Virus record (IMG/VR): IMGVR_UViG_3300034104_006814
Span: 1 to 64,000 of that record
Source of the DNA: a virus
Strand: one strand, 5' to 3'
Length of the DNA stretch: 64,000 bases
In this document: piece by piece, positions 1-64,000 of the stretch
How the letters are laid out: the number at the start of each line of letters is the position of its first letter
How positions within the stretch are numbered: position 1 is the first letter of the stretch
Position numbers and translations under genes: made by a program
The notes under the pieces: model-generated
The model's database searches: none
Told to the model about the DNA's origin: nothing
Seen by the model: the letters and a program-made list of their open reading frames with translations, nothing else

Positions 1-1570
1 CATCAGTGAATGCTACGATTCCTGTCACAAGAGTTGGGCTACCTGTTCCACTACTGAAGTCGTAGTAGTTGCCATCAGTGAATGCTACGATTCCTGTCAC
101 AAGAGTTGGGCTAGTTGTTCCACCACTACCAAAATTGTAGTAGTTGCCGTCAGTGAAGGGTAGGAACCCTTCCGCAAGAGTTGGGGTAGTTGTTCCAGTA
201 CCAAAGTTGTAGAAGTTACCGCCAGTATAGGCAGTGATCCCTGTTACAAGAGATGGATTAGTTGTTCCAGTGCCGAAGTCGTAGTAGTTGTTATCAGTGA
301 ATGGTACGTACCCTGTTACAAGAGTTGGGCTAGTTGTCCCACCACTACCAAAGTCGTAGTAGTTGCCGTCAGTGAATGGTAAAAACCCTGTCGCAAGATA
401 TGGATTAGCTGTTCCATTACCAAAATTGTAGTAGATGCCGTCAGTGAAGGGTAGGAACCCTTCCGCAAGAGTTGGACTAGTTGTTCCACCACTACCAAAA
501 TTGTAGTAGTCGCCGTCAGTGAAGGGTAGGAACCCTTCCGCAAGAGTTGGACTAGTTGTTCCACTACCAAAATTGTAGTAGTTGCCTCCAGTGTGAGCAT
601 TGATTCCTGTCACAAGAGTTGGGTTATCTGTTCCACTACCAAAGTCGTGGTAATAACTATTTGCACCGAATTGTAGATAGCCTGTCAAAGTAGTTGGGTT
701 ACCTGTTCCACTACCGAAGTCGAAATAATAAATTCCAAATAAATTCCAACCCGTCACAAGAGTTGGGCTATTTGTTCCACTACCAAAGCTGTAGTAGTTG
801 CCGTCAGTGAATTGTGCGAATCCTGTCACAAGAGATGGATTAGTTGTTCCACCAGTACCAAAGTTGTAGTAGATGCCGTCAGTGTATAGCGCGATCCCTT
901 CTACAAGAGTTGGGGTAGTTGTTCCAGTACCAAAGTTGTAGAAGTTACCGCCAGTATAGGCAGTGATCCCTGTTACAAGAGATGGATTAGTTGTTCCAGT
1001 GCCGAAGTCGTAGTAGTTGCCATCAGTGAATGCTACGATTCCTGTCACAAGAGTTGGGCTACCTGTTCCAGTACTGAAGTCGTAGTAGTTGCCGTCAGTA
1101 AATGTTGCATACCCTGTTACAAGAGTTGGGCTACCTGTTCCACTACTGAAGTCGTAGTATTTATTGTCAGTGAATGGTACGAATCCTGTCACAAGCCCTG
1201 GGTTAGTTGTTCCACTACCAAAGTCGTAGTAGTTGCCATCAGTGAATAATTGAATTCCTGTTACAAGAGTTGGGTTATTTGTTCCACCAGTACCAAAGTC
1301 GTAGCGGTTACCATCGGTGAATTGTAGAATTCCTTCCGCAAGAGTTGGGTTATTTGTTCCACTACCAAAGTCGTAGTAGTTGCCTCCAGTGAGTATTTGA
1401 ATTCCTGTCGCAATAGCTGGATTGGATGTTCCACCAGTACCAAAGCTGTAGTAATTGCCTCCAGTGAATGGTGCGATCCCTTCTACAAGAGTTGGGCTAG
1501 CTGTTCCACTACCAAAGTCGTAATAGTTGCCATCAGTGAATGTTGCAAATCCTGTCACAAGAGATGCCGC
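1..1570 (-). repeat. tandem coding repeat, 72-75 bp unit
   Basis: About 21 in-frame copies of a 72-bp (sometimes 75-bp) unit encode GNYYDFG[S/T]G(G)T-xxPxLVTGIxxFTD. Copies differ at a few positions. One block of about 110 bp is nearly identical at 180-291 and 906-1019, which suggests recent duplication inside the array. Periodic glycine and aromatic residues suggest a beta-solenoid or similar elongated fold (inference). The array continues beyond position 1. Confidence 0.9.
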
Positions 1571-2131
1571 ACCAGAAGCATATGTGTAATACAGGCTATC
1601 ATCTTGAGCTTGAACTGGAACGGCGGAAGTATAAGAGGTATCAATAGAATTATTTAAAAAATACCCATCACTATAAGCTCCATTTTTAGTGGAAGATGGA
1701 GGAGTATAAATTCCAGATCCACCATTTACTGTTCCACCTTGGTTTGACGCCCCAGTAGCAAAACTGCCGCTGCCTTCTACAGTTCCATTATTAACTGCAG
1801 TATCTGCAAAAACTGCATTACCAGAAATAACTCCAGAATTAACTGCAGTTCCAAAAAATAATCCAGAACTTGTAACAGTTCCTAAATTAATTGCGCCTCC
1901 ACTAAATGTAGCGACTGCTACCATACCACTATTTACAGCAGAGCCTACGAATGTAGCCGCAGCCTGCACTTCTCCTGCATTAAATGCAGAACCAGAAAAT
2001 ATACCACTTGTTATGATACCTTGATTTGAAGAATTATCTAAAAACAATGGAACTCCAACAATTGCTGTTGGATCAGTTGAATTATTTGTTGAATCACCGT
2101 AGAATGTTACGTTGCCACTTATTAAACTCAT
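1..2131 (-). CDS. repeat-rich tail fibre protein (partial, runs off left edge)
   Basis: An open frame of about 710 codons runs from the ATG at 2131 to the window edge without a stop. The N-terminal part (MSLISGNVTFYGDS...) carries degenerate repeats of the type FxGxAxNxG (FSGSAFNAG, FVGSAVNSG, FFGTAVNSG, FADTAVNNG). A linker with LYYTYASGAAS follows, and then about 21 copies of a 24-25 residue unit such as GNYYDFGSGTTSPTLVTGI + xxFTD fill the rest. It follows two other fibre-like genes on the same strand, and its GNVTFYG start echoes the GNASFSGNASFQ end of the gene just upstream. Low-complexity beta-rich repeats after a tail module point to a fibre or adhesin; that role is inferred. The C-terminus is not in the window. 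Confidence 0.75.
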   Translation of the reverse strand, partial: MSLISGNVTFYGDSTNNSTDPTAIVGVPLFLDNSSNQGIITSGIFSGSAFNAGEVQAAATFVGSAVNSGMVAVATFSGGAINLGTVTSSGLFFGTAVNSGVISGNAVFADTAVNNGTVEGSGSFATGASNQGGTVNGGSGIYTPPSSTKNGAYSDGYFLNNSIDTSYTSAVPVQAQDDSLYYTYASGAASLVTGFATFTDGNYYDFGSGTASPTLVEGIAPFTGGNYYSFGTGGTSNPAIATGIQILTGGNYYDFGSGTNNPTLAEGILQFTDGNRYDFGTGGTNNPTLVTGIQLFTDGNYYDFGSGTTNPGLVTGFVPFTDNKYYDFSSGTGSPTLVTGYATFTDGNYYDFSTGTGSPTLVTGIVAFTDGNYYDFGTGTTNPSLVTGITAYTGGNFYNFGTGTTTPTLVEGIALYTDGIYYNFGTGGTTNPSLVTGFAQFTDGNYYSFGSGTNSPTLVTGWNLFGIYYFDFGSGTGNPTTLTGYLQFGANSYYHDFGSGTDNPTLVTGINAHTGGNYYNFGSGTTSPTLAEGFLPFTDGDYYNFGSGGTTSPTLAEGFLPFTDGIYYNFGNGTANPYLATGFLPFTDGNYYDFGSGGTTSPTLVTGYVPFTDNNYYDFGTGTTNPSLVTGITAYTGGNFYNFGTGTTTPTLAEGFLPFTDGNYYNFGSGGTTSPTLVTGIVAFTDGNYYDFSSGTGSPTLVTGIVAFTD

Positions 2132-2165
2132 AATATTAAAAAATAATTGTTAAAAATAGTTGTTA

Positions 2166-2202
2166 AAAAATAGAGTGCGCCACCATTATAGATGACGCAC
2201 TC
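2166..2202 (-). terminator. intrinsic terminator after tail fibre gene
   Basis: On the minus strand, GAGTGCG (2202-2196) pairs with CGCACTC (2179-2173) and is followed by TATTTTTT. It lies 11 bp past the stop of the 2214-4403 gene, so the next fibre gene probably needs its own promoter or readthrough. Confidence 0.8.
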
Positions 2203-2213
2203 ATGACTAATTG

Positions 2214-4403
2214 TTATTGAAATGAAGCGTTTCCACTAAAGGAAGCGTTTCCATATACAACTCCACTAAATACTTCGTTATTTGCAGAAGTAAATATAAT
2301 ACCTAATGAATCTGTTACGCTAGTTGTATTGATTGAGCTAGGTTGAACCCAATTTGCATTATCTAAATCAACAACTGCCGCTACTGAACCATTCATAAAT
2401 ACATTAGAAGAACCACTTGGTAATGACGAAGCTTGAGCAGTTAAAGTATTTTCTGTGAACCAGTTTTGAGCAACGCTAAACCAACTTGAACCACTTGCAT
2501 TATTCCAATACAATCCAATACCATCTGGAGCGCTTACTCCTGTTGATTTCGTGGAAACCATTTCAAGATTAGACATCCAATAAGATTGACCTTTAACTTG
2601 CAGTGCGAAGCCAGAAGAATTTGAGCAAACTCTTACATCATTGTTTACATTTCCTGTGGCATAAATTGACTTTGAAGGTTCTTCGGGAATAGAAGCTGAA
2701 CCCAATTCTCTTACAACTACACCTTGCAATCCAAAAGCGTCACCACTTCTTGATACTAAGTCTGCATTAAATAAAGCAATAGAACTTGTATCAAGCTGAA
2801 CTTGAATGATATTATTCCAATCTGCATTTGGTGAATTTAATTTACCAACAATGGATTCATGCTGGGCATCACCTAATTCAGCAAATTTTCCAGCACCCTG
2901 AACGATTGAATAATTATTTTTTGCTTTACCTTCATTTCCCAAAATTAAAGATCCACAAGAAATCGCGGAACCTGAATTTGATAATTTATAAGAATAGCTT
3001 TTTTGTAAGTTGATTAAATTAGCTTCTAAGAATGGACTTATGTCCGAAAGGCAAGAATCCAAATCAGTAATATCGGATATAACATGAACGTGTCCAACAT
3101 CAGATTTTCCAGAAGCTATATTATTAAATACCGCCTCCGTTACATATCCAGATCTATCGGATACTAAAGATCCAGATATTTTATAATCAGACTCAATGCC
3201 ACTTAAAAATGCATCTTCAAATTGAAATTTATCACTAATTGTATATGAAGTTAGATCGTCAACCATGCAAACATCATTAGAATACAATGTCACTGTTGAA
3301 TTTGGATCAGCAGTATGATTATTTACATTTAACAGTGACCCTTCTTCAGCGGAGAATCTTGCCCAATTTCCAGTACTGGAATAAGCTCCAACAGCACATG
3401 ATGTTAAAATATAGTTAAATTTATTAACTGTATCAAAGGCAACATCTCCAATTGTAGCTGTTGTTAATCCTGTCAATGCATTTTGAGATGAAATAATAAA
3501 CGATTCAACCAAAGAAATATCTGGAAGAACCGAAGAATCAATGCAACCTGAAGATCCAACGCATAGGATACAAGAGCTACCTGTTCCAACATTATGTTGA
3601 GATTCAGCAGCAGTCCCCAAATCAGCTTGTAATGTATAAGGGGCGAATAAAGCTCCAGTTCCATTATTATTAGTATAATTAGATAAACAACCTGAAGTCT
3701 CTCCAGTAGTTGGGTAAGATGCTAATTCGCTATTTAAACTTGATATTGTTGCATAATTTGACAATTCATTGTCAAAATTAGCTTCAGTTTCATACTCAGA
3801 ACTCAAATATGAAGAATCAACATATCCAGTAGACAAGTATTGAATTGCCACTTCCGCATTTGCTCCATAACCCGCTGATGAAGATAAATCTTTACCACTA
3901 ATTAAAACAATTCCAGTTGCAGAATTAACGCTATCAATGCATATGTCTGGATTTAATAATCCAACCCAGTTATTAATATTGTTAAATGTTCCGCAAAGAA
4001 CATATGTTTTATAATTATTTGACGTGTATGCAACGCTACCTTTTTTTGCTTCACTCAAGAGGGTTAATTGACCGCTATTTGAAACAACAAATACAGAGGA
4101 GTGAACCGAATCAGGCAAAACGCCAACATTAATTAAATTACTATTATTAACCAACATTGCGCCGCTCGCGTTATTATCTGCATTAAGAGTAGAAGCAGTT
4201 CCGACCTCATTAGTATTTACTAATAAATTTAAACATGCTTGCAATCCAGTAATTGCAGAAATATTTGCAGCTCCTTCAGCTAAAAAAACTGATGGACGAC
4301 TAAGATCTAATGGTTTTGGGAATGTAAATGAACCAGTAAAAGCTGAATAAGATCCAGCAAGATTTAAATCCCCACTAGCTGTGTGGTCTATATTAAAAGC
4401 CAT
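2214..4403 (-). CDS. tail fibre protein
   Basis: A 729-residue protein rich in Ser, Asn, Gly, Ala and Thr, as is usual for phage fibres. The start MAFNIDHTASGDLNLAGSYS is clearly paralogous to that of the upstream gene (MAINFDHTNSSNITLRG), giving the two a common attachment domain. The middle has a fibre-type module (SSCILCVGSSGCIDSSVLPD followed by SLVESFIISSQ...) also found in the neighbour as IPSELIPSVAIRDVFTVTN. The C-terminus ends in GNASFSGNASFQ, the same short repeat that begins the next gene. An intrinsic terminator follows. Function is inferred from composition, paralogy and position. Confidence 0.7.
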   Translation of the reverse strand: MAFNIDHTASGDLNLAGSYSAFTGSFTFPKPLDLSRPSVFLAEGAANISAITGLQACLNLLVNTNEVGTASTLNADNNASGAMLVNNSNLINVGVLPDSVHSSVFVVSNSGQLTLLSEAKKGSVAYTSNNYKTYVLCGTFNNINNWVGLLNPDICIDSVNSATGIVLISGKDLSSSAGYGANAEVAIQYLSTGYVDSSYLSSEYETEANFDNELSNYATISSLNSELASYPTTGETSGCLSNYTNNNGTGALFAPYTLQADLGTAAESQHNVGTGSSCILCVGSSGCIDSSVLPDISLVESFIISSQNALTGLTTATIGDVAFDTVNKFNYILTSCAVGAYSSTGNWARFSAEEGSLLNVNNHTADPNSTVTLYSNDVCMVDDLTSYTISDKFQFEDAFLSGIESDYKISGSLVSDRSGYVTEAVFNNIASGKSDVGHVHVISDITDLDSCLSDISPFLEANLINLQKSYSYKLSNSGSAISCGSLILGNEGKAKNNYSIVQGAGKFAELGDAQHESIVGKLNSPNADWNNIIQVQLDTSSIALFNADLVSRSGDAFGLQGVVVRELGSASIPEEPSKSIYATGNVNNDVRVCSNSSGFALQVKGQSYWMSNLEMVSTKSTGVSAPDGIGLYWNNASGSSWFSVAQNWFTENTLTAQASSLPSGSSNVFMNGSVAAVVDLDNANWVQPSSINTTSVTDSLGIIFTSANNEVFSGVVYGNASFSGNASFQ

Positions 4404-4434
4404 AAAATAATAAAGTTAATTTATCACTAATTAA

Positions 4435-6345
4435 TTAGTCCCAAATGATCTTAGTTACAGTTGTGCTAGTTACCCATTGCATTGAATCAGCAGAATCTCC
4501 ACTTGCTTTTATTTCAATTTTTCCATTAGTTGTATTTGCGACGGCATCAACAATATAATTGGAATTTGTATTTGCATACGTATCAATTGCTACAGTTCCC
4601 AAAATCTGAGTTGATGCGGCACTACCCTCTCTATTTGCGGATCCATTAATTCTAAAAGCAGCATATTTATTAACTGAACGACCAACAACATAAGAGCTAA
4701 ATAAAATATTTGAATAATTCTGCATGCAAATTTCAGCTACTGGCGTCAAAGAATTGTTATTTGTTGAACATTTTTGAATTAATTTGCTCACTTGAGCTTC
4801 TCCAGGGTTACTTATTAAGCCAGCACCCTGAGCCACTTCGTAAGGCTGAACTGTTTTTGCGGCTTGACCAAGAGCTACAGAATAATTAGAAATAGCTTGG
4901 TTGTAATGAGGATTTGCAGAACTTTGTAAAACTGCAGAAAAAGAACCATCTCCAACACAGAATACAGAGATTGAAGCCAAGCAACCAGTTAACGAAGTAA
5001 CTCCACTCATTTCATGAGTGTGACCATTATCAGATTTAGTATTAAAAATACCAGTTGCAGATCCAGTTGTTACATAACCAAGCAGTAAGTCAGAAGCTTC
5101 AGAATCAGTTAAATAATCATTATAAATTGATTCTATTCTTGAATCTAACCCACTAATTGCATAGGAAATCGTTTCACCATCGTAGATTGTATTTGAGTCA
5201 GCTACGTCAATGTCACTAGCGAGCAATGTAATAACTCCTTCACTTGGAGCCAATCCATTAATACCAGTAATACTTCCAACAGAAGCTGCAAATTGCGCCC
5301 AATGAGTAATGTCGGAGGAATCACTTTCTTTTAAAATGTAGTTTCTATTTGAACCTGTTGCGATTGCAATATCACCCTTTTGAGCAGATGTTAATCCAGT
5401 TAGCTCACCACTAGTAGTTATTAAAAAAGTATCAGTAATAGCCAAATGTGGAACTATTTCATTTGGAATCTTTCCGTCATTATTTAACTGAACTACGTTA
5501 CCAGCAGAAGTTCCTACATCTAATGAGGCTGCGGAACCAGTTGAACTATTCAACACATAGCTCGATAAAGTAGTATTTATTTCAGTTGTTGTTGAATAAT
5601 CTGAAAGCGCACCACTAAGCTCAGAATTAGTTACGTAGCCAGATAAGGTGGTTGTTAAGCTTGAACTTGTAACATAAGAACTTAAAGCTGTATTAACATA
5701 ACCAGTTGTGGCATAATCAGTCAAAACAGATAAATTAACCTTTACTGTTGATAATCCTGAAATTGCTTCGTCTAATGTATCGCCGCTGTAACTTCCACTA
5801 GAAATAAGAACATTGGAACCATCAAGAACAACATCTCCCACTGCACCATTAACGGAAGTTATTGTTTGAATTGGGAATAGCACCTCTTTCCAGTTTGAAG
5901 AAGTTGCGTAAGCATTTTCCCCACTAGAACATAAAATATAATTTTTATTTTGACTGGAAACAATGCCGATATCACCGATACTTGCAGCAGCATTACCAGT
6001 TAGTTCTGAAAAATTAGTTACTGTAAATACATCTCTGATTGCTACAGACGGAATCAATTCGCTTGGAATTTTTGCGTTTTCATCTAATCTTACAACTTGA
6101 CCAGCAGAAGTTCCATAATTTAAAGCCGCAGCACTTCCAGTGGTTGACTTTTCTACTTTATTTGATAAAGCGTTTGACAGTCCGCTAATTGCACTAATTG
6201 GAGTTTCTCCAGAAATTAAGAGAGTTGGAGTACTTTCAGATATGACATTTGGAAATACAAATGTAAAAGTATCGTTTACCTGAGCGTCTTCTGGACCTCT
6301 TAGTGTGATGTTTGATGAATTTGTGTGATCGAAATTAATAGCCAT
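4435..6345 (-). CDS. tail fibre protein with duplicated modules
   Basis: 636 residues. An internal module is present twice: SAAALNYGTSAGQVVRLD + ENAKIPSELIPSVAIRDVF near residue 75, and SAASLDVGTSAGNVVQLN + NDGKIPNEIVPHLAITDTF near residue 275, each followed by a GxIxxxxSxNKNYIL-like strand. TSVNGAVGDVVLDGSN resembles the spike/fibre motif (INGxxGxVxL) of many phage receptor-binding proteins. Between the modules are YVTxSxLxxxLSxY helical repeats typical of trimeric fibre shafts. The N-terminus is paralogous to the downstream fibre gene. The first and last regions probably attach to the tail and bind receptor respectively (inference). Confidence 0.75.
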   Translation of the reverse strand: MAINFDHTNSSNITLRGPEDAQVNDTFTFVFPNVISESTPTLLISGETPISAISGLSNALSNKVEKSTTGSAAALNYGTSAGQVVRLDENAKIPSELIPSVAIRDVFTVTNFSELTGNAAASIGDIGIVSSQNKNYILCSSGENAYATSSNWKEVLFPIQTITSVNGAVGDVVLDGSNVLISSGSYSGDTLDEAISGLSTVKVNLSVLTDYATTGYVNTALSSYVTSSSLTTTLSGYVTNSELSGALSDYSTTTEINTTLSSYVLNSSTGSAASLDVGTSAGNVVQLNNDGKIPNEIVPHLAITDTFLITTSGELTGLTSAQKGDIAIATGSNRNYILKESDSSDITHWAQFAASVGSITGINGLAPSEGVITLLASDIDVADSNTIYDGETISYAISGLDSRIESIYNDYLTDSEASDLLLGYVTTGSATGIFNTKSDNGHTHEMSGVTSLTGCLASISVFCVGDGSFSAVLQSSANPHYNQAISNYSVALGQAAKTVQPYEVAQGAGLISNPGEAQVSKLIQKCSTNNNSLTPVAEICMQNYSNILFSSYVVGRSVNKYAAFRINGSANREGSAASTQILGTVAIDTYANTNSNYIVDAVANTTNGKIEIKASGDSADSMQWVTSTTVTKIIWD

Positions 6346-6366
6346 AAAATATTAGGTTATTAATTC

Positions 6367-6573
6367 TTACACATCGTCAAGGCCAGCGTCTAATATTTTA
6401 TTATTAATATTTATTGGTTGCTCTTGTATAGCAATTAAATCGTAACAGCTTGAATCAAAACCAGATATGTTTAAATAGTTTTTAACTCCTTCTATCTGCT
6501 GAGTCGAAGCTCCACTTAAAACTATGCATATATTTTCAATATTTAAATCTAATCTTCTTTTATATAAACCCAT
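6367..6573 (-). CDS. small hypothetical protein in tail fibre operon
   Basis: 68 residues, MGLYKRRLDLNIENICIVLSG start. It is joined to the upstream gene by a TAATATG stop/start junction. No recognised domain. Its place between fibre genes suggests a small structural or assembly factor, but nothing in the sequence proves it. Confidence 0.6.
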   Translation of the reverse strand: MGLYKRRLDLNIENICIVLSGASTQQIEGVKNYLNISGFDSSCYDLIAIQEQPININNKILDAGLDDV

Positions 6574-6574
6574 A

Positions 6575-7057
6575 TTAGCTCCTATAATATATATTAGCTA
6601 AAACTCCAGTACCATTTATACCTTGCCAAGGGTAAGATCCATCTCTATCTTCTGATATTTTAACCACAATTCCCTGAAAACCCTCTAATGAATATGGAAA
6701 ATTTTGCTCAACTACAGATTGAGCGTAAATTGGAAAAGTTAATATAGGATTTGCTGGATTATAAGGATAGCTATAGAATTGAATATATAAAGGTTCGTCG
6801 TTTGAATTATTATCTATAAAAAATCCAGCTAATTTTGTTGCAGACTGACTTACTGTTTGAGGATCTCCAGATAAATTTATATTTCTATATCCACTAATTG
6901 TTGGAGGAGTAAATGTAAAAGTGTTCTGACTCGCACCAACAAAATCTCCAGGCACCATTGGCCTCCACTCGCCATCATTGCCGTCATAAATATAATTAAA
7001 ATGAGGCGCAGATTTGCCATGAGATATGGCTGCAGCTGGATATACTGGATTTGGCAT
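6575..7057 (-). CDS. hypothetical tail-associated protein
   Basis: 160 residues beginning MPNPVYPAAAISHGKSAPHF. This start is preferred over the ATG 15 nt upstream because it forms a TAATATG junction with the previous gene's stop. The body is beta-rich, with FTFTPPTISGYRNINLSG and a Tyr/Pro-rich middle; no signal peptide or membrane segment. It looks like a decoration or adaptor protein of the tail tip (inference from position only). Confidence 0.6.
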   Translation of the reverse strand: MPNPVYPAAAISHGKSAPHFNYIYDGNDGEWRPMVPGDFVGASQNTFTFTPPTISGYRNINLSGDPQTVSQSATKLAGFFIDNNSNDEPLYIQFYSYPYNPANPILTFPIYAQSVVEQNFPYSLEGFQGIVVKISEDRDGSYPWQGINGTGVLANIYYRS

Positions 7058-7058
7058 A

Positions 7059-7301
7059 TTAACTATATACAATTACAGCAGTACTAGAATTACCTATCTT
7101 AATTTGCGAAAAAGCTATCGGAATAGAGAATGAGACAGATGTATCTTTTGCAACATGAATTTCATAACCATCAATTGTTACAATAATTGCATTGTCATGA
7201 TTATTGTTTATTCCATGTATAAAACTTGCTCCGTTAATAGATATGTAAGTATTAGAAGATAAATTATATAATTTTCCAACTTTTAGATAATTATTACTCA
7301 T
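7059..7301 (-). CDS. small beta-rich hypothetical protein
   Basis: 80 residues, MSNNYLKVGKLYNLSSNTYI start, consisting mostly of predicted short beta strands. First gene of the leftward fibre operon. Its divergent neighbour starts at 7353, leaving only about 50 bp for promoters in both directions. Confidence 0.6.
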   Translation of the reverse strand: MSNNYLKVGKLYNLSSNTYISINGASFIHGINNNHDNAIIVTIDGYEIHVAKDTSVSFSIPIAFSQIKIGNSSTAVIVYS

Positions 7302-7341
7302 AATATTTCTTACACTTTCTAGAAAGCTACACTAAAACTAT

Positions 7342-7347
7342 TATAAT
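7342..7347 (+). promoter_or_regulatory. candidate -10 box (TATAAT)
   Basis: A perfect TATAAT ends 5 nt before the ATG at 7353. I see no convincing -35 box 16-18 bp upstream. If used, the transcript would start at or beside the initiation codon, as at the better promoters elsewhere in the window. Confidence 0.4.
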
Positions 7348-7352
7348 CTGAT

Positions 7353-7820
7353 ATGAAATTTAGTCTATACAAGCCAAATTCAAAAGTAACTGGATGCGCA
7401 TTCCAATTTAAAATTGGACAGGGTAAGGGAGACGAAAAAACCTTATATGTAAGCGCTATTCAACAATCCTCTTGGAATGAAAATACGAAAACTGGATCAT
7501 TTTCAGATAACGCAAAAAATCCAGAAAAAACACTTAATATTAAATTAAACGAAAATGAAATTGGCGGATTGCTATATGCCATTCGTGTTTATTCAGAATT
7601 TTCTGCGTTTCATACGTTTGATGAAAATAAAACTCAAATTTCATTTAAGCCATACACGAAGCAAAATGGAACAAAAGCTTTTTCTTTTTCTATTTCTAGA
7701 AACGGAAATCAAAAATTTGGAATTGGCATTGAGCTTGGCGAAGCTGAAGCTTTGTCAGAGTTTCTCAAATTTACACTGGTTCAAATTTATTCTAATAGAT
7801 CTGTGTCGAAAACAGAATAA
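7353..7820 (+). CDS. putative ssDNA-binding protein (PC4/Whirly-like pattern)
   Basis: 155 residues. The layout of strands followed by a C-terminal helix (LNIKLNENEIGGLLYAIR, FSAFHTFDENKTQISFKPY, KFGIGIELGEAEALSEFLKF) resembles PC4/Whirly-like single-strand DNA-binding proteins found in phages. That is a pattern-level resemblance, not a firm assignment. It overlaps the start of the glycosyltransferase gene by 1 nt (TAATG). A Rad52/Erf-like candidate lies 3 kb downstream in the same direction, which would fit a recombination role. Confidence 0.4.
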   Translation: MKFSLYKPNSKVTGCAFQFKIGQGKGDEKTLYVSAIQQSSWNENTKTGSFSDNAKNPEKTLNIKLNENEIGGLLYAIRVYSEFSAFHTFDENKTQISFKPYTKQNGTKAFSFSISRNGNQKFGIGIELGEAEALSEFLKFTLVQIYSNRSVSKTE

Positions 7821-9712
7821 TGAAAAAGATATTATTTCATTCAAATTTTTCTAGAGCATTCACTGGTTTTGGGAAGAATGCTAAAAATATTCTTAGATAC
7901 TTATTTTCAACTGGAAAATATGAAATTATCGAAGCTGCAAACGGAATGCCCTTTGAGGGACCAGAAACTTTAAGACAACCTTGGAAAAGCTATGGAACAC
8001 TTCCCTCTCAACAAAAAGCCGAACAATTAAAAATTCAATTTCCAGGAATCGAAAATTCTTTTGGCTACGGCTCTGCAATGATCGATGAAATTATTGAATT
8101 AGTTAAGCCAGATATTTATATTGGGGCTGAAGATATTTGGGCATTTAATGGTTATTGGGATAAGCCTTGGTGGAATAAAATTAATTCAATTATTTGGACT
8201 ACGTTGGATAGTTTACCAATTTTACCAGACGCAGTAAATGCAGCACCTAAAATAAAAAATTATTACGTATGGGCTTCTTTTGCCGAAAAAGCAATGAAGC
8301 AAATGGGCTATAACCACGTTCAAACTTTAAGAGGATGCTTGGACACAAGCAAATTTTACAAGTTACAGGATTCTGAAAAGAATTTTTTAAAAACTCAATT
8401 TAATTTAAATGATTCGTTTGTTATTGGATTTGTTTTTAGAAATCAGTTAAGAAAATCAGTTCCAAATTTATTGGATGGATTTAATTTATTTAGAAATGCA
8501 AATCCAAAAGCGAATGCAAAATTACTGCTTCATACTCATTGGTCAGAAGGCTGGGACATTCCAAGACTTCTAAAAGAAAAGCAAATTCCAAATAATTTAA
8601 TTTTAACAACTTATTATTGCTCTGCGTGCTCAAGATATGAAGTAAAATCTTTTACAAAGCAAGGAATTGCTTGCAAGTATTGTGGTACTCAAAATAGTCA
8701 AAATACAACAAATGTAAGTGCGGGAGTTTCTGATGAACAGCTTAATGAAATTTATAATTTAATGGATGTTTACTGTCATCCATTTACAAGCGGAGGGCAA
8801 GAAATTCCAATTCAAGAGGCAAAATTAACAGAACTAATAACTTTAGTAACAAATTATTCTTGCGGAGAAGATTCGTGCTCTTCAGAAAGCGCTGGATTAT
8901 CATTAAATTGGAATGAATACAGGGAGCCAGGAACTCAGTTTATTAAAGCTTCTACATGCCCTAAAAGCATTTGCGAAAAATTAACGGAAGTGTTTTTCAC
9001 GCATCCAGATAAAAAAAATAAAATTGGAAAAATTGCAAGACAATGGGTAATTGAAAATTTTTCAGTAGAAGCTATTGGAAAAAAGCTTGAATGCATTTTT
9101 GATTCAATGCCAGACGCATCTTTTAATTGGAATAATGAAAAAGATATTGACGTTAATTACATGTTTCCACAAATACACAGCGATGAAGATTTCATTATTG
9201 ATCTTTATAAAAATATTTTAAAAGAAGATATTGATAAAAATCACTCAATATGTATTGATTTAGTTAATCATATAAAAAACGGAGCACAAAGAAATCAAAT
9301 ACATAGCCATATAATTGAACAAGCTAAACAAAAATTAAATAAACCTAAACAAATTGAATTTAAAGATTTGCTTGATGCTGACGATGAAGGAAAAAGAATG
9401 GCTGTAGTAATCCAACAATCTGGTGGAGACGTTTTAATGGTAAACGCCCTGTTGGAAAATTTAAAAAACCTATATCCAGATTATAATTTGTATATTTTTA
9501 CTGAATCAAAATTTTTTGATTTAATAAGAGACAATCCAGCGGTTCATAAAGTTGTGCAATATAATTCAATGTGCGACAATCTTCTATTTTTAGAGGGTCA
9601 GGGGCAACATAAAGGATTTTTTGAATTAGCATTTTTACCAACAATTACGACTCAAAAATATTTTGGATATCAACACAACGGGAAAGATAAACTTCAATTT
9701 TCATTAAAATAA
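7820..9712 (+). CDS. glycosyltransferase (GT4-like) fused to N-terminal half of a GT9 domain
   Basis: 630 residues. The first about 470 form a GT-B type glycosyltransferase: an NGYWDKPWWNKI region, FRNQLRKSVPNLLDGF, then VYCHPFTSGGQEIPIQEAK, the usual GT4 donor-site region with its acidic residue. A four-cysteine zinc ribbon (CSAC...CKYC) is inserted near residues 266-288. From about residue 526 a second Rossmann domain begins (MAVVIQQSGGDVLMVNALLE), matching the N-terminal half of GT9 heptosyltransferase-like enzymes. Its C-terminal half is encoded by the next gene, one nucleotide after the stop. Likely role: modification of DNA, phage proteins or host surface glycans; the substrate is unknown. 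Confidence 0.75.
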   Translation: MKKILFHSNFSRAFTGFGKNAKNILRYLFSTGKYEIIEAANGMPFEGPETLRQPWKSYGTLPSQQKAEQLKIQFPGIENSFGYGSAMIDEIIELVKPDIYIGAEDIWAFNGYWDKPWWNKINSIIWTTLDSLPILPDAVNAAPKIKNYYVWASFAEKAMKQMGYNHVQTLRGCLDTSKFYKLQDSEKNFLKTQFNLNDSFVIGFVFRNQLRKSVPNLLDGFNLFRNANPKANAKLLLHTHWSEGWDIPRLLKEKQIPNNLILTTYYCSACSRYEVKSFTKQGIACKYCGTQNSQNTTNVSAGVSDEQLNEIYNLMDVYCHPFTSGGQEIPIQEAKLTELITLVTNYSCGEDSCSSESAGLSLNWNEYREPGTQFIKASTCPKSICEKLTEVFFTHPDKKNKIGKIARQWVIENFSVEAIGKKLECIFDSMPDASFNWNNEKDIDVNYMFPQIHSDEDFIIDLYKNILKEDIDKNHSICIDLVNHIKNGAQRNQIHSHIIEQAKQKLNKPKQIEFKDLLDADDEGKRMAVVIQQSGGDVLMVNALLENLKNLYPDYNLYIFTESKFFDLIRDNPAVHKVVQYNSMCDNLLFLEGQGQHKGFFELAFLPTITTQKYFGYQHNGKDKLQFSLK

Positions 9713-9713
9713 T

Positions 9714-10862
9714 ATGGCTCACTTAATAGAAGAATATGCAAAATCGTTAGGAGTTAAAATTGGAAAACCTACTTTGTTAGATCATTTTTATCCAACACTA
9801 CACGATAAGTATATTACAATTCATGCTGACGATAAAATAGATTCGAAAAATTATGAATACTTTCCTCAAGTAATAAATTTATTAAAACCCTTTTTAGAAA
9901 AATATAATTATAAAATATACCAGATAGGCGGACATCAAGATCCTATTTTGCCAAATACAGATGCTTGTTTTCTAAACTTAAATTATAAGCAATCTGCTTT
10001 TTTAATAAAAAATTCTAAACTTCATATCGGTATAGATAGTTTGCCAATTCATGTTGCTAGTATTTATGATGTCCCAATTGTTGTTTTATATTCTCATATT
10101 TATTCATCTAACGCTTATCCATATTGGAGCACAAAAGAAAAAGTAAAAATATTAGAATCAGACAAAAATGGCAATAAAGCTTCTTTAAGCTATCAAGAGT
10201 CACCCAAAACGATAAGAACAATAAAACCAGAAGAAATTGTAAAATCTGCTTTGTCACTCTTGCAAATCGAAGATTGTTTAAATTTTAAAACATTAAAAAT
10301 AGGAAATCATTATCATATCCCGATAGTTGAAATTGTTCCAAATTTTCAAGCCTCAATACAAGATCAAAAAGATAAAACTCTTTATATTAGATGTGATTTA
10401 CATTATGATGAGCAAAATATAGCCTTTTGGTGCTCAAACCATAAAGTAAAATTAATTTCTGAAAAAATATTACCTTTAGATTTATTAAATTATTTTTCTT
10501 CAAAAATAGAACATGTATTCTTTAAGTTAAAAGAGTTCGATATTCCAGTTGATTACTTTAATCAAGTAAAAAAAACAAAAATAAATTTTACCATTTGCAC
10601 ATCAGAAAAAAAGCTACTACCCAAAATAAGAAATAAATTTTTTGATTTTAAGGTTGAACTTGATGATGTTAAAGAAAGGAGTTGTTCATTTGAAAAAATA
10701 AAATCAAAATTTTTTACAAATAAAATTATTGTATCTAACGCTAATTTATACCCCAGCGAAGCTCACTTAAAAATAGACAAAAAACTTGACACTATAAATG
10801 AAACAATATATGATGATGATGATTTCTGGAAAGATTTAGAGCATTATTATCTATATGAATAA
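9714..10862 (+). CDS. GT9-like glycosyltransferase, C-terminal half
   Basis: 382 residues. Residues 1-180 carry the GT9 C-terminal Rossmann domain (YITIHADDK, IYQIGGHQDPILP, FLIKNSKLHIGIDSLPIHVA, VPIVVLYSH), in which the SxxHIGIDSLPxHxA segment corresponds to the nucleotide-sugar binding site. The matching N-terminal half lies at the end of the preceding gene, so the enzyme seems split or requires both products. The last 190 residues are unassigned. The start ATG sits in a TAATATG junction. The end overlaps the next gene by 8 nt. Confidence 0.65.
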   Translation: MAHLIEEYAKSLGVKIGKPTLLDHFYPTLHDKYITIHADDKIDSKNYEYFPQVINLLKPFLEKYNYKIYQIGGHQDPILPNTDACFLNLNYKQSAFLIKNSKLHIGIDSLPIHVASIYDVPIVVLYSHIYSSNAYPYWSTKEKVKILESDKNGNKASLSYQESPKTIRTIKPEEIVKSALSLLQIEDCLNFKTLKIGNHYHIPIVEIVPNFQASIQDQKDKTLYIRCDLHYDEQNIAFWCSNHKVKLISEKILPLDLLNYFSSKIEHVFFKLKEFDIPVDYFNQVKKTKINFTICTSEKKLLPKIRNKFFDFKVELDDVKERSCSFEKIKSKFFTNKIIVSNANLYPSEAHLKIDKKLDTINETIYDDDDFWKDLEHYYLYE

Positions 10863-11562
10863 TTTTAAATTTAATGAAGATGGAAGCGTTAATTGGAGAG
10901 CAATGGTTAAAGAAGAGCACCTTTATCCAAATAAAGATTGGTTTGCGCTGCGCGGACAGTCCGTTCCAAATAGCGTTGAAGGATTGGCAGACAATCAACT
11001 TTTAATTAAATTAAGCGGCCTTAAAGAACTGGCAAAACTGCGAGGCTATAACCAAGTGAGTTATGACGTAATTAAATGTGAAAAAGACCACGTAGTCGTT
11101 AAATGTAAAATTTCTTGGAAAGCATTAATGGCTGATAAACCATCGATGGTTGCTCTTGAAGATCCGTGTATTTTTGAAGATATGGCAAATGCAACTTTAG
11201 AAAATACAAACGATTTTTGCGCAAAATTTTTAGAAACAATTGCCACAAATCGAGCTTTTGTTCGATGCGTTCGAAATTACCTAGGAATTAATATTGTTGG
11301 AGACGACGAAATTGATAAGTCAAAAAATAAAACTTTAGCGCATGAAAACACGGAGTCTAATATCGTAAACATTACACCTCAAGGTCTTTTGAAGAAATTA
11401 GCAAAAGATAAATTAGGTTGCAACAATTTTGATGATTTTAAAACTCACCTTCGCAAGCTTTGGCAAGAAGAAAAATATAAAAATGAAGAAGCAAAAACTT
11501 GGAATGACTTTACTGCAATTCCAGCTAAAGAATGCAGAAAATTAACTTCTTTTATTAAATGA
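10855..11562 (+). CDS. putative Rad52/Erf-like single-strand annealing protein
   Basis: 235 residues. LIKLSGLKELAKLRGY, alternating strands (VSYDVIKCEKDHVVVKCKISW) and then LETIATNRAFVRCVRNYLGI follow the order of the annealing-protein core, in which a conserved A-x-x-R-A-x-x-R-A/C-x-R helix follows a beta sheet. The C-terminal 70 residues form a separate charged helical domain. The assignment is by pattern only; a general conserved phage DNA-metabolism protein is the alternative. It is translationally coupled to both neighbours. Confidence 0.4.
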   Translation: MNNFKFNEDGSVNWRAMVKEEHLYPNKDWFALRGQSVPNSVEGLADNQLLIKLSGLKELAKLRGYNQVSYDVIKCEKDHVVVKCKISWKALMADKPSMVALEDPCIFEDMANATLENTNDFCAKFLETIATNRAFVRCVRNYLGINIVGDDEIDKSKNKTLAHENTESNIVNITPQGLLKKLAKDKLGCNNFDDFKTHLRKLWQEEKYKNEEAKTWNDFTAIPAKECRKLTSFIK

Positions 11563-12023
11563 AATCATATTCTATAAAAAAAATAGAATGCCCTGATGAA
11601 CTAAGATCAATTCTTGATAACCTTTTTCTAAAACATAAAAATTACTTAGATAATTTTCTGCATCCCCCATTTTTTGATTCAGAATTAGTTAAAACATCAA
11701 TATGCCATGAAAATTTATTAAATAGTCAATTTTCAGCATGGACTTTATTTAAGGATGAAGATCCTGATTCAATATTTATTGGATGTATTGCAAAGTTAGA
11801 AAAAATAAATAAAAAAATTTATTCTGAATATTTATTTTTGAACTCTTCTAAACGCGGCCTCCTTTTAATAAAGGAGGCTTTAAATTTTGCAAAAAAAAAT
11901 AATTGTAAAAAGTTCTTTTTAAGTATTTCCGATAGAAATCAATCCTTTTTAAAGGCTGAAAAAGTTTTAAGCAAAAGATCTTTTCAAAAATTTACGAATG
12001 TTTACGATTTAACTATATCGTAA
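11559..12023 (+). CDS. GNAT-like acetyltransferase candidate
   Basis: 154 residues. FIGCIAKLEKINKKIYSEYLF followed by SKRGLLLIKEALNFAKKNNCKKFFLSISDRN resembles the strand/acetyl-CoA loop/helix core of the GNAT fold, but the canonical Q/RxxGxG/A loop is weak. The start overlaps the previous stop (ATGA). The 3' end overlaps the convergent tail gene by 11 bp, so no terminator separates the two. Confidence 0.45.
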   Translation: MKSYSIKKIECPDELRSILDNLFLKHKNYLDNFLHPPFFDSELVKTSICHENLLNSQFSAWTLFKDEDPDSIFIGCIAKLEKINKKIYSEYLFLNSSKRGLLLIKEALNFAKKNNCKKFFLSISDRNQSFLKAEKVLSKRSFQKFTNVYDLTIS

Positions 12024-14904
12024 TTGTTTTTGTAGTCATTTCGGAAGTTCTGCGAGATGTATTATTATATTCTAGAACAAAACTTTCTATACCAACTTTA
12101 AAAGTGCCTACAGAATTTATCGGCTGTAAAAAATAAAAAGAATACTCTTTTGTGACCGAATTGAATTCAAAAATTCGTATTGCATTTGAAAATATTGGGG
12201 TGGTGCCAGTAACCGTTCTTGTTAAAACTTGAATATCTGAATTTGGTCTTATTATATATAAATTATAACCAATGACATTCACAGCAGCTTTCCAAGTTGC
12301 TTTTATTGCAATTGTTGTTGAATTAATATTTACTTTTTCTACTTTTGAAAAGAAAACTGATTGAGGTCTAGAAATAACCGAAGCATCACTATTAGCAATG
12401 TAAAAATAATTATCAGTATTTATATCTTTAGGAGATTCTCCTTCAATTATATCAAACTTTGTGGTACAAAATTCAGTTGCAAATACTGAAAATTCAGAAG
12501 CAGAATTTTCTATTATAGAATTTATTTTATAAACTTTATCTTTTTTATCCTTTAATCTTAAAGAGTAAATTGAGTTTTCGTTAAAACTCAAAGCGCAAAT
12601 ATTTTGGCGAACCAGTGAAAAGCTACATTCATTATAATAAATATCATTTCTATTAATATTTTTATTTGCACACGAAATGCCAGAATTGTGCAGAGTTACA
12701 TATGTACCACAAATAGTGAACGAATCAGATAAAGTTTGAAATGATTTTATAAAATAAGTACATTTTTCTACATCAAAATATGAATTATTTCCATCATTGA
12801 ATTGTTTTCTAAATAAAACATCCATTTTTGTTGTGTCAAAAAATCTTGAATCCAAACATGTATCTAAGAAAAGTCTAACTTCATTAAATGGAAGAGCGCA
12901 TACAGTCGATACATCTAAAATTTTTCCGAATTGTTTTCTATCTTCCATGTCAGTAGATAGTTTAATTAAATCTCCAACTCCATAAGCTAAAATTTTAGAA
13001 TCAATAGAGAAAGAAACATTACTGCTTTCTTTTGCAGTTTGAAATAAAATATTTTTTGCATATCGAATAGCTTGCCCTCTTGAAGTTATTCCCATTGGAG
13101 ATATTTGTTTTTTTAAAATTCCCCTTTTTCTTATTGCCTCAGAGTCTTCAACGTATTCAATTTTTGGTTTGTAAAAATCTCTTTTGTCTAAATAGGTAAC
13201 CTCAATAACAGTAAACTCATCATCTTTTTTAAGGTTTCCAAAATTAAAAATTCCATCCAAAACATCAGTTGAAGCTATTGTTCCTGATATGTCTTTTAAT
13301 CTATTATCGTCAAAAGAAATTATTGAATTCGAGTAATACACATTGCCATTAAACAATGACATTATGTTATTGATCATGTCATATACATTATATTTTTCAT
13401 TTATTAACGCATTAAATGAATATCTAGGTTCATAGCCCGAAAATGTATCTGGTACTCCCCAAAAAATTCCATTTTCATCACAGGCATCGCACCATTTTGC
13501 TATTTGGTATAATTCCCAAATGTCTATTTGATCAGATTCAATATAATTTCCTAAACCATATCTTTTATTTATTAAAAGATCCAAAAGAATCCAAGCTGGA
13601 TTATCCGTCCAGCCCAATTTAAAAGTTCCATCCCAAACCCCTTTATAAATAACATTAGAACCCCTACCTTGAGAGTATCTTAAATCTCTTCCCAAATTAT
13701 CAAAAGGAAAATAATTTGAAGGTATTAATATTTTTTTTAATTTACAATCAAAACTTCTTGCGGGCAAAGACGACATAGATCTTGAATCTATTTTTGTTGC
13801 AGCAATTGCAGAGAAAGGATAAGAAAAATTATTTGGAATGATTTCTGTAATTTTATCTAAATTTATATTTCTTTTTATTAATGTAGATCTTGTTTCTGGA
13901 GAAAGTTTAGTTATTTTTACGTATCTTTTTACTGGAAACCCCTTGGAATCAACTTTTGCTGGCGGTAAAAATATTGGTGAAGAAGTTTCAGATTTTAAAT
14001 CATAAAAATCATAATATTTAGATTCTTCGGCCTTTAAATAAGCTGGTCTATTTCCGAAAGATATGTTAAAATTATTAATTTCTGATGCAGTATAAAACTT
14101 AATAGAATTAAAGTATTTTATATTTAAATTACCACCATTATTTCCTTGAAGAATCATGTCTCCGACAGGAGATATGGAATAATCAACAACTTTATAATTG
14201 AGACTAGCAAAAAGAGGATGATATTGCTTTAATAAATCTTGACTTTTTAAAATAATATTTTTTCTATTATAATCCGATCCTTTTAAGAAGGAATGTATTA
14301 AATAATAACCTCCTAAAATTCTTGCGCTTGATATTTGGTTTATATCATCATTAAATTTATTAAAATCTAAAACAGAATTTATTTTATTTGATATATCTGT
14401 TTGAAAACATAAGTAATAATCTACATACTCATGTTTCCAAATGCTTAAATCTTTTATAAAATATGCAGAAGACACAACTCCATTTTCATAAACGCAAGTA
14501 AGTTCTTGAATTTGATTTACATTATTATAAATATTAGTTTGCAGTTGAGAAACGCTGCACCTACTATAAAAAGAACTTGACTGATTAAAGTACGTTCCAA
14601 TTCCTTGTTGAGAAGCTAAAATATAACTAAATCCAATACATGGATTAGTTGCAGACGAAACTTCACTAGAGCAATTTAACAAATAGCTTTCGAAGTCATT
14701 TACAACTCCATATTTTGTTAATATAGAATTATTTAAAGGAGAATATTTATAAGCTTTAGTTTGAGTATCTAATGAAAAATTTTGCGATAAAAAACTAGTA
14801 AAATTTAAAGTTGGAATTTCTAAAGTTGGATTACTCGAAGAAATAATAATAGAAAAAATTTCTTTTTGATAATTATATATAGTATAAAATTTTGGATTAA
14901 TCAT
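12013..14904 (-). CDS. tail tip protein, gpJ-like central/C-terminal part
   Basis: 963 residues. The middle contains the characteristic lambda gpJ region: KRYVKITKLSPETRSTL, then YKGVWDGTFKLGWTDNPAW followed by ILLDLLINKRYGLG and LYQIAKWCDACDE (phage tail-tip 'tail_3' domain). A fibronectin-like beta domain sits near the C-terminus (IKATWKAAVNVIGYNLYIIRP). In lambda these belong to one polypeptide with the N-terminal part. Here that part is the separate gene at 16093-19056, with another gene between. It is joined to the upstream gene by TAATATG. Role: tail tip assembly and host recognition. Confidence 0.85.
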   Translation of the reverse strand: MINPKFYTIYNYQKEIFSIIISSSNPTLEIPTLNFTSFLSQNFSLDTQTKAYKYSPLNNSILTKYGVVNDFESYLLNCSSEVSSATNPCIGFSYILASQQGIGTYFNQSSSFYSRCSVSQLQTNIYNNVNQIQELTCVYENGVVSSAYFIKDLSIWKHEYVDYYLCFQTDISNKINSVLDFNKFNDDINQISSARILGGYYLIHSFLKGSDYNRKNIILKSQDLLKQYHPLFASLNYKVVDYSISPVGDMILQGNNGGNLNIKYFNSIKFYTASEINNFNISFGNRPAYLKAEESKYYDFYDLKSETSSPIFLPPAKVDSKGFPVKRYVKITKLSPETRSTLIKRNINLDKITEIIPNNFSYPFSAIAATKIDSRSMSSLPARSFDCKLKKILIPSNYFPFDNLGRDLRYSQGRGSNVIYKGVWDGTFKLGWTDNPAWILLDLLINKRYGLGNYIESDQIDIWELYQIAKWCDACDENGIFWGVPDTFSGYEPRYSFNALINEKYNVYDMINNIMSLFNGNVYYSNSIISFDDNRLKDISGTIASTDVLDGIFNFGNLKKDDEFTVIEVTYLDKRDFYKPKIEYVEDSEAIRKRGILKKQISPMGITSRGQAIRYAKNILFQTAKESSNVSFSIDSKILAYGVGDLIKLSTDMEDRKQFGKILDVSTVCALPFNEVRLFLDTCLDSRFFDTTKMDVLFRKQFNDGNNSYFDVEKCTYFIKSFQTLSDSFTICGTYVTLHNSGISCANKNINRNDIYYNECSFSLVRQNICALSFNENSIYSLRLKDKKDKVYKINSIIENSASEFSVFATEFCTTKFDIIEGESPKDINTDNYFYIANSDASVISRPQSVFFSKVEKVNINSTTIAIKATWKAAVNVIGYNLYIIRPNSDIQVLTRTVTGTTPIFSNAIRIFEFNSVTKEYSFYFLQPINSVGTFKVGIESFVLEYNNTSRRTSEMTTKTITI

Positions 14905-14905
14905 A

Positions 14906-16081
14906 TTAAATAATTACGTTTTTGCATTTTATTTCAGAATAATAATCTGAAGACACTGGAGGATTGAGATTAATTTCTGAAGATAAATCTAAATTTGGTA
15001 AACCGTGATATTGCTGACAAAAATTTGTAGTATTTAAATACCAGTTATTTGCAAAATTTTTAACATCGCAACAAAAATTTGTAAAAAAAGTATTTTTACA
15101 GTAACAAAAATAAAAACCAGAAGAATTTCCAAAATCAATTATGCATTGTTGAAAATCATAAACATTACCATTTTTATCTATTGACGTATAAATTTTATTA
15201 AAATTATTAGAAAATAATTGAACGCGAGAAGAAAATGCACCTATAAATTCTCCAGAATAATTTAATCCACTATAGTAACCATTTATATCAGAAACTCCAC
15301 AAGAAATACAATCAGAATTGGGTGCATACCCATAATTGGAAATTAAATATTTATTTTTTAACAAACATATATTCTCACAATCTTCTATGTAAAAATCACA
15401 AAATAAATGTCCATTTTTAGACAAAAAATATTTTTTTTCTACATATGGATTTTGGCGCTGATAATAAAAATATATTAATCTATTATAAACAGTATCATTT
15501 GTGTTTGGATATAATTCTGGATTTATAAATATTGGAAAATGCCTTTCGTACCAAGGAACGCCAACTAAATTAAAATTTAAATTTGGATACGCCAAGTTTA
15601 AATTGGATAAAATATTAATTGAATTAAACGAGTTATTTAAATAAGTTAAATCTTGACTCTGCGGTATATTATTTTTTCCTATTTGAGAGTAACAGTATAA
15701 AATATTATTAAAATAAATAGGCAAGCATATCTTATAGTCTTCCGTTTGAGCTTCTATGCGAGATAATATTTTTTGTCTTAAATCTACAGTTTCTTGACTT
15801 TTTTCAAAGGTGGAGTCCCAAATATGCAAACTAGAAGGATCAATTAAATGATTTTTATATAAACCATCTTTTATTATAGAATACCCTTTATAGTAGTCGC
15901 ATATATTTTTGGATGAAAATTTTGAATGCAAACATATTGAATTGCTTGCATCGTAGAAAAAATTAAATATTTGAGACCCATTATTAAAATAATTAAATCT
16001 TAAAACCGTTTCAACTTGAATGTGCTGAAAACATAGTCCAGTTATTAAAGGATTTAAATCCCAATTATAATCAATATTCAT
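14906..16081 (-). CDS. hypothetical tail tip protein between the two J-like genes
   Basis: 391 residues, Cys- and Asn-rich (NTFFTNFCCDVKNFANNW, ICLPIYFNNILYCYSQIG), with no domain I recognise. Its fixed place between the N-terminal and central J-like genes, and the TAATATG coupling to the latter, suggest it is part of the tail tip. It shares the NFCxxY/CNFxxN style of the region following the J core and may represent sequence that is part of J in other phages (inference). Confidence 0.65.
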   Translation of the reverse strand: MNIDYNWDLNPLITGLCFQHIQVETVLRFNYFNNGSQIFNFFYDASNSICLHSKFSSKNICDYYKGYSIIKDGLYKNHLIDPSSLHIWDSTFEKSQETVDLRQKILSRIEAQTEDYKICLPIYFNNILYCYSQIGKNNIPQSQDLTYLNNSFNSINILSNLNLAYPNLNFNLVGVPWYERHFPIFINPELYPNTNDTVYNRLIYFYYQRQNPYVEKKYFLSKNGHLFCDFYIEDCENICLLKNKYLISNYGYAPNSDCISCGVSDINGYYSGLNYSGEFIGAFSSRVQLFSNNFNKIYTSIDKNGNVYDFQQCIIDFGNSSGFYFCYCKNTFFTNFCCDVKNFANNWYLNTTNFCQQYHGLPNLDLSSEINLNPPVSSDYYSEIKCKNVII

Positions 16082-16092
16082 TTTAAAATAAT

Positions 16093-19056
16093 TTAATTTA
16101 CTATATTTCCATAAGCATCCTTATAAGAAACAAAAATATACTTAGGAGTTCCAATAAGATATCTAACAGTTTTAATTTCGTTTATAAAACCATAATTATT
16201 TTTTGCCGTAATTACTTCTTGAATTGGTATTTGATATTTAAAAACTTCATAAGAAAAAGATCCACCAAGCCATCTTGTTGTTTCAGGAGTTTCAAGAGTG
16301 TAAGAATTTACATAAGTAAATTGATAAAGTCTAATATCTTGAACAACACTAGAGCTGAATCCATCGTATCTATAAATTTTATTATTAGTTGTTATGAAAT
16401 GAATTTTAGGTGCAAAAAAAGCAACTCCTGTATCGGTATTTAATTTTGAATCCTCCGCAAAAAAAGTATATGGACTATCTTTCGTAGTATTTGTATTAAT
16501 GTAACCCGCAGATAGTAAAAAAGTATATAAATTACTTGGCAATTCAGCCGTCCTTGCCGTATACGTATAACTAGTACCAGTTAAATACTCTCGAGTATTA
16601 TAATATAAGATATCATCTTGCGCTACTTTGAGAGAACCATAAGTACTTGAGGCAGTTAGATCTTGAATTTTATATATTATATTATAAATGGGATCAACAT
16701 TTAACGCTCTTGTTGGAACTGGCGGAGGATTAAATATAGTTGGCGTTATAGTTGGCGTTATAGTTGGCGTTATAGTTGGCGTTATATCTGGAATATTAAT
16801 AAATACAACATCAATTCTTGTTATTTTTGAATTTATTATTTCATATATAAAAAAGTCACCATCAGTACTTAGGATGGCAACTCCATTTGGAAGAAGAGAA
16901 TTCAATTCTTTATTAAAATAAACTTCAATTCCTTCGTCAAGCGCTAGATTTTTTATTTCTGAATAAATGCTAATTTCAGGGGCATCAGAAATTCTATCAA
17001 CTAAATAATCTTTTTGTTGACTTTCTAAAAAAGAAATTAAAATATCAAAATAATTAAAAAGATCTGTTGATTTTTTTTCAATAAATCTAAAACCACTCCA
17101 TTCTTTAAATTTAGTTTCAAAATATGTTACTTTTATTTCAACGCTTGGATCGTACACTTGATAAGGATTTAAATGAACTGCGCTAGTTACAAAACTGCTT
17201 GAAGATTTATATGAATAAACATATCTTAAATAATTTAAATCTTTTCTTCCAAAATCTAACATTGTATTAGTTCCCTGAACTAAACCAAAAATATCATACC
17301 TATATGCAAAATAACTAGAAGAAGAAAATTCCTTAGATCCATCTGAATCTGTTTCATATCCAGTTTCTACTTTAAAAGAAACAATTGCTGGAATTCTAGT
17401 GCCAGCCGCAATTGTTTGAAATGCATTTTTAAAATCAAAAGGTTGAGGCTCCAAATTATCTCCCAAAGCCCCAAGATTTCCAGCTGTTCCAGGGTTTACG
17501 TTTTTTCTAAAATATGAAGCTGTTTTTAAATAATCTAAGTCACAAAATTTTTCTGTACCTTGCGGCACAAGTTCTGTATTATAAAATTTTGTGGTATTCA
17601 TTCCCGAATTATTATAGGCCAAGTCAACATGAGATGTATCATGCAATTGAGATAAAGCCAGTGTGACATAAACACATTCTGCATTTTGATTTAAAACATA
17701 ATGCGTGTAAGGATATGCATCTTGGTCAAGAATATTTTTTGTAGTGTCATCATACTCAGAATAACTCATTGTTATATTGCATATTATATACGGATTATTA
17801 TTTATATCATATTCAACAGGCCAAGATCTAACATATCTTAAATCGGAGCTTCCTTCTTGTTCTAATTGTATATTTGTACATGGAGGCGTAGAAGAGTCTG
17901 CTAAAAAAGATTTTAATCTTCTTATGGAACCATTTTTCTTAAATGGACCCAACAAATCTTTTTGTATTTTGTAGTCAATTTCAACATTTTTAATTGAATC
18001 AATTGACTCTTGATACTGAGATCCATTTTTAAATTCAACTTGAACCGAGTTAAAGTTATATAAACTTTTTTTATTTTGATTTGCGTAAAAATTGAAATAT
18101 TTTTTAAGAACGGCAGAGTCATAAACTGGCAATACAGATCCGTTTATATTTTTTGCAATTGACCATATTTGAAATCTAATAAAATTATTTGAACGAGAAG
18201 ATCCATTAATTTTTATAAAATTTCCAATAGAATCAGTTCTAATTAAATTTATTGATCCATAAGTGACAGTAGATTTTGGCATCTCAAAATAAGAATAAAG
18301 AGAAAACAAATCAGAACAAATTTTGGGATAAAGTTCTTCACTTATGTTATATATATCTAACGATATTGACGAAAGATCCGAAGCGTCTATATTTTTATTT
18401 GTTAAATAAGTTTCAATATGAGAAGTACAAATTTCAGTTAAAAATAAACCATTTTCACAAGATAATTCTGAACTTAGCCACTCTTGTCTTTTTGAAGGAC
18501 TTAAAAAAGTTAAAGATGATTCCAAGGTGCAAGTTTTAATGTAAAATGGATTTGTAGGAACATTAACAGGAGAATTCTGATAAGTAAAATTTCTTCCAAT
18601 TGAATTTTTCCAACTTTGTTCTATAATTGAAGAAATATAGTTTGAAAGTAACTCAAAAGAATTATAACTCAAATCTGAAGTTTCTTTAACTGGAGAATTA
18701 TTAAAATAAACACCTTCAAATAAATTATTGCCGTCTACTTTAACTCCATTTTTATTCACAAGGCCATCTATAGGACCATCAGAAAGAAGCTCAATAACTT
18801 CAGAATATTGATAAGACTCAATTGTTTCTAACCCCCCATTCTGGGGCGGGGTCAAAACATTTGGATATTGGATTACTTTTGGTGGTTGTGGAGGAGGTGG
18901 CGGTGATGGTTTTTTTCTTTTCCAAAAACCACCTAAAAAAAAGACTGGACCATAAAATTTTAATGCAAAAATATTAAATAAATTTACAAGCGTATTTGTG
19001 GACGCATCTATTTTAAATACGTTAATTATATCTTGAATTAAATCAATAAGCCACAT
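16093..19056 (-). CDS. tail tip protein, gpJ-like N-terminal part
   Basis: 987 residues. After a short amphipathic start and a proline-rich stretch (KKPSPPPPPQPPKVIQYPN), it shows the gpJ N-terminal signature SYQYSEVIELLSDGPIDGLV + NKNGVKVDGNNLFEGVYFN. Later parts contain gpJ-like strands (NVEIDYKIQKDLLG, EGIEVYFNKELNSLLPNGVA) and an ITPT repeat (16739-16786). It starts in a TAATATG junction after the gpI-like gene, matching the lambda order L-K-I-J. The protein is as long as a whole small J but lacks the tail_3 core, which is encoded downstream. Confidence 0.8.
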   Translation of the reverse strand: MWLIDLIQDIINVFKIDASTNTLVNLFNIFALKFYGPVFFLGGFWKRKKPSPPPPPQPPKVIQYPNVLTPPQNGGLETIESYQYSEVIELLSDGPIDGLVNKNGVKVDGNNLFEGVYFNNSPVKETSDLSYNSFELLSNYISSIIEQSWKNSIGRNFTYQNSPVNVPTNPFYIKTCTLESSLTFLSPSKRQEWLSSELSCENGLFLTEICTSHIETYLTNKNIDASDLSSISLDIYNISEELYPKICSDLFSLYSYFEMPKSTVTYGSINLIRTDSIGNFIKINGSSRSNNFIRFQIWSIAKNINGSVLPVYDSAVLKKYFNFYANQNKKSLYNFNSVQVEFKNGSQYQESIDSIKNVEIDYKIQKDLLGPFKKNGSIRRLKSFLADSSTPPCTNIQLEQEGSSDLRYVRSWPVEYDINNNPYIICNITMSYSEYDDTTKNILDQDAYPYTHYVLNQNAECVYVTLALSQLHDTSHVDLAYNNSGMNTTKFYNTELVPQGTEKFCDLDYLKTASYFRKNVNPGTAGNLGALGDNLEPQPFDFKNAFQTIAAGTRIPAIVSFKVETGYETDSDGSKEFSSSSYFAYRYDIFGLVQGTNTMLDFGRKDLNYLRYVYSYKSSSSFVTSAVHLNPYQVYDPSVEIKVTYFETKFKEWSGFRFIEKKSTDLFNYFDILISFLESQQKDYLVDRISDAPEISIYSEIKNLALDEGIEVYFNKELNSLLPNGVAILSTDGDFFIYEIINSKITRIDVVFINIPDITPTITPTITPTITPTIFNPPPVPTRALNVDPIYNIIYKIQDLTASSTYGSLKVAQDDILYYNTREYLTGTSYTYTARTAELPSNLYTFLLSAGYINTNTTKDSPYTFFAEDSKLNTDTGVAFFAPKIHFITTNNKIYRYDGFSSSVVQDIRLYQFTYVNSYTLETPETTRWLGGSFSYEVFKYQIPIQEVITAKNNYGFINEIKTVRYLIGTPKYIFVSYKDAYGNIVN
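16739..16786 (-). repeat. 12-bp tandem repeat (4 exact copies) inside tail gene
   Basis: Four perfect copies of GTTGGCGTTATA (plus-strand reading), encoding TPTI repeats on the minus strand just before a FNPPPVPT segment. It probably forms a flexible linker between tail-tip domains. Exact 12-bp repeats are prone to slippage in multiples of four residues. Confidence 0.9.
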
Positions 19057-19057
19057 A

Positions 19058-19720
19058 TTATGAAATGAAACCTGTAGATATTCTATTTATAGAATCATTC
19101 AATGAAAATTCCGAATACAAATTTTTATTTGTTGGGTAAGCTTTAATTGAAGTTTGTATTATTTTGCTTCCAACTCTCATTCTGCCATAGCCTATCGGTA
19201 CTGGAACATTTTGAGCCGATACATTATCTACATTAGAAAAAGCATAATTTTGAGATTGAGATGCGCTAGACATTGTTTGACCTCCAACAAACTGAGTGTT
19301 TGATCTTTGGGGTTCAGCTTTTGGTTTATTTAAAGCTTGAGATAAAAGACTTAAGCCAGTAGCTAACGCTCCCACCGCCAAAGCAACTCCTAAAGATGCA
19401 CCACCAGTAAAAACAGCCAAACCAACCATAAGCCCAGTAAAAAGAGCGCCTAAAAAATCAAATCCTCCACATACGTTGGGCACCAAATCAATTTTTTTAA
19501 TTTTGCGCAAACAAAAAAAATTATTTTTGTCATAAATCCACTCATCGTCAATTATTACGGAGTATGTCAATCCGTTTTTTTGCAAATCTTTTAGTTTATT
19601 CAAAAATCCTCTTTTAATACATTCTATAGCCTTTAATGCAAAAAAAGCATTCTTCGCATTAATTTGAAATTCTTTTCCGAACTCATGCCCTAAAATGCCA
19701 TGTAACTTTATTTTTATCAT
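19058..19720 (-). CDS. tail assembly protein, lambda gpI-like
   Basis: 220 residues, close to lambda gpI (about 223). An N-terminal beta-grasp-like domain (MIKIKLHGILGHEFGKEF... IDLVPNVCGG) is followed by a glycine/alanine-rich hydrophobic segment (FTGLMVGLAVFTGGASLGVA) and a conserved C-terminal block NVPVPIGYGRMRVGSKII. The order of neighbours (L-K-I-J) supports the call. It overlaps the upstream gene by 4 nt and couples to the downstream J-like gene by TAATATG. Confidence 0.85.
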   Translation of the reverse strand: MIKIKLHGILGHEFGKEFQINAKNAFFALKAIECIKRGFLNKLKDLQKNGLTYSVIIDDEWIYDKNNFFCLRKIKKIDLVPNVCGGFDFLGALFTGLMVGLAVFTGGASLGVALAVGALATGLSLLSQALNKPKAEPQRSNTQFVGGQTMSSASQSQNYAFSNVDNVSAQNVPVPIGYGRMRVGSKIIQTSIKAYPTNKNLYSEFSLNDSINRISTGFIS

Positions 19721-20115
19721 ACTTTTAATTTTATTGGTTCAATAATACTTACATCATAATCTTTAGTTTGAGGTTCAAAAAGACTAAATTTCTCAGTAAT
19801 CACAGAGTATATTAAATATGCTTTGCAACAATTTCTCGCATTTAAAATGTCAATTTCCGATGGCTTTTCATTTCCAGAAATGTGAGTATGAAAAATGCAA
19901 AAACATTTATGATTTGTAATGAAATCTAAATAATCTTTTGGAGATATTTTAAAGAAATTATTTTCCGAACTTATGTTTTTCATTGGTTTGTAAAAAAAAT
20001 AACCATTCTCAAAAGAAAGCAAGCCACATATTTCCGTTAATAAATTTTTTTCACCTTCTTTTTTTAAAAAACTTAATAAATCATCTGGCAATAAAAATTT
20101 ATACACCTCATTCAT
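19717..20115 (-). CDS. tail assembly protein, gpK-like JAMM-type peptidase
   Basis: 132 residues. MPN/JAMM metal-site residues are visible: E in LLTEICGLLSF and HTHISGNEKPSEID (HxH...SxxD). Lambda gpK has this domain plus a C-terminal NlpC/P60 domain; the latter is absent here, so the protein is shorter than usual. The start MNEVYKFLLPDD (20115) overlaps the end of the gpL-like gene by 8 nt and is preferred to the ATG 33 nt upstream. Likely role: cleavage or maturation during tail tip assembly. Confidence 0.85.
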   Translation of the reverse strand: MNEVYKFLLPDDLLSFLKKEGEKNLLTEICGLLSFENGYFFYKPMKNISSENNFFKISPKDYLDFITNHKCFCIFHTHISGNEKPSEIDILNARNCCKAYLIYSVITEKFSLFEPQTKDYDVSIIEPIKLKV

Positions 20116-21154
20116 ATTTAAAAATTTCAGTGCCTGGAAACCCACCAAATCTTAATGTATTGTTGGTTACATCAGAGTCATTTAGGTATGTGCGACCATT
20201 GTCATCTCGTGTGAAAGATGACAAAAATCTTTTTTTACAAGCTGAAATTGTTTTTGAGCAACCATCTTTTACCCAATAATCAGGTTTTTCATTTGGCTGT
20301 AAAAAATAAGAAGATGTGTGGCTTTTTACGCACACAAACCAAGTAAATTCTGGATCTTTTTTTCCATTTAAATCTATGTTTTCAACAGTGATTATATCTC
20401 CAACTGCATAAGATATATTTTCAGCCCATTTATATGATTCCGCAGCTAACCTATAGCTCGAAGTGATTGTTCCATTTTTTCTTCTATAAGAATTCAATCC
20501 AGCTTTAAAATTATTTACAGTTCCAGAATCGAAAGGTTCATTATTTTCCTTGCATATTAGGTCTCCAGAATAGCCACAACCAAGACCTCTATATTGCCAA
20601 TAGCAATATCTGCCCATAATACTTCTATTCATTGAATCTAAAGTCTGCAAATCAAACGGAGAAATTAATTCAAATTGAATTGCGTGTTTATTTTCATACA
20701 TTTTTTGAGAGATTATGAATGTTTCCAGCGAAACATAAACTCCAGCACTTGTATTTGAAAAAGGATTTATTGAGCCATCAAAATTTTCAGCATCCAAATG
20801 TCGAACTAAAACTTTTCTTCTTGTTATTTTGGAATCTCTTAAATCTGAATAATCTTTTAAAATAGCAGAAAAAATATTTTCAGTATTGATTATTGTTAAT
20901 TTTGGTCTCGGTAACTTTCCAGTCATATTTGACTCAAAATCACTTGTATCTACTGCAATTGGATAATATCTATTACCATTCCAAATCACATCACTTAAAT
21001 TATTTGTTCCAGGGTGAAACCTAAAAGGATCAGAAGTTGGGCTATAAAACAATTCAAATAATTCAATGACTGCAGTTGGCTCTAAAAAAGTCAATGAATC
21101 TCTAACTCTAATTTTTCTCAAATTTTCTAAATAAATTTTTTCTTGTAATGTCAT
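20108..21154 (-). CDS. minor tail protein, lambda gpL-like
   Basis: 348 residues. Features of the gpL family: an N-terminal domain with FRFHPGTNNLSDVIWNG, then a cysteine-rich C-terminal segment (CYWQYRGLGCGYSG, LIC, and a final SACKKRF region) that in lambda binds an iron-sulphur cluster. It is longer than lambda gpL (about 232) because of an inserted module around KWAENISYAVGDIITVEN, resembling a carbohydrate-binding module (CBM5/12-like). First gene of the leftward tail-tip operon. Confidence 0.85.
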   Translation of the reverse strand: MTLQEKIYLENLRKIRVRDSLTFLEPTAVIELFELFYSPTSDPFRFHPGTNNLSDVIWNGNRYYPIAVDTSDFESNMTGKLPRPKLTIINTENIFSAILKDYSDLRDSKITRRKVLVRHLDAENFDGSINPFSNTSAGVYVSLETFIISQKMYENKHAIQFELISPFDLQTLDSMNRSIMGRYCYWQYRGLGCGYSGDLICKENNEPFDSGTVNNFKAGLNSYRRKNGTITSSYRLAAESYKWAENISYAVGDIITVENIDLNGKKDPEFTWFVCVKSHTSSYFLQPNEKPDYWVKDGCSKTISACKKRFLSSFTRDDNGRTYLNDSDVTNNTLRFGGFPGTEIFKYE

Positions 21155-21172
21155 ATGTAATAATAAAATATC

Positions 21173-21200
21173 TTGACTTTCGTTAATAAAGTTTTACACT
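21173..21200 (+). promoter_or_regulatory. sigma70-type promoter
   Basis: TTGACT (21173-21178), 16-bp spacer, TACACT (21195-21200), then 6 nt to the ATG at 21207. The expected start site falls at or within a few bases of the ATG, giving a leaderless mRNA. Confidence 0.65.
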
Positions 21201-21206
21201 GTGTAT

Positions 21207-21719
21207 ATGACATATCGAAATTCATTTGATTTTAATGGACAGAATCAACTGTCTGGAGAAAAAGCTGAAGATTTTTTTGAAAAAATTGCGTTAAAAAAAA
21301 ATTTAAAAGTGCAAAAAGCCACTACAAAACAGCAACTCTCTCATGTAGATTTTATTTTAACCAATGCAAAAAATGAAAGTTTTCTTTTCGACGTAAAAGC
21401 TAGAAAAAAAATTTCTAGATCATCTGAAAATTTTTCTGACGATTTAGTTTGGATTGAATTTAAAAATGTGGCTGGAAATCAAGGATGGCTTTATGGAGCT
21501 TCTGATTACATTGTTTTTGAAAGAGAGCATGATTTCGTTATAGTTCCAAGAAAAAATTTAGTTTCGTTGTGTGACAGATTAGTATCGAATGTTACAGTTG
21601 ATAAATCAAAAGATTGTTTATATAAAAAATATTCAAGAAAAGATAGAAAAGACGAATTATCTTTAATTAAAATGGAAGATATTTTAAAAAATATTAAAGT
21701 TTCAATCTGGCAAAAATGA
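21207..21719 (+). CDS. PD-(D/E)XK-like nuclease
   Basis: 170 residues. HVDFILTNAKNESFLFDVKARKK has the D...(D/E)xK layout of the restriction/resolvase-fold core, followed by an aromatic segment (WIEFKNVAGNQGWLYGASDY) with QGWLYG typical of such nucleases. Start chosen at 21207 (MTYRNSFDFNG), because the GTG 6 nt earlier would overlap the promoter start site. Possible roles: Holliday-junction resolution or DNA degradation. Its stop overlaps the next start (TGATCGCG/ATGA). Confidence 0.6.
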   Translation: MTYRNSFDFNGQNQLSGEKAEDFFEKIALKKNLKVQKATTKQQLSHVDFILTNAKNESFLFDVKARKKISRSSENFSDDLVWIEFKNVAGNQGWLYGASDYIVFEREHDFVIVPRKNLVSLCDRLVSNVTVDKSKDCLYKKYSRKDRKDELSLIKMEDILKNIKVSIWQK

Positions 21720-21988
21720 TCGCGACAATTAAAATTATAGGAGTCAACAATTATCATAAAGGGCTTATTGATAGAACTTTAAAAAATGTAAAAATTGCAA
21801 GAAACGGTGAAGGTTCAATAGTTTTTATTACTCAAGATAATGTTATTAAAGAATTTTTTCTAGATAAAAATTCCTCAATTCACTTTACGGATCATGGTTT
21901 TGTGGTAGAAGGTTACGGAGTAGTCGGTTACAATGTTGGTAAATTATCTATTTTAATTCAATCTTATGAAACAAATGCTCTCTTATAA
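21716..21988 (+). CDS. small hypothetical protein
   Basis: 90 residues, beta-rich (MIATIKIIGVNNYHKGLI). It overlaps the nuclease gene by 4 nt and the GMP-reductase-like gene by 23 nt. No recognised family. Confidence 0.55.
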   Translation: MIATIKIIGVNNYHKGLIDRTLKNVKIARNGEGSIVFITQDNVIKEFFLDKNSSIHFTDHGFVVEGYGVVGYNVGKLSILIQSYETNALL

Positions 21989-22934
21989 AGATGTAATTTT
22001 ACTACCAAATTATTCAGAAGTAAAATCTAGAGATGATATTAATACTTCTATTAATTTATTTAATTTTAATTTTAAATCACCAGTAATACCATCAAACATG
22101 GCTTGCTGCATTGATTTTAAATCGGCAGAAATTTTAGGAAAATCAGGATATTTTTACATTCTTCATAGATTCTATGATTATTATACGCAAATAACACCTT
22201 GGTTAGCTACGTCTCAGGGTAAATTTCCTTTAAGCATAAGTATTGGAGTTAAAGCTATTGATTTTAATTTTTTAGAAGATTTGGCTGGATCTTTTTTAAA
22301 AGTTGATTTTATCACTATTGATGTAGCTCATGGACATCATGTTTTAGTTAAAAATATTTGCAATCATTTTCATTCCATAACTTGGAAAAATGGATGTAAG
22401 CCAAAATTAATTGTTGGAAATTTTGGTTCATTTGATGGCGTAAAAGACGCAAAAGAATGGGGTGCAGATATGGTAAAAGTAGGACTCTCAATGGGAGCCG
22501 CTTGTACCACGTATAACTCAACTGGAGTTGGAACACCAATGTATTCAATAGTAAATGAAATTTATAATGATTTATATGAAGACGATATTCCAATTATTGC
22601 TGATGGACAAATTAGAGAAATTGGAGATGTAGCAAAAGCGCTAAATGCTGGCGCATCATTAGTAATGATAGGAGGCATGTTTGCAGCTTGCGAAGATAGT
22701 CCAGCAGAATTTAATTTTTATAAAACTCATAAATATTTTTATGGCTCCGCTTCCGCAAAAAATAAAGGGTATGATAAATATACTGAAGGAAAAGAGTCTC
22801 TGATAGAATGCAATAAATTAACAATGCTTAAATTAAATGAAAAAATTGAACAAGGATTAAGGTCAACAATGTCATATGCTGGTGTAGATGATGTATATGG
22901 TCTACGCGAAATGGAGGCCAGACAACGATTATGA
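21966..22934 (+). CDS. GMP reductase-like (IMPDH/GMPR family) enzyme
   Basis: 322 residues, a TIM barrel without CBS domains. Seen: start LSYKDVILLPNYSEVKSRDD, SPVIPSNMACC, FITIDVAHGHH, GADMVKVGLSMGAACTTYNS (catalytic Cys as in GPGSxCTT), a GVGTPM loop, PIIADGQIREIGDVAKAL, and FYGSASAKNKG. Length and the missing CBS pair favour GMP reductase (guaC type) over IMP dehydrogenase. It would convert GMP to IMP, or the reverse-type reaction, adjusting the purine pool during infection. Near the ThyX and dCMP deaminase genes. Confidence 0.8.
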   Translation: MKQMLSYKDVILLPNYSEVKSRDDINTSINLFNFNFKSPVIPSNMACCIDFKSAEILGKSGYFYILHRFYDYYTQITPWLATSQGKFPLSISIGVKAIDFNFLEDLAGSFLKVDFITIDVAHGHHVLVKNICNHFHSITWKNGCKPKLIVGNFGSFDGVKDAKEWGADMVKVGLSMGAACTTYNSTGVGTPMYSIVNEIYNDLYEDDIPIIADGQIREIGDVAKALNAGASLVMIGGMFAACEDSPAEFNFYKTHKYFYGSASAKNKGYDKYTEGKESLIECNKLTMLKLNEKIEQGLRSTMSYAGVDDVYGLREMEARQRL

Positions 22935-23599
22935 CACCAGAAATTAAAAATAAAATTCAAAAAATTGTAAATGTTTTTGAAAGTGGAAGTCCAAACGGTG
23001 ATTATGGATGTATATCACTATATGAAGATGGCCCAAACGGAATTAAACAAATTACATATGGAAAAAGCCAAACAACCGAATGGGGAAATTTATCCCAGCT
23101 TATTAAACTTTATATTAGCTTTAGTGGCCAATTTGCCAATGAATTTATTAAGTATGTCGATACTATCGGAAGGACTTCTCTTGTTAATGATAAAAATTTT
23201 ATTTCACTACTAAAACAAGCCTCAAAAGATCCAATTATGAAAGAGTCGCAAGATTCTTTTTTTGACACTCATTATTGGGAACCAGCTAAAAAATGGTTTG
23301 ATAAAAATAATTTTAAATTAAATCTAAGCATGTTAGTAATTTATGATTCTTTTATTCACTCTGGTTCTATTTTAAAATTTTTAAGAAATAGATTTCCAGA
23401 AACAACTCCAGTAAATGGAGGCGATGAAAAAGCTTGGATTGAAAAATATTGCCATGTAAGATTAAATTGGTTAAATAATCATTCAAATCCAATTTTAAGA
23501 AAAACAAATTATAGAGTTATAGATTTTATTGCAGCTATGGAAAAAAATAATTGGGATTTAGGAAAAGAATTTTCAGCAAATGGGACAAAAATTCCTTGA
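22931..23599 (+). CDS. GH46-type chitosanase/muramidase, likely endolysin
   Basis: 222 residues. The GH46 (lysozyme-superfamily) N-terminal region is recognisable: IVNVFESGSPNGDYGCISLY followed by GIKQITYGKSQTTEWGNLSQ, with the catalytic Glu in FES and an acidic/Thr pair in the following strand; the helical C-terminal part has LVIYDSFIHSGS. There is no signal peptide, so export would need a holin. In phages such enzymes usually serve as lysins, cutting peptidoglycan or a related host polymer (inference). Overlaps the previous gene by 4 nt. Confidence 0.75.
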   Translation: MTPEIKNKIQKIVNVFESGSPNGDYGCISLYEDGPNGIKQITYGKSQTTEWGNLSQLIKLYISFSGQFANEFIKYVDTIGRTSLVNDKNFISLLKQASKDPIMKESQDSFFDTHYWEPAKKWFDKNNFKLNLSMLVIYDSFIHSGSILKFLRNRFPETTPVNGGDEKAWIEKYCHVRLNWLNNHSNPILRKTNYRVIDFIAAMEKNNWDLGKEFSANGTKIP

Positions 23600-23623
23600 C
23601 TTTGACTAAATATTAGTTATTAT
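23596..23623 (+). promoter_or_regulatory. sigma70-type promoter overlapping upstream stop codon
   Basis: TTGACT (23596-23601) includes the TGA stop of the lysin gene. A 16-bp spacer and TATTAT (23618-23623) follow, 12 nt before the ATG at 23636. It probably drives the two small genes and the tRNA region. Confidence 0.6.
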
Positions 23624-23635
23624 CCATACAACACT

Positions 23636-23905
23636 ATGCAAAACTCAGAAATTCCTACAATCTCTCAAGCAATTCAAAATGCAAATTCAGCCCAAGTGGA
23701 TTGCCTTTGGGCAATCTTAAAGTATAAAGAAATTGGCATTTTGAGGAAAGTTAAATGCATGTCTGAATTACTAAGGTTTGACCTTGATAAGGCTTGCAGT
23801 GAACTTCCTGTAAATGAAAATGGTTTTATTGTAGATTACAAGAGCCGCCATTTAATTCACGATATCCTTTTGGAAAAGTCTCGAAATGTCTCAACAAGAG
23901 CTTAA
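23636..23905 (+). CDS. small hypothetical protein
   Basis: 89 residues (MQNSEIPTISQAIQNANSAQ), helical, no recognised domain. First gene behind a good promoter. Overlaps the next gene by 20 nt. Confidence 0.6.
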   Translation: MQNSEIPTISQAIQNANSAQVDCLWAILKYKEIGILRKVKCMSELLRFDLDKACSELPVNENGFIVDYKSRHLIHDILLEKSRNVSTRA

Positions 23906-24128
23906 TTTTAAAGATTTAATTACTTCTACCATTCAGAGCGAAGTAACAGCATACGAAATTGTTGATGGCAACAATGACTATGTTACATCCTATAGTGCTC
24001 TCTTAAAAAAGAATACTAATGGAAGATTGGATGGTTTGAAGCTCGCTAAAGATGCCGTTAAATACAAACAAGATTATAAAATCTTAGAAGTGTACGAAAA
24101 CGGTTACAGAAAATTATTAGAAATTTAA
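23886..24128 (+). CDS. small hypothetical protein
   Basis: 80 residues (MSQQELNFKDLITSTIQSEV), charged and helical. It ends 1 nt before the first tRNA gene, so tRNA processing must cut right behind the stop codon. No known family. Confidence 0.6.
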   Translation: MSQQELNFKDLITSTIQSEVTAYEIVDGNNDYVTSYSALLKKNTNGRLDGLKLAKDAVKYKQDYKILEVYENGYRKLLEI

Positions 24129-24129
24129 T

Positions 24130-24205
24130 CGCGGGATAGCCAAGTGGGAAGGCGGTAGTCTCATAAGCTACCTATTCGAGAGTTCGATTCTCTCTCCCGC
24201 AACCA
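24130..24205 (+). tRNA. tRNA-Met (CAU), initiator-like acceptor
   Basis: Cloverleaf: acceptor CGCGGGA/TCCCGCA with a C1-A72 mismatch, three-pair D stem GCC/GGC, anticodon stem GTAGT/GCTAC with loop CTCATAA (anticodon CAT), T stem GAGAG/CTCTC with loop TTCGATT, and an encoded CCA end. C1-A72 is the hallmark of bacterial initiator tRNA, but the three G-C pairs of the initiator anticodon stem are missing. It could be an unusual initiator or an elongator. Confidence 0.85.
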
Positions 24206-24533
24206 CTTTTCTCAGTAACCACGAACCCAATGGTATATAGGTCTTGTTGTAATTGGAATGTAGCAACATAGAAATCCTGCTGAGAAGCGACACATGCCAT
24301 TCTGTGAATGCGGAGTGCTTGGTTCGGGTTTACTCGAACGCTGAGTTGTGTGACTAATCGGAGAGACGATTTATATAATCCCCCAATTGGGGTGCGACAC
24401 CTGCTAGTGGCTCCATGCCGCTAGGCTTGATTTGGCGAAAGCTAGTTGAGTTAGTGGTGTGACAGATCGGAGAGACGAGTATCGAGGTGACACCTACCAA
24501 AGTGGTGTGACACTGGGAGAGACTAGAAATTTT
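24206..24533 (+). ncRNA. candidate structured non-coding RNA between tRNA genes
   Basis: 328 bp without a convincing reading frame. It contains three related blocks with (G)GTGTGAC...GGAGAGAC (24347-24370, 24456-24478, 24504-24524) and interleaved GACACC elements. Hairpins are visible: CCCC-AATT-GGGG, TAGTGGC-TCCAT-GCCGCTA, and ACACC (24490-24494) pairing either with GGTGT at 24456 or with GGTGT at 24504. It fits no tRNA, tmRNA or known ribozyme pattern that I tried by eye. It could be one structured RNA or several short ones. Confidence 0.45.
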
Positions 24534-24615
24534 GGGCAGTTCGCATAGCGGCTATTGCAGGAGACTGTAAATTTCCCGACTTCGGTCATCGGTGGTTCGA
24601 GTCCACCACTGCCCA
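24534..24615 (+). tRNA. tRNA-Tyr (GUA)
   Basis: Acceptor GGGCAGT/ACTGCCC, anticodon loop CTGTAAA (GTA), a long class II variable arm (CGACTTCGGTCAT region) and T arm GGTGG-TTCGAGT-CCACC. CCA is not encoded. Confidence 0.9.
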
Positions 24616-24638
24616 CTTTTTAAGTGTAAAATATTCTT

Positions 24639-26003
24639 ATGAAAGACTGCAGAAATCATCCAAACTCCTTTTCTACAAAAAGAGAGTTTTTAACTAATTT
24701 TGGTTGGGGTATTGGAGGTTTGTCATTAGCTTCTATTTTTGGAATAAATCCATTAAATGCTGAAACTTTGTCTCCGCTTGCTGCAAAGCCACCTCATTTT
24801 CCAGTCAAAGCAAAAGCAGTTATTCAATTGTTTGCTTCTGGAGCGCCATCTCATGTAGATACTTTTGATTATAAACCAGAGCTTCAAAAGAGAGATGGTC
24901 AGAAAGGTGAATATGGAAATTTATTAGCCTCACCATTTGAATTTCCGCGATTTGGTAAATCTGGCTTACCCATATCTGAAGTGTGGTCTAAGCTTGGGCA
25001 ACATGCTGATAGCATGGCAATTATTAATTCCATGCAAACTGATGTTCCAGATCATAACATTGCAGCTAAAATGTTTAATACTGGCTCAACTCAACTTCCT
25101 AAACCAAGCTTGGGAAGCTGGCTCACATACGGATTAGGCACAACTAATCAAAATATGCCTGCATTTATCACTTTAAATGGAGCGCCCGAGTGGAGGCAGT
25201 GTTCATTTCTTCCAGGCATGTTTCAAGGTTGTAACGTGCAATTTCGCACTGGTATGAAGCCAGATGAAATTTTAGCAAATTTGAAAAGTCAATTTTCAAC
25301 TTTAGGCAGACAAAGAAGACAAATAGATTTTGCAAATATTATAAATAAAGAGCACATGGATAAGCTTCAAAAAGATATCCAACTTGAAGCTAGAATTGAA
25401 TCTTTTGAAACTGCATTTAAAATGCAGACTGAAGCTACTGATGCCTTTGATCTCTCTAAAGAATCAGATAATATTAAAGATTTATATGGTCGCAATGAAG
25501 AGGGTAACAAGATGATTGTTGCGCGCCGTCTAGTTGAAAGAGGAGTTAGATTTGTGCAGGTCCAAGTTGGAGGTTACGATCATCATTCCGACATCAAAAC
25601 GGCAATGACTAACACCGCAATGCGATACGACCAAGCTTTTGCAGGATTATTAACTGATTTAAAACAAAGAGGTCTACTTGATTCTGTTCTTGTGATTTGG
25701 GGTGGAGAATTTGGCAGGACAGTTACTGCTGGTGGCGGCGCAGGAGCACCTGGACGCGATCATAACGGCAAAGCATTTTCCGTATGGATGGCTGGTGGCA
25801 ATGTTAAAGGGGGTCAACGCTATGGTGAAACTGATGAAACTGGCGGCAAATCAATTAAAGATATTGTTCATATACATGATCTTCATGCCACTATTCTTCA
25901 TCTTATGGGTTTTGATCACACTAAGTTGACATACAATTATAACGGTCGCGAATTTAGGTTGACAGATAATTTTGGCAATGTTATAAAAGAACTAGTAGCA
26001 TAG
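24639..26003 (+). CDS. DUF1501 family protein (cargo gene)
   Basis: 454 residues, near the usual family length. N-terminus: STKREFLTNFGWGIGGLSLA, a Tat-type signal (KR variant) followed by a hydrophobic stretch. Family blocks: VIQLFASGAPSHVDTFDYKP near residue 65, VLVIWGGEFGRT and GRDHNGKAFSVWMAGGNVKG near 350-390, DIVHIHDLHATILHLMG, and NGREFRLTDNFGNVIKEL at the end. DUF1501 proteins are sulfatase/alkaline-phosphatase-fold proteins very common in Planctomycetota and Verrucomicrobiota, exported, of unsettled function. It lies between tRNA-Tyr and tRNA-Asn like an inserted cargo gene. No Shine-Dalgarno; a GTGTAAAAT box precedes the ATG. Confidence 0.92.
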   Translation: MKDCRNHPNSFSTKREFLTNFGWGIGGLSLASIFGINPLNAETLSPLAAKPPHFPVKAKAVIQLFASGAPSHVDTFDYKPELQKRDGQKGEYGNLLASPFEFPRFGKSGLPISEVWSKLGQHADSMAIINSMQTDVPDHNIAAKMFNTGSTQLPKPSLGSWLTYGLGTTNQNMPAFITLNGAPEWRQCSFLPGMFQGCNVQFRTGMKPDEILANLKSQFSTLGRQRRQIDFANIINKEHMDKLQKDIQLEARIESFETAFKMQTEATDAFDLSKESDNIKDLYGRNEEGNKMIVARRLVERGVRFVQVQVGGYDHHSDIKTAMTNTAMRYDQAFAGLLTDLKQRGLLDSVLVIWGGEFGRTVTAGGGAGAPGRDHNGKAFSVWMAGGNVKGGQRYGETDETGGKSIKDIVHIHDLHATILHLMGFDHTKLTYNYNGREFRLTDNFGNVIKELVA

Positions 26004-26046
26004 TTTTCGTTGAATAGATCAAGTTTAGCTTTAACATATAGTCAAT

Positions 26047-26121
26047 TCCTCTCTACCATAACGGAAATGGAACGTCCTGTTAAGACGTAATATCTTGGTT
26101 CAAATCCAAGGGGAGGAGCCA
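26047..26121 (+). tRNA. tRNA-Asn (GUU)
   Basis: Acceptor TCCTCTC/GGGAGGA, anticodon stem ACGTC/GACGT with loop CTGTTAA (GTT), T arm CTTGG-TTCAAAT-CCAAG, discriminator G, CCA encoded. The D stem is short. Confidence 0.9.
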
Positions 26122-26127
26122 CTTTTT

Positions 26128-26202
26128 GCCAACATAGCTCAGTGGTAGAGCAATGGTTTTGTAAACCATCGGTCGTCAGTTCAATCCTGACTGTTGGCTC
26201 CA
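26128..26202 (+). tRNA. tRNA-Thr (UGU)
   Basis: Acceptor GCCAACA/TGTTGGC, D arm AGCTC-AGTGGTA-GAGC, anticodon loop TTTGTAA (TGT), T arm with TTCAATC, discriminator T, CCA encoded. It lies 6 nt after tRNA-Asn and reads ACA. Confidence 0.9.
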
Positions 26203-26220
26203 TGTGTAAATATATTTGTT

Positions 26221-26427
26221 ATGTCTTTAGAAAAAGCAATCTTACATGGCAAGGAAAAGAGGCAGCAATACAGAGGAAGAACGTCAAAAAGATTTGATCG
26301 CAGTTGTCGTAATCATGGCAACTGTAGTTGGTGCGAAAATAATCGTCTATTTTCTTTTCGAAAGGTAAAATTTAAAGCAAGCGAAGAGATTAAAGAATTT
26401 CGAACATTTGAAGAATGGCCAGAATAG
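26221..26427 (+). CDS. small conserved phage protein with Cys motif
   Basis: 68 residues from the ATG at 26221 (MSLEKAILHGKEKRQQYRGR). The segment SCRNHGNCSWCENNRLFSF has the CRNHGxCxWCxxNRL motif of a small family seen in many phages and bacteria, probably a metal-binding turn. The upstream ATG at 26194 lies in the tRNA end and is rejected. A GTGTAAATAT box precedes the start. Overlaps the deaminase gene by 13 nt. Confidence 0.75.
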   Translation: MSLEKAILHGKEKRQQYRGRTSKRFDRSCRNHGNCSWCENNRLFSFRKVKFKASEEIKEFRTFEEWPE

Positions 26428-26828
26428 ATAAAATTACTTGGTGGCTTTTATTGGCTGAATTAGCTTCAGAAAGAAGCGAAGATCCTTGGTGTAAGGTTGG
26501 AGCAATAGGAGTTCGCGAAGATGGATCTATCGCTGGCGTTTCTTATAATGGAGCGCCTCCAAAAATTGAAATAGATTGGAGCAATCGTGATAAACGTAGA
26601 CAATACGTTGTTCACGCTGAAACTAATTTATTAAGATATATTAAACCAAATGAGTGCCCTATAGTTGCAACTACTATTTCTCCTTGTTATGATTGTTTAA
26701 AAAATCTAGCAAGTTATGGCGTGAAGCAAATTTATTTTAAAGAATACTACGATAAATGCGATAAAAAAGAGTTGCAAAAGATGGCTGAGTTATTTAAGAT
26801 TGACCTATATCAATGCAATTCACAGTAA
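26415..26828 (+). CDS. dCMP/cytidine deaminase family protein
   Basis: 137 residues. Zinc-site motifs: HAETN and SPCYDCLKNL (HxE...PCxxC). WCKVGAIGVREDGSIAGVSY and NGAPPKIE match the deoxycytidylate deaminase layout. It would deaminate dCMP to dUMP, the substrate of the ThyX encoded 5 kb downstream. Confidence 0.9.
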   Translation: MARIDKITWWLLLAELASERSEDPWCKVGAIGVREDGSIAGVSYNGAPPKIEIDWSNRDKRRQYVVHAETNLLRYIKPNECPIVATTISPCYDCLKNLASYGVKQIYFKEYYDKCDKKELQKMAELFKIDLYQCNSQ

Positions 26829-26914
26829 AATTACAAATTTTACAATTTATTGTTCAAATAATTGTTGGAGCAGGACTTTTAATTCAAGGCTATTTACTTC
26901 TTAAAAAAAAATGA
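26813..26914 (+). CDS. 33-residue membrane peptide
   Basis: A short frame overlapping the deaminase end by 16 nt and the next gene by 4 nt (ATGA). It encodes a single transmembrane helix (IVQIIVGAGLLIQGYLLL) and a KKK end. The double coupling argues it is real; function unknown. Confidence 0.5.
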   Translation: MQFTVKLQILQFIVQIIVGAGLLIQGYLLLKKK

Positions 26915-27111
26915 AATACTTATTATTCGCTGGAATGGAATATTATGCGAGAGGTGGAGTCCGCGATTACCAAAAATCAGCAGACTCTATAGAAGAGTTG
27001 GTGGAATATTTTTACGATAATGAAGATGAAAAATTTTGGGATTGGTATCAAATAACTGATCAAAATTTAAACGTCGTTAGAGAAACAGAAAAGCAAGCGT
27101 TTTCTTATTAA
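26911..27111 (+). CDS. small hypothetical protein
   Basis: 66 residues (MKYLLFAGMEYYARGGVRDY), acidic and Tyr-rich, including a YYARGGVRDY motif found in small phage proteins of unknown role. Coupled to the upstream membrane peptide. Convergent with the next gene, overlapping by 4 bp. Confidence 0.65.
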   Translation: MKYLLFAGMEYYARGGVRDYQKSADSIEELVEYFYDNEDEKFWDWYQITDQNLNVVRETEKQAFSY

Positions 27112-27323
27112 AGGAGTCCAATTGCACCATCGTTTGAAACATCCGACCATTTAACTTCTTCAGATGCATTTGCTTTTTTCTTTTTTCTTTCGCTAAATTG
27201 GCGATAGCAAATTGCTGCTCTTTGTTTTTGATCTTTATATTCTTTATTCATGGTTGGATCACCCATGCAATCTTGCATAAATGAACTTTCATCTTGATTT
27301 TTCTTTGGAGATGGAATAGGCAT
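27108..27323 (-). CDS. small conserved phage protein (MPIPSPKKN family)
   Basis: 71 residues from MPIPSPKKNQDESSFMQDCM. The pattern of MPxPxPKKNExxxxFxxxCM, DPTMNKEYKDQKQRAAICY belongs to a small family often encoded near phage head protease/scaffold genes. Start at 27323 (MPIP) is preferred to 27341, which coincides with the divergent neighbour's ATG. It stands alone on the minus strand among plus-strand genes. Confidence 0.7.
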   Translation of the reverse strand: MPIPSPKKNQDESSFMQDCMGDPTMNKEYKDQKQRAAICYRQFSERKKKKANASEEVKWSDVSNDGAIGLL

Positions 27324-27340
27324 ATATAAAATATTACACA

Positions 27341-28270
27341 ATGAAAACTTTAATTATAGATTCCCATAAAGGAAATTTAAATAATAAGAATCTACATCTC
27401 ATTAATGCGCATCAAATTGCAGCTAAGTTAAATGCCGATTTGATTTGTTCTTACGAAGGAGTTAATGACGAAATTAAATCCGATTATGACACTATTATCT
27501 TTAATCATGCATCTGCTTATTCTTTTGTTGATTATGCATGGTTAGAGGCAAGCCCAAATGCCAAACTTTTTTATATTACAAATGAATATAATTTAGGTGA
27601 GCCGCGAATTCTTTGGATGGCTGCAAAAAGAGCAAATAGAAAATATACAGTAATTGCAAATCATCCAGCGGCAGCGAGCAAAGTAGTAACAAAATATACT
27701 AATGATTGGTTAATAACTAATTTGAATTCTCTTGTTTATCAACATGAGAATAAGTGTACAATACAAGACAAAACAAAAGATATTATTTATTATGGCTCAT
27801 TTAGAAGTGATAGATGCAAATACTTTAGTAAATATTTTACTGACGATCTTACTGTTTCTTCCCATCCTAAAAATGTGGAAAAGTTTAAAGCAAGGGGGGT
27901 AAACGCTAATTTTATTCCACGAATAGATTGGGCTAAAGACGGCTTAAAAGATTATCATTGCTCTCTTTATATTGAAGATGAAACAACGCATACTCATTAC
28001 AATCATTTAGCAAATAGATTTTATGAAGCATTAAATTATAATGTAGTACCAATTTTTTCTGAAGAATGCATCGGCACGATTGAGAAATCGGGCTATCCAA
28101 TTACTACTGATTTAATTTTTTCAAACATAGATCAAATAAAAAAAGTTGTTCAAATGGTGAAAAATAGTTCAGATATTATGGTGCAGTATCTAGTTCATTA
28201 CCGCATGAAAGCAAACGAAGAAAAACAGAAAACATTGGATTATATTAAAAAAACAATTAATGAAGGCTAA
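27341..28270 (+). CDS. putative glycosyltransferase
   Basis: 309 residues with GT-B-like organisation: alternating strands in the first half (YDTIIFNHASAYSFVDY, KLFYITNEYNLGEP), then DIIYYGSFRSDRCKYF and a donor-site-like block HYNHLANRFYEALNYNVVPI + FSEECIG. This type occurs in other large phage genomes. Substrate unknown. Preceded by TATAAAATATTACACA. Confidence 0.6.
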   Translation: MKTLIIDSHKGNLNNKNLHLINAHQIAAKLNADLICSYEGVNDEIKSDYDTIIFNHASAYSFVDYAWLEASPNAKLFYITNEYNLGEPRILWMAAKRANRKYTVIANHPAAASKVVTKYTNDWLITNLNSLVYQHENKCTIQDKTKDIIYYGSFRSDRCKYFSKYFTDDLTVSSHPKNVEKFKARGVNANFIPRIDWAKDGLKDYHCSLYIEDETTHTHYNHLANRFYEALNYNVVPIFSEECIGTIEKSGYPITTDLIFSNIDQIKKVVQMVKNSSDIMVQYLVHYRMKANEEKQKTLDYIKKTINEG

Positions 28271-28478
28271 TGTAGTTTTAACTAAAGAAGACGTTCAACT
28301 AATTTTCGAAGCTCTCGATCATTTATATTTTGAAAGTGATAGGGCTGCAAGAGAGAATCATGTAGACTATCTTCCCAAACTAAAAGAGCATTTCTTAAAT
28401 AAGAAAAAAAATACAAAAAATCTCCTTAAAAGAATTAAGAGTTGCACTGGTAAAGTAAACTATTTAACTTCTATTTAA
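28260..28478 (+). CDS. small hypothetical protein
   Basis: 72 residues, helical, with a very basic C-terminal half (NKKKNTKNLLKRIKS). Overlaps the glycosyltransferase gene by 11 nt. No recognised domain. Confidence 0.55.
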   Translation: MKANVVLTKEDVQLIFEALDHLYFESDRAARENHVDYLPKLKEHFLNKKKNTKNLLKRIKSCTGKVNYLTSI

Positions 28479-28497
28479 GTGTGTAATTATAATTGTT

Positions 28498-29043
28498 ATG
28501 ATTATAGATCACACTAAAAATGAAATTTACTATAAAAAAGGCACTGGATTAATTCAATTTGAAGACTCTGAAGAGTCTAAATGCTTTGCTACTACTGGAG
28601 ATTTAAATAATTATTTACATAAAAATCAGACTGGAAATTTTTTAAACAAAAACACATTCAATTGCATAATTACGACAGGATCAATGTATATTGATCCTAA
28701 TATACCAGTTGTCGCGGTAAGTGGATTGAAAATATGCAACGCCTTTTATCAATCAGTGTGCAAAACTGGAGTTATTGATGAAACAGTGCAATTACATACA
28801 ACTTGTGCGACAAATTGGATAGGAACTGGAGGATCAAATGGCCACTCTTTAATATTGCAACTTCCAACTACTGGAGAACTAATTTTAAACGATATTGGTT
28901 TAACTTATAAAGCAATAAATTTATCAACAAATAATTCCCACATGTGTTTTAAACAAGGTGCTACGGACATAATTTTTGCTGGACAAGGTTGCGTTGCTAC
29001 GGTAATATGGGATGGACAGTGCTGGAATGGATTTCATTTTTAA
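28498..29043 (+). CDS. hypothetical fibre-like protein
   Basis: 181 residues. Composition and motifs (TTGDLNNYLHKNQTGNFLNK, TGSMYIDPNIPVVAVSGL, a final IWDGQCWNGFHF) resemble the minus-strand tail fibre proteins at 2-6 kb, so it may be a small fibre or receptor-binding subunit. No signal peptide. Preceded by GTGTAATTATAAT 4 nt before the ATG. Confidence 0.5.
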   Translation: MIIDHTKNEIYYKKGTGLIQFEDSEESKCFATTGDLNNYLHKNQTGNFLNKNTFNCIITTGSMYIDPNIPVVAVSGLKICNAFYQSVCKTGVIDETVQLHTTCATNWIGTGGSNGHSLILQLPTTGELILNDIGLTYKAINLSTNNSHMCFKQGATDIIFAGQGCVATVIWDGQCWNGFHF

Positions 29044-29046
29044 AAT

Positions 29047-29253
29047 ATGAAAATAAATTATAAAGAAGCAAGAATGACAAGTAAAACTGTTGATTTTATG
29101 GGTCAAACAGAAGATGGAAAATCATTCACAATTACTGCAAATTGGAATGATTGGGATGATTGGACGATAGATGAAATTGCGTGGGACGAAGAGGCGGGAA
29201 CGGATGAGCAAGAAGAAGAGATTAGAGAAGATTTCATGTCCGAAATGAATTAA
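29047..29253 (+). CDS. small acidic hypothetical protein
   Basis: 68 residues (MKINYKEARMTSKTVDFMGQ), very acidic and Trp-rich (WNDWDDWTIDEIAWDEE). It may mimic nucleic acid, but that is speculation. No family recognised. Confidence 0.55.
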   Translation: MKINYKEARMTSKTVDFMGQTEDGKSFTITANWNDWDDWTIDEIAWDEEAGTDEQEEEIREDFMSEMN

Positions 29254-29256
29254 GTT

Positions 29257-29874
29257 ATGGGAATGTTTGATTCTATACTTGTAGCTAAATCACTGCTAGA
29301 TGATTTAGTAAAAGAGCACGGTCTACTTTTGGAGCAAAGCGAAGGTTATTACGACTTTCAAACGAAAGATCTTGATAATTCTTTAACTACATTTTATATT
29401 CAAGCTGATGGCAGTTTTGTTTGGAAAAAGCAAAAATATAAATGCACAACTAAAGAAGAAAATCCAGATTTAAAATGGCCAACTTCTGAGCCTGTAGGCG
29501 ATCCAGAATTTATTCCATATAAAAGTCCTGTTTATATAGAATTTTACGATTTATATACCACTGAAGAAGATCGTTTTTTTGTTACTTTTATCGCTCATGT
29601 TAATGACGGTAAACTTGTTGAGCCAATTAAATTAAAAGAAATTGAAAAAAACAATTTAAAAGAAGAAGCAGAAAGAAATAAACCTTACCACGAAAAGTGG
29701 GAAAAAATTAGAGCTTCTTTTGAATGGCAAGTTGCTGAAGTAATCACAAATGCTAGATGGAAAATTAATAGAATTTTTTATCCGTTCTCAAAATTACTCG
29801 ATGATTTAAATAGTAATTTAAGAAGTAAAGCTAAGAAAAAATATTTAGATGAAAACGACCCTAGTTATTGGTGA
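29257..29874 (+). CDS. conserved phage hypothetical (MGMFDSI family)
   Basis: 205 residues beginning MGMFDSILVAKSLLDDLV, a start shared by many phage proteins of unknown function that have a beta-rich front domain (YYDFQTKDLDNSLTTFYIQA). The C-terminal part is a charged helix ending in YLDENDPSYW. Overlaps the phosphoesterase gene by 26 nt. Confidence 0.7.
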   Translation: MGMFDSILVAKSLLDDLVKEHGLLLEQSEGYYDFQTKDLDNSLTTFYIQADGSFVWKKQKYKCTTKEENPDLKWPTSEPVGDPEFIPYKSPVYIEFYDLYTTEEDRFFVTFIAHVNDGKLVEPIKLKEIEKNNLKEEAERNKPYHEKWEKIRASFEWQVAEVITNARWKINRIFYPFSKLLDDLNSNLRSKAKKKYLDENDPSYW

Positions 29875-30574
29875 CATTCATTTGCGTTTTGATAAAGTTC
29901 AGCGCATTTTAAACAAATGGGATGGACCAATTATTCAGACTGGTGATTGGTTTGATAATTTTAATGAAGAAGAGTGGCAAACCAAAGAAACGGCAAAACT
30001 TTTTAAAGAATTTGTTCATCGCCCAAATACAGTTGCTTTAATGGGCAATCACGATATTCAATATAGAATTCGTGATAAAAATGGAATTTATTGTTCTGGG
30101 TATGAGCCTTGGAAATATGACGTAATAAATAGTATAGTTTCAGAGAATGATTGGTGTAAATTGAAATACTTTCATCATGAACAAAATTACTGGTTTTCTC
30201 ACGCTGGGATTAGCACTTATTGGTTTGGGCATCCTGTATATGGAACGACAACCGAAATCATCGAAAGCAGAATAGCTCAGGCTGAAAAAGCTTTAAAAGC
30301 AAGAATTTATTCTGAAATTGGATGTTTGTATGCCGCAGATTATTATAGAGGTGGAAATTTTCCATTAGGAGGATTACTCTGGAATGATTGGCACAACATT
30401 GAGACTCACGAAGGAATTACTGAAGTTGTAGGCCATACTCCAAGTTCTAAAATTCAAATCAGAAAAAGAAAAAAAAGTTGCAGTATTAATGTTGATTGTT
30501 TCTTAAATGAGTTATTGATTATCCATGAAGATGGAAAATTAGAAAGAGTCAAAACAAAAAAATTTATAGATTAA
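29849..30574 (+). CDS. calcineurin-like metallophosphoesterase
   Basis: 241 residues with all family motifs: GDIHLR, GDWFDN, GNHD, a central HAG (FSHAGIS), and GHTPSS near residue 190. These bind two metals and hydrolyse phosphoesters. Substrate is unknown; phage relatives include nucleotidases and protein phosphatases. Just before a cupin gene joined by TAATATG. Confidence 0.9.
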   Translation: MKTTLVIGDIHLRFDKVQRILNKWDGPIIQTGDWFDNFNEEEWQTKETAKLFKEFVHRPNTVALMGNHDIQYRIRDKNGIYCSGYEPWKYDVINSIVSENDWCKLKYFHHEQNYWFSHAGISTYWFGHPVYGTTTEIIESRIAQAEKALKARIYSEIGCLYAADYYRGGNFPLGGLLWNDWHNIETHEGITEVVGHTPSSKIQIRKRKKSCSINVDCFLNELLIIHEDGKLERVKTKKFID

Positions 30575-30575
30575 T

Positions 30576-30929
30576 ATGAGTCATCATTTCGTAGAAAAAG
30601 GCTGGGGCAGTGAAGAGTGGATCACAAACACCCCAAAGTATTGCGGCAAATTATTAAGAATTAATAAGGGTAAAAAAACTTCTTGGCATTACCACAAATT
30701 AAAAGATGAGGTGATGTATGTGCATACTGGAAAAGTAAAAATTATACATGGTCGAAATGAAAATATTAATAGCATTTCAAATTTAGACGTTACTTTATTT
30801 AATGGTGAAAGTTTTCATATTCCAGTTGGATTAATTCATCAGATTATTGCGTTAGAAGATACTGAGTTGTTTGAATTCTCAACCGAACATTTTGACTCAG
30901 ATAGTTATCGAATAATTAAAGGAGATTAA
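30576..30929 (+). CDS. cupin domain protein
   Basis: 117 residues, a single cupin barrel. Motif 1 is seen in SWHYHKLKDEVMYVHTGK (HxHxxxxE) and motif 2 in GESFHIPVGLIHQI (PxGxxH). It resembles the mannose-6-phosphate isomerase type II C-terminal domain, so sugar metabolism linked to the many glycosyltransferases is plausible (inference). Confidence 0.85.
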   Translation: MSHHFVEKGWGSEEWITNTPKYCGKLLRINKGKKTSWHYHKLKDEVMYVHTGKVKIIHGRNENINSISNLDVTLFNGESFHIPVGLIHQIIALEDTELFEFSTEHFDSDSYRIIKGD

Positions 30930-30931
30930 TT

Positions 30932-31207
30932 ATGTTAATGACGCTTATCACAAGCCTAGTTAAGGCTTTATCTGCTTATTTAGAACTTAAAAACAAATCA
31001 TTTTATTATGACATCCTCGAAAAATCCAGAAACCGACAATCACAACTCAGCAAAGAAATTGAGAAACTTAGGGCTGAAGGCACTAATGATTCTAACGATA
31101 TTGCTGACGCAATCTTCTTGCAACTCATTGCCGAACAAAAGTACTGCAAACATCTATCAGCCACTTATTCTCCGACTGAAAGCAAAGCAGCAGATTCAAA
31201 CAAGTGA
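30932..31207 (+). CDS. Rz-like inner-membrane spanin candidate
   Basis: 91 residues: a short N-terminal hydrophobic segment (MLMTLITSLVKALSAYLEL) and then a long charged helix (ILEKSRNRQSQLSKEIEKLR) as expected of an i-spanin. The next gene is nested in the +1 frame, the classic Rz/Rz1 arrangement. The hydrophobic segment is weak, so this is a candidate. Confidence 0.55.
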   Translation: MLMTLITSLVKALSAYLELKNKSFYYDILEKSRNRQSQLSKEIEKLRAEGTNDSNDIADAIFLQLIAEQKYCKHLSATYSPTESKAADSNK

Positions 31208-31292
31208 CGGACTCTATACTCCAGAAACGGACGAAGTTTGGCATAGTGATGCTAGATTTCGCAAACTAGAGCGTCAAATTACAATGCACTGA
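31008..31292 (+). CDS. Rz1-like outer-membrane spanin (lipoprotein) candidate, nested
   Basis: 94 residues overlapping the Rz-like gene by 200 nt in another frame. A hydrophobic signal (LKALMILTILLTQSSC) ends in a cysteine that could be lipidated, though the -3 Gln is not typical of a lipobox. The C-terminal block SDGLYTPETDEVWHSDARF resembles phage lysis-cassette proteins. Its end overlaps thyX by 1 nt (TGATG). Confidence 0.55.
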   Translation: MTSSKNPETDNHNSAKKLRNLGLKALMILTILLTQSSCNSLPNKSTANIYQPLILRLKAKQQIQTSDGLYTPETDEVWHSDARFRKLERQITMH

Positions 31293-31996
31293 TGAAAGTA
31301 GATTTTATTACCAAAATGGGGACTGATTTAACGGTCGCTAATGCGGCTAGAGTCAGTTTTAGCAAACAATCTGAATGGGATACAGATTTCAAAGAAGAAT
31401 ATGATTTTGAAACTAGAACTGTTTACAATGTTCCCTCTTTTACTTTAAAAGAAAAAGATGTTAAATTAATTAATTTTCTAGCTCGCGAAAATCATTGGAC
31501 TCCATTTGGTCACTGTTCTCTCCAGTTTAGAATTAAAGCTCCAATCTTTGTTGCCCGTCAATTAGCGAAGCATCAAGTTGGACTCGTATGGAATGAAGTT
31601 TCTCGTCGCTATGTAGATAGTGAGCCAGAATTTTACTTTCCAGAAAAGTGGAGAAAAAAGAATCCAGACAAAAAACAAGGAAGTTATGAAGATGAGTTTG
31701 TTGACATGACTTTTGGCGAAGAAAATAATCCCCAAAGCGTTATAAAAGCATGCGCAAATATGTACAATGCATTACTCGCAATGGGAACTTGCGCAGAGCA
31801 AGCAAGAATGATTCTGCCTCAAAACATGTACACTGAATGGTATTGGTCAGGAACATTATTTGCTTTTGCAAGAGTATGTAGACTTCGTATTAAAAAAGAT
31901 ACACAAAAAGAAACGAGAGATATCGCAGATCAAATCTACAATCTTACAGAGAAGCATTTTCCAGTTTCGTGGAAAGCTCTTATGTGTAAAGATTAG
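31292..31996 (+). CDS. thyX: flavin-dependent thymidylate synthase ThyX
   Basis: 234 residues. The ThyX signature region is RQLAKHQVGLVWNEVSRRY (RxxxxHxxxxxNExSxRY; the canonical RHR is replaced by AKHQ). PFGHCSLQFRIKAP and a C-terminal CAEQARMILPQNMYTEWYWS complete the FAD/dUMP site. It makes dTMP from dUMP, fed by the dCMP deaminase at 26.4 kb. The gene sits inside the lysis region, between spanin and holin candidates. Confidence 0.95.
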   Translation: MKVDFITKMGTDLTVANAARVSFSKQSEWDTDFKEEYDFETRTVYNVPSFTLKEKDVKLINFLARENHWTPFGHCSLQFRIKAPIFVARQLAKHQVGLVWNEVSRRYVDSEPEFYFPEKWRKKNPDKKQGSYEDEFVDMTFGEENNPQSVIKACANMYNALLAMGTCAEQARMILPQNMYTEWYWSGTLFAFARVCRLRIKKDTQKETRDIADQIYNLTEKHFPVSWKALMCKD

Positions 31997-31997
31997 T

Positions 31998-32198
31998 ATG
32001 ATACAAGCATTAACATGGTTATCTGCACACGCAGATCAGATAGTTGGGGCACTCACGTCTATAGTAACTGGTGCTTCAGCATTAGCTGCGCTAACTCCAA
32101 CACCAAAAGACGATTCAATTATCGGCAAACTATACAAAGTAGTTGATTTTTTGGCTTTAAATATTGGCAAAGCTAAAGATAAAGGTGATAAAAAATAA
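31998..32198 (+). CDS. small membrane-associated protein, holin candidate
   Basis: 66 residues from ATG 31998 (MIQALTWLSAHADQIVGALT). One moderately hydrophobic segment (IVGALTSIVTGASALAALTP), then a conserved-looking PTPKDDSIIGKLYKVVDFLA motif seen in small phage proteins beside lysis genes. The in-frame upstream ATG at 31860 is a shadow of thyX. Followed by a strong terminator. Confidence 0.55.
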   Translation: MIQALTWLSAHADQIVGALTSIVTGASALAALTPTPKDDSIIGKLYKVVDFLALNIGKAKDKGDKK

Positions 32199-32216
32199 TT
32201 AGAAATAAGAATAATA

Positions 32217-32247
32217 TAAAACCCGATTCGCAAGAATCGGGTTTTTT
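32217..32247 (+). terminator. intrinsic terminator
   Basis: ACCCGATTC-GCAA-GAATCGGGT followed by TTTTT: 9-bp perfect stem, GCAA tetraloop. Ends the nucleotide/lysis operon. Confidence 0.95.
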
Positions 32248-32263
32248 GCTGTAAAGTTATATA

Positions 32264-32746
32264 ATGAGTTTAATAGAACAGCTGTATGATAAAAAATCTA
32301 TAGATTTGATTAGATCTATTTATTCTGAAGATAAATCATCTAGAGATGCGCTTTTTAAAACTATAGGAGAAAAAATAATTGAAAGTCAAGAAGTTTTTTT
32401 AACAGCAAAACCTTTAGATATATTAAGTTTAATTTGTATGACTGCATCATTCGCCTCTTCAAAAGAAGAATGTCAGCAAGTTGCAATTATTGTAGCCAAA
32501 AGAATAAATGACGAAAACCCTTTGCCGTATATTTTAGATGATAATGGATTGCTTTTGGCCGAAAAAACATTAGTTTCTTTAGCTTTTTATTCAAAAGCTA
32601 TGGAAAAAAGATGGAAGTATAAAGGTGCGCCCAAACCAAGTTTTTATAGAGACTGTTCTAAATTAATTTTTAAAAAAAATAATTTAGATTACATAGCAGA
32701 TAATCATGAAAAATGGGAAAGTTTTTTATCTGAATTTTTTGTATAA
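32264..32746 (+). CDS. hypothetical protein
   Basis: 160 residues (MSLIEQLYDKKSIDLIRSIY), all-helical, acidic, without signal or membrane segment. First gene after the terminator; TGTAAAGTTATATA precedes the ATG. No recognised family. Confidence 0.6.
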   Translation: MSLIEQLYDKKSIDLIRSIYSEDKSSRDALFKTIGEKIIESQEVFLTAKPLDILSLICMTASFASSKEECQQVAIIVAKRINDENPLPYILDDNGLLLAEKTLVSLAFYSKAMEKRWKYKGAPKPSFYRDCSKLIFKKNNLDYIADNHEKWESFLSEFFV

Positions 32747-32767
32747 CTATGGCGTGTAATAAGTTAT

Positions 32768-33178
32768 ATGGATCAAGTCCAATATACGTCAGAATTAATA
32801 CGAATACTTCATTCTTTTATTGATGGAGGTTGGTTAGTTTTGATAGTTGGAATGGCTGGAATGATGGCTAGGTTAGCTCTTTTTTCTGGCAAAGTAACAC
32901 TTATTTATTGTATAAAAAATTTATTAGCTGCAATGTTTTGCAGTTGCATAACTTGGTTTATTCTTGAAGAAATTAAAATTCATTTTATGTATAAAGCTAT
33001 TATTTATACATTAGCTGGTTTAGACGCTCCAGAGTTGATGAGCGGAACAGTAAAATTAGCCCGTGGCTTTGCACAGGATCCACATTCATTTTTAGTTCAA
33101 TTAAAAAAAGGAAAATTATATGGAGCAAAAGAAGAAAGTTCAACAAATAACAGAAGACGCAGGGCAAGAAGTAAATAG
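32768..33178 (+). CDS. phage holin-like membrane protein
   Basis: 136 residues with about three transmembrane segments (GGWLVLIVGMAGMMARLALF, NLLAAMFCSCITWFILEEI, YKAIIYTLAGLDAPEL) and a highly basic tail (NNRRRRARSK). The GxxGxxxR, CxxW and AGLxAPEL pattern resembles LydA/P2-type holins. It would form the membrane lesions that release the GH46 lysin. Overlaps the next gene by 59 nt. Confidence 0.65.
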   Translation: MDQVQYTSELIRILHSFIDGGWLVLIVGMAGMMARLALFSGKVTLIYCIKNLLAAMFCSCITWFILEEIKIHFMYKAIIYTLAGLDAPELMSGTVKLARGFAQDPHSFLVQLKKGKLYGAKEESSTNNRRRRARSK

Positions 33179-33890
33179 AAATAAAATATTTGTAATTTTA
33201 CTTGGTTTCCTAATTTTAGGAATGGCATTTTTTGGAAAAATTATTAATGATAGCGCGAACGACGCTTTTGATAAAGTGGAGCAGCATTTTTCATTATCTA
33301 ATGATTATTTATCTTATGTTTTTGATACTTACTCATGCGTAACTGTAGATGGAATAGTAAAAATTGCACATAAAATAAAAGATGAAAAAGAGATATTAAA
33401 AGAAATGAAGGAAAGATTTCCAATTGCGCAGGAAAAATTAAAATTTTATATTGAAAACACCCCTTGCCATCAAAAAGAATTAATAAAAATACTTGAAATA
33501 CAAACAAAAAGAACTAATCCGTTTTGGGATAAAATTATAAAAAATATTGAAGACGGAAATGCATTTATTTTTGCAACAGAAACTCTTGAGAGTGGCGAAC
33601 TTTATAAATATACTGATGATATTTTAAGTACAATAAATTCATTGTTAAACTGTCATTTAGAAACCGCAAAAACTGAAAATGATAAATGCCAAAAATCCTT
33701 GAAATCTTTTAAGAGAATATGTATTGTAAGCTCATCAGTTGGACTTACAATAATAATGGCAGTTATTTTAAAATTCTTTTCTGAAAAAAATGAAATTCAA
33801 AAAAGGCGTATCAACAATATTAGTGGAAAAGCTGTGGGACGAAAAAAGCCAGCAGCACCTCGTAAAAAAACAGTTCCAAACAAAAAATAA
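33120..33890 (+). CDS. two-helix membrane protein of unknown function
   Basis: 256 residues. N-terminal helix (FVILLGFLILGMAFFGKI), about 170 mostly helical residues, second helix near the end (IVSSSVGLTIIMAVILKFF), then a basic tail (RKKPAAPRKKTVPNKK). Overlapping reading frames with the holin-like gene before and the kinase-like gene after (101 nt) point to a co-expressed membrane unit. An antiholin or superinfection-exclusion role is possible but unproven. Confidence 0.6.
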   Translation: MEQKKKVQQITEDAGQEVNRNKIFVILLGFLILGMAFFGKIINDSANDAFDKVEQHFSLSNDYLSYVFDTYSCVTVDGIVKIAHKIKDEKEILKEMKERFPIAQEKLKFYIENTPCHQKELIKILEIQTKRTNPFWDKIIKNIEDGNAFIFATETLESGELYKYTDDILSTINSLLNCHLETAKTENDKCQKSLKSFKRICIVSSSVGLTIIMAVILKFFSEKNEIQKRRINNISGKAVGRKKPAAPRKKTVPNKK

Positions 33891-34233
33891 ATACGAAAGA
33901 GAAAGAGATTTTTATATTGGATACGGGTTATTTTTTGATTTTGTAACTGATTTAATTAAATTTGACGATAAAGAAAAAACTATTTGGACTAAATATTGTG
34001 GAGTTTCTTTAAATTTAAAATATCCTCCTTTGGAGAGATGTAGATTCAAAAAACAAATTAGATCCATTGCAGATCAATTAAAAAATTTTAATTTATTTCA
34101 CAACGATATTCGTTGGAAAAATATTACAGAAAATGACTTTGGAGAGTTGTTTTTGATTGACTTTGAGGTCATCTCAAATGAGAATAAAGAGAGAGATCCA
34201 GAATGGATTCTCAGAGATAAACCACAAAAATGA
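33790..34233 (+). CDS. minimal protein-kinase-fold protein
   Basis: 147 residues. FHNDIRWKNI matches the kinase catalytic loop HxDxxxxN, and LFLIDFE the metal-binding DFG/DFE motif. A front segment VKKQF may hold the ATP-anchoring Lys. Only about half the normal kinase length, closest in style to lipopolysaccharide/APH-type kinases. The activity is inferred from motifs. Overlaps both neighbours (101 nt and 4 nt). Confidence 0.6.
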   Translation: MKFKKGVSTILVEKLWDEKSQQHLVKKQFQTKNKYERERDFYIGYGLFFDFVTDLIKFDDKEKTIWTKYCGVSLNLKYPPLERCRFKKQIRSIADQLKNFNLFHNDIRWKNITENDFGELFLIDFEVISNENKERDPEWILRDKPQK

Positions 34234-34628
34234 AAAAAATTCCAACAGTACACGAGCTACGGCAACAAGGTTATAAAGTCAGGGTAACGCATGTTAGAAA
34301 GTTTCATCGTTTTGACCCAAGAACGGGCAAGAAAACTCAATTTTTTGCTCCATTTCAAAGTTCTAAAACAAAAAAGAAAAACTTAACTTCACATCCAGAA
34401 GCCATAACTCAAGGTGAAGAATTCTTTTTGTCTGGGAAAGGCGGAGAAACAATTATTGAAATTGCCACTGCAGATCATAAAGAGTTGGCTAAAGGAGTTG
34501 CAGTTTGCTCTGATTGCGACTCATATGTTAAAGGTTATGGCGTTAAAAAGGCAACTGCTATTGCACTTAGAAATATGGAAGCTAACAAAGATCCATATTT
34601 TCATATAAGACAATTTTTCAATAAATGA
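34230..34628 (+). CDS. hypothetical protein
   Basis: 132 residues, basic N-terminus (LRQQGYKVRVTHVRKFHRFD), then a Cys pair (CSDCDSY) and a DUF-like YGVKKATAIALRNMEAN end. No signal. ATGA overlaps on both sides. Function unknown. Confidence 0.6.
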   Translation: MKKIPTVHELRQQGYKVRVTHVRKFHRFDPRTGKKTQFFAPFQSSKTKKKNLTSHPEAITQGEEFFLSGKGGETIIEIATADHKELAKGVAVCSDCDSYVKGYGVKKATAIALRNMEANKDPYFHIRQFFNK

Positions 34629-34795
34629 TTTTTTGGAAAATAATATGTCTTATATATTATTATTTAGGAGATTTAGCCTGCAAATTTGATGATTATAATT
34701 GTTATCAATATTTAATGGCGAAATCTGTAGAAATAAATGATAAATATAATTTAGGAATTTGGAAAGAAGTTGAAAAACCCTCTAATGAAAATTAG
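34625..34795 (+). CDS. small protein with hydrophobic N-terminus
   Basis: 56 residues (MIFWKIICLIYYYLGDLACK), overlapping the previous gene by 4 nt. The hydrophobic front may be a signal or anchor. Its TAG stop lies inside the stem of the following terminator. Confidence 0.45.
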   Translation: MIFWKIICLIYYYLGDLACKFDDYNCYQYLMAKSVEINDKYNLGIWKEVEKPSNEN

Positions 34796-34805
34796 AGGGT
34801 TTTTT
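34773..34805 (+). terminator. intrinsic terminator overlapping a stop codon
   Basis: AACCCTCTAAT-GAAA-ATTAGAGGGTT then TTTTT: 11-bp stem with GAAA tetraloop. The TAG of the small upstream gene is part of the right arm. Confidence 0.95.
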
Positions 34806-34819
34806 GTGTAAATCGTATT

Positions 34820-35860
34820 ATGAACTCAGTCAAAATGAATCTAGGGTGTCTTAAAGATAAACCAGACGCAAGAGATCGCAAGTTTGTTAAAACGATTCAT
34901 TGGACAGAGCTACAGCCCATTGATTTAAGGGAGTTTTGCCCACCTGTTAGAGCGCAAGGTGGCTTAGGATCTTGCACGGCATTTGGTGCAACTCAATTAG
35001 TAGATTTTTTAAGAAGAAAAAATAAATTTAAAAACTGGCTTCCATCTCCATTATTTACTTATTATGCAACAAGAAAAGCTGAAAATACTATAGAAGAAGA
35101 TAGTGGAGCAACGATTAGAGAAGCTATAAAATCTACAGCGAGAGATGGAGTTACAATGGAAAGAATTTGGCCATATGATGTAAAAAAATTTAAACAAAAT
35201 CCACCAGAAGAAGTATGGATAAATGCCGAAAAACATCAAAGCCTCGAATATCTTAGGATAAATGATGGTTACAAAAGTGAATTTTTAGGCTGCTTAAATG
35301 ATGGTTATCCTTTTATTTTTGGATTAAATTTATATACTTCTTTTCATTCTTTCCAAACTGTCTTGACTGGAATTGTTTCCACACCCGACATAGAAAAAGA
35401 AAAAATTATCGGCGCTCATTGTATGATGGCTGTTGGTTGGAAAAAAATAGAACAAGATGGAAAAGAAAAAGAGTTTTTAATCGTACAAAATTCTTGGGGT
35501 CTTGATTGGGGCGATTACGGATTTTGCTACATACCTCTTGAATACATAATGACGAATGATTCTTTTGATTTTTGGACAATTAGATTAACGGAAGAGTGCG
35601 CAGAAGACACAGAAGACCTTGCGCCAGAACCTCTTAAATCAACACCCATTCCCGAACCTTCCAAGCCAAATCCAGAACCGATTCCTACACCAAATCCAGA
35701 ACCGATTCCTACACCAAATCCAGAACCTCCCAAGCCAGAACCTCCCAAGCCAGAACCTTCGGTTGTGGATGAGTATGAGAAAGAATCAATATGGAAAAAT
35801 CCGATAACCTATTTTTTAATAGGTTTTATTGGTTTTCTTTTGTTTTTCTTTTTTGGATAA
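34820..35860 (+). CDS. papain-like (C1) cysteine protease with membrane anchor
   Basis: 346 residues. Catalytic Cys in RAQGGLGSCTAFGA (about residue 51), His in GAHCMMAVGW (about 198) and Asn in VQNSWGLDWGDYGF (about 222), the C1A triad. A proline-rich linker with NPEPIPTP repeats (about 275-310) and a C-terminal transmembrane helix (YFLIGFIGFLLFFFF) follow. No N-terminal signal or propeptide is evident. C1 peptidases are rare in phages. Possible roles: particle maturation or attack on host proteins at the membrane. Own transcription unit between terminator and promoter. Confidence 0.9.
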   Translation: MNSVKMNLGCLKDKPDARDRKFVKTIHWTELQPIDLREFCPPVRAQGGLGSCTAFGATQLVDFLRRKNKFKNWLPSPLFTYYATRKAENTIEEDSGATIREAIKSTARDGVTMERIWPYDVKKFKQNPPEEVWINAEKHQSLEYLRINDGYKSEFLGCLNDGYPFIFGLNLYTSFHSFQTVLTGIVSTPDIEKEKIIGAHCMMAVGWKKIEQDGKEKEFLIVQNSWGLDWGDYGFCYIPLEYIMTNDSFDFWTIRLTEECAEDTEDLAPEPLKSTPIPEPSKPNPEPIPTPNPEPIPTPNPEPPKPEPPKPEPSVVDEYEKESIWKNPITYFLIGFIGFLLFFFFG

Positions 35861-35885
35861 ATTTCACAAACATGTAAAATTTGAA

Positions 35886-35913
35886 TTGACATTGCTATTT
35901 TTCTAAATACTAT
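35886..35913 (+). promoter_or_regulatory. sigma70-type promoter
   Basis: TTGACA (35886-35891), 16-bp spacer, TACTAT (35908-35913), 8 nt to the ATG at 35922: leaderless geometry. Confidence 0.75.
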
Positions 35914-35921
35914 ACGAGAAG

Positions 35922-36206
35922 ATGAATTCGACCTTTATAGAGATCGCTGCAGATAAATTTCACGAATTTATCATTGAAAATCTTCCAAAGCATCAAGCTT
36001 CAGCCAACTTAGTTAATGAGTTAGCGTATCAAAGATTTCATTTAATGAATTCTTTCAAAAAAAATTTTATTAATGAAATATTAAATAATTATTACGGCAT
36101 TCATTACGTTGGATTTGCAAACACAAATGATCAAAATTTAATTTATAAATTGTCAGTTATAGATAAAAAACTTTGTACTTTTTTTCTTTTGAAATATGGA
36201 GCATGA
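35922..36206 (+). CDS. hypothetical protein
   Basis: 94 residues (MNSTFIEIAADKFHEFIIEN), helical, no known domain. First gene of a five-gene set of overlapping small genes that precedes the sigma factor. Confidence 0.6.
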   Translation: MNSTFIEIAADKFHEFIIENLPKHQASANLVNELAYQRFHLMNSFKKNFINEILNNYYGIHYVGFANTNDQNLIYKLSVIDKKLCTFFLLKYGA

Positions 36207-36639
36207 ATTAACGCCAGAACAAAAACTTAAAGGAGCTTTAATTTTTAAATATCTTAGAACTGGCAAAATACCCAAAAGAAAAGGCTTATTTAAAGCATTA
36301 TTTTATTTAGCTGGAGAGTATAGGAATTTTAAAGGAATTATGATGACATCCTCCAGCACTACTCAAAAAAGACCTTTAATTGATAGAACCGTTCAAATAA
36401 AAATCAAAAATACTTTGAATCACGATTCTGTATTTAGGATTTTTGAAAAATATCTTTTAAATTTTCAAACAAAAATAAGCAGATCTACTGTTGATATAGA
36501 TTTTTTAACAGTATACTATTCTTCCGAATCCATTCAATGGGCTTTGATTGACGAAGAACTCAGAACAAACCATAAAGAAAATATAAACGAAGAATCTGGT
36601 CTGCCTAAAATCATTAATTTCAAGTATGAAAAAAAATAA
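36196..36639 (+). CDS. hypothetical protein
   Basis: 147 residues (MEHELTPEQKLKGALIFKYL). Basic middle; no recognised family. Overlaps neighbours by 11 and 14 nt. Confidence 0.6.
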   Translation: MEHELTPEQKLKGALIFKYLRTGKIPKRKGLFKALFYLAGEYRNFKGIMMTSSSTTQKRPLIDRTVQIKIKNTLNHDSVFRIFEKYLLNFQTKISRSTVDIDFLTVYYSSESIQWALIDEELRTNHKENINEESGLPKIINFKYEKK

Positions 36640-36904
36640 AATAGAAGCCGTTGACAAAACATCATATTATAGTGCATTTAATAAATGGTTGAATGCATCA
36701 ACTGAATTTTTTGATTTAAAGAATGAAATTCTCATGAATGAAAAATGGTTAAAATTTGCAGGGGATCTAGGACTAGTTTTAGGTAGCTATGATTTAAATG
36801 GAAATTTATTAGTTGAAGTAGAAGATAATGTTTGTTGGAAAGAGGCTAAAAAATATTATTCTATTATTTCTTTTAGGGCTGAATTAAAAGAACAAGAAGT
36901 ATGA
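36626..36904 (+). CDS. hypothetical protein
   Basis: 92 residues (MKKNKIEAVDKTSYYSAFNK). No recognised domain. ATGA overlap with the next gene. Confidence 0.55.
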   Translation: MKKNKIEAVDKTSYYSAFNKWLNASTEFFDLKNEILMNEKWLKFAGDLGLVLGSYDLNGNLLVEVEDNVCWKEAKKYYSIISFRAELKEQEV

Positions 36905-37080
36905 CATACAAATTTCAAAGAAACATTCCTATGTATATTCCAGCTATTATATTTACTTTTATTTCGTTTGGAATTTTTGCAATCGGTTTTAGCTGCGGAA
37001 AGATGTGCGAAAGCGCAAAAATAAAGAAAGAAAAAGAAAGACAAATTTTAGTTCAAAAAGAAATACATAGAATCGCATGA
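36901..37080 (+). CDS. single-span membrane peptide
   Basis: 59 residues. One transmembrane helix (MYIPAIIFTFISFGIFAIGF), then a Cys pair and a basic helical tail (KIKKEKERQILVQKEIHRIA). Four-nucleotide overlaps with both neighbours support it as a gene. Confidence 0.55.
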   Translation: MTYKFQRNIPMYIPAIIFTFISFGIFAIGFSCGKMCESAKIKKEKERQILVQKEIHRIA

Positions 37081-37502
37081 TTAAATATTTAATTACTTTT
37101 GCTTTGTTGAGTTGTGACTGTTTTGCAATCAATAAAACAGAAAATCCTTTTTCTCTGAAACTAGATCAAGAAACATTCTTAACTGATAAGAATGGAGTTT
37201 TTATTGCAAATAATGTTTTAAAATTAATACCTGGAAATGCAATTAAAATTTATCTAACTGATGGAACTGAATTAAACGGTTTAGTTAAATCTACAGAACT
37301 TTTAAATGGCCAAGTCTTTAAAGTTTTTGGAGAAATTGTAAATAAAAATAATACAGGCTTTGGGTTTGTCTTAACTAAGGACGCAATATTTGCAGGTGCA
37401 GTAGTATTTCGAGACTCTAATGTTACATATGCAATCGCTTACGATGAATTAAGAAAAGGCTTTACTCTGGTAAAGCAAGTTTCTGCAAAAATTGGATCTT
37501 GA
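37077..37502 (+). CDS. exported hypothetical protein
   Basis: 141 residues with a signal peptide (MIKYLITFALLSCDCFAINK; cleavage near CFA-IN). The mature part is beta-rich (ANNVLKLIPGNAIKIYLTDG). The SCDC pair could alternatively be a lipidation site. Its TGA stop forms part of the next promoter's -35 box. Confidence 0.6.
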   Translation: MIKYLITFALLSCDCFAINKTENPFSLKLDQETFLTDKNGVFIANNVLKLIPGNAIKIYLTDGTELNGLVKSTELLNGQVFKVFGEIVNKNNTGFGFVLTKDAIFAGAVVFRDSNVTYAIAYDELRKGFTLVKQVSAKIGS

Positions 37503-37526
37503 CATTTATTAACTTCTCTATAGAGT
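37499..37526 (+). promoter_or_regulatory. promoter of sigma factor gene
   Basis: TTGACA (37499-37504, sharing the TGA stop of the upstream gene) and TAGAGT (37521-37526) at 16-bp spacing, 7 nt before ATG 37534. The -10 is imperfect (CTATAGAG). Confidence 0.5.
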
Positions 37527-37533
37527 TGCCATC

Positions 37534-38037
37534 ATGCAAACGCAAATATCTACCGAAGAATTTAACGCTCTTTATAAAGAATGGACTCCAAAATTAAGAG
37601 CTTATGCTAATAAATTTCTTTACAACCAAGAAAATGTTGAAGATTGCGTTCAAGAAGTTTTTAGAAAATTATTAAATCAAGACTTTGACAAAATTAAAGA
37701 TCACATCCAATCATGGATGTTTGTTGTTTGCAGAAATACAAGTCTCAAAGTTAAAGCCAAGCAAAAATTATTTGTAGATCGTTTTGAGGAAAACGAGGCT
37801 ATTTGCGAAGATTACAATCCTTTTGAATCTTTAGATAGAAAAGAACTTTATAAAAAAGTTCAAAATATAATTAAAAGTTTGACTCCTCAACAAAGAAAAA
37901 TGATTCAACTAAGGTACAAGTCAGATCTAAGTTACGAACAGATTGCTAAAAAAATGAAAACAACTTCAGGAAATGTAGGCTTTCATTTATGTACTGCATT
38001 AAAAAATATTAGAAAAAATTTATTGAAATCAATTTGA
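37534..38037 (+). CDS. ECF-type RNA polymerase sigma factor (1)
   Basis: 167 residues. Region 2: LRAYANKFLYNQENVEDCVQ + EVFRKLL, with SWMFVVCRNTSLK; region 4: SLTPQQRKMIQLRYKSDLSY + EQIAKKM, with a helix-turn-helix. It probably redirects host RNA polymerase to phage promoters. No anti-sigma gene is obvious next to it. A second, divergent copy lies at 51845. Confidence 0.9.
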   Translation: MQTQISTEEFNALYKEWTPKLRAYANKFLYNQENVEDCVQEVFRKLLNQDFDKIKDHIQSWMFVVCRNTSLKVKAKQKLFVDRFEENEAICEDYNPFESLDRKELYKKVQNIIKSLTPQQRKMIQLRYKSDLSYEQIAKKMKTTSGNVGFHLCTALKNIRKNLLKSI

Positions 38038-38060
38038 CAAGCGATAACCAATCATATACC
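38034..38060 (+). promoter_or_regulatory. promoter of MoxR-like gene
   Basis: TTGACA (38034-38039, includes the TGA stop of the sigma gene), 15-bp spacer, TATACC (38055-38060), 9 nt before ATG 38070. This explains why the in-frame TTG at 38034 should not be used as the start. Confidence 0.55.
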
Positions 38061-38069
38061 TTAAAACAA

Positions 38070-39158
38070 ATGAAAACTGAAACTACTCCTCTTAATAATC
38101 TGACTCTTTCTCCAACCGAAATCAAAGAAGCCATTTATGACTGCTTTGAAGTTCGTCAACCCGTAATGATCTGGGGCCCGCCAGGGATCGGCAAATCTGA
38201 CATCATTCATGAAATTGGAAAGGAAACGAATCGTAAAGTAATTGATATTCGGCTTGCGCTTTGGGAGCCTACCGACATTCGAGGTATCCCATATTTTGAT
38301 GGAGAATCCAAGCAAATGCGTTGGGCACCTCCATCCGAACTTCCCAAGCTAATCAGTGACAATTCAATTATCTTTCTTGATGAGTTTCCAAGTGCAGTTC
38401 CAACTGTGCAGGCGGGTGCATATCAATTAATTTTAAATCGCAAAATCGGTGAGTATGAACTTCCCCCAGCAGTTGATATGGTTGCTGCTGGCAACAGGGA
38501 AAATGACAGAGGCATTTCATACAAAATGCCTGCGCCATTGGCTAATAGGTTTACTCATCTTGAATTAAAGCCAAATTTTAATTGCTGGCTCAACTGGGCA
38601 ATTAAGAATGATATTGATAGCTCTATCATTTCTTATCTAACTTGGTCTAAGAAAGATTTGTATGATTTCAATCCAAAATCTTCTTCTAAAGCTTTTGCAA
38701 CTCCGCGCAGTTGGACTTTTGCAAACAAGTTTATCTCTAAAGGTAAGCGCTCCAAAAATTCCGAAAGCCTTCTGACTGCGCTGCTTGCGGGAACTATCGG
38801 AGAAGGACTGGCAATTTCTTTTTCTACGTTTAAGAAAACTTCTGCGAAACTTCCAAAAGTCGAAGAGATCCTTTCTGGAAAGCTCAAGAAGTTTAAATAT
38901 AACAAAGATATTTCTTTGCTTTATTCAATTGTTATTAATTGTTGCGTTGAACTCAAATCTCAGATTGGCCAAAAGGATTGGATAAAAAGTGTAGACAATT
39001 TCTATAAATTCATGCTTGATAATTTTCCTCAGGAGGTCATTATTATGGGAGTGAGAACTTCAATTAGGAACTATCAACTTCCTATCAATCCAGAATCTCT
39101 TTCGACCTATAAAGAGTTTGTTGAAAAAGTAGAAAAATTTATTTTCGTCCAAGATTAA
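38070..39158 (+). CDS. MoxR-type AAA+ ATPase
   Basis: 362 residues from ATG 38070. Walker A GPPGIGKS, a DIRLALWEPTDIRGIPYFDG block, Walker B SIIFLDEF, sensor 1 MVAAGNREND and an arginine-rich LANRFTHLEL. This is the MoxR/AAA_5 layout. It is coupled by TAATATG to a VWA-domain gene, the usual MoxR partner, so the pair likely forms a chaperone that inserts metals or remodels complexes. Rare in phages. Confidence 0.85.
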   Translation: MKTETTPLNNLTLSPTEIKEAIYDCFEVRQPVMIWGPPGIGKSDIIHEIGKETNRKVIDIRLALWEPTDIRGIPYFDGESKQMRWAPPSELPKLISDNSIIFLDEFPSAVPTVQAGAYQLILNRKIGEYELPPAVDMVAAGNRENDRGISYKMPAPLANRFTHLELKPNFNCWLNWAIKNDIDSSIISYLTWSKKDLYDFNPKSSSKAFATPRSWTFANKFISKGKRSKNSESLLTALLAGTIGEGLAISFSTFKKTSAKLPKVEEILSGKLKKFKYNKDISLLYSIVINCCVELKSQIGQKDWIKSVDNFYKFMLDNFPQEVIIMGVRTSIRNYQLPINPESLSTYKEFVEKVEKFIFVQD

Positions 39159-39159
39159 T

Positions 39160-40347
39160 ATGAGCTTATTTAATAAACCAGAAGACCTCTCTTTAGAAGA
39201 AAGGTTGGTTGCAGCAAAAGTTAAGATGTTAATGAGTCTGCCATTTTTCGGCAGTTTAGCATCTGGCTTGAATATTAAAACCGTCGATTGGATGTTTGAT
39301 AAAGATACTCCAATGAGCGCTGCAACTGATGGAGTTAATTTCTTTTATAATCCAGAAGGAATTAAGAATCGCACTATTTCAGAATTGGTTTGGTTATTTG
39401 CACATGAAGTCAGTCACGTTTGTTGGCAGCACTTCATGCGCATGGGCGACCGCAATCAAACTCTTTGGAATATCGCAACTGACTATGCCATCAATGGTTT
39501 ATTAAGAATAAATAGAATCGGAAAACCTTTTGATAATATTCTTGATGATCAAAAGTATGACGGCATGTGTGCCGAACAAATTTACGATAAACTTTATAAA
39601 GAAGCTCCAAAATTAAATTTGGATCAATTATCTAAAATGCTTGCCGACAAGCATTTACAAATGGATAAAAACGAAGACGGCTCTCCAAAATCTGAACAGC
39701 AGATTCAAGATCTTGTCAATAAGATTAAGGAAGATATTGTAAAAGCTACGCAAGCAATGGAAGCGGGTTCTATCCCCGCTGGTTTTGATAGGTTGATAGA
39801 AAGTATTACAAATCCACAACTTCCTTGGCAGGAAATCTTGAGGGACCGCATTAAATCTAAAATCAAAACAGATTTTACTTTTATGCGCCCAAATAGAAGA
39901 AGTGGCAATATGAATGGAATTATTTTTCCAAGCATGACCGTTGAAGATCAAATAGATATTTGTATTGGTATGGATATGTCAGGTTCAATTGGAGATGATA
40001 TTGCTTCGGAATTTATGTCCGAACTTTATGGAATAATTTCTGATTTTAAATCTTGGAATATTAAGTTGTGGAGTTTTGATACTCAGGTTTATCATGAGAA
40101 AGAATACTCTTCAGATGCAGACGACGATATTCTTTCATATAAGCCAAAAGGCGGAGGTGGAACCGATTTTGAATGCAATTGGAAATACATGAAAAACAAT
40201 GGCATTGAGCCTAAACTGTTTATTATGTTTACCGACTTATATCCTGGCGGTGGATGGGGCGACCCAGATTATTGCGATACATTATTTATTGGGTATGGCG
40301 GCTGCAAAGCTATTGCGCCCTTTGGAGAAACAATTCATATTAAATAA
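39160..40347 (+). CDS. VWA-like metallopeptidase-domain protein (DUF2201 type)
   Basis: 395 residues. N-terminal domain with a zinc-type motif HEVSHVCWQH (HExxH), then a charged linker and a C-terminal VWA-like domain whose MIDAS is seen as GMDMSGSIGDD and GGGGTDFEC. This N-terminal peptidase plus VWA order is the DUF2201 family, commonly next to a MoxR ATPase, as here. Predicted partner of the upstream ATPase. Confidence 0.85.
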   Translation: MSLFNKPEDLSLEERLVAAKVKMLMSLPFFGSLASGLNIKTVDWMFDKDTPMSAATDGVNFFYNPEGIKNRTISELVWLFAHEVSHVCWQHFMRMGDRNQTLWNIATDYAINGLLRINRIGKPFDNILDDQKYDGMCAEQIYDKLYKEAPKLNLDQLSKMLADKHLQMDKNEDGSPKSEQQIQDLVNKIKEDIVKATQAMEAGSIPAGFDRLIESITNPQLPWQEILRDRIKSKIKTDFTFMRPNRRSGNMNGIIFPSMTVEDQIDICIGMDMSGSIGDDIASEFMSELYGIISDFKSWNIKLWSFDTQVYHEKEYSSDADDDILSYKPKGGGGTDFECNWKYMKNNGIEPKLFIMFTDLYPGGGWGDPDYCDTLFIGYGGCKAIAPFGETIHIK

Positions 40348-40731
40348 ATGAGCACTCTTTATAGAAAGATTGGTAGGCGTTACGAGCCAGTACACGACAG
40401 CGAGGCTTATAGCGGCCTTTCGAATGGCTGTTGGCTAGTTCAAGTAGAAAACGGTTGTACATCTATTAAGAAAGCTGTAGATCCTAATTTTGCTGCAATT
40501 CAATTTGCCACCATGATGATGTCAAATAAAATTTGTAAATATTTAAGTGACGTAAGCACCGCTCGACCCGCAACTATGCCATACACAAAAAAGCAAAAAG
40601 AAATATTTAAACTTATGCAGACTTTGCCAGATAAAGATAGATTTTTTTATTGGCAGTATGACTCTTTACAAGGCATGGCTGAAAATATTTTAAAACTAAT
40701 CTTAGAAGATTATGATAAGAGCACTAAATAA
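40348..40731 (+). CDS. hypothetical protein
   Basis: 127 residues (MSTLYRKIGRRYEPVHDSEA); SGLSNGCWLVQVENGCTSI is a motif seen in small phage proteins of unknown role. It starts at the base after the VWA stop (TAAATGAG). Confidence 0.65.
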   Translation: MSTLYRKIGRRYEPVHDSEAYSGLSNGCWLVQVENGCTSIKKAVDPNFAAIQFATMMMSNKICKYLSDVSTARPATMPYTKKQKEIFKLMQTLPDKDRFFYWQYDSLQGMAENILKLILEDYDKSTK

Positions 40732-40873
40732 TTTTTTAAATTTATTTGAAGCGTTTTGCTGGAGATTACTAATTGCCACTTTATTTTTAATTATCATTCC
40801 ATTCGTGGCAATTCTTTTTGTATTTGGTTTTTTTAGTTTAAAAATAAAAAAAGAAGAAATAACAGAAGAATAA
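40712..40873 (+). CDS. 53-residue membrane peptide
   Basis: A single long hydrophobic helix (LLIATLFLIIIPFVAILFVF) with a KKEEITEE tail. Overlaps the upstream gene by 20 nt and ends just before a terminator. Confidence 0.5.
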   Translation: MIRALNNFLNLFEAFCWRLLIATLFLIIIPFVAILFVFGFFSLKIKKEEITEE

Positions 40874-40877
40874 ATTT

Positions 40878-40916
40878 ATCATATCAAAAATAATTGTTGA
40901 TATGATTATTTTTTTT
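40878..40916 (+). terminator. intrinsic terminator
   Basis: ATCATATCAA / TTGATATGAT, a perfect 10-bp stem with a 9-nt loop, followed by TATTTTTTTT. The left arm sequence recurs before the gene at 41754 without its partner arm. Confidence 0.9.
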
Positions 40917-40948
40917 AGCGCCTAAACAAGTTAGATACATTCTTTAAT

Positions 40949-41737
40949 ATGTTAAAGAGGCCGAAAACATGTATAACATCAACTTGCTTTGAATTATCTG
41001 AAGAATCAAATAGATATGTTCAGTGTGCTAAAAATTTAATATCTAGTAATTTAAAATATACAGATTTTGATATTTTATTATTAACAAATAAAAAAGAAGA
41101 TTTTAATGATGTAAACCACGCCAGAGTTAAAATTATAAACTATTTTGATTTTTTTAACGAACCTATCGTTTCTGGAAAAAGATTTAACATGCATTTAAAG
41201 AGATATCCTTTGAAGCTATGCATTAATTATGGTTATGATATAATATATTATAATGATTGTGATTGTTTTATAGACGGTTGGGATGACTATAGTTTTCAAA
41301 ATAAAATAAAGGAAGATTTTGATGTTTTTTTTGTTTCGCATTCTGACCCGCAATTAGGAGGTCTCAGAAGACAATACAAACACTTTCAAGAAATCATAGA
41401 TACTGAATTGTGTGGACTTTATACTGAAGACATGGATTTGGCTCCTAATCCAGCCGAAACTAGAGTTATTTTTAAAAATAATGAAAAGCTTTCTTCTTTT
41501 TTATTATTTTGGGATAAAATTTCAAACAATAATAAAGACTATTTTACATATCATGATGGGGTATACTTGGGTACATCTGCAATATATGCTAAAATGAAAA
41601 TGAGTTCCATTGTCAGAAATGACGCCTTTTCTAAGCATTGTTTTATACATCATGCCGATGGTATTTTAGATTGTTTTGGCATAAGAGCCAATTTAAATGA
41701 AATTAAAAAAGAAAAAATAAATCAAATAGAAGAATAA
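40949..41737 (+). CDS. GT-A type glycosyltransferase
   Basis: 262 residues. CITSTCFELSEESNRYVQCA start, YDIIYYNDCDCFIDGW (DxD-like metal site) and FFVSHSDPQLGGLRRQYKHF followed later by YFTYHDGVYLGTSAIYAKM, like phage and bacterial GT-A enzymes acting on surface sugars. First of five glycosyltransferase genes in a row. Confidence 0.65.
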   Translation: MLKRPKTCITSTCFELSEESNRYVQCAKNLISSNLKYTDFDILLLTNKKEDFNDVNHARVKIINYFDFFNEPIVSGKRFNMHLKRYPLKLCINYGYDIIYYNDCDCFIDGWDDYSFQNKIKEDFDVFFVSHSDPQLGGLRRQYKHFQEIIDTELCGLYTEDMDLAPNPAETRVIFKNNEKLSSFLLFWDKISNNNKDYFTYHDGVYLGTSAIYAKMKMSSIVRNDAFSKHCFIHHADGILDCFGIRANLNEIKKEKINQIEE

Positions 41738-41753
41738 ATTTATTATATCAAAA

Positions 41754-43001
41754 ATGAAGAATTCAAAAATATTTATACAAATAGCTTCTTATAGAGATCC
41801 TCAGTTGCTTCCTACAATAAGAGACTGTATTAAAAATGCAAAGCATCCAGAAAATTTAGTTTTTGCAATTTGTTGGCAAAGAGATGAAACAGAATCGCTA
41901 GAAGAATTTGCCAATGATGAAAGATTTAGAATTATAGACGTTCCTCACATGGAAAGTCGTGGAGCTTGTTGGGCAAGAAATAAAATTCAACAGCTTTATA
42001 AGAGCGAAAAATATACATTGCAATTAGATTCTCATCATAGATTTATAAAAAACTGGGATGAAGAATTAATTAGCATGTTAGAAAATTTAAGAAAAAAGGG
42101 CCATAAAAAACCCCTTTTAACAAGTTATATTCCTAGCTTTGATCCAGATAATGATCCAGAAAAAAGAGTTCAAGCGCCTTGGAAAATGGATTTTGATAGA
42201 TTCATTCCTCAAGGTGCAGTTTTCTTTTTGCCATCAACAATAGAAAACTGGCAACAATTAACAGAACCAATCCCAGCCAGATTTTATTCGGCACATTTTT
42301 GTTTTACGGTTGGCAGATTTGCAAGAGAGGTTCAACATGACCCAGAATATTATTTTCATGGCGAAGAAATAAGCATAGCTGTTAGGGCATATACTCACGG
42401 ATACGACTTATTTCATCCCCATAAAGTTATAGCTTGGCATGAATATACCAGAAAAGGCAGAACTAAACATTGGGATGATGTTAAAGACTGGGGAGATTTG
42501 AATGCAAAATGCCACAAAAAAAATAGAATACTTTTTGGAATGGATGGCGAAAATCCAAAATCAATTGATTTTGGAAAATATGGATTTGGCACAAAAAGAT
42601 CTTTAGAAGATTATGAAAGATATGCTGGAATTTCTTTTTCAAAAAGAGCCGTTCAAAAATATACAAAAGACAATCATATTGCGCCAAATCCAGTTATAGA
42701 AAATAAAGAAGAATATGAAAAATCTTTTTTAAGTATTTTTAAGCATTGCATTGATATAGGATATCATCAAGTTCCAGAAAAAGATTACGATTTTTGGGCT
42801 GTTATTTTTAAAGATGAAGACGATAAAGATTTATATAGAAAAGATGCCGTACCAGATGAAATAACAATGATGAAAAACGATCCAGATAAATATTGCAAAC
42901 TTTGGAGAGAATTTCATACAGAAAAACCTCCTAAAAAATGGATTGTTTGGCCTCATAGTCTATCAAAAGGATGGTGTGATATGATTCAAGGCGTTCTTTA
43001 A
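41754..43001 (+). CDS. GlcNAc-transferase family glycosyltransferase (GT60-like)
   Basis: 415 residues. IFIQIASYRDPQLLPTIRDC, SRGACWARNKIQQLY, LQLDSHHRFIKNWDEELI (DSHHRF metal site) and FFLPSTIENW...FSAHFCFT match the Skp1-type UDP-GlcNAc hydroxyproline transferase (GT60) family. FHGEEISIAVRAYTHGYDLF completes the catalytic domain; residues from about 300 form an extra C-terminal region. Acceptor unknown. Confidence 0.85.
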   Translation: MKNSKIFIQIASYRDPQLLPTIRDCIKNAKHPENLVFAICWQRDETESLEEFANDERFRIIDVPHMESRGACWARNKIQQLYKSEKYTLQLDSHHRFIKNWDEELISMLENLRKKGHKKPLLTSYIPSFDPDNDPEKRVQAPWKMDFDRFIPQGAVFFLPSTIENWQQLTEPIPARFYSAHFCFTVGRFAREVQHDPEYYFHGEEISIAVRAYTHGYDLFHPHKVIAWHEYTRKGRTKHWDDVKDWGDLNAKCHKKNRILFGMDGENPKSIDFGKYGFGTKRSLEDYERYAGISFSKRAVQKYTKDNHIAPNPVIENKEEYEKSFLSIFKHCIDIGYHQVPEKDYDFWAVIFKDEDDKDLYRKDAVPDEITMMKNDPDKYCKLWREFHTEKPPKKWIVWPHSLSKGWCDMIQGVL

Positions 43002-43034
43002 TTTATCGTAATATTTTTAGATTTTTAATAATTA

Positions 43035-43934
43035 ATGAATATACAATTTGTAACAGCAATATATTCAAATTTATACGGAACTAAATTTGGAGGAAGACAA
43101 TCAAGATATTGGCATTATAGATATAGCCTACTATCTTTATTAAAAATGACAAAAGCAGATTTCTTGTGCTATACATGCGAAGAAGAAATAGAAGATCTTG
43201 AAAATTTTTTTTACAAAGATAATTTAATTTTACCAGAAAGATTAAAATTTAAAACTTTTGATCTGAGCAGTGGTCCACATCAAGATTTAATAGAAAAATA
43301 TAAAGATTTTGAAGATGTCAAAACTTCAATGAGATGCTCAGAATTGCAATATTTAAAATTTTATTGGCTTTCGCTTTCATTGCAAGATGATTACGATTAT
43401 ATCTATTGGATTGACGCTGGATTGTCTCACGCTGGATTGTTTCCAATTAAACATTTATCAATGCAGCAGAAAAAAAATGAATCTCTAGGGTATGATTTAA
43501 GAGATTATTTTGAATGCCATTTATTTAATAATAATTTATTAGATTCAATAATTAACTTTACTGAAGATAAAATATTTGCTATAAATGGAGAAATCATCGA
43601 GCGCCGCGCCCCAGAAAAATTTTTTATAAAAGAAATTGATTCTAAACATGTTATCGGTGGAATTTTTGGTGGAAAAAAATTACTAATTAAAAAATTAGTA
43701 GAGGCATTTGATTATTATGTTAGAGAAATAATTAATGATGCTCAATATTTATGTTTGGAGGAGCAAGTTTTAACGGTAATTGTCAATCAAAATAGAAATT
43801 TATTTAATACAAAAAATTTTACTCTTTGGTGGCATGAAGATTCTGCAATTGCTGGTTTTACGGATAATCCCGAAATTATGAAGAATCATAAATCTTTTTA
43901 TAAAATTATAGAAGAACTTTTAGATATAAAATGA
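43035..43934 (+). CDS. HtrL/YibB-like (WlaTC) glycosyltransferase candidate
   Basis: 299 residues. IQFVTAIYSNLYGTKFGG, YLKFYWLSLSLQDDYDYIYW + IDAGLSHAGLFP, and HVIGGIFGGKKLLIKKL fit the HtrL/YibB family (V-T-A, W-I-D-xG, G-G-xF-G-G). Family members sit in lipopolysaccharide and capsule gene clusters. The same fold recurs in the N-terminal half of the gene at 45535. Confidence 0.6.
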   Translation: MNIQFVTAIYSNLYGTKFGGRQSRYWHYRYSLLSLLKMTKADFLCYTCEEEIEDLENFFYKDNLILPERLKFKTFDLSSGPHQDLIEKYKDFEDVKTSMRCSELQYLKFYWLSLSLQDDYDYIYWIDAGLSHAGLFPIKHLSMQQKKNESLGYDLRDYFECHLFNNNLLDSIINFTEDKIFAINGEIIERRAPEKFFIKEIDSKHVIGGIFGGKKLLIKKLVEAFDYYVREIINDAQYLCLEEQVLTVIVNQNRNLFNTKNFTLWWHEDSAIAGFTDNPEIMKNHKSFYKIIEELLDIK

Positions 43935-45526
43935 AAACTATTATAATTCATAATCCTTGCAACGAGCACACAAGATATTATAGAAATTATAATTTATTTT
44001 GGGATGCTTTGACAGACCGCTTAAAAGAAAATTATAATGTAATAGAAAATCGAAATTTTCAATTTGCAAATGTGGGCGCATCTACCATTTTTCTTAAAAA
44101 AGGTCTAAATCGAGAAGAGGGCTTAAAAATTCTTGAATGCGAATATATAATTGAATTTGAAGAAACTGGAGATTTTTATGTTTTATCCGTATCAGATTCT
44201 TTGACTTCAACTATTTTAAATGAGAGGTCCAATCCTTTTTTAAAAAAGGTGCTGGTGTCACAATTTAATAAAAAAGAATTGGAACATCATGTGGGTAAAA
44301 ATATTGATAAATATGAACCTTGGATATACTTTCAATCTCAAGTGTATGACCTTGAAACCATCTATAATAAAAGATTATCTATTGTAAATTTTATTAATAA
44401 AATGTATTTTCGAGGCACTTCCTTGGAAGATAGAAGTATATTATCTCATATTAATCCAGAATATCTAGAAGGAGTAAGGTGCATTGGTGGACAAGAAGCT
44501 TATTTTGAAGATTTAATTAAATATAAGATAGGTTTGTCTGTTGGAGGAAGAGCCGAAATTTGCTACAGAGATATAGAATACATGGCAATTGGAATTCCAT
44601 TTATTAGATTTAATTATTTAAATGAATTAAATCCTAAATTAATACCAAATTATCATTATATAGCAGTTGAAAGGCCAAATGATTTAAATCTTGATAGGCT
44701 GGGCGGTCCAGAACATGCAAAAATTATTCAAGATAGATTTCTACAAGTAAAAGATGATGAAGAATTTTTAAATTTCATTTCTAAAAATGCGAGAGATTAT
44801 TATGAAAAATATTTATCTTTAAATTCTTCAATTGATCATACATTAAATTTATTAAATTTTCAGGAAAAAAATAACGATATGAACGAAGATAAAAATACAG
44901 ACGAATACTATGAAGACATAAAAAGAGGACTATTTAGCTACAATGGAATTGGAATAATGCAAAATCCCAAAATTTCAGTTCCTTTTTTAGAACTTTTTTC
45001 ACAAAAAAAACCCAGTCAGATTTTAGAAATTGGAACTGCATATGGAGGATTAACTATTTTTCTAAGAGACTTATTAGATAATCTAAATTTAAAAGATACA
45101 ATTATTCGCACCCATGATTTGCATTCAAATAATTGCATACTTTCTCATAAAAACTCTTCAAAAATAGAGATGGTAACAGAAAATCTTTTTGGTTCAAATT
45201 ATACGAAATTAGTTGAAGAAGAAAAAGAAAAGTTAATTAATTTTATTAGAAAGCCTGGCGTTACTATTGTTTTATGCGATGGAGGAAGCAAAAAGAATGA
45301 ATTTAATCTATTATCAGAATTTTTGAAAGAGGGCGATATAATTATGGCTCACGATTACGCGCCATCACTAGAATTTTCTATGGAGAAAATGCAGAATAAA
45401 ATTTGGAATTGGCATGAAATTTTGGATGCTGACATAGAAGAGTCGTGTAAAAAATTTAATTTAACGCCTTTCTTGCAAGAAGAATTTTTAAATGTAGCTT
45501 GGGTTTGTAGACAAAAAAGTAATTAA
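43931..45526 (+). CDS. glycosyltransferase fused to SAM methyltransferase/CmcI-like domain
   Basis: 531 residues in two domains. Residues 1-310: a GT-B-like region (SVGGRAEICYRDIEYMAIGI + PFIRFNYL). Residues 350-531: SQILEIGTAYGGLTIFLRDL (SAM motif I), TIIRTHDLHS, GVTIVLCDGGSKKNEFNLL and GDIIMAHDYAPS, resembling the CmcI/rhamnosyl O-methyltransferase family. It may add and methylate a sugar. Overlaps the previous gene by 4 nt. Confidence 0.7.
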   Translation: MKTIIIHNPCNEHTRYYRNYNLFWDALTDRLKENYNVIENRNFQFANVGASTIFLKKGLNREEGLKILECEYIIEFEETGDFYVLSVSDSLTSTILNERSNPFLKKVLVSQFNKKELEHHVGKNIDKYEPWIYFQSQVYDLETIYNKRLSIVNFINKMYFRGTSLEDRSILSHINPEYLEGVRCIGGQEAYFEDLIKYKIGLSVGGRAEICYRDIEYMAIGIPFIRFNYLNELNPKLIPNYHYIAVERPNDLNLDRLGGPEHAKIIQDRFLQVKDDEEFLNFISKNARDYYEKYLSLNSSIDHTLNLLNFQEKNNDMNEDKNTDEYYEDIKRGLFSYNGIGIMQNPKISVPFLELFSQKKPSQILEIGTAYGGLTIFLRDLLDNLNLKDTIIRTHDLHSNNCILSHKNSSKIEMVTENLFGSNYTKLVEEEKEKLINFIRKPGVTIVLCDGGSKKNEFNLLSEFLKEGDIIMAHDYAPSLEFSMEKMQNKIWNWHEILDADIEESCKKFNLTPFLQEEFLNVAWVCRQKSN

Positions 45527-45534
45527 ATCTTTTT

Positions 45535-47349
45535 ATGGAATCGTTAAATCAATTTTCCGAAAATAAAAAATATATTCAAAATGAAATATATAATAGTGTT
45601 GAAAAAATTTTAACTAAAGAATCCATAAATAAAAATGTTTGCGACGAAATTTACAAATCAATAGAAAAAATTTTAAATAAAGAAAATGTTGTTAATGAAA
45701 CAAATTTAACAGTAGTTACTGGAATTTGGGATTTAAAAAGAGATCAGGCTGGAGAAGGATTTAAAAGGCCATTTTCTCATTATATTGATAATTTTAAAAA
45801 GTTGCTAAAAACAGATGTGAATATGTTAATTCATATTGAAAAAAAATATGAACATATAGTATGGGAAAACAGAAGCCCTCATAATACAAAAGTAGTCCTA
45901 AAAGAAGTTGATTATTTTCGAAATAATTTTGATTTTTACGATCAAATTCAAAAAATTAGAAATGATGAAAGTTGGGTTAATTCTGCAGAGTGGCTAAAAA
46001 ATAGCACGCAAGCAACATTGGAATTATATAATCCAATGGTTATGTCTAAATTTTTTATGCTGCATGACGCAACATGCTTTAATTATTTCAATACCGATTA
46101 CTTTTTATGGATTGATGGAGGTTTGACCAATACGGTTCACGAAGGATATTTCACTCATGATAAAGTTTTAAATAAAATAACAAAATATTTAAAATCTTTA
46201 TTTTTCTTATCATTTCCATATGTTGGAAATGATGAAATTCATGGATTTAGTAGAGAGGGAATGAATAAATTTTGCAATAAAAAATACGTTGATTATGTTT
46301 GTAGAGGAGGTTTGTTTGGAGGTCATAAAGATTTTATTAAAAAACATAATTCAACTTACTATGAAATTTTAAGATCATCTCTTTCAGAAGAATTTATGGG
46401 CACAGAAGAAAGTATATTAACTATACTTTCTCATAAACACCCGAGAGATTGCTCCAGATATATTTTGGATGAAAATGGATTGGTTGGAAAATTCTTTGAA
46501 GCATTAAAAAATGATGAAGTAGAAAAAGATTTAATTTTTGAAAAAGAAAAAAAAGTTTCTTTATATGTTTTAACTTATAATTCTCCAGATCAATTTGAAA
46601 CATTGATTGAAAGCTACTTGAAACATAAAAATTTTGTAACAAAAACAGATAATTACTTAATAGATAACAGTAAAGATTTAAGCACTACAGAAAAATATTT
46701 GGAACTATGTAAAAAATATAATTTTCAACATATTAAAAAAGATAATATTGGAATATGTGGCGGCAGACAATTTGCAGCTGAACATTTTGAATCCTCAGAT
46801 TCTGATTTTTATATCTTTTTGGAGGATGATATGAATTTAATGCCTCCAAATAATTCAGTTTGCAAAAGTGGCTTTTTAAGATATACAGAAAATCTTTTTG
46901 AAAAATGTCTTGAAATAATGACGAAAGAGAAGTATGATTTTCTAAAACTTAGTTTTTCTGAATTTTATGGAACCAATAACATCCAATGGGCTTGGTATAA
47001 CGTACCTCAAGATATTAGAGACAAATTTTTTGAGAAGAAGCAGTTGCCACATTTAGGATTAGATCCAGACGCCCCGCACTTAACATTTAAAAATATTAAA
47101 GTTTATAAAAATTTAGCTTATGCAGATGGAGATGTTTATTATTGCAATTGGCCACATTTTATTTCAAAAGATGGAAATAAAAAAATTTTTTTAGATACAA
47201 AGTGGGCACGCCCATTTGAACAAACATGGATGTCTCATGCATTTCAACTCACAAAAGAAAATAAAATAAATTCAGCAGTCCTACTATTATCTCCAATAGA
47301 TCACGAAAGATTCGATCATTATTCAGCAGAAGAAAGGAAAGAAAGTTAA
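45535..47349 (+). CDS. bifunctional glycosyltransferase: HtrL/YibB-like + GT2
   Basis: 604 residues. After about 55 charged residues with two copies of a NxxNEIYxSxEKILxKE-like helix, an HtrL-like domain follows (TVVTGIWDLKRDQAGEGF, TDYFLWIDGGLTNTVHEGYF, CRGGLFGGHKDFIKKH). From about residue 338 comes a GT2 domain: VSLYVLTYNSPDQFETLIES, DNIGICGGRQFAAEHF and YIFLEDDMNLMPP (acidic metal site). Last gene of the glycosylation cassette; joined to the next by TAATATG. Confidence 0.75.
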   Translation: MESLNQFSENKKYIQNEIYNSVEKILTKESINKNVCDEIYKSIEKILNKENVVNETNLTVVTGIWDLKRDQAGEGFKRPFSHYIDNFKKLLKTDVNMLIHIEKKYEHIVWENRSPHNTKVVLKEVDYFRNNFDFYDQIQKIRNDESWVNSAEWLKNSTQATLELYNPMVMSKFFMLHDATCFNYFNTDYFLWIDGGLTNTVHEGYFTHDKVLNKITKYLKSLFFLSFPYVGNDEIHGFSREGMNKFCNKKYVDYVCRGGLFGGHKDFIKKHNSTYYEILRSSLSEEFMGTEESILTILSHKHPRDCSRYILDENGLVGKFFEALKNDEVEKDLIFEKEKKVSLYVLTYNSPDQFETLIESYLKHKNFVTKTDNYLIDNSKDLSTTEKYLELCKKYNFQHIKKDNIGICGGRQFAAEHFESSDSDFYIFLEDDMNLMPPNNSVCKSGFLRYTENLFEKCLEIMTKEKYDFLKLSFSEFYGTNNIQWAWYNVPQDIRDKFFEKKQLPHLGLDPDAPHLTFKNIKVYKNLAYADGDVYYCNWPHFISKDGNKKIFLDTKWARPFEQTWMSHAFQLTKENKINSAVLLLSPIDHERFDHYSAEERKES

Positions 47350-47350
47350 T

Positions 47351-47530
47351 ATGAAACAAAATACAGTGCCATTTGAATTGGATTTAAACGAATTCCCCAA
47401 AGATCTTCTCATAGAATTTATTATTTACGCTCATGAAAAAGACTTGACATTCAATCAAGCTTTAGTTAAATTGCTTGAGGATTTTCTATCTCTAGAAAAT
47501 AAAAATCAATCAGAACTACCATTACAGTGA
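47351..47530 (+). CDS. small acidic hypothetical protein
   Basis: 59 residues (MKQNTVPFELDLNEFPKDLL), helical and acidic. TAATATG start; GTGA overlap with the next gene. Confidence 0.55.
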   Translation: MKQNTVPFELDLNEFPKDLLIEFIIYAHEKDLTFNQALVKLLEDFLSLENKNQSELPLQ

Positions 47531-47781
47531 AAAAAATATTTCTACTTGTCGCAGTATTAATAACGTCAGTAACAATCTATATGAATGCAGAATCTCCATT
47601 AAAATGTGAAGTTTGCAACAACGGAATTTTAAAGAAAACAAATAAAACGGCAATTTTTGAACTTTCCGATAATGTTTTAAAACCCAGATTAGATGCAGAA
47701 TTTTTAAAGTGCGATCATTGTCAATCTTTTGTACCAACAAAAAATTATAATGCTTATTTTTCAATTCCCGCTCCTAAATAA
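47527..47781 (+). CDS. exported zinc-ribbon-like protein
   Basis: 84 residues with a GTG start that overlaps the previous stop (GTGA). Signal peptide MKKIFLLVAVLITSVTIYMN, then CEVCNNG and CDHCQSF, two CxxC pairs that likely bind one metal. Role unknown; a similar exported Cys protein follows. Confidence 0.6.
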   Translation: MKKIFLLVAVLITSVTIYMNAESPLKCEVCNNGILKKTNKTAIFELSDNVLKPRLDAEFLKCDHCQSFVPTKNYNAYFSIPAPK

Positions 47782-47803
47782 CTAAAACTTAACAAAAATC
47801 AAA

Positions 47804-47841
47804 AACACGCACTTGACATAAGTTCTTGTGCGTGTTATTTT
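47804..47841 (+). promoter_or_regulatory. promoter embedded in an inverted repeat / terminator-like hairpin
   Basis: TTGACA (47813-47818), 17-bp spacer, TATTTT (47836-47841), 8 nt before ATG 47850. The promoter sits inside the inverted repeat AACACGCAC (47804-47812) / GTGCGTGTT (47828-47836), followed by ATTTTTT. The same bases can act as an intrinsic terminator for upstream transcripts and a promoter for downstream ones; the repeat may also be an operator. Confidence 0.75.
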
Positions 47842-47849
47842 TTGGCACT

Positions 47850-48137
47850 ATGAAAAAAATCCTCCTTGTTTTAACTCCTCTCGTGTTGCTCGGCATGAAG
47901 TTTGAACAGACCGAAGAAATTAAACCAGCAAAAGAAGAGTTTAAAATAAAAGAAATTGTTTACCCTTCGGCGCAATGCGCAGCAGCTATAAGCAATAATC
48001 AAATTCAGGTAAGCGGCGATGACGTGGCTCCTTATGCTCACTGCAACACTTGCGGTTACGGAGCATTTCTAGGAGATGAAGGCAATGAAAAATGCACATA
48101 CTGTGGAGTCAAAAAAAACTACGCTTCCAGAAAATAG
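47850..48137 (+). CDS. exported protein with zinc-ribbon-like end
   Basis: 95 residues from ATG 47850, not the GTG at 47826, which lies inside the promoter. Signal peptide (MKKILLVLTPLVLLGMKFEQ), then CNTCGYGAFLG and CTYCGVKK, a four-Cys ribbon. Its last 35 nt overlap the first gene of paralogue array 1. Confidence 0.65.
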   Translation: MKKILLVLTPLVLLGMKFEQTEEIKPAKEEFKIKEIVYPSAQCAAAISNNQIQVSGDDVAPYAHCNTCGYGAFLGDEGNEKCTYCGVKKNYASRK

Positions 48138-48351
48138 CGTAAAGATCCAAGATATATTATATTGGAACGCATTCACTCAACTTTTCGAAGAGCACGAAGA
48201 ATCTTCGTGGTATGATCTAAGTTACCAAGAATTAGATGTAATGTGGCTTGGTTTAAAAGAAATATCTTTCGAATCCGACTCTGGCCACAGAGTTTTTGAA
48301 GTAATTGATAAAAAAAAATATCTCTGGGCTAAATTGAAATATGGAATCTAA
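48103..48351 (+). CDS. array-1 paralogue 1 (KYGI family)
   Basis: 82 residues from a GTG start chosen because it yields MESKK, like paralogue 2. Ends in FEVIDKKKYLWAKLKYGI, the family signature. The next gene's ATG is formed inside the TAT-GGA codons of this Tyr-Gly. Unknown function; see the family finding. Confidence 0.65.
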   Translation: MESKKTTLPENSVKIQDILYWNAFTQLFEEHEESSWYDLSYQELDVMWLGLKEISFESDSGHRVFEVIDKKKYLWAKLKYGI

Positions 48352-48637
48352 AAAACAATTTCCTCTTCTAAAAATAGAAAGAGAAAAATATTGGGATATA
48401 GTTTATTCTTGCCTAAGCAAAAAGACAAAAGAATCCTACGAAGATTTTGGCGATTGGTTTGAAAGCGATAATTCTGTTTTATTTAGTCATTTAGTAGATT
48501 ACAGAATGGGTCTTCGAATTTGTAGAGAAGAAGAAGATGGAGACTTTTACGGAGATGAAGATTATCACCATGTATTTTATTTCAATATAATTGATCAGAA
48601 AAAGTGTTTGTGGGCTAGACTAAAATATGGAATATAA
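48341..48637 (+). CDS. array-1 paralogue 2 (KYGI family)
   Basis: 98 residues (MESKKQFPLLKIEREKYWDI). Acidic middle (REEEDGDFYGDEDYHH) and a C-terminal FNIIDQKKCLWARLKYGI. Overlaps the previous and next genes by 11 nt at the Tyr-Gly codons. Confidence 0.7.
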   Translation: MESKKQFPLLKIEREKYWDIVYSCLSKKTKESYEDFGDWFESDNSVLFSHLVDYRMGLRICREEEDGDFYGDEDYHHVFYFNIIDQKKCLWARLKYGI

Positions 48638-48866
48638 AATTAAATCTTCCACATTTTGGACAAATATAAAAAATGTATACAATCATAGTGACGACTGGCA
48701 TCTTGCTGAGAAAAAAATTCAAAAAATTACTCAAAAAGAATTGGGTCTAAAATTTATAGAAACTTTTTATTCGGACGAGCTAGATCGCCCTTATGACTCT
48801 ATATTTCTTTTTGAGGTTGTAGATCAAAATAAATTTCTCTGGGCTAAATTAAAATATGGAATATAA
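48627..48866 (+). CDS. array-1 paralogue 3 (KYGI family)
   Basis: 79 residues (MEYKIKSSTFWTNIKNVYNH), C-terminal FEVVDQNKFLWAKLKYGI. 11-nt overlaps on both sides. Confidence 0.7.
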   Translation: MEYKIKSSTFWTNIKNVYNHSDDWHLAEKKIQKITQKELGLKFIETFYSDELDRPYDSIFLFEVVDQNKFLWAKLKYGI

Positions 48867-49092
48867 ATCTACTTCATTTGGAGTAACTGTTGACCATGAT
48901 TTAAGTTTGGACGAAATTGAAAATGTTCATCGTTTTTGGAGAGAATATAGAGAACAAGATTTTTTTCTTTATATGACTTGGAATGAATTTAAAGATTTAA
49001 TCGGTTTAAGTCACATGCATGACAGGCTTCCAAGATGGAAGATTGAAAACAAAGAAAAATGGATTTGGGCAAAACTTAAACATGGAATTTGA
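48856..49092 (+). CDS. array-1 paralogue 4 (KYGI family)
   Basis: 78 residues. A middle motif MTWNEFKDLIGLS resembles EWSSLSKLMISLG of array 2. C-terminal WKIENKEKWIWAKLKHGI, a diverged signature. 11-nt overlaps on both sides. Confidence 0.7.
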   Translation: MEYKSTSFGVTVDHDLSLDEIENVHRFWREYREQDFFLYMTWNEFKDLIGLSHMHDRLPRWKIENKEKWIWAKLKHGI

Positions 49093-49282
49093 TCAAATTA
49101 ATATTTATTGTAAAACTTACGACGACCTTTGTTTTAAACTTGGCCAAGAATTAGATATTTCTTTTGAAGAAATAGATTATAAATTTGGTTTGGTTTTTGT
49201 AAAAACATTGGGAGAAATTTATACTTTTGAAGTTAGAGATAAGGGTAAATATTTAATGGCAAAATTGAAATACGATATTTAA
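49082..49282 (+). CDS. array-1 paralogue 5 (KYGI family)
   Basis: 66 residues from ATG 49082, chosen over the in-frame ATG at 49019 because it repeats the 11-nt overlap pattern. C-terminal FEVRDKGKYLMAKLKYDI. Shortest of array 1. TAATATG to the next gene. Confidence 0.65.
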   Translation: MEFDQINIYCKTYDDLCFKLGQELDISFEEIDYKFGLVFVKTLGEIYTFEVRDKGKYLMAKLKYDI

Positions 49283-49283
49283 T

Positions 49284-49643
49284 ATGGGATTAGATTCATT
49301 TTTAAAATATGTTGATATAAAAGACGCAATTGACGATTTTACTGTCGCACAAGACAGTAGAATGAATGAATTTAGATATTGGAGAAAACATCATCCTTTA
49401 CATAATTGGATGCGAAGACTTTTTGTAAGAAAGGGCGGAGATTTATCAGTTAATCAATTCAATTGTGATAATGTTAGAGTAACAATTCAAGATTTAGAAT
49501 CATTAAAAAATGATATGGACTGGCATGATGAATATGGAGATGATTACGACCATCGGTATAATGATCTAGCATTTGCAGATGAGGCAATTTTTTTTCTCAA
49601 AAAAAATCCAGATAAAACTTTCTATTTTTATAGTTGGTATTAA
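49284..49643 (+). CDS. conserved phage hypothetical (MGLD...YWRK...HNW family)
   Basis: 119 residues beginning MGLDSFLKYVD, with FRYWRKHHPLHNWMRRLF and later an acidic segment and FFLKKNPDKTFYFYSWY. This MGLDxxL/YWRKxxxxHNW pattern is widespread in phages and is of unknown function. Confidence 0.75.
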   Translation: MGLDSFLKYVDIKDAIDDFTVAQDSRMNEFRYWRKHHPLHNWMRRLFVRKGGDLSVNQFNCDNVRVTIQDLESLKNDMDWHDEYGDDYDHRYNDLAFADEAIFFLKKNPDKTFYFYSWY

Positions 49644-49659
49644 TTTTTCAACAAACCTC

Positions 49660-49687
49660 TTGATTTGTCAAAATTTTCACCTATAGT
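49660..49687 (+). promoter_or_regulatory. sigma70-type promoter
   Basis: TTGATT (49660-49665), 16-bp spacer, TATAGT (49682-49687), 9 nt before ATG 49697. Confidence 0.65.
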
Positions 49688-49696
49688 GGCCTCACC

Positions 49697-49912
49697 ATGA
49701 GCTTAACATCTATCAAAACCCTCTGCACTTGCTGCCAGCAACCACTGACTTGCGAATGGCCAAATCAAATGAATTGGCAAGGCGAAACTGTATCCGCTAT
49801 CGAATACATGGTTCATGCATTAAATTCTGATGATGTGCAAATTTTATGTGATCAATGTTTAGATGAGTTACCAGAAGTTGAAATGGAAAGCATGGAAGTA
49901 GAATATATTTAA
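49697..49912 (+). CDS. small protein with zinc-ribbon-like Cys pairs
   Basis: 71 residues: CTCCQQPLTCEW near the start and CDQCLDELPE near the end give two CxxC pairs. The end is acidic. TAATATG junction to the next gene. Possibly a metal-bound adaptor. Confidence 0.65.
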   Translation: MSLTSIKTLCTCCQQPLTCEWPNQMNWQGETVSAIEYMVHALNSDDVQILCDQCLDELPEVEMESMEVEYI

Positions 49913-49913
49913 T

Positions 49914-50228
49914 ATGAAACAATACGTTAAATTAACTAAAATTAAAGCCTCTGAAAATCCCGAGTATCCAACTCCGCATTGGAACACTTATAAACATGGA
50001 ACTATAAATAAAAATACTTCCATACCGATTGATTATTGGGTAGAAGGTTATTTGATCAAGCCAATTGAGGTGGGTCAATCTGTAGCTATTGATAGAACCG
50101 TTAGAAATGGCGAAAGAGTTTCTGGCATTATGGTAACTTCAAAGATTATTGAGATCAATGGAGGTATTTTAGAGACTTTAAATTCAATTTATAAGATTGA
50201 ATATTTGGAAGAAAATTCAGTAAAGTGA
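49914..50228 (+). CDS. hypothetical protein
   Basis: 104 residues, beta-rich (DYWVEGYLIKPIEVGQSVAI, RNGERVSGIMVTSKI). Resembles small SH3/OB-like barrel proteins of phages, function unknown. Its stop lies 1 nt before the next -35 box. Confidence 0.6.
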   Translation: MKQYVKLTKIKASENPEYPTPHWNTYKHGTINKNTSIPIDYWVEGYLIKPIEVGQSVAIDRTVRNGERVSGIMVTSKIIEINGGILETLNSIYKIEYLEENSVK

Positions 50229-50229
50229 G

Positions 50230-50258
50230 TTGACTTTGGTAAATGTTTGCCGTATATT
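50230..50258 (+). promoter_or_regulatory. sigma70-type promoter
   Basis: TTGACT (50230-50235), 17-bp spacer, TATATT (50253-50258), only 6 nt before ATG 50265. Transcription should begin on or next to the A of the start codon. Confidence 0.8.
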
Positions 50259-50264
50259 GCACCT

Positions 50265-50498
50265 ATGAGTCCAAGCATCCTTGTTAAAGATTGCAACACG
50301 CAACAGTTCGTTAAAATTTTCGCTACCTCCAGCGATCTTACTGCTTTCCTTGCCAGCGAAAAGCAGTTGGGTGTAGACATTGCCGATAGATATTTAGTTT
50401 ATAAATTTGCTGTTGATCAGGTTTTTTGCGCGGACGAAGCTCTTGATGCAATCAAGAGTTTCGGTTACCTTCCAAGCTATGACGAATATCAAGCCTAA
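50265..50498 (+). CDS. hypothetical protein
   Basis: 77 residues (MSPSILVKDCNTQQFVKIFA). The in-frame ATG at 50247 is rejected because it lies upstream of the predicted transcription start. No known domain. Confidence 0.65.
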   Translation: MSPSILVKDCNTQQFVKIFATSSDLTAFLASEKQLGVDIADRYLVYKFAVDQVFCADEALDAIKSFGYLPSYDEYQA

Positions 50499-50502
50499 TA
50501 AC

Positions 50503-50670
50503 ATGGAAAAGTTCAACCTTGATATCACAATTGAATCCTGCGAAAGTGAAGACGTATACATGCTTCATTCGCGAGTAATGAAATGCTGCTACCCAGTCAA
50601 AAAAGAACATATCTTTTCTGAGGTTGAAGATCTGATCAAGGAGTACATCGACATCCAATCTAGCTATTAA
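50503..50670 (+). CDS. small hypothetical protein
   Basis: 55 residues (MEKFNLDITIESCESEDVYM) with Cys residues at CESED and KCCYP. An alternative ATG at 50479 would add 8 residues and overlap the previous gene. Unknown function. Confidence 0.5.
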   Translation: MEKFNLDITIESCESEDVYMLHSRVMKCCYPVKKEHIFSEVEDLIKEYIDIQSSY

Positions 50671-50671
50671 T

Positions 50672-50995
50672 ATGAAATATATTGCATTGTTTTTATTGTT
50701 CTGCGTAAACTGTTCAGCTAACGAAGGTGTAGCATCATGGTATGGAAGAGAAAACAGAATCAGTTCTACTGGCAAGCCTCTCAATAATAAACTTTTTGCA
50801 GCTGCTCATAGGCACCTACCTATCGGTAGTAAAGTAAAAGTCACATCAATCAGAACAAAGAAATCTGTTGTTGTGGTAATTGAAGATCGCGGACCTTATG
50901 CAAAATCAAGAATTATTGATTTAAATTATCTTGCCGCAAAAAAGTTGGGCATTCTTAAATGTGGGATCACTAAGGTCAAATTAGAAAGAATTTAA
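50672..50995 (+). CDS. RlpA-like exported protein (double-psi beta-barrel)
   Basis: 107 residues. Signal peptide MKYIALFLLFCVNCSANEG, then the RlpA core: GVASWYGRENRISSTGKPLN, LFAAAHRHLPIGSKVKVTSI and VVVIEDRGPYAKSRIIDLNY (with the catalytic-type Asp and His). RlpA proteins are lytic transglycosylases or peptidoglycan-binding. The usual SPOR domain is absent. May aid lysis or cell-wall passage. Confidence 0.85.
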   Translation: MKYIALFLLFCVNCSANEGVASWYGRENRISSTGKPLNNKLFAAAHRHLPIGSKVKVTSIRTKKSVVVVIEDRGPYAKSRIIDLNYLAAKKLGILKCGITKVKLERI

Positions 50996-50996
50996 T

Positions 50997-51212
50997 ATGA
51001 AAAAATGGCCACAGGTTGGTGCTAAAATAAAGTATAATGGTATTGGCACTTTCTGGTTTAATGATATTGTTAATAACGCTCGCGAAAACTTAGAAGTTGG
51101 TAAAATTTATACAATAAGAACAATAAAAGTTCTTTCTAGTTGGTGCAGTATTACGTTAGAAGAAACAGGTAATATAGTTTATTCCCTTAATTTTTTTGAT
51201 TATGAAGCATAA
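50997..51212 (+). CDS. small hypothetical protein
   Basis: 71 residues, beta-rich (WPQVGAKIKYNGIGTFWF, NLEVGKIYTIRTIKVLSSWC), SH3-like in pattern. TAATATG start; 11-nt overlap with the next gene. Confidence 0.6.
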   Translation: MKKWPQVGAKIKYNGIGTFWFNDIVNNARENLEVGKIYTIRTIKVLSSWCSITLEETGNIVYSLNFFDYEA

Positions 51213-51411
51213 AATTGTTGTTCAAGATTATTATCAAGAGTGTGGAGAAGGATGCTGCGTAGAGTACGGACATCTATGGTTTGTTGATGGTAATCATATT
51301 CACAGCAGCCCATGCCAAGACAGCGGATGGTTAGCTGTTTTAAATTATTTAGGAATTGAAGCTGAGTTGGTTGGTAAGAATGAAAACGGAGAAGAAACTT
51401 GGTCGCTTTAA
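51202..51411 (+). CDS. small Cys-containing hypothetical protein
   Basis: 69 residues from ATG 51202 (MKHKIVVQDYYQECGEGCCV). CGEGCC and later CQDSGW. The motif YYQECGEGCCxEYGHxWxVDG occurs in small phage proteins, function unknown. Confidence 0.6.
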   Translation: MKHKIVVQDYYQECGEGCCVEYGHLWFVDGNHIHSSPCQDSGWLAVLNYLGIEAELVGKNENGEETWSL

Positions 51412-51412
51412 C

Positions 51413-51841
51413 ATGAAGATTATACTCAATAATTATAAATATATTGAGAAAATTTTTAAGATTAAGTTTTTAAAGCCCGAAATTAAAATCCATAAAAATG
51501 GATTTATTTCTGTTGTGGTTGATTGGTCCACAAAGAATTGTGACGAAGGAGAAGGTTATAAATTTAAATATGTTGAACTGGCTTACAGTAGTTCTGGTGG
51601 ATTAGTTTACCTACCGACAAGAAAGAAGCCTCTTTATAATCTTAGAACTGCATCTTTTGATTTTGAAGATCTTAAAGATCATTCATTGAAACAGCCTCCG
51701 TTTGATATCACCATAGCTTCCGACAAAGAAGACAATGATTACGATTATTTATTTTTCCATAACACAAAGTATGGAATAATTTGTTGGTTTGCACCAAGAG
51801 GTTGGGAAGATTGGGATAACGCAGTAGATTTCAAACAATAA
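51413..51841 (+). CDS. hypothetical protein
   Basis: 142 residues from ATG 51413 (MKIILNNYKYIEKIFKIKFL); the upstream in-frame ATG lies within the previous gene. Beta-rich with aromatic end YGIICWFAPRGWEDWDNAVD. Unknown. Confidence 0.55.
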   Translation: MKIILNNYKYIEKIFKIKFLKPEIKIHKNGFISVVVDWSTKNCDEGEGYKFKYVELAYSSSGGLVYLPTRKKPLYNLRTASFDFEDLKDHSLKQPPFDITIASDKEDNDYDYLFFHNTKYGIICWFAPRGWEDWDNAVDFKQ

Positions 51842-51844
51842 ATT

Positions 51845-52363
51845 ATGAATAAAATATCTCAAGAACCTGTAGTTGATGTTTATAATTTTATTTATAATAT
51901 ATCTTATAATATGTTGGAATGCCATCATGTTTCATTAGACATGGCTCAAAGCATTTATTTAAAATATCTTAAAAAGCTAGAAGAAAATCCAGAAATGGAT
52001 GAAAACTATAAAAGATTTTGGCTAATAAGAGTTGTAAAAAACAAATGCTCAAATTACGTAAGAGATAATAAAAAATTTTCATCTTTAGATTCTTTAGATT
52101 CGATTGATTTTACGCTTGCTATTGATCAATCCCCTAATCCACAAGAAGCTTTAGAACAAAACGAAGAAAAAGATTGTTTGTATAAAAAATTAAGAGATAA
52201 TATAGCCAAACTTCCAATTGATCAAAGAAAAGTTTTAAATTTAAAATACGATCAACAACTTCGCTGCGAAGAGATTTCCAAGAAAACTGGATTTACTGTG
52301 TCCAAGATAAAATGCGTGATACATAGAGCCAAAACAACCCTGAGAAAAAAAATGACAAGATGA
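51845..52363 (+). CDS. ECF-type RNA polymerase sigma factor (2)
   Basis: 172 residues. Region 2: MLECHHVSLDMAQSIYLKYL and FWLIRVVKNKCSNYVRDNKK; region 4: LPIDQRKVLNLKYDQQLRCE + EISKKTG, with a helix-turn-helix ending in HRAKTTLRKKM. Only distantly similar to the 37.5 kb factor, so they may recognise different promoters. ATGA overlap with the next gene. Confidence 0.85.
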   Translation: MNKISQEPVVDVYNFIYNISYNMLECHHVSLDMAQSIYLKYLKKLEENPEMDENYKRFWLIRVVKNKCSNYVRDNKKFSSLDSLDSIDFTLAIDQSPNPQEALEQNEEKDCLYKKLRDNIAKLPIDQRKVLNLKYDQQLRCEEISKKTGFTVSKIKCVIHRAKTTLRKKMTR

Positions 52364-52593
52364 AAAAGCCGACTCAAAAACAAAAAATTGAAATGTATGA
52401 AAAATTTATTGATAATCTTGCTCTATATGCCGAAGTGGGTAATGCTAAATTATTATGGACATTAATTGATAACGCTGCAGAATTTTCTTATGCTCATAGA
52501 GTTGGCAATGGAGAGTACGAAGAAGAACAGCAAGAAAAAATTATTGCAGCAAAGTTTTGGAATCTAACAACAGTTCCAGATGTATTTTTATGA
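52360..52593 (+). CDS. hypothetical protein
   Basis: 77 residues (MKKPTQKQKIEMYEKFIDNL), helical, directly coupled behind the sigma factor gene. An anti-sigma or co-regulator role is conceivable but only from position. Confidence 0.55.
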   Translation: MKKPTQKQKIEMYEKFIDNLALYAEVGNAKLLWTLIDNAAEFSYAHRVGNGEYEEEQQEKIIAAKFWNLTTVPDVFL

Positions 52594-53138
52594 ATTATAC
52601 AAAAATTGGCGCGCTGCCGACACATAGGTATATCTGGGTCGATAGTAAGTACACTCACGAAAAGCCAGAGGGTCTTGTTGAGGCTATGTGGGTAGGGCTA
52701 ACATCCATTCCTGGACGGGCATGGGGCATCAATGTCATTCTCCGCGATGGAGGCGCGTTGTACCGCAATATACCTCCTCATGCGATAGCTTTCTGCAATG
52801 CATCCCTCATCGAATGGCACATCAGTGATGCTCAGTTGTGGGATTGTTATAGTTATAATTTTTCAATATTGCAGAATCCTATCATGCGAGGCATGGAAGT
52901 AACTGCAAAAATAAATAGCGAAACCATCTTGCATGGAGAATACCTTTTCTCAGTTACGCATTTGCACGATGGTTGGTCCGACTCGCCAGATCAAGACAAA
53001 GAATTTATCTTCATAAAGCTTGACAATGGTAGACTAACAATTCAACCTACTAACAAAGTTCTCTTTATTGATCCGAGTTTTGTCACTCCAAGAATACCAC
53101 AATTAAAATTACAAGAACAAATATACTCCTGCGAATAA
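52590..53138 (+). CDS. conserved hypothetical protein
   Basis: 182 residues from ATG 52590 (ATGA overlap). MNYTKIGALPTHRYIWVDSK, then GRAWGINVILRDGGALYRNI + PPHAIAF, ending in a beta-rich half. The first half is clearly less AT-rich than its neighbours, suggesting a different origin. No catalytic motif recognised. Confidence 0.65.
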   Translation: MNYTKIGALPTHRYIWVDSKYTHEKPEGLVEAMWVGLTSIPGRAWGINVILRDGGALYRNIPPHAIAFCNASLIEWHISDAQLWDCYSYNFSILQNPIMRGMEVTAKINSETILHGEYLFSVTHLHDGWSDSPDQDKEFIFIKLDNGRLTIQPTNKVLFIDPSFVTPRIPQLKLQEQIYSCE

Positions 53139-53139
53139 T

Positions 53140-53340
53140 ATGGGACACTCAAACTACGAACTAACAGACGAACAGAAGAAAGCATTGGATTTCATTGCTG
53201 AGATCTTCATTGATAAAATTGAAGATGCATTGGCAGATGATGCTGGAGGCATTCTAGATCCATATGTAGGCAGAGAGTTAGACAACAATAAACTCACTGC
53301 AATGGTATGGTACGTTGGTGATTATATTTCTGCTTCTTAA
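53140..53340 (+). CDS. small acidic hypothetical protein
   Basis: 66 residues (MGHSNYELTDEQKKALDFIA), helical, acidic. TAATATG junction on both sides. Confidence 0.6.
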   Translation: MGHSNYELTDEQKKALDFIAEIFIDKIEDALADDAGGILDPYVGRELDNNKLTAMVWYVGDYISAS

Positions 53341-53341
53341 T

Positions 53342-53602
53342 ATGAATCTACTTAAATTAACAATAGCTAATGGACCTGAAAAAGGTGGTTCTCTTTATCT
53401 CAACAAAGACAAGATCTGTGGTTTCACTCCAATCATATGTCTATTGGGACCAGCTTCAGAGTACGGAAAAGAAAAAGGTTCTAATGTTTTAATGGAATGC
53501 CATCGTTCATACGAGGTTGAAGAAAAGGTTGAAGATATTTGTAAAATGTTAGAAAGCAGTAATGGTTATCTTCAGATAACTTCTATGCCTAAGAAAGATT
53601 AA
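53342..53602 (+). CDS. small hypothetical protein
   Basis: 86 residues from the TAATATG start (MNLLKLTIANGPEKGGSLYL). ICGFTPIICLLGPASEYG and KVEDICKMLESSNG are the clearest segments. Unknown. Confidence 0.6.
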   Translation: MNLLKLTIANGPEKGGSLYLNKDKICGFTPIICLLGPASEYGKEKGSNVLMECHRSYEVEEKVEDICKMLESSNGYLQITSMPKKD

Positions 53603-53603
53603 T

Positions 53604-53957
53604 ATGAGAACAATCAAGTTTAGGATGTGGTCAAAAGAAGCAAAGAAATTCTTTTATGATCCAGAAAATGTGTACGAGTGTTTAAAGTTTAGTCAATTGC
53701 CTGCTACAGCAAATTTATACCAAGATATGGTATGGCAACAATTCACTGGATTTTACGATAAAGGAGGACAAGAGATTTACGAGGGAGACATCGTAAAAGA
53801 TACATTCTATCAAGAGATTACTGCAAAAATTGTTTACAATTTGGGTTGCTTTTGGTTAGATAGTAGTCATCTTGGAGAAGATCGTGAAAGAGAACTTTAT
53901 GATTCAGGTCATTTAAACATTGAAGTAGTAGGAAACATTTTTGAAAATGAAATTTAA
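53604..53957 (+). CDS. YopX family protein
   Basis: 117 residues. TIKFRMWSKEAKKFFYDPEN, QQFTGFYDKGGQEIYEGDIV and IEVVGNIFENEI are the defining blocks of the YopX family, common in phages of many hosts. Function is unknown; it is usually an accessory early gene. Overlaps the next gene by 11 nt. Confidence 0.9.
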   Translation: MRTIKFRMWSKEAKKFFYDPENVYECLKFSQLPATANLYQDMVWQQFTGFYDKGGQEIYEGDIVKDTFYQEITAKIVYNLGCFWLDSSHLGEDRERELYDSGHLNIEVVGNIFENEI

Positions 53958-54246
53958 CAGAAAACTCCTTGAAGAAGAAACTCTTCAAAAGATTAAAGAA
54001 GTTAATGATGAAGCTGGATACCGAAGTTATCTTGAGGTTCCAGAGATGGTGAATATTATTGCTTCTATTATTGAGCAGCAAGCGCAGGACTGGGAATCTT
54101 GTGCCGACAATTTAGTTGACTATGCTCATGAATTTGTGGCAAACTTATCTACATGGGGCAAAGGATACGATAGATACGACAAAGATATCAAAAAAGCGGA
54201 AGACGCTATTGAACAATATAAAATATTAAAAAATGGAACAGTATAA
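53947..54246 (+). CDS. hypothetical protein
   Basis: 99 residues (MKFNRKLLEEETLQKIKEVN), helical. The start at 53947 is favoured over the TTG two codons upstream. Overlaps the next gene by 14 nt. Confidence 0.55.
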   Translation: MKFNRKLLEEETLQKIKEVNDEAGYRSYLEVPEMVNIIASIIEQQAQDWESCADNLVDYAHEFVANLSTWGKGYDRYDKDIKKAEDAIEQYKILKNGTV

Positions 54247-54631
54247 AATTAACCTACTTAAACTTGCAGCTAAACATAATTTCATTTATGATGTTGCATG
54301 GAACGAGGATCTAGTGTTTAGTATTACTTGCGGCGATGTATTTTATCGTGCGGCAGATGATGAAGTCATCACTTCACAAGAAGATGTTGACATGCTTGAA
54401 CAAGCATCTAAAGATCTGTTAGAAATTAATGATAATGCAAATGCTTGGGCCACTATTTTATTTACAGCAAGAAAGCGTAAGATGCGACCTTTAAAAGATT
54501 GGTATCTTGGGCTTGACGATGAGATTGTAAAATTATTTAATGCTTGCGCACCAAAACGTCACGCTACCAAAGAAGAAGCATTAGCCCAGTATAATTGGTT
54601 AAAGGCCAATAGCAAAAGAAACAAAAAATGA
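54233..54631 (+). CDS. hypothetical protein
   Basis: 132 residues (MEQYKINLLKLAAKHNFIYD), helical, ending in a basic tail. No recognised domain. ATGA overlap with the next gene. Confidence 0.6.
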   Translation: MEQYKINLLKLAAKHNFIYDVAWNEDLVFSITCGDVFYRAADDEVITSQEDVDMLEQASKDLLEINDNANAWATILFTARKRKMRPLKDWYLGLDDEIVKLFNACAPKRHATKEEALAQYNWLKANSKRNKK

Positions 54632-55011
54632 AAATCAATAGAGAAGAACTCCACAGACTATACCTCAACAAAGTAACCGAAGTTGCAGAAGAATGCGATT
54701 GGGTCACTTCTTTTTCTATTGAAGATGTTGTTCGTTTGATTTCTTTGGTTATTGAACAGAATCCTCACGTTGTTCAGGTTGACATCAATCCGCATGATGG
54801 ATCTACTTTAGATAATTTTCTATTAGAAGAAGAGAATGCAAGACTTAAAAAAGAATTAAAAAGACTCGAAAGAACAAACTCGCAACTAAGGGACGAATTA
54901 TCAAATCCTCCAGCAGATGTTCAAGAATATGTCTTGCATAAGTTGGGGGTTCGTGAGATAATCATGGAGCTAGAGAAAGAAATAAGAGATCTTAAAGATC
55001 ATATCAAATAA
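54628..55011 (+). CDS. coiled-coil hypothetical protein
   Basis: 127 residues. A leucine-rich coiled coil (LEEENARLKKELKRLERTNS) in the middle and a helical C-terminus (LEKEIRDLKDHIK) suggest oligomerisation. TAATATG to the next short gene. Confidence 0.6.
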   Translation: MKINREELHRLYLNKVTEVAEECDWVTSFSIEDVVRLISLVIEQNPHVVQVDINPHDGSTLDNFLLEEENARLKKELKRLERTNSQLRDELSNPPADVQEYVLHKLGVREIIMELEKEIRDLKDHIK

Positions 55012-55012
55012 T

Positions 55013-55084
55013 ATGAAAATCTTCATGATTATTCTTGCATTAGCTATACTCTACGCTTCTTCTCATTGGGAACATCATGATTAA
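55013..55084 (+). CDS. 23-residue membrane peptide
   Basis: MKIFMIILALAILYASSHWE then HHD. Start in a TAATATG junction; overlaps the next small frame by 8 nt. The position supports it; too short to prove. Confidence 0.35.
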   Translation: MKIFMIILALAILYASSHWEHHD

Positions 55085-55175
55085 AATACAAGATGAGATA
55101 ATTTTTGGAATACTTAATGCTTTGTCTATTCTCGCTTTGATTGCTTTTGGTAGATGGTTTGATAAACACATATGA
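55077..55175 (+). CDS. 32-residue membrane peptide
   Basis: A single hydrophobic helix (IIFGILNALSILALIAFG) followed by RWFDKHI. Overlaps both neighbours; probably a real micro-gene. Confidence 0.4.
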   Translation: MIKIQDEIIFGILNALSILALIAFGRWFDKHI

Positions 55176-55342
55176 AAGAATATCCAGAAGACTACAAAGG
55201 TCCAAAAGCAGGTCATTCTTCTGACGAAGAATGGCTTGCGGTTCGATGGTATGAAGCTTATATTTATATTTTAAATGGCACATGGACATATTGTGATTTT
55301 GATTGTTTTTGCGTAGCATTAGAGAGAAGTAAAATTAAGTAA
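55172..55342 (+). CDS. small hypothetical protein
   Basis: 56 residues (MKEYPEDYKGPKAGHSSDEE). Aromatic and Cys-containing end (WTYCDFDCFCVALERS). ATGA overlap with the upstream peptide. Confidence 0.5.
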   Translation: MKEYPEDYKGPKAGHSSDEEWLAVRWYEAYIYILNGTWTYCDFDCFCVALERSKIK

Positions 55343-55348
55343 ATAATT

Positions 55349-55531
55349 ATGGAAAAGAAAAGAGTTTACGTTGTTTTTGCGGATACGCCTTTCGCTGATT
55401 ATCAATTTCGCGCCCTCTTCTTCACGGAAGAGGCTGCAAAACAATATGTTTCAAAGCGTGCTACACCAAAAAATTGCACAATAGAGATATTTGAAGAAAT
55501 GGAAGATGGAGCAAGCAAAGAGATTTATTAA
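55349..55531 (+). CDS. small hypothetical protein
   Basis: 60 residues (MEKKRVYVVFADTPFADYQF). Alternating strand/helix pattern (AALFFTEEAAKQYV-like), possibly a ferredoxin-type mini-fold. TAATATG to the next gene. Confidence 0.6.
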   Translation: MEKKRVYVVFADTPFADYQFRALFFTEEAAKQYVSKRATPKNCTIEIFEEMEDGASKEIY

Positions 55532-55532
55532 T

Positions 55533-55748
55533 ATGAACTTACAAGATTTTACAAACAAAAAGCACACACATTATCTTATTGGTTATCTCGAAGATGATGA
55601 GTTTTGGTGTGTGAATGAATGCGGCAGTCTCAAAAGCGCTTTCGAAATGATTGAGCATCATAAAATTCTTTCTAAATCTAATAATTTAAATCATAGAGAT
55701 TATATCATTTTAGAAAAGCAAATCACATACTCTCAAGTAAAAGTATGA
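55533..55748 (+). CDS. small hypothetical protein
   Basis: 71 residues from the TAATATG start (MNLQDFTNKKHTHYLIGYLE). DEFWCVNECGSLKSAFEMIE is the only notable segment. ATGA overlap downstream. Confidence 0.55.
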   Translation: MNLQDFTNKKHTHYLIGYLEDDEFWCVNECGSLKSAFEMIEHHKILSKSNNLNHRDYIILEKQITYSQVKV

Positions 55749-55864
55749 ACGGAAAAGGATCAAAACCGCGACCAATTAAAAATATTAATAAATACATATC
55801 AAATTGGGAACAGATAAACTGGAAAAAGACGAAGTCCAATTCAACTGGCAAAGGCTCAAGTTGA
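55745..55864 (+). CDS. 39-residue basic peptide
   Basis: MNGKGSKPRPIKNINKYISN..., basic, with GKGSKPRP, a start seen in small phage proteins. Overlaps the first gene of array 2 by 61 nt. Confidence 0.45.
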   Translation: MNGKGSKPRPIKNINKYISNWEQINWKKTKSNSTGKGSS

Positions 55865-56043
55865 TGATGATGAAAATGGGTCACTTCGATAAAACGGGTG
55901 ATCCAATTGCGCAGTTTAGATGGACAAATATAGGTTTAGAGCGTAAGATTTATAATCAATTAAATTACGGCTGGGTATTTAAGGTAGTGGATAAGCAAAA
56001 GTTTACCCATGCCGTAATTAAATATGACTTGCTTTCATCATGA
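55804..56043 (+). CDS. array-2 paralogue 1 (KYGI family)
   Basis: 79 residues if the TTG at 55804 is used, supported by alignment of NWQRLKLMMMKMG with EWSSLSKLMISLG in the next paralogue. An ATG at 55864 would remove that segment. Signature FKVVDKQKFTHAVIKYDL near the end. Confidence 0.6.
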   Translation: MGTDKLEKDEVQFNWQRLKLMMMKMGHFDKTGDPIAQFRWTNIGLERKIYNQLNYGWVFKVVDKQKFTHAVIKYDLLSS

Positions 56044-56336
56044 GTGAATATATTGTTTTAGACCAGTACATGAAGATCCAGAAGACTGGCAATGATTTCA
56101 TTTACATGGAATGGTCTAGCTTGAGTAAATTGATGATAAGTTTAGGATGGATTAATAAAGATATAGCTGCTTTCTCAGCTTATAATTACAAATGGGAATT
56201 TATTGGTTTAAAATATATCAAAAGGACTTTTAAAAAATCCACTCTGTTACATTTTGAGGTAGTAGATAAAAATAAATTTTTGTTTATACTTCTAAAACAC
56301 TGCACTGACTTCGATGGAATACATTATCATAGATAA
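56040..56336 (+). CDS. array-2 paralogue 2 (KYGI family)
   Basis: 98 residues (MSEYIVLDQYMKIQKTGNDF). EWSSLSKLMISLG in the middle and FEVVDKNKFLFILLKHCT, with ten more residues after the signature. ATGA overlap with paralogue 1. Confidence 0.65.
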   Translation: MSEYIVLDQYMKIQKTGNDFIYMEWSSLSKLMISLGWINKDIAAFSAYNYKWEFIGLKYIKRTFKKSTLLHFEVVDKNKFLFILLKHCTDFDGIHYHR

Positions 56337-56631
56337 ATTTTTGATTTGGCAGATTGAGGAAGAAATTCTAAAAGAAAATGTTGATGTAGGTATAGAAAAT
56401 TATACCAATCAAATGCTTGACCAAATAGAAGAAATACTAGGAATCGAGCATCATATTGTAGATTTAGATACTATAATTGATACATTAGATTTGCATGACA
56501 ACTATCTATTCAAGGTAGTAAATAAGCATAATTTTTTGTTCGCGGTTATAAAATATAATTTGAAATTTACTGTTGTTGATATTGATCCCAAAGCATACAA
56601 AAGAGATTTTAATAAATCGTGGATTCTCTAG
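56314..56631 (+). CDS. array-2 paralogue 3 (KYGI family)
   Basis: 105 residues (MEYIIIDKFLIWQIEEEILK). Signature FKVVNKHNFLFAVIKYNL followed by a 23-residue tail. Overlaps paralogue 2 by 23 nt. Confidence 0.65.
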   Translation: MEYIIIDKFLIWQIEEEILKENVDVGIENYTNQMLDQIEEILGIEHHIVDLDTIIDTLDLHDNYLFKVVNKHNFLFAVIKYNLKFTVVDIDPKAYKRDFNKSWIL

Positions 56632-56632
56632 A

Positions 56633-56896
56633 ATGAGCTTTATTAAAATTGACATCGTAACTATTGCTCAAATGGCGATAAAATACACAACCCTGTATCC
56701 TAATGAAGGTACAGATTGGAAACATTTTGGCTTAGAAAGAGTAATGGATAAAAATAAATCTAATTATAAAGAAGCTTTCCCCACAGGAGAAAGGGTACTT
56801 CCAGGCATATTTGAGATAATAGATAAAGAAAAGTTTTTGTGGGTAATTATGAGTTTTGATTTTAAATATACTGTTTATGAATGTGGCGATCAATAG
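56633..56896 (+). CDS. array-2 paralogue 4 (KYGI family)
   Basis: 87 residues from ATG 56633 (MSFIKIDIVTIAQMAIKYTT). Signature FEIIDKEKFLWVIMSFDF, then KYTVYECGDQ. Overlaps paralogue 5 by 20 nt. Confidence 0.65.
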   Translation: MSFIKIDIVTIAQMAIKYTTLYPNEGTDWKHFGLERVMDKNKSNYKEAFPTGERVLPGIFEIIDKEKFLWVIMSFDFKYTVYECGDQ

Positions 56897-57092
56897 AGAT
56901 GCGGCATTGAGAGCAATATTTGCATTTGAAATGGATAACAAAAAAGAATTTAGATATTGGGAAAATTTAGGCATCGAATATCTCCAAAGTGGAGATGGCA
57001 GCAGATGGTATTTCAAAGTAATTAATAAAGAATTATTAATGTGGTCTATGCTTAAATACGGATTTGAAATCGAGTCATATAGTAATTTGTAA
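56877..57092 (+). CDS. array-2 paralogue 5 (KYGI family)
   Basis: 71 residues from ATG 56877 (MNVAINRDAALRAIFAFEMD). Signature FKVINKELLMWSMLKYGF. Last gene before the 1-kb non-coding region. Confidence 0.65.
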   Translation: MNVAINRDAALRAIFAFEMDNKKEFRYWENLGIEYLQSGDGSRWYFKVINKELLMWSMLKYGFEIESYSNL

Positions 57093-57654
57093 TAAGATGC
57101 CCCTTGTAAAAGGCATTTGTGACGCATTGAGACACGATTGTAGGGGTTGATTTATTGATTGGCTACATTGTGCCAACTTCGTTGGCAACTGCCACGCAAC
57201 AGAGTAAATTGTAACAACGTCTCGCCCGCCTTGTATAATAAACAATAGAAGAATGAATAAAGTATATAATAGGACATACAGTAAAGAAAAGAAAAGAAAG
57301 TATTAATAAGAATTAAAATGTGAAATAACTGAAGTAAAATGTTATATAAAAAGTGAAATGTTATAATAAAATACAAAATGTGAAATGAAAAACAGCAAAA
57401 ATGAAAGAGGTAAAATGAGGGAAAGTGAAAGAGGTAAAGTGAAAGAGGTGAAGTGAAAGAGGTGAAGTGAAAGAGGTAAAATGAGGGAAAGCATCTGCCC
57501 CCTTTATCTTTCTTTTCGTTCAATTCCTTAATGCAACTCACTTGCAATAACGCCCCACAATCCCGCTCGGGCAAAACATGCCGACAAAACTTCAAAATAT
57601 CTCAAAAAACTACCGAACGGGAAAAACATGCCGACGAAATTTCCAAAAAATTAT
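57093..57654. other. non-coding AT-rich region
   Basis: About 560 bp with no convincing gene; the one long minus-strand frame (57152-57595) is low-complexity Ser/Phe/Leu/His, produced by purine repeats on the other strand. It holds an imperfect hairpin (ATGCC...GGCAT, 57098-57116), AAATGTGAAAT/AAAATGTTATA repeats (57310-57390), the 14-bp array at 57401-57490, and two copies of a CGGG(C)AAAACATGCCGAC element (about 57568 and 57619). Confidence 0.7.
57401..57490. repeat. 14-bp purine-rich tandem repeats
   Basis: Four contiguous copies of GTGAAAGAGGT(A/G)AA (57425-57480), plus a related copy at 57401-57414, bracketed on both sides by ATGAGGGAAA (57415-57424 and 57481-57490). The strand is almost pure purine. 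Iteron-like; a possible replication origin or protein-binding array. Confidence 0.85.
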
Positions 57655-57683
57655 TTGACACGGGCCAAATAAACGTATATACT
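57655..57683 (+). promoter_or_regulatory. strong sigma70-type promoter without a following gene
   Basis: TTGACA (57655-57660), 17-bp spacer, TATACT (57678-57683). No protein gene follows for 400 bp. A diverged copy of the same block (CCAAAAAATTACTTGACACG..., 57759-57793) has the -35 but not the -10. Confidence 0.8.
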
Positions 57684-57980
57684 GGGACAAACTGTGCTTT
57701 GTAAACGCCTGCGCCGCAAGACGTTATGGCACCGAATAAAAACTTAACTCAAAAAAATCCAAAAAATTACTTGACACGAACCAAATAAGCGTCTTGCGGC
57801 GGGGGGTCAAAAAATTACCAAAAAATTACCAAATAAAGCCCAAATAACGGCCAGGACTTTTGGGGGGGTTTCGCAGCGTTTCGCACGATTTCAAATGTTT
57901 TCGTTAGATTAGATAAGATCTGCTTATAATAGGAAGAATCAAAAATTAGCGGGAAAGAACGAAATAAAGGGTGAGGTTGG

Positions 57981-58000
57981 GGCCAGGGGCACCCCTGGCC
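57981..58000. repeat. dispersed palindrome, copy 1
   Basis: GGCCAGGGG-CA-CCCCTGGCC, a 9-bp perfect stem with a 2-nt centre. One of five copies of CCAGGGG(CA/TG)CCCCTGG in the right-hand 6 kb. Confidence 0.9.
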
Positions 58001-58008
58001 TAGCACGT

Positions 58009-58038
58009 CCCATGCCAACTGGCATGGGATATTTTTTT
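58009..58038 (+). terminator. intrinsic terminator
   Basis: CCCATGCC-AACT-GGCATGGG followed by ATATTTTTTT. It ends the candidate ncRNA and stands 12 bp before the next -35 box. Confidence 0.9.
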
Positions 58039-58050
58039 GTTAAAAAGCTG

Positions 58051-58079
58051 TTGACCACCTCATTTGTATGTGGTTTAAT
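58051..58079 (+). promoter_or_regulatory. sigma70-type promoter
   Basis: TTGACC (58051-58056), 17-bp spacer, TTTAAT (58074-58079), 10 nt before ATG 58090. Confidence 0.75.
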
Positions 58080-58089
58080 TATCACCGTT

Positions 58090-58380
58090 ATGAACAACAA
58101 CATTGTTACCTCCACCTCCACTGAAACCGCAACTGTCAAGCGTGGGCGCGGTCGCCCGCATGGCAGCAACTCGTTTGAAAATGTGCAGATCAAGCATCTG
58201 CTTAATTTCCTTTCTGAGGATGCCAGCGTTCCTGTATCCAAGATCTGGATGCGCGACACGCTTGGTTGCATTATCGAAGCTCGTCCGTTGCAGGTTATCA
58301 AGAGTGATGATACTACCCACCACATCATTGAACAACCAGAAGAAAAAGTTCAGTACGCACTCGAAACTTTCGAGGAATAG
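58090..58380 (+). CDS. small DNA-binding protein with AT-hook
   Basis: 96 residues from ATG 58090; the in-frame ATG at 58012 lies in the terminator and ahead of the promoter. VKRGRGRPHGSNSF is a classic AT-hook (RGRP core). The rest is a helical region (QIKHLLNFLSEDASVPVSKI) and acidic end. May bind AT-rich phage DNA, possibly near the adjacent repeats. Confidence 0.7.
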   Translation: MNNNIVTSTSTETATVKRGRGRPHGSNSFENVQIKHLLNFLSEDASVPVSKIWMRDTLGCIIEARPLQVIKSDDTTHHIIEQPEEKVQYALETFEE

Positions 58381-58383
58381 TTG

Positions 58384-58412
58384 TTGACTTGCCTTTTTAA
58401 TTGCCTTATATT
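58384..58412 (+). promoter_or_regulatory. sigma70-type promoter
   Basis: TTGACT (58384-58389), 17-bp spacer, TATATT (58407-58412), 8 nt before ATG 58421: leaderless geometry. Confidence 0.8.
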
Positions 58413-58420
58413 CATTGCTT

Positions 58421-59353
58421 ATGTTTGACAACCTCATTGGACAACCCGAAATCAAAAAGCAGTTGGAATTTTATTCCAATGCTTATCAGAAAACGTCAGT
58501 CGTACCCTTTCTCCTACTCAATGGCGCAAAGGGTTTGGGTAAGACTGAGTTTCTCAAGCAGTTCAGCAAGTCGCTGACCAATGTGGACGGCAAGCCTCGT
58601 CCCATGCTTGAACTCAACAGCTCCACAATCAAGAACAATCAAATGTTCTTCGAGCAGATCTTCCTTCCGATTGTGCAGGGTAACGAAGTAACTCTTTTCT
58701 TTGATGAGTGTCACGCACTCCCCAAGGATTTGGTGATGGCATTCCTGTCCATCCTTAACACTGAGCGCACTCCTTTTAAGGAATTTAATTGGCGCGAATT
58801 TACTTTCCAATTTGACTTCACAAAGATTTCCATGATCTTTGCGACGACTGAGTTGGATAAGCTGTTCCCACCTCTAAAGGATCGTCTGACCATCCTCGAC
58901 TTCAAGCCGTACAAAACGGATGAGTTAAGTCAGATCATTAAAGGTCGCCTCAATGACGTTGACTTCGAGGATGGTGTACTCGAAGATATTGCGAGCACCA
59001 CTCGCGGCAATGCTCGTAGCGCAGTCAAACGCGCAAAAGAGATTGAGATTTACTGCGAGACTAACAACTCTGCCACCTTCTTCAAGGAGGAGTGGCTTGA
59101 GCTTCGCCAAATTCTCGGCATCAAACCTCTCGGTTTGTCAAACACTGAGATTCAAGTCTTGGAAATTCTTGCGGAACGCGGCCCATCTACACTCCAGACT
59201 ATCGCAGCGGTCACGGGTATGTCACGCACTGCGATCCAGCGTGATGCCGAACTGTATCTTTTACAGCGTGGACTTATGAAGATCGATGGCACTCGCGAGA
59301 TCACCAGAGCAGGAGTTGAAGTTCTGCATGAGATCACAGCAAAAGGTTTTTAG
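58421..59353 (+). CDS. RuvB-like AAA+ ATPase
   Basis: 310 residues from ATG 58421. FDNLIGQPEIKKQLEFYSNA start, Walker A LLNGAKGLGKTEFL, Walker B VTLFFDECHALP, sensor 1 MIFATTELDKLFPPLKDR, sensor 2 region RGNARSAVKRA and a C-terminal winged helix (LAERGPSTLQTIAAVTGMSR). This is the RuvB plan, near RuvB length. It could drive branch migration or loading at replication forks. No RuvA or RuvC neighbour seen; a PD-(D/E)XK nuclease is encoded at 21 kb. Followed by a strong terminator. Confidence 0.85.
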   Translation: MFDNLIGQPEIKKQLEFYSNAYQKTSVVPFLLLNGAKGLGKTEFLKQFSKSLTNVDGKPRPMLELNSSTIKNNQMFFEQIFLPIVQGNEVTLFFDECHALPKDLVMAFLSILNTERTPFKEFNWREFTFQFDFTKISMIFATTELDKLFPPLKDRLTILDFKPYKTDELSQIIKGRLNDVDFEDGVLEDIASTTRGNARSAVKRAKEIEIYCETNNSATFFKEEWLELRQILGIKPLGLSNTEIQVLEILAERGPSTLQTIAAVTGMSRTAIQRDAELYLLQRGLMKIDGTREITRAGVEVLHEITAKGF

Positions 59354-59410
59354 AATGTGACTGGCTGGCCACAATAAAGTCCTACATGTGTAGGATCTAC
59401 GAAAGTAGGA

Positions 59411-59440
59411 ACCCTTGACTCCGTGAGTCAAGGGTTTTTT
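59411..59440 (+). terminator. intrinsic terminator
   Basis: ACCCTTGACTC-CGT-GAGTCAAGGGT then TTTTT: 11-bp perfect stem. Two short hairpins (CCTACATGTGTAGG and CTACGAAAGTAG) lie just before it. Confidence 0.95.
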
Positions 59441-59493
59441 ATTTTAAAAGTTAAAGAAAAATTAACTAAATAAGGGCAAATAAGCGATTAGCT

Positions 59494-59509
59494 CCAGGGG
59501 TGCCCCTGG
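59494..59509. repeat. dispersed palindrome, copy 2
   Basis: CCAGGGG-TG-CCCCTGG, preceded by TTAGCT as in copy 5. Lies between convergent genes. Confidence 0.9.
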
Positions 59510-59523
59510 GCTCCAGCACAAAA

Positions 59524-59549
59524 CCCCACAACCCTCTCGGGTTGTGGGG
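59524..59549 (-). terminator. hairpin terminator for the leftward SprT operon
   Basis: CCCCACAACCC-TCTC-GGGTTGTGGGG, 11-bp stem. Read on the minus strand it is followed by TTTTG, so it should stop transcripts from the SprT side; read rightward it lacks a T run. Confidence 0.7.
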
Positions 59550-59625
59550 CTTAGGCTTAGGGGGAATTTTTATTTATTATTTTTGAAGTACGCCGCAGCA
59601 AACACTAGTACAGCGATCAACAGCA

Positions 59626-60171
59626 TCATAAAACTTGTCGATAGCAAGTCTCAAGGGTGATAAGTTCGAGGTCTTCGCTGATCGGGCGGAGCAGTCTGGC
59701 TTGCCAGTTCTTTGCCGTTTCGATCTGCGCGGGCGTGGGTCGAGCGGGATAGTAGGCGAAGATTCTGCCCGTCGTGCTGTTGCGGATGGCATGAGTCTTG
59801 CCGCGTGGGTGCATGAGCCATAGGGTGCCATCATAGCATCTTTCGGGAATCTTGCCTAGCTTCAACATCCACTTTCTCCACACGGGGGAATGAGAGAGAA
59901 CCTTGCGCTCTTCATACTCCAAGGCGTGCGCCCATTCGTGGACGATGGTTTCTTGAATCTTGTCAAGGAAGTTTGGGATGCTAAGATTCAACGAAACAAT
60001 CTTTGTGGACAGTTCGATGTACTTCATTCCCCGCTTGACAACGCAGCGACCCATTGCATTTGTCAATCGGGTATTCCAACGGAACGCCCAACCAGCAAGC
60101 TGTGGATGATTGCGCTTGATGACTTCACTGAGTGAATTGTATTTTTCGGCAACTTGAGCAAATGTGGTCAT
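59626..60171 (-). CDS. SprT-like zinc metalloprotease
   Basis: 181 residues. QETIVHEWAHALEYEERKVL has the HExxH motif, with a third ligand His a little later (SHSPVWRKWM). Length and the C-terminal basic/Tyr region fit the SprT/Spartan family, which acts on DNA-protein crosslinks. Clearly less AT-rich than the left part of the window. TAATATG junction with the upstream gene. Confidence 0.85.
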   Translation of the reverse strand: MTTFAQVAEKYNSLSEVIKRNHPQLAGWAFRWNTRLTNAMGRCVVKRGMKYIELSTKIVSLNLSIPNFLDKIQETIVHEWAHALEYEERKVLSHSPVWRKWMLKLGKIPERCYDGTLWLMHPRGKTHAIRNSTTGRIFAYYPARPTPAQIETAKNWQARLLRPISEDLELITLETCYRQVL

Positions 60172-60172
60172 A

Positions 60173-60373
60173 TTAGCAAACTATGTTGTGCGCATCATTG
60201 TACAGAGCCGTACCTTCTTCGTCAATCTCAAAAGACTCGTCTAGGTAATGTTCATTACCCTCATTATTCACAGAGGCTTCCAAAGCAAATTCTTTTGCAG
60301 CTTCCAACGATTCGGCTTGAATGTTGATGGTTCCGTATGTGGTGTATTGATAAGCAATTTTATATGTTTTCAT
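60173..60373 (-). CDS. small hypothetical protein
   Basis: 66 residues from MKTYKIAYQYTTYGTINIQA. Helix EAAKEFALEASVNNEGN and acidic end. TAATATG junctions on both sides. Confidence 0.65.
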   Translation of the reverse strand: MKTYKIAYQYTTYGTINIQAESLEAAKEFALEASVNNEGNEHYLDESFEIDEEGTALYNDAHNIVC

Positions 60374-60374
60374 A

Positions 60375-60560
60375 TTAGTCTTCGTCTCTGAACATAACCT
60401 CATCCTCGATATAGTCAATCAAATTCAACAGCCCGTCCATATGTTCGCGCATTTCATCTGTCCACTCAATTTTTTCATCCATCAGTTTGTAGAGTGTTTG
60501 TTTTTGTTTGCTTAGGAGATCGGGGCAAACACTGATTTCGATGTCGTAGATGGGTTTCAT
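60375..60560 (-). CDS. small hypothetical protein
   Basis: 61 residues from MKPIYDIEISVCPDLLSKQK; the ATG 12 nt upstream is possible. Helical, acidic. First gene of a three-gene leftward operon. Confidence 0.6.
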   Translation of the reverse strand: MKPIYDIEISVCPDLLSKQKQTLYKLMDEKIEWTDEMREHMDGLLNLIDYIEDEVMFRDED

Positions 60561-60584
60561 ATATTTAAGCAATTAAAAAAGTGA

Positions 60585-60659
60585 TGGTGGTTCTAGCTGG
60601 ATTCGAACCAGCAATAATTCTTTAGAAGAGAACTGTGATATCCCTTTCACCATAGAACC
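60585..60659 (-). tRNA. tRNA-Arg (UCU)
   Basis: Acceptor GGTTCTA/TAGAACC, D arm GTG/CAC, anticodon stem GTTCT/AGAAT with loop CTTCTAA (TCT), T arm GCTGG-TTCGAAT-CCAGC, ACCA encoded. Reads AGA. Confidence 0.9.
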
Positions 60660-60702
60660 ATTGTTCACTTGGATATTATTTAGGTGTAATACTTACTGAA
60701 CT

Positions 60703-61212
60703 ATGGATAAAATTACACTAGAGCACCTCATAAGTCAAGGGCTTTCTTCGCATGAAATTGCGAAAAAGATGAACTGCGGCCAAACAAACATTATGTACTG
60801 GATGAAAAAACATAATTTAAAAACTTTAAACAGAGTTCGAGAACAAAAAGAGAAGAAGTGTCCTCGATGTCAATCTTTTTTTGATCTCTCTTTTTTTTAT
60901 CAAAGACGAGGTAAAATTGGAGGTTCTGTTTATTGTAAGAATTGCACTTCCGCGCAAACAGTAGAAAGACAAAAAAGATTTAAAATAGAATGCGTAACCT
61001 ATAAAGGTGGTTGCTGTCAATCATGTAATTATTCAAAATCTCTTTCTGCTTTAGAATTTCATCACATAGATAAGGGAGAAAAAGATTTTGAAATATCAAG
61101 AGCAAAATTAAAAACATTTAATGATTCAATTAAGAAGGAGTTAGATAAATGCGTTCTACTTTGTGCAAATTGCCATAGAGAAGAACATGATAAAAGTCAA
61201 CCAGAAACTTGA
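60703..61212 (+). CDS. HNH (homing-type) endonuclease
   Basis: 169 residues. A helix-turn-helix at the N-terminus (SSHEIAKKMNCGQTNIMYWM), a zinc pair CPRC...CKNC, then SALEFHHIDKGEKDFEI and CVLLCANCHREEHD, the HNH core. It is AT-rich inside a less AT-rich region and lies between tRNA-Arg and uvsE, a typical position for a homing gene. A hairpin CCAGAAACTT-GAAA-AGTTTCTGG overlaps its stop. Confidence 0.85.
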   Translation: MDKITLEHLISQGLSSHEIAKKMNCGQTNIMYWMKKHNLKTLNRVREQKEKKCPRCQSFFDLSFFYQRRGKIGGSVYCKNCTSAQTVERQKRFKIECVTYKGGCCQSCNYSKSLSALEFHHIDKGEKDFEISRAKLKTFNDSIKKELDKCVLLCANCHREEHDKSQPET

Positions 61213-61223
61213 AAAGTTTCTGG
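61200..61223 (+). terminator. hairpin at the end of the HNH gene
   Basis: CCAGAAACTT and AGTTTCTGG around a GAAA turn, overlapping the TGA stop. No T run follows, so it is a weak terminator or a stability hairpin. Confidence 0.45.
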
Positions 61224-61256
61224 AAAAGTGCGTAATAATAACACTTGACAGCCAGG

Positions 61257-61272
61257 CCAGGGGCACCCCTGG
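61257..61272. repeat. dispersed palindrome, copy 3
   Basis: CCAGGGG-CA-CCCCTGG (GCC..GGC extended), 5 bp past the stop of the leftward uvsE gene. Confidence 0.9.
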
Positions 61273-61277
61273 CGGGG

Positions 61278-62147
61278 TCACACCCGCAACTGTAACACTG
61301 CAAGATTCTTTTGTTTTGCTTCTAACTCTATGTCTACATTACTGTACTTAGGAAGAGATACGACATAGTCGCTGTGCGCACGATCCAAGGCGTGGTCTTT
61401 ACCCTCAGAGTAATGAAACAAAGGAGTTACACCTTTCCATGTAGAAACACAGAAATCGTGAGCTTCTTGTTCAGTCTCACCCTCGTTGTTAATCAAGCGG
61501 TGATGATAGTCTAATGTAATGGGAACATTAGAAAAGTATTGTGCGATCTTCTGATAAGTCCAGAAAGATTTATCTTCCGTCTCAAACACTAAGCGAGAGG
61601 TAACACTATAAGATAATAGAGCAAAATTCTTGATAGCATTAACAGCCGCGATTTCTCCTAGCTTACCATTAGAGATGTGAATGTTAATCGGGTAAAAGAA
61701 ATCTTGTGGAATCTCTAGCATATCAAACATCTTAGCATGATATTCGAGGTTCTTAATTCCTTTCTTGTTTACTTCTTCATTGTCTGAAGAGATAACACAA
61801 AATTGATCGGGGTGTGTGCTGACACGACCACCCGCAGAAAGATAATCACGGATAGCTTGACGAGCTTCTAACCAAAAGTATTCCTTAGAACAAAAGAAGT
61901 TCCAATAATGTTCAAACTCCTCATGGTCAGCGAGCGGGAACATATCGGATGAAATGCGGTACATCCAAATCTTTTCTTTGGTCAAATACTTTAATGCCTT
62001 GACAAGCTCACTGAGATTGTGGCGATAGACATCAAAAATCTTTTCTTGAGGTTTAGCCTCGGCTTGCGTGCGTTTAAGCTGCAAAGTCTTGAACTTGGTG
62101 GCTTCATCACCAAGAATCAAACAACAAACTCCAATACGATTAGACAT
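61278..62147 (-). CDS. uvsE: UV damage endonuclease UvsE/UvdE
   Basis: 289 residues, the family's usual size. MSNRIGVCCLILGDEATKFK start, WMYRISSDMFPLADHEEF, RVSTHPDQFCVISSDNEEV, NIHISNGKLGEIAAVNAI, ITLDYHHRLIN and GVTPLFHYSEGKD supply the metal-binding His/Glu/Asp residues of the TIM-barrel nuclease. It nicks DNA 5' of UV photoproducts. Dispersed palindrome copies flank it on both sides. Confidence 0.93.
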   Translation of the reverse strand: MSNRIGVCCLILGDEATKFKTLQLKRTQAEAKPQEKIFDVYRHNLSELVKALKYLTKEKIWMYRISSDMFPLADHEEFEHYWNFFCSKEYFWLEARQAIRDYLSAGGRVSTHPDQFCVISSDNEEVNKKGIKNLEYHAKMFDMLEIPQDFFYPINIHISNGKLGEIAAVNAIKNFALLSYSVTSRLVFETEDKSFWTYQKIAQYFSNVPITLDYHHRLINNEGETEQEAHDFCVSTWKGVTPLFHYSEGKDHALDRAHSDYVVSLPKYSNVDIELEAKQKNLAVLQLRV

Positions 62148-62203
62148 ATAGACAGAATAGCTAAAAATTACAGAGAGTCAAAACAAATAACAACCAATTA
62201 AAA

Positions 62204-62219
62204 CCAGGGGCACCCCTGG
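62204..62219. repeat. dispersed palindrome, copy 4
   Basis: CCAGGGG-CA-CCCCTGG, one base from the CCA end of tRNA-Lys, so it lies in that tRNA's 3' trailer. Confidence 0.9.
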
Positions 62220-62220
62220 G

Positions 62221-62295
62221 TGGTGGATAGGGAGGGACTCGAACCCTCAACCAACGCCTTAAAAGGGCGCTGCTCTACCATTGAGCTACCTATCC
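62221..62295 (-). tRNA. tRNA-Lys (UUU)
   Basis: Acceptor GGATAGG/CCTATCC, D arm AGCTC...GAGC, anticodon loop CTTTTAA (TTT), T arm GAGGG-TTCGAGT-CCCTC, ACCA encoded. Confidence 0.93.
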
Positions 62296-62308
62296 TTTGT
62301 GCCAGAGC

Positions 62309-62330
62309 CTCCCCCGCACTCGCGGGGGAG
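62309..62330 (-). terminator. GC-rich hairpin
   Basis: CTCCCCCGC-ACTC-GCGGGGGAG between the gene at 62361 and tRNA-Lys. No T run on either strand; could be a pause site or a processing hairpin ahead of the tRNA. Confidence 0.45.
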
Positions 62331-62360
62331 GATGGATGACACCAAACCAACCAACAGAAA

Positions 62361-62654
62361 TTATTTTCTTGCAGACTCGAAACAATGCCCAGCATGAGCA
62401 TCGAGATAAGCCCGAATAGAACCAATGTTTGACCATTGGACTTGTCGCTGCGCTCTGGCTTTCAGCCACGCCTCATCACCCAGAGGGTAGTAATCACGAG
62501 AATGAAATTCTATTTCTTGAAACACGCTTTCAAACTGCTGAAGCGCTTTCAATGCTTCAAAGTACTGATGCCCCAACTTTGAACCATCGTTTCCACCCAT
62601 GTGGATGATGGGCAACTGCATTTCGGGATATTGTTCTGCAACGTATGTATTCAT
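62361..62654 (-). CDS. conserved hypothetical protein
   Basis: 97 residues from MNTYVAEQYPEMQLPIIHMG; the ATG 60 nt upstream lies in tRNA-Leu and is rejected. IHMGGNDGSKLGHQYFEALK and IEFHSRDYYPLGDEAWLKAR suggest a small helical protein conserved in phages. Function unknown. Confidence 0.65.
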   Translation of the reverse strand: MNTYVAEQYPEMQLPIIHMGGNDGSKLGHQYFEALKALQQFESVFQEIEFHSRDYYPLGDEAWLKARAQRQVQWSNIGSIRAYLDAHAGHCFESARK

Positions 62655-62670
62655 TTTATTTGATTGTAAT

Positions 62671-62756
62671 TGGTACTGATGGCGGGACTCGAACCCGCAC
62701 GCCCTAAAGGGCAACAGATTTTAAGTCTGTTGTGTCTGCCATTTCACCACATCAGC
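62671..62756 (-). tRNA. tRNA-Leu (UAA)
   Basis: Class II: acceptor GCTGATG/CATCAGT, anticodon stem ACAGA/TCTGT with loop CTTAAAA (TAA), long variable arm (GCCCTTTAGGGC), T arm GCGGG-TTCGAGT-CCCGC, ACCA encoded. Confidence 0.92.
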
Positions 62757-62770
62757 ATTAGAAAGTCAAG

Positions 62771-62843
62771 TGGGAACGGTGGGACTCGAACCCACACTCA
62801 AGCGATTATGAGTCGCCTGCTTTAACCTTTAAGCTACATTCCC
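62771..62843 (-). tRNA. tRNA-Ile2 or tRNA-Met (CAU)
   Basis: Acceptor GGGAATG/CGTTCCC, anticodon arm GCGA-CTCATAA-TCGC (CAT), T arm TGTGGG-TTCGAGT-CCCAC; CCA not encoded. The anticodon arm GGCGACTCATAATCGCTT is what I recall of E. coli tRNA-Ile2 (lysidine type, reads AUA), so Ile2 is more likely than elongator Met. Confidence 0.8.
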
Positions 62844-62850
62844 GTGAAGA

Positions 62851-63165
62851 TTAAAAAGAACCAACAATAATGTTAGACTCAGGAAAGCCCGATTCTGGAT
62901 AATTGATCCAGTCACCTTCGTCAACAGAGTAGCCCAACTCCGTGAGTGCTGTCAAGGCTGCATTTTCAAACCATCCTTCTTTGAAGGCCCACACGAAATC
63001 GCCATTGACATCTACCAAAGTATAATCTTTGATGTTAGACGAATCATATTGATCGTCAGTCTTCAGAAAATACCCAACATGGCCCAGAACATCTGAATAA
63101 AGATATTCGGGATTTTCGATATTGATTGTTTCGTCTGCGCCTTCGAAGGTGATCGTGTAGGTCAT
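62851..63165 (-). CDS. hypothetical protein
   Basis: 104 residues (MTYTITFEGADETINIENPE), acidic, beta-rich front, helix near AALTALTELGYSVDEGDW. Ends 7 bp before the CAU tRNA, so mRNA and tRNAs may share one leftward transcript. Confidence 0.65.
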   Translation of the reverse strand: MTYTITFEGADETINIENPEYLYSDVLGHVGYFLKTDDQYDSSNIKDYTLVDVNGDFVWAFKEGWFENAALTALTELGYSVDEGDWINYPESGFPESNIIVGSF

Positions 63166-63202
63166 GCATTCAATCTATCACAGAATCAGAGGAGAGCAAC
63201 AG

Positions 63203-63226
63203 AAATCTTCACGAATGTGAAGATTT
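63203..63226. other. inverted repeat upstream of a leftward gene
   Basis: AAATCTTCAC-GAAT-GTGAAGATTT, a perfect 10-bp inverted repeat 38 bp upstream of the ATG at 63165. Possible operator or weak terminator. Confidence 0.5.
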
Positions 63227-63266
63227 TCAAAGTTTACCTAAATAACTGTTAATAAAGGACTTAGCT

Positions 63267-63282
63267 CCAGGGGTGCCCCTGG
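63267..63282. repeat. dispersed palindrome, copy 5
   Basis: CCAGGGG-TG-CCCCTGG, preceded by TTAGCT and, further left, CTAAATAA, as in copy 2. Confidence 0.9.
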
Positions 63283-63285
63283 GCG

Positions 63286-63320
63286 AAAAAAATGCAGGCC
63301 GCGCATGGCGCGACCTGCAT
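63286..63320 (-). terminator. intrinsic terminator of the DUF932 gene
   Basis: On the minus strand: ATGCAGGTCGCGC-CAT-GCGCGGCCTGCAT (one mismatch) followed by seven T. A second GC hairpin (GCGGCGGG...CCCGCCGC, about 63333-63354) stands between it and the stop. Confidence 0.9.
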
Positions 63321-63367
63321 TGATGGGGGGAGAAGCGGCGGGCCGTAACCCGCCGCCCCCGTGGGGC

Positions 63368-64000
63368 TTACTCAGCCGCCGCAAGTTCCTCAACGTCAAC
63401 CGCTTCCACCTCGATCACGCTGGAGTGACCCGCCCGCGTATCGAACAGGGACTGCATAACCATCGTCCGCGCAGGGAGTTTGGTCAGGTCAGAACCCTTG
63501 AGGTTCTCGGTGACCGCGTTGTACAAGTTCCACAACGTAGGGCTGTTGAACTCGGGATGGCGCGGAGCCTTGAACTCTTGGATGACGGGGAACAGGTCGC
63601 GAGCGGGAAGTGCCTTGCTTTCAGCGAGTTGCACCGCGAGGGCGCACGCATCGTTGAATCCGATCTCGGTTTGCTGATAGCGGTTGATCCGCGTTTCCAT
63701 GTCAGTCCAGTGCGAGAGCAAACGCCCGATTGCTTCACTCAGCACGCGGGGAATGTCGCGGAGGATGTTCGTCGTGTGACGACGGGCGAGCTTGATGTCT
63801 GATGAGAAACAGAGGTTCTCACAAACGATCATGCGGTTGCCCACACAAATCGAAGCGGCGAAGGTGCGGTCGTGCGAGTTGCGCAATCCCAGAACGAGCT
63901 TGCGTTCGCTGCTGTTGATGTCAGGCCCAGCGATCTGGAACCCGCCGAAGTACCGCTGGCCGAAGCGGGCGAGAGCGTGCTTCTCTTCAGTGACGGAGTA
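63368..64000 (-). CDS. DUF932 family protein (partial, N-terminus beyond window)
   Basis: The frame is open from the right edge (first codons YSVTEEKHALARFGQ) to the TAA at 63368; 210 residues seen. FQIAGPDINSSERKLVLGLR and NSHDRTFAASICVGNRMIVC are characteristic of DUF932, as is ENLCFSSDIKLARRHT (phage/plasmid-like protein TIGR03299 type). The gene is strongly GC-rich compared with the rest of the window. Function of the family is unknown. Confidence 0.85.
   Translation of the reverse strand, partial: YSVTEEKHALARFGQRYFGGFQIAGPDINSSERKLVLGLRNSHDRTFAASICVGNRMIVCENLCFSSDIKLARRHTTNILRDIPRVLSEAIGRLLSHWTDMETRINRYQQTEIGFNDACALAVQLAESKALPARDLFPVIQEFKAPRHPEFNSPTLWNLYNAVTENLKGSDLTKLPARTMVMQSLFDTRAGHSSVIEVEAVDVEELAAAE

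What the first reader, a model, noticed from the sequence alone, without database searches (positions are those of the whole stretch)
48103..57092. Two tandem arrays of a novel paralogous small-gene family (KYGI family)
Ten small genes (five at 48103-49282, five at 55804-57092) share a C-terminal block of the form F-[EK]-[VI]-[VI]-[DN]-K-x-K-[FY]-L-[WF]-A-x-[LI]-K-Y-[GDN]-[IL], and some share an upstream W-x-x-L-x-x-[LI]-[IM]-x-x-x-G segment. The N-terminal parts vary in length and sequence. I know no described family with this signature. A variable front and constant tail, expanded in tandem, is what one expects of rapidly diversifying inhibitors or anti-defence proteins that plug into one common partner. 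The sequence match is seen; the function is inference.
Basis: partly seen in the sequence, partly recalled or inferred. Interest (0 to 1): 0.85.

Follow-up and report, generated by a model that had tools for sequence, protein, structure and literature searches.

The report
Unnamed small-protein family in phages
An uncultured virus of bacteria carries eleven small genes that all make versions of one compact, undescribed protein shape; distant relatives occur in other viruses, each version has been kept separately for a long time, and nobody yet knows what they do.

Summary
The ten genes are homologous (profile E 1e-16 to 1e-30), and an eleventh lies at 35922-36206. Nothing in Pfam, PHROGs or the PDB matches. 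Seven related IMG/VR phages carry 2-8 recognised copies each. The shared block is the last beta-strand and helix of a predicted beta-alpha-alpha-beta-beta-alpha domain (pLDDT 89; a second paralog gives the same topology, pLDDT 87). The block is held at protein level: pN/pS 0.26-0.33, against 0.60-0.65 for the fronts.

The family is probably a branch of a larger, unnamed set of small phage proteins ending in (V/I)(V/I)DE(K/Q)K(Y/F)xxF(L/V)L(K/R)W. A DNA pattern for that ending gave 47 viral stretches, every one at an ORF end. Other phages carry these in clusters too.

'Rapidly diversifying' does not fit. Orthologs group across phages, no phage has its own recent expansion, and selection is purifying. 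Copy number varies; one relative has a probable hybrid gene. Array-1 genes overlap by about 11 nt, the tail codons containing the next ATG.

Best guess for function: small binding proteins on one scaffold, each with its own front surface. Host takeover or counter-defence is possible but untested.

The parts
35922..36206 (+). Family member 'S' (94 aa), stand-alone copy upstream of a sigma-like factor and a MoxR/VWA pair; orthologous in 8 phages
   Evidence: AF2 model
48076..48351 (+). Array 1 gene 1 (91 aa); overlaps the preceding zinc-ribbon gene
48341..48637 (+). Array 1 gene 2 (98 aa); start lies in gene 1 tail; relative in G020
48627..48866 (+). Array 1 gene 3 (79 aa); orthologs in G004, G001, G020; modelled by AF2 (pLDDT 89)
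48856..49092 (+). Array 1 gene 4 (78 aa); orthologs in G004 and G001
49082..49282 (+). Array 1 gene 5 (66 aa), start corrected to the ATG inside the gene 4 tail; orthologs in G004 and G001
55804..56043 (+). Array 2 gene 1 (79 aa), TTG start conserved in G004 and G020
56040..56336 (+). Array 2 gene 2 (98 aa), ATGA overlap with gene 1
56314..56631 (+). Array 2 gene 3 (105 aa), acidic; ortholog in G004 equally acidic
56633..56896 (+). Array 2 gene 4 (87 aa), no clear ortholog in G004
56877..57092 (+). Array 2 gene 5 (71 aa), ATG inside gene 4; ortholog in G004
48339..48351 (+). Example of the stop/start junction ATATGGAATCTAA: KYG codons of gene 1 contain the ATG of gene 2 (11-nt overlap); the same arrangement joins genes 2-3, 3-4 and 4-5

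Best explanation
The eleven genes encode one family of 66-105-residue single-domain phage proteins with a beta-alpha-alpha-beta-beta-alpha fold. The conserved C-terminal block is the last beta-strand and helix of that fold, and fronts differ from paralog to paralog. The paralogs are old and each is kept separately, so each probably binds its own partner (a host or phage protein) through its own front surface, on one shared scaffold. In array 1 they are probably made in step by translational coupling, because each gene's start codon lies inside the previous gene's tail. Shown here: homology, conserved positions in relatives, purifying selection, overlapping start codons. Predicted: the fold. 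Inferred: coupling, that they act by binding, and that the targets belong to host takeover, counter-defence or phage assembly. The family is probably one branch of a larger unnamed superfamily of small phage proteins ending in DE(K/Q)K(Y/F)xxFLL(K/R)W.
For: Ten genes plus an eleventh in one profile; members in seven related phages, several in synteny. Two AF2 models from separate alignments give the same order of elements, pLDDT 89.3 and 87.2. Ortholog groups across phages with strong support. dN/dS below 1 wherever it could be computed; tail pN/pS 0.26-0.33 against 0.60-0.65 for fronts, with similar pS in both. pI from 4.4 to 9.8 across paralogs, which argues against one shared charged ligand. 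Superfamily link: hhalign A6-A8 score 34.3, E 2e-6, against a maximum of 15.0 in 60 column-permuted nulls, and 18.2 with the pattern-selected columns masked. In reverse, the A8 profile, built only from other phages, hits only family genes in G000 and the S genes of G004 and G001. Overlapping gene pairs are known to be translationally coupled (PMC6728339; abstract).
Against: No function, partner or expression is shown. Foldseek finds no confident structural relative (PDB none below E 0.1; best viral hit E 0.03, TM 0.6). No model was made for an array-2 member. The tail helix is hydrophobic all round and carries near-invariant lysines, so a shared contact or oligomer interface is not excluded.
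Confidence: 0.5

Rival explanations
1. The tail is a docking module: all paralogs plug into one common phage or host component through the C-terminal strand and helix, and the variable front carries the effector.
For: Tail is the most constrained part; near-invariant D/N-K and L-K-Y positions and a helix without one clear buried face. In other phages proteins with very different fronts keep a similar ending.
Against: The tail is predicted with pLDDT above 90 as part of a compact domain, so its conservation can be structural. There is no recognisable separate effector domain in the 66-80-residue members.
Confidence: 0.25
2. The paralogs are subunits of one hetero-oligomer that assemble through the common C-terminal helix, which would explain ordered, overlapping genes.
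For: Stop/start overlaps join all five genes of array 1 and are kept in G004 and G001; overlapping gene pairs often encode subunits of heteromeric complexes (PMC10666635, title).
Against: Recognised copies range from 2 to 11 per contig and members are spaced apart in G020, G021 and G023, which does not suit an obligate complex of fixed composition.
Confidence: 0.15
3. A KH-like nucleic-acid-binding domain: the order beta-alpha-alpha-beta-beta-alpha and a variable loop between the last two strands are those of a type I KH domain.
For: Secondary-structure order; two KH domains among weak PDB hits.
Against: Those hits have E 0.4-0.7 and TM 0.37-0.39; no G-x-x-G loop is conserved in the alignments; pI ranges from 4.4 to 9.8.
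Confidence: 0.07
4. The tail is conserved mainly as DNA, because it contains the next gene's start codon and is the site at which tandem copies recombine.
For: Near-identical AAATATGGAAT(C/A)TAA junctions in three phages; a probable gene 1/gene 3 hybrid in G004.
Against: Synonymous change in the tail is about as high as in the front (pS 0.50 against 0.57 in array 1, 0.66 against 0.63 in array 2), and genes without the overlap keep the tail.
Confidence: 0.03

Closest known systems
Unnamed small phage proteins ending in (V/I)(V/I)DE(K/Q)K(Y/F)xxF(L/V)L(K/R)W (IMG/VR loci L151-L197; found here, not in Pfam or PHROGs)
   Same: Same ending at the very C-terminus, same preceding YG(I/L) strand, similar size, clustered copies in several phages; profile-profile E 2e-6 and reciprocal profile hits
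   Different: DE instead of DK, W instead of Y near the end; different phages, some over 340 kb; fronts not alignable throughout
Tandem small genes of Sinorhizobium phage Phosso (PV764938) ending in DAxLFKLxW
   Same: Several neighbouring small genes (about nine in two clusters) with unlike fronts and one shared ending
   Different: Profile comparison with this family is negative and weak with the relatives (E 0.006); an analogous arrangement, membership not shown
Type I KH domain (fold only)
   Same: Order of secondary-structure elements
   Different: No GxxG loop, no significant structural or sequence match
Small phage host-takeover and anti-defence proteins in general (from own knowledge)
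   Same: Small, unlike anything named, in accessory gene stretches of the phage
   Different: Old and individually conserved paralogs under purifying selection; no activity or target known

Membership tests
Unnamed DE(K/Q)K(Y/F)xxFLL(K/R)W superfamily | C-terminal block with V/I-x-D-x-x-K-(F/Y)-x-x-(F/A)-x-L-(K/R)-(W/Y) at the ORF end | tested here: met
Unnamed DE(K/Q)K(Y/F)xxFLL(K/R)W superfamily | Significant profile relation not explained by the columns used for selection | tested here: met
   Masked score 18.2 against a null maximum of 15.0, and a drop to a mean of 18.3 when upstream columns are permuted; A8 hits on G000 genes at E 5.6e-4 and 0.006
Unnamed DE(K/Q)K(Y/F)xxFLL(K/R)W superfamily | Same three-dimensional fold | not tested
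Phosso-type DAxLFKLxW proteins | Homology to this family | tested here: not met
   hhalign E 0.58
Type I KH domain | beta-alpha-alpha-beta-beta-alpha order | tested here: met
Type I KH domain | GxxG loop between the first two helices | tested here: not met
   absent from alignments A5 and A7
Type I KH domain | Significant structural match to solved KH domains | tested here: not met
   E 0.4-0.7, TM below 0.4
Any Pfam or PHROG family | Match above threshold | tested here: not met
Anti-defence proteins | Inhibits a host defence system | not testable with these tools
   needs an experiment
Rapidly diversifying tandem family | Lineage-specific expansion and dN/dS above 1 | tested here: not met

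The most novel reading that the evidence does not exclude
A widespread, undescribed phage system in which many small proteins with unlike fronts carry one common C-terminal module (strand plus helix) that delivers them all to a single shared phage or host component, with gene arrays that can gain, lose and hybridise members at the tail.
Probability: 0.17. Interest if true: 0.8.

Novelty: new variant of a known kind. Interest (0 to 1): 0.48.

Why it matters
Small unknown proteins make up much of phage genomes, and most are left as unrelated hypotheticals. Here a single fold links eleven genes of one phage, and a C-terminal signature links them to small proteins in other phages, some over 340 kb, that Pfam and PHROGs do not group. 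That gives a handle (profiles A6 and A8) for annotating many such genes and a defined question: does the common part bind a common partner, or is it only a scaffold?

Tried and rejected
Match at 20228-20269 on the minus strand: chance, inside another gene. Locus L005 from the first tail pattern: chance. Search of 84,980 bacterial and archaeal species genomes with two tail patterns: no match, so no prophage or host copy was found at those exact patterns. Citrobacter phage Merlin, named by a weak Foldseek hit: no recognisable member in its first 50 kb. Escherichia phage PTXU06 hit: the matched stretch is not at the gene's end. Helical-moment test of the tail: not distinctive. Rfam in 47300-58500: nothing. 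Promoter scan: little above shuffles. PDB sequence search: nothing. Literature searches returned no paper describing such a family.

Full report
What was checked. The window is bases 1-64000 of a 71,107-base IMG/VR phage record. A profile of them finds all ten (E 1e-16 to 1e-30) and an eleventh gene at 35922-36206 (E 1.5e-6), and nothing else in the contig. A motif for the ending, written after seeing the family, occurs in 11 of 366 ORFs of the contig against 0.07 expected from shuffled ORFs; in relatives it again marks family members. No Pfam or PHROG family matches.

Relatives. Scans of viral contigs with a tail pattern, with the VWA and MoxR neighbours and with sub-family alignments gave seven related phage contigs (G001, G003, G004, G020-G023) with two to eight recognised members each, several in the same gene order as the window. 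All eight contigs, the window's included, carry the 35922-type copy ('S'); in those inspected it lies just upstream of a sigma-like factor, a MoxR ATPase and a VWA protein. The cultured-phage collection gave nothing for the family nor for the well-conserved 630-residue protein at 7820, so this phage lineage is itself poorly known.

Age and selection. A tree of 43 members groups S of eight phages (100/98), array-1 genes 3, 4 and 5 across three phages (gene 3 also with G020, 86/91), array-1 gene 2 with a G020 gene, and array-2 genes 1, 3 and 5 across phages; no two genes of one phage form a supported pair. So the paralogs arose before these phages split. Between G000 and G004 dN/dS is 0.14-0.37 for array 1, 0.21 for S and 0.22-0.73 for array 2 (synonymous sites near saturation; one array-2 pair could not be computed), against 0.06-0.08 for the ATPases and the VWA protein and 0.11-0.57 for other genes compared. 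The tail has pN/pS 0.26 (array 1), 0.33 (array 2), 0.22 (S), the front 0.60, 0.65, 0.46, while pS is similar in both. The tail is therefore conserved as protein. Orthologs also share residues in the front, for instance WHL and IQ in gene 3. Copy number does change: array 1 has five genes in G000 and G001 but three in G004, where the first gene joins an N-terminus like gene 1 (VESK...PEN) to a body like gene 3, as expected from loss by recombination between tandem copies; this reading rests on inspection of the sequences.

Gene junctions. In array 1 each gene starts inside the tail of the one before: AAATATGGAATCTAA encodes K-Y-G-I-stop and contains ATGGAA, the next start (11-nt overlap); the same arrangement is kept in G004 and G001. 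After the S gene of G004 and G001 a nucleotidyltransferase-like gene starts at the ATG in the tail; in G000 a different gene does. Few of the longest-ORF starts of this phage have a Shine-Dalgarno-like sequence (2 of 45). Overlap of this kind is known to couple translation (PMC6728339). Coupling here is inferred.

Fold. AlphaFold2 on array-1 gene 3 with 43 sequences gives beta 2-6, alpha 7-13, alpha 29-39, beta 41-48, beta 58-64, alpha 67-77, pLDDT 89.3, pTM 0.76. The S gene with eight sequences gives the same order with one extra helix, pLDDT 87.2. The shared block is the last strand and helix. Foldseek finds nothing convincing in the PDB; the best viral model is an uncharacterised 75-residue phage protein at E 0.03, TM 0.6. 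KH type I has the same element order, but the matches are poor and the GxxG loop is missing. A helical-moment test did not show a one-sided helix, and K at two positions is nearly invariant (36/43 and 38/43), so a shared contact surface stays possible.

A wider superfamily. The profile A5 weakly hit a G026 ORF ending in YGIQLYQQHGTGWTGFDVIDEQKFTMFLLRWG. A degenerate DNA pattern for D-E-x-K-(F/Y)...F-x-L-x-W then gave 47 viral stretches; my rough expectation by chance is below one. Every one lies 13-14 residues before a stop codon, and most have YG(I/L/V) upstream, which the pattern did not ask for. Profile-profile comparison of the window family (A6) with 16 of these (A8) gives score 34.3, E 2e-6. 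Because the pattern fixed some columns, controls were run: with those columns masked the score is 18.2, above all 60 column-permuted nulls (maximum 15.0); with the whole stretch masked 15.5; permuting only the unselected upstream columns drops it to a mean of 18.3. In reverse, A8 hits only family genes in G000 (S, E 5.6e-4; array-2 gene 2, E 0.006) and the S genes of G004 and G001. I take the link as probable. Several of these phages also carry two to five such genes close together, with very different fronts. Sinorhizobium phage Phosso has two clusters, about nine small genes in all, with a DAxLFKLxW ending, but homology to the window family is not supported.

Function. Nothing measured here shows a function. 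The paralogs differ strongly in charge (pI 4.4-9.8) and are each retained, which fits one scaffold with separate partners better than one common ligand. Host takeover or counter-defence is the usual guess for small accessory phage proteins but has no direct support. The host is possibly a member of the Planctomycetota/Verrucomicrobiota group: the phage carries a DUF1501 protein whose best plasmid relative is in Singulisphaera; this is inference.

Noticed in passing
24639-26003: The phage encodes a 454-residue DUF1501 protein (Pfam E 2e-130), 92% identical in G004; best plasmid relative is in the planctomycete Singulisphaera. Suggests a Planctomycetota/Verrucomicrobiota host and a possible auxiliary gene.
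   Followed up: partly
L003 2160-7645 (contig about 65.2-70.6 kb): Six to seven copies of a repeated palindromic unit ATTACGCACTTTGTGCGTAAT, often followed by GCCAGGGGC..GCCCCTGGC hairpins, between small minus-strand genes; may be a repeated operator/promoter-terminator unit.
   Followed up: no
57305-57484: Purine-rich tandem repeats (14-nt unit AAAGTGAAAGAGGT, 6.5 copies) in an apparently non-coding stretch between array 2 and the clamp-loader-like gene.
   Followed up: no
55745-55864: 39-residue ORF MNGKGSKPRPIKNINKYISNWEQINWKK..., whose NWEQINW codons are overprinted by the TTG start of array-2 gene 1 in three phages.
   Followed up: partly
21966-22934: Phage-encoded IMP dehydrogenase/GMP reductase domain (Pfam E 5e-48).
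   Followed up: no
37534-38037 and 51845-52363: Two sigma-70-like factors in one phage; the first sits between the S gene and the MoxR/VWA pair.
   Followed up: no
L238 8863-10349 and 16410-17455 (Sinorhizobium phage Phosso): Two clusters of small, unlike genes that share a DAxLFKLxW ending; apparently undescribed.
   Followed up: partly
L041 3071-3364 (G004): Probable hybrid gene: N-terminus like array-1 gene 1, body like gene 3, consistent with loss of genes by recombination between tandem copies.
   Followed up: partly
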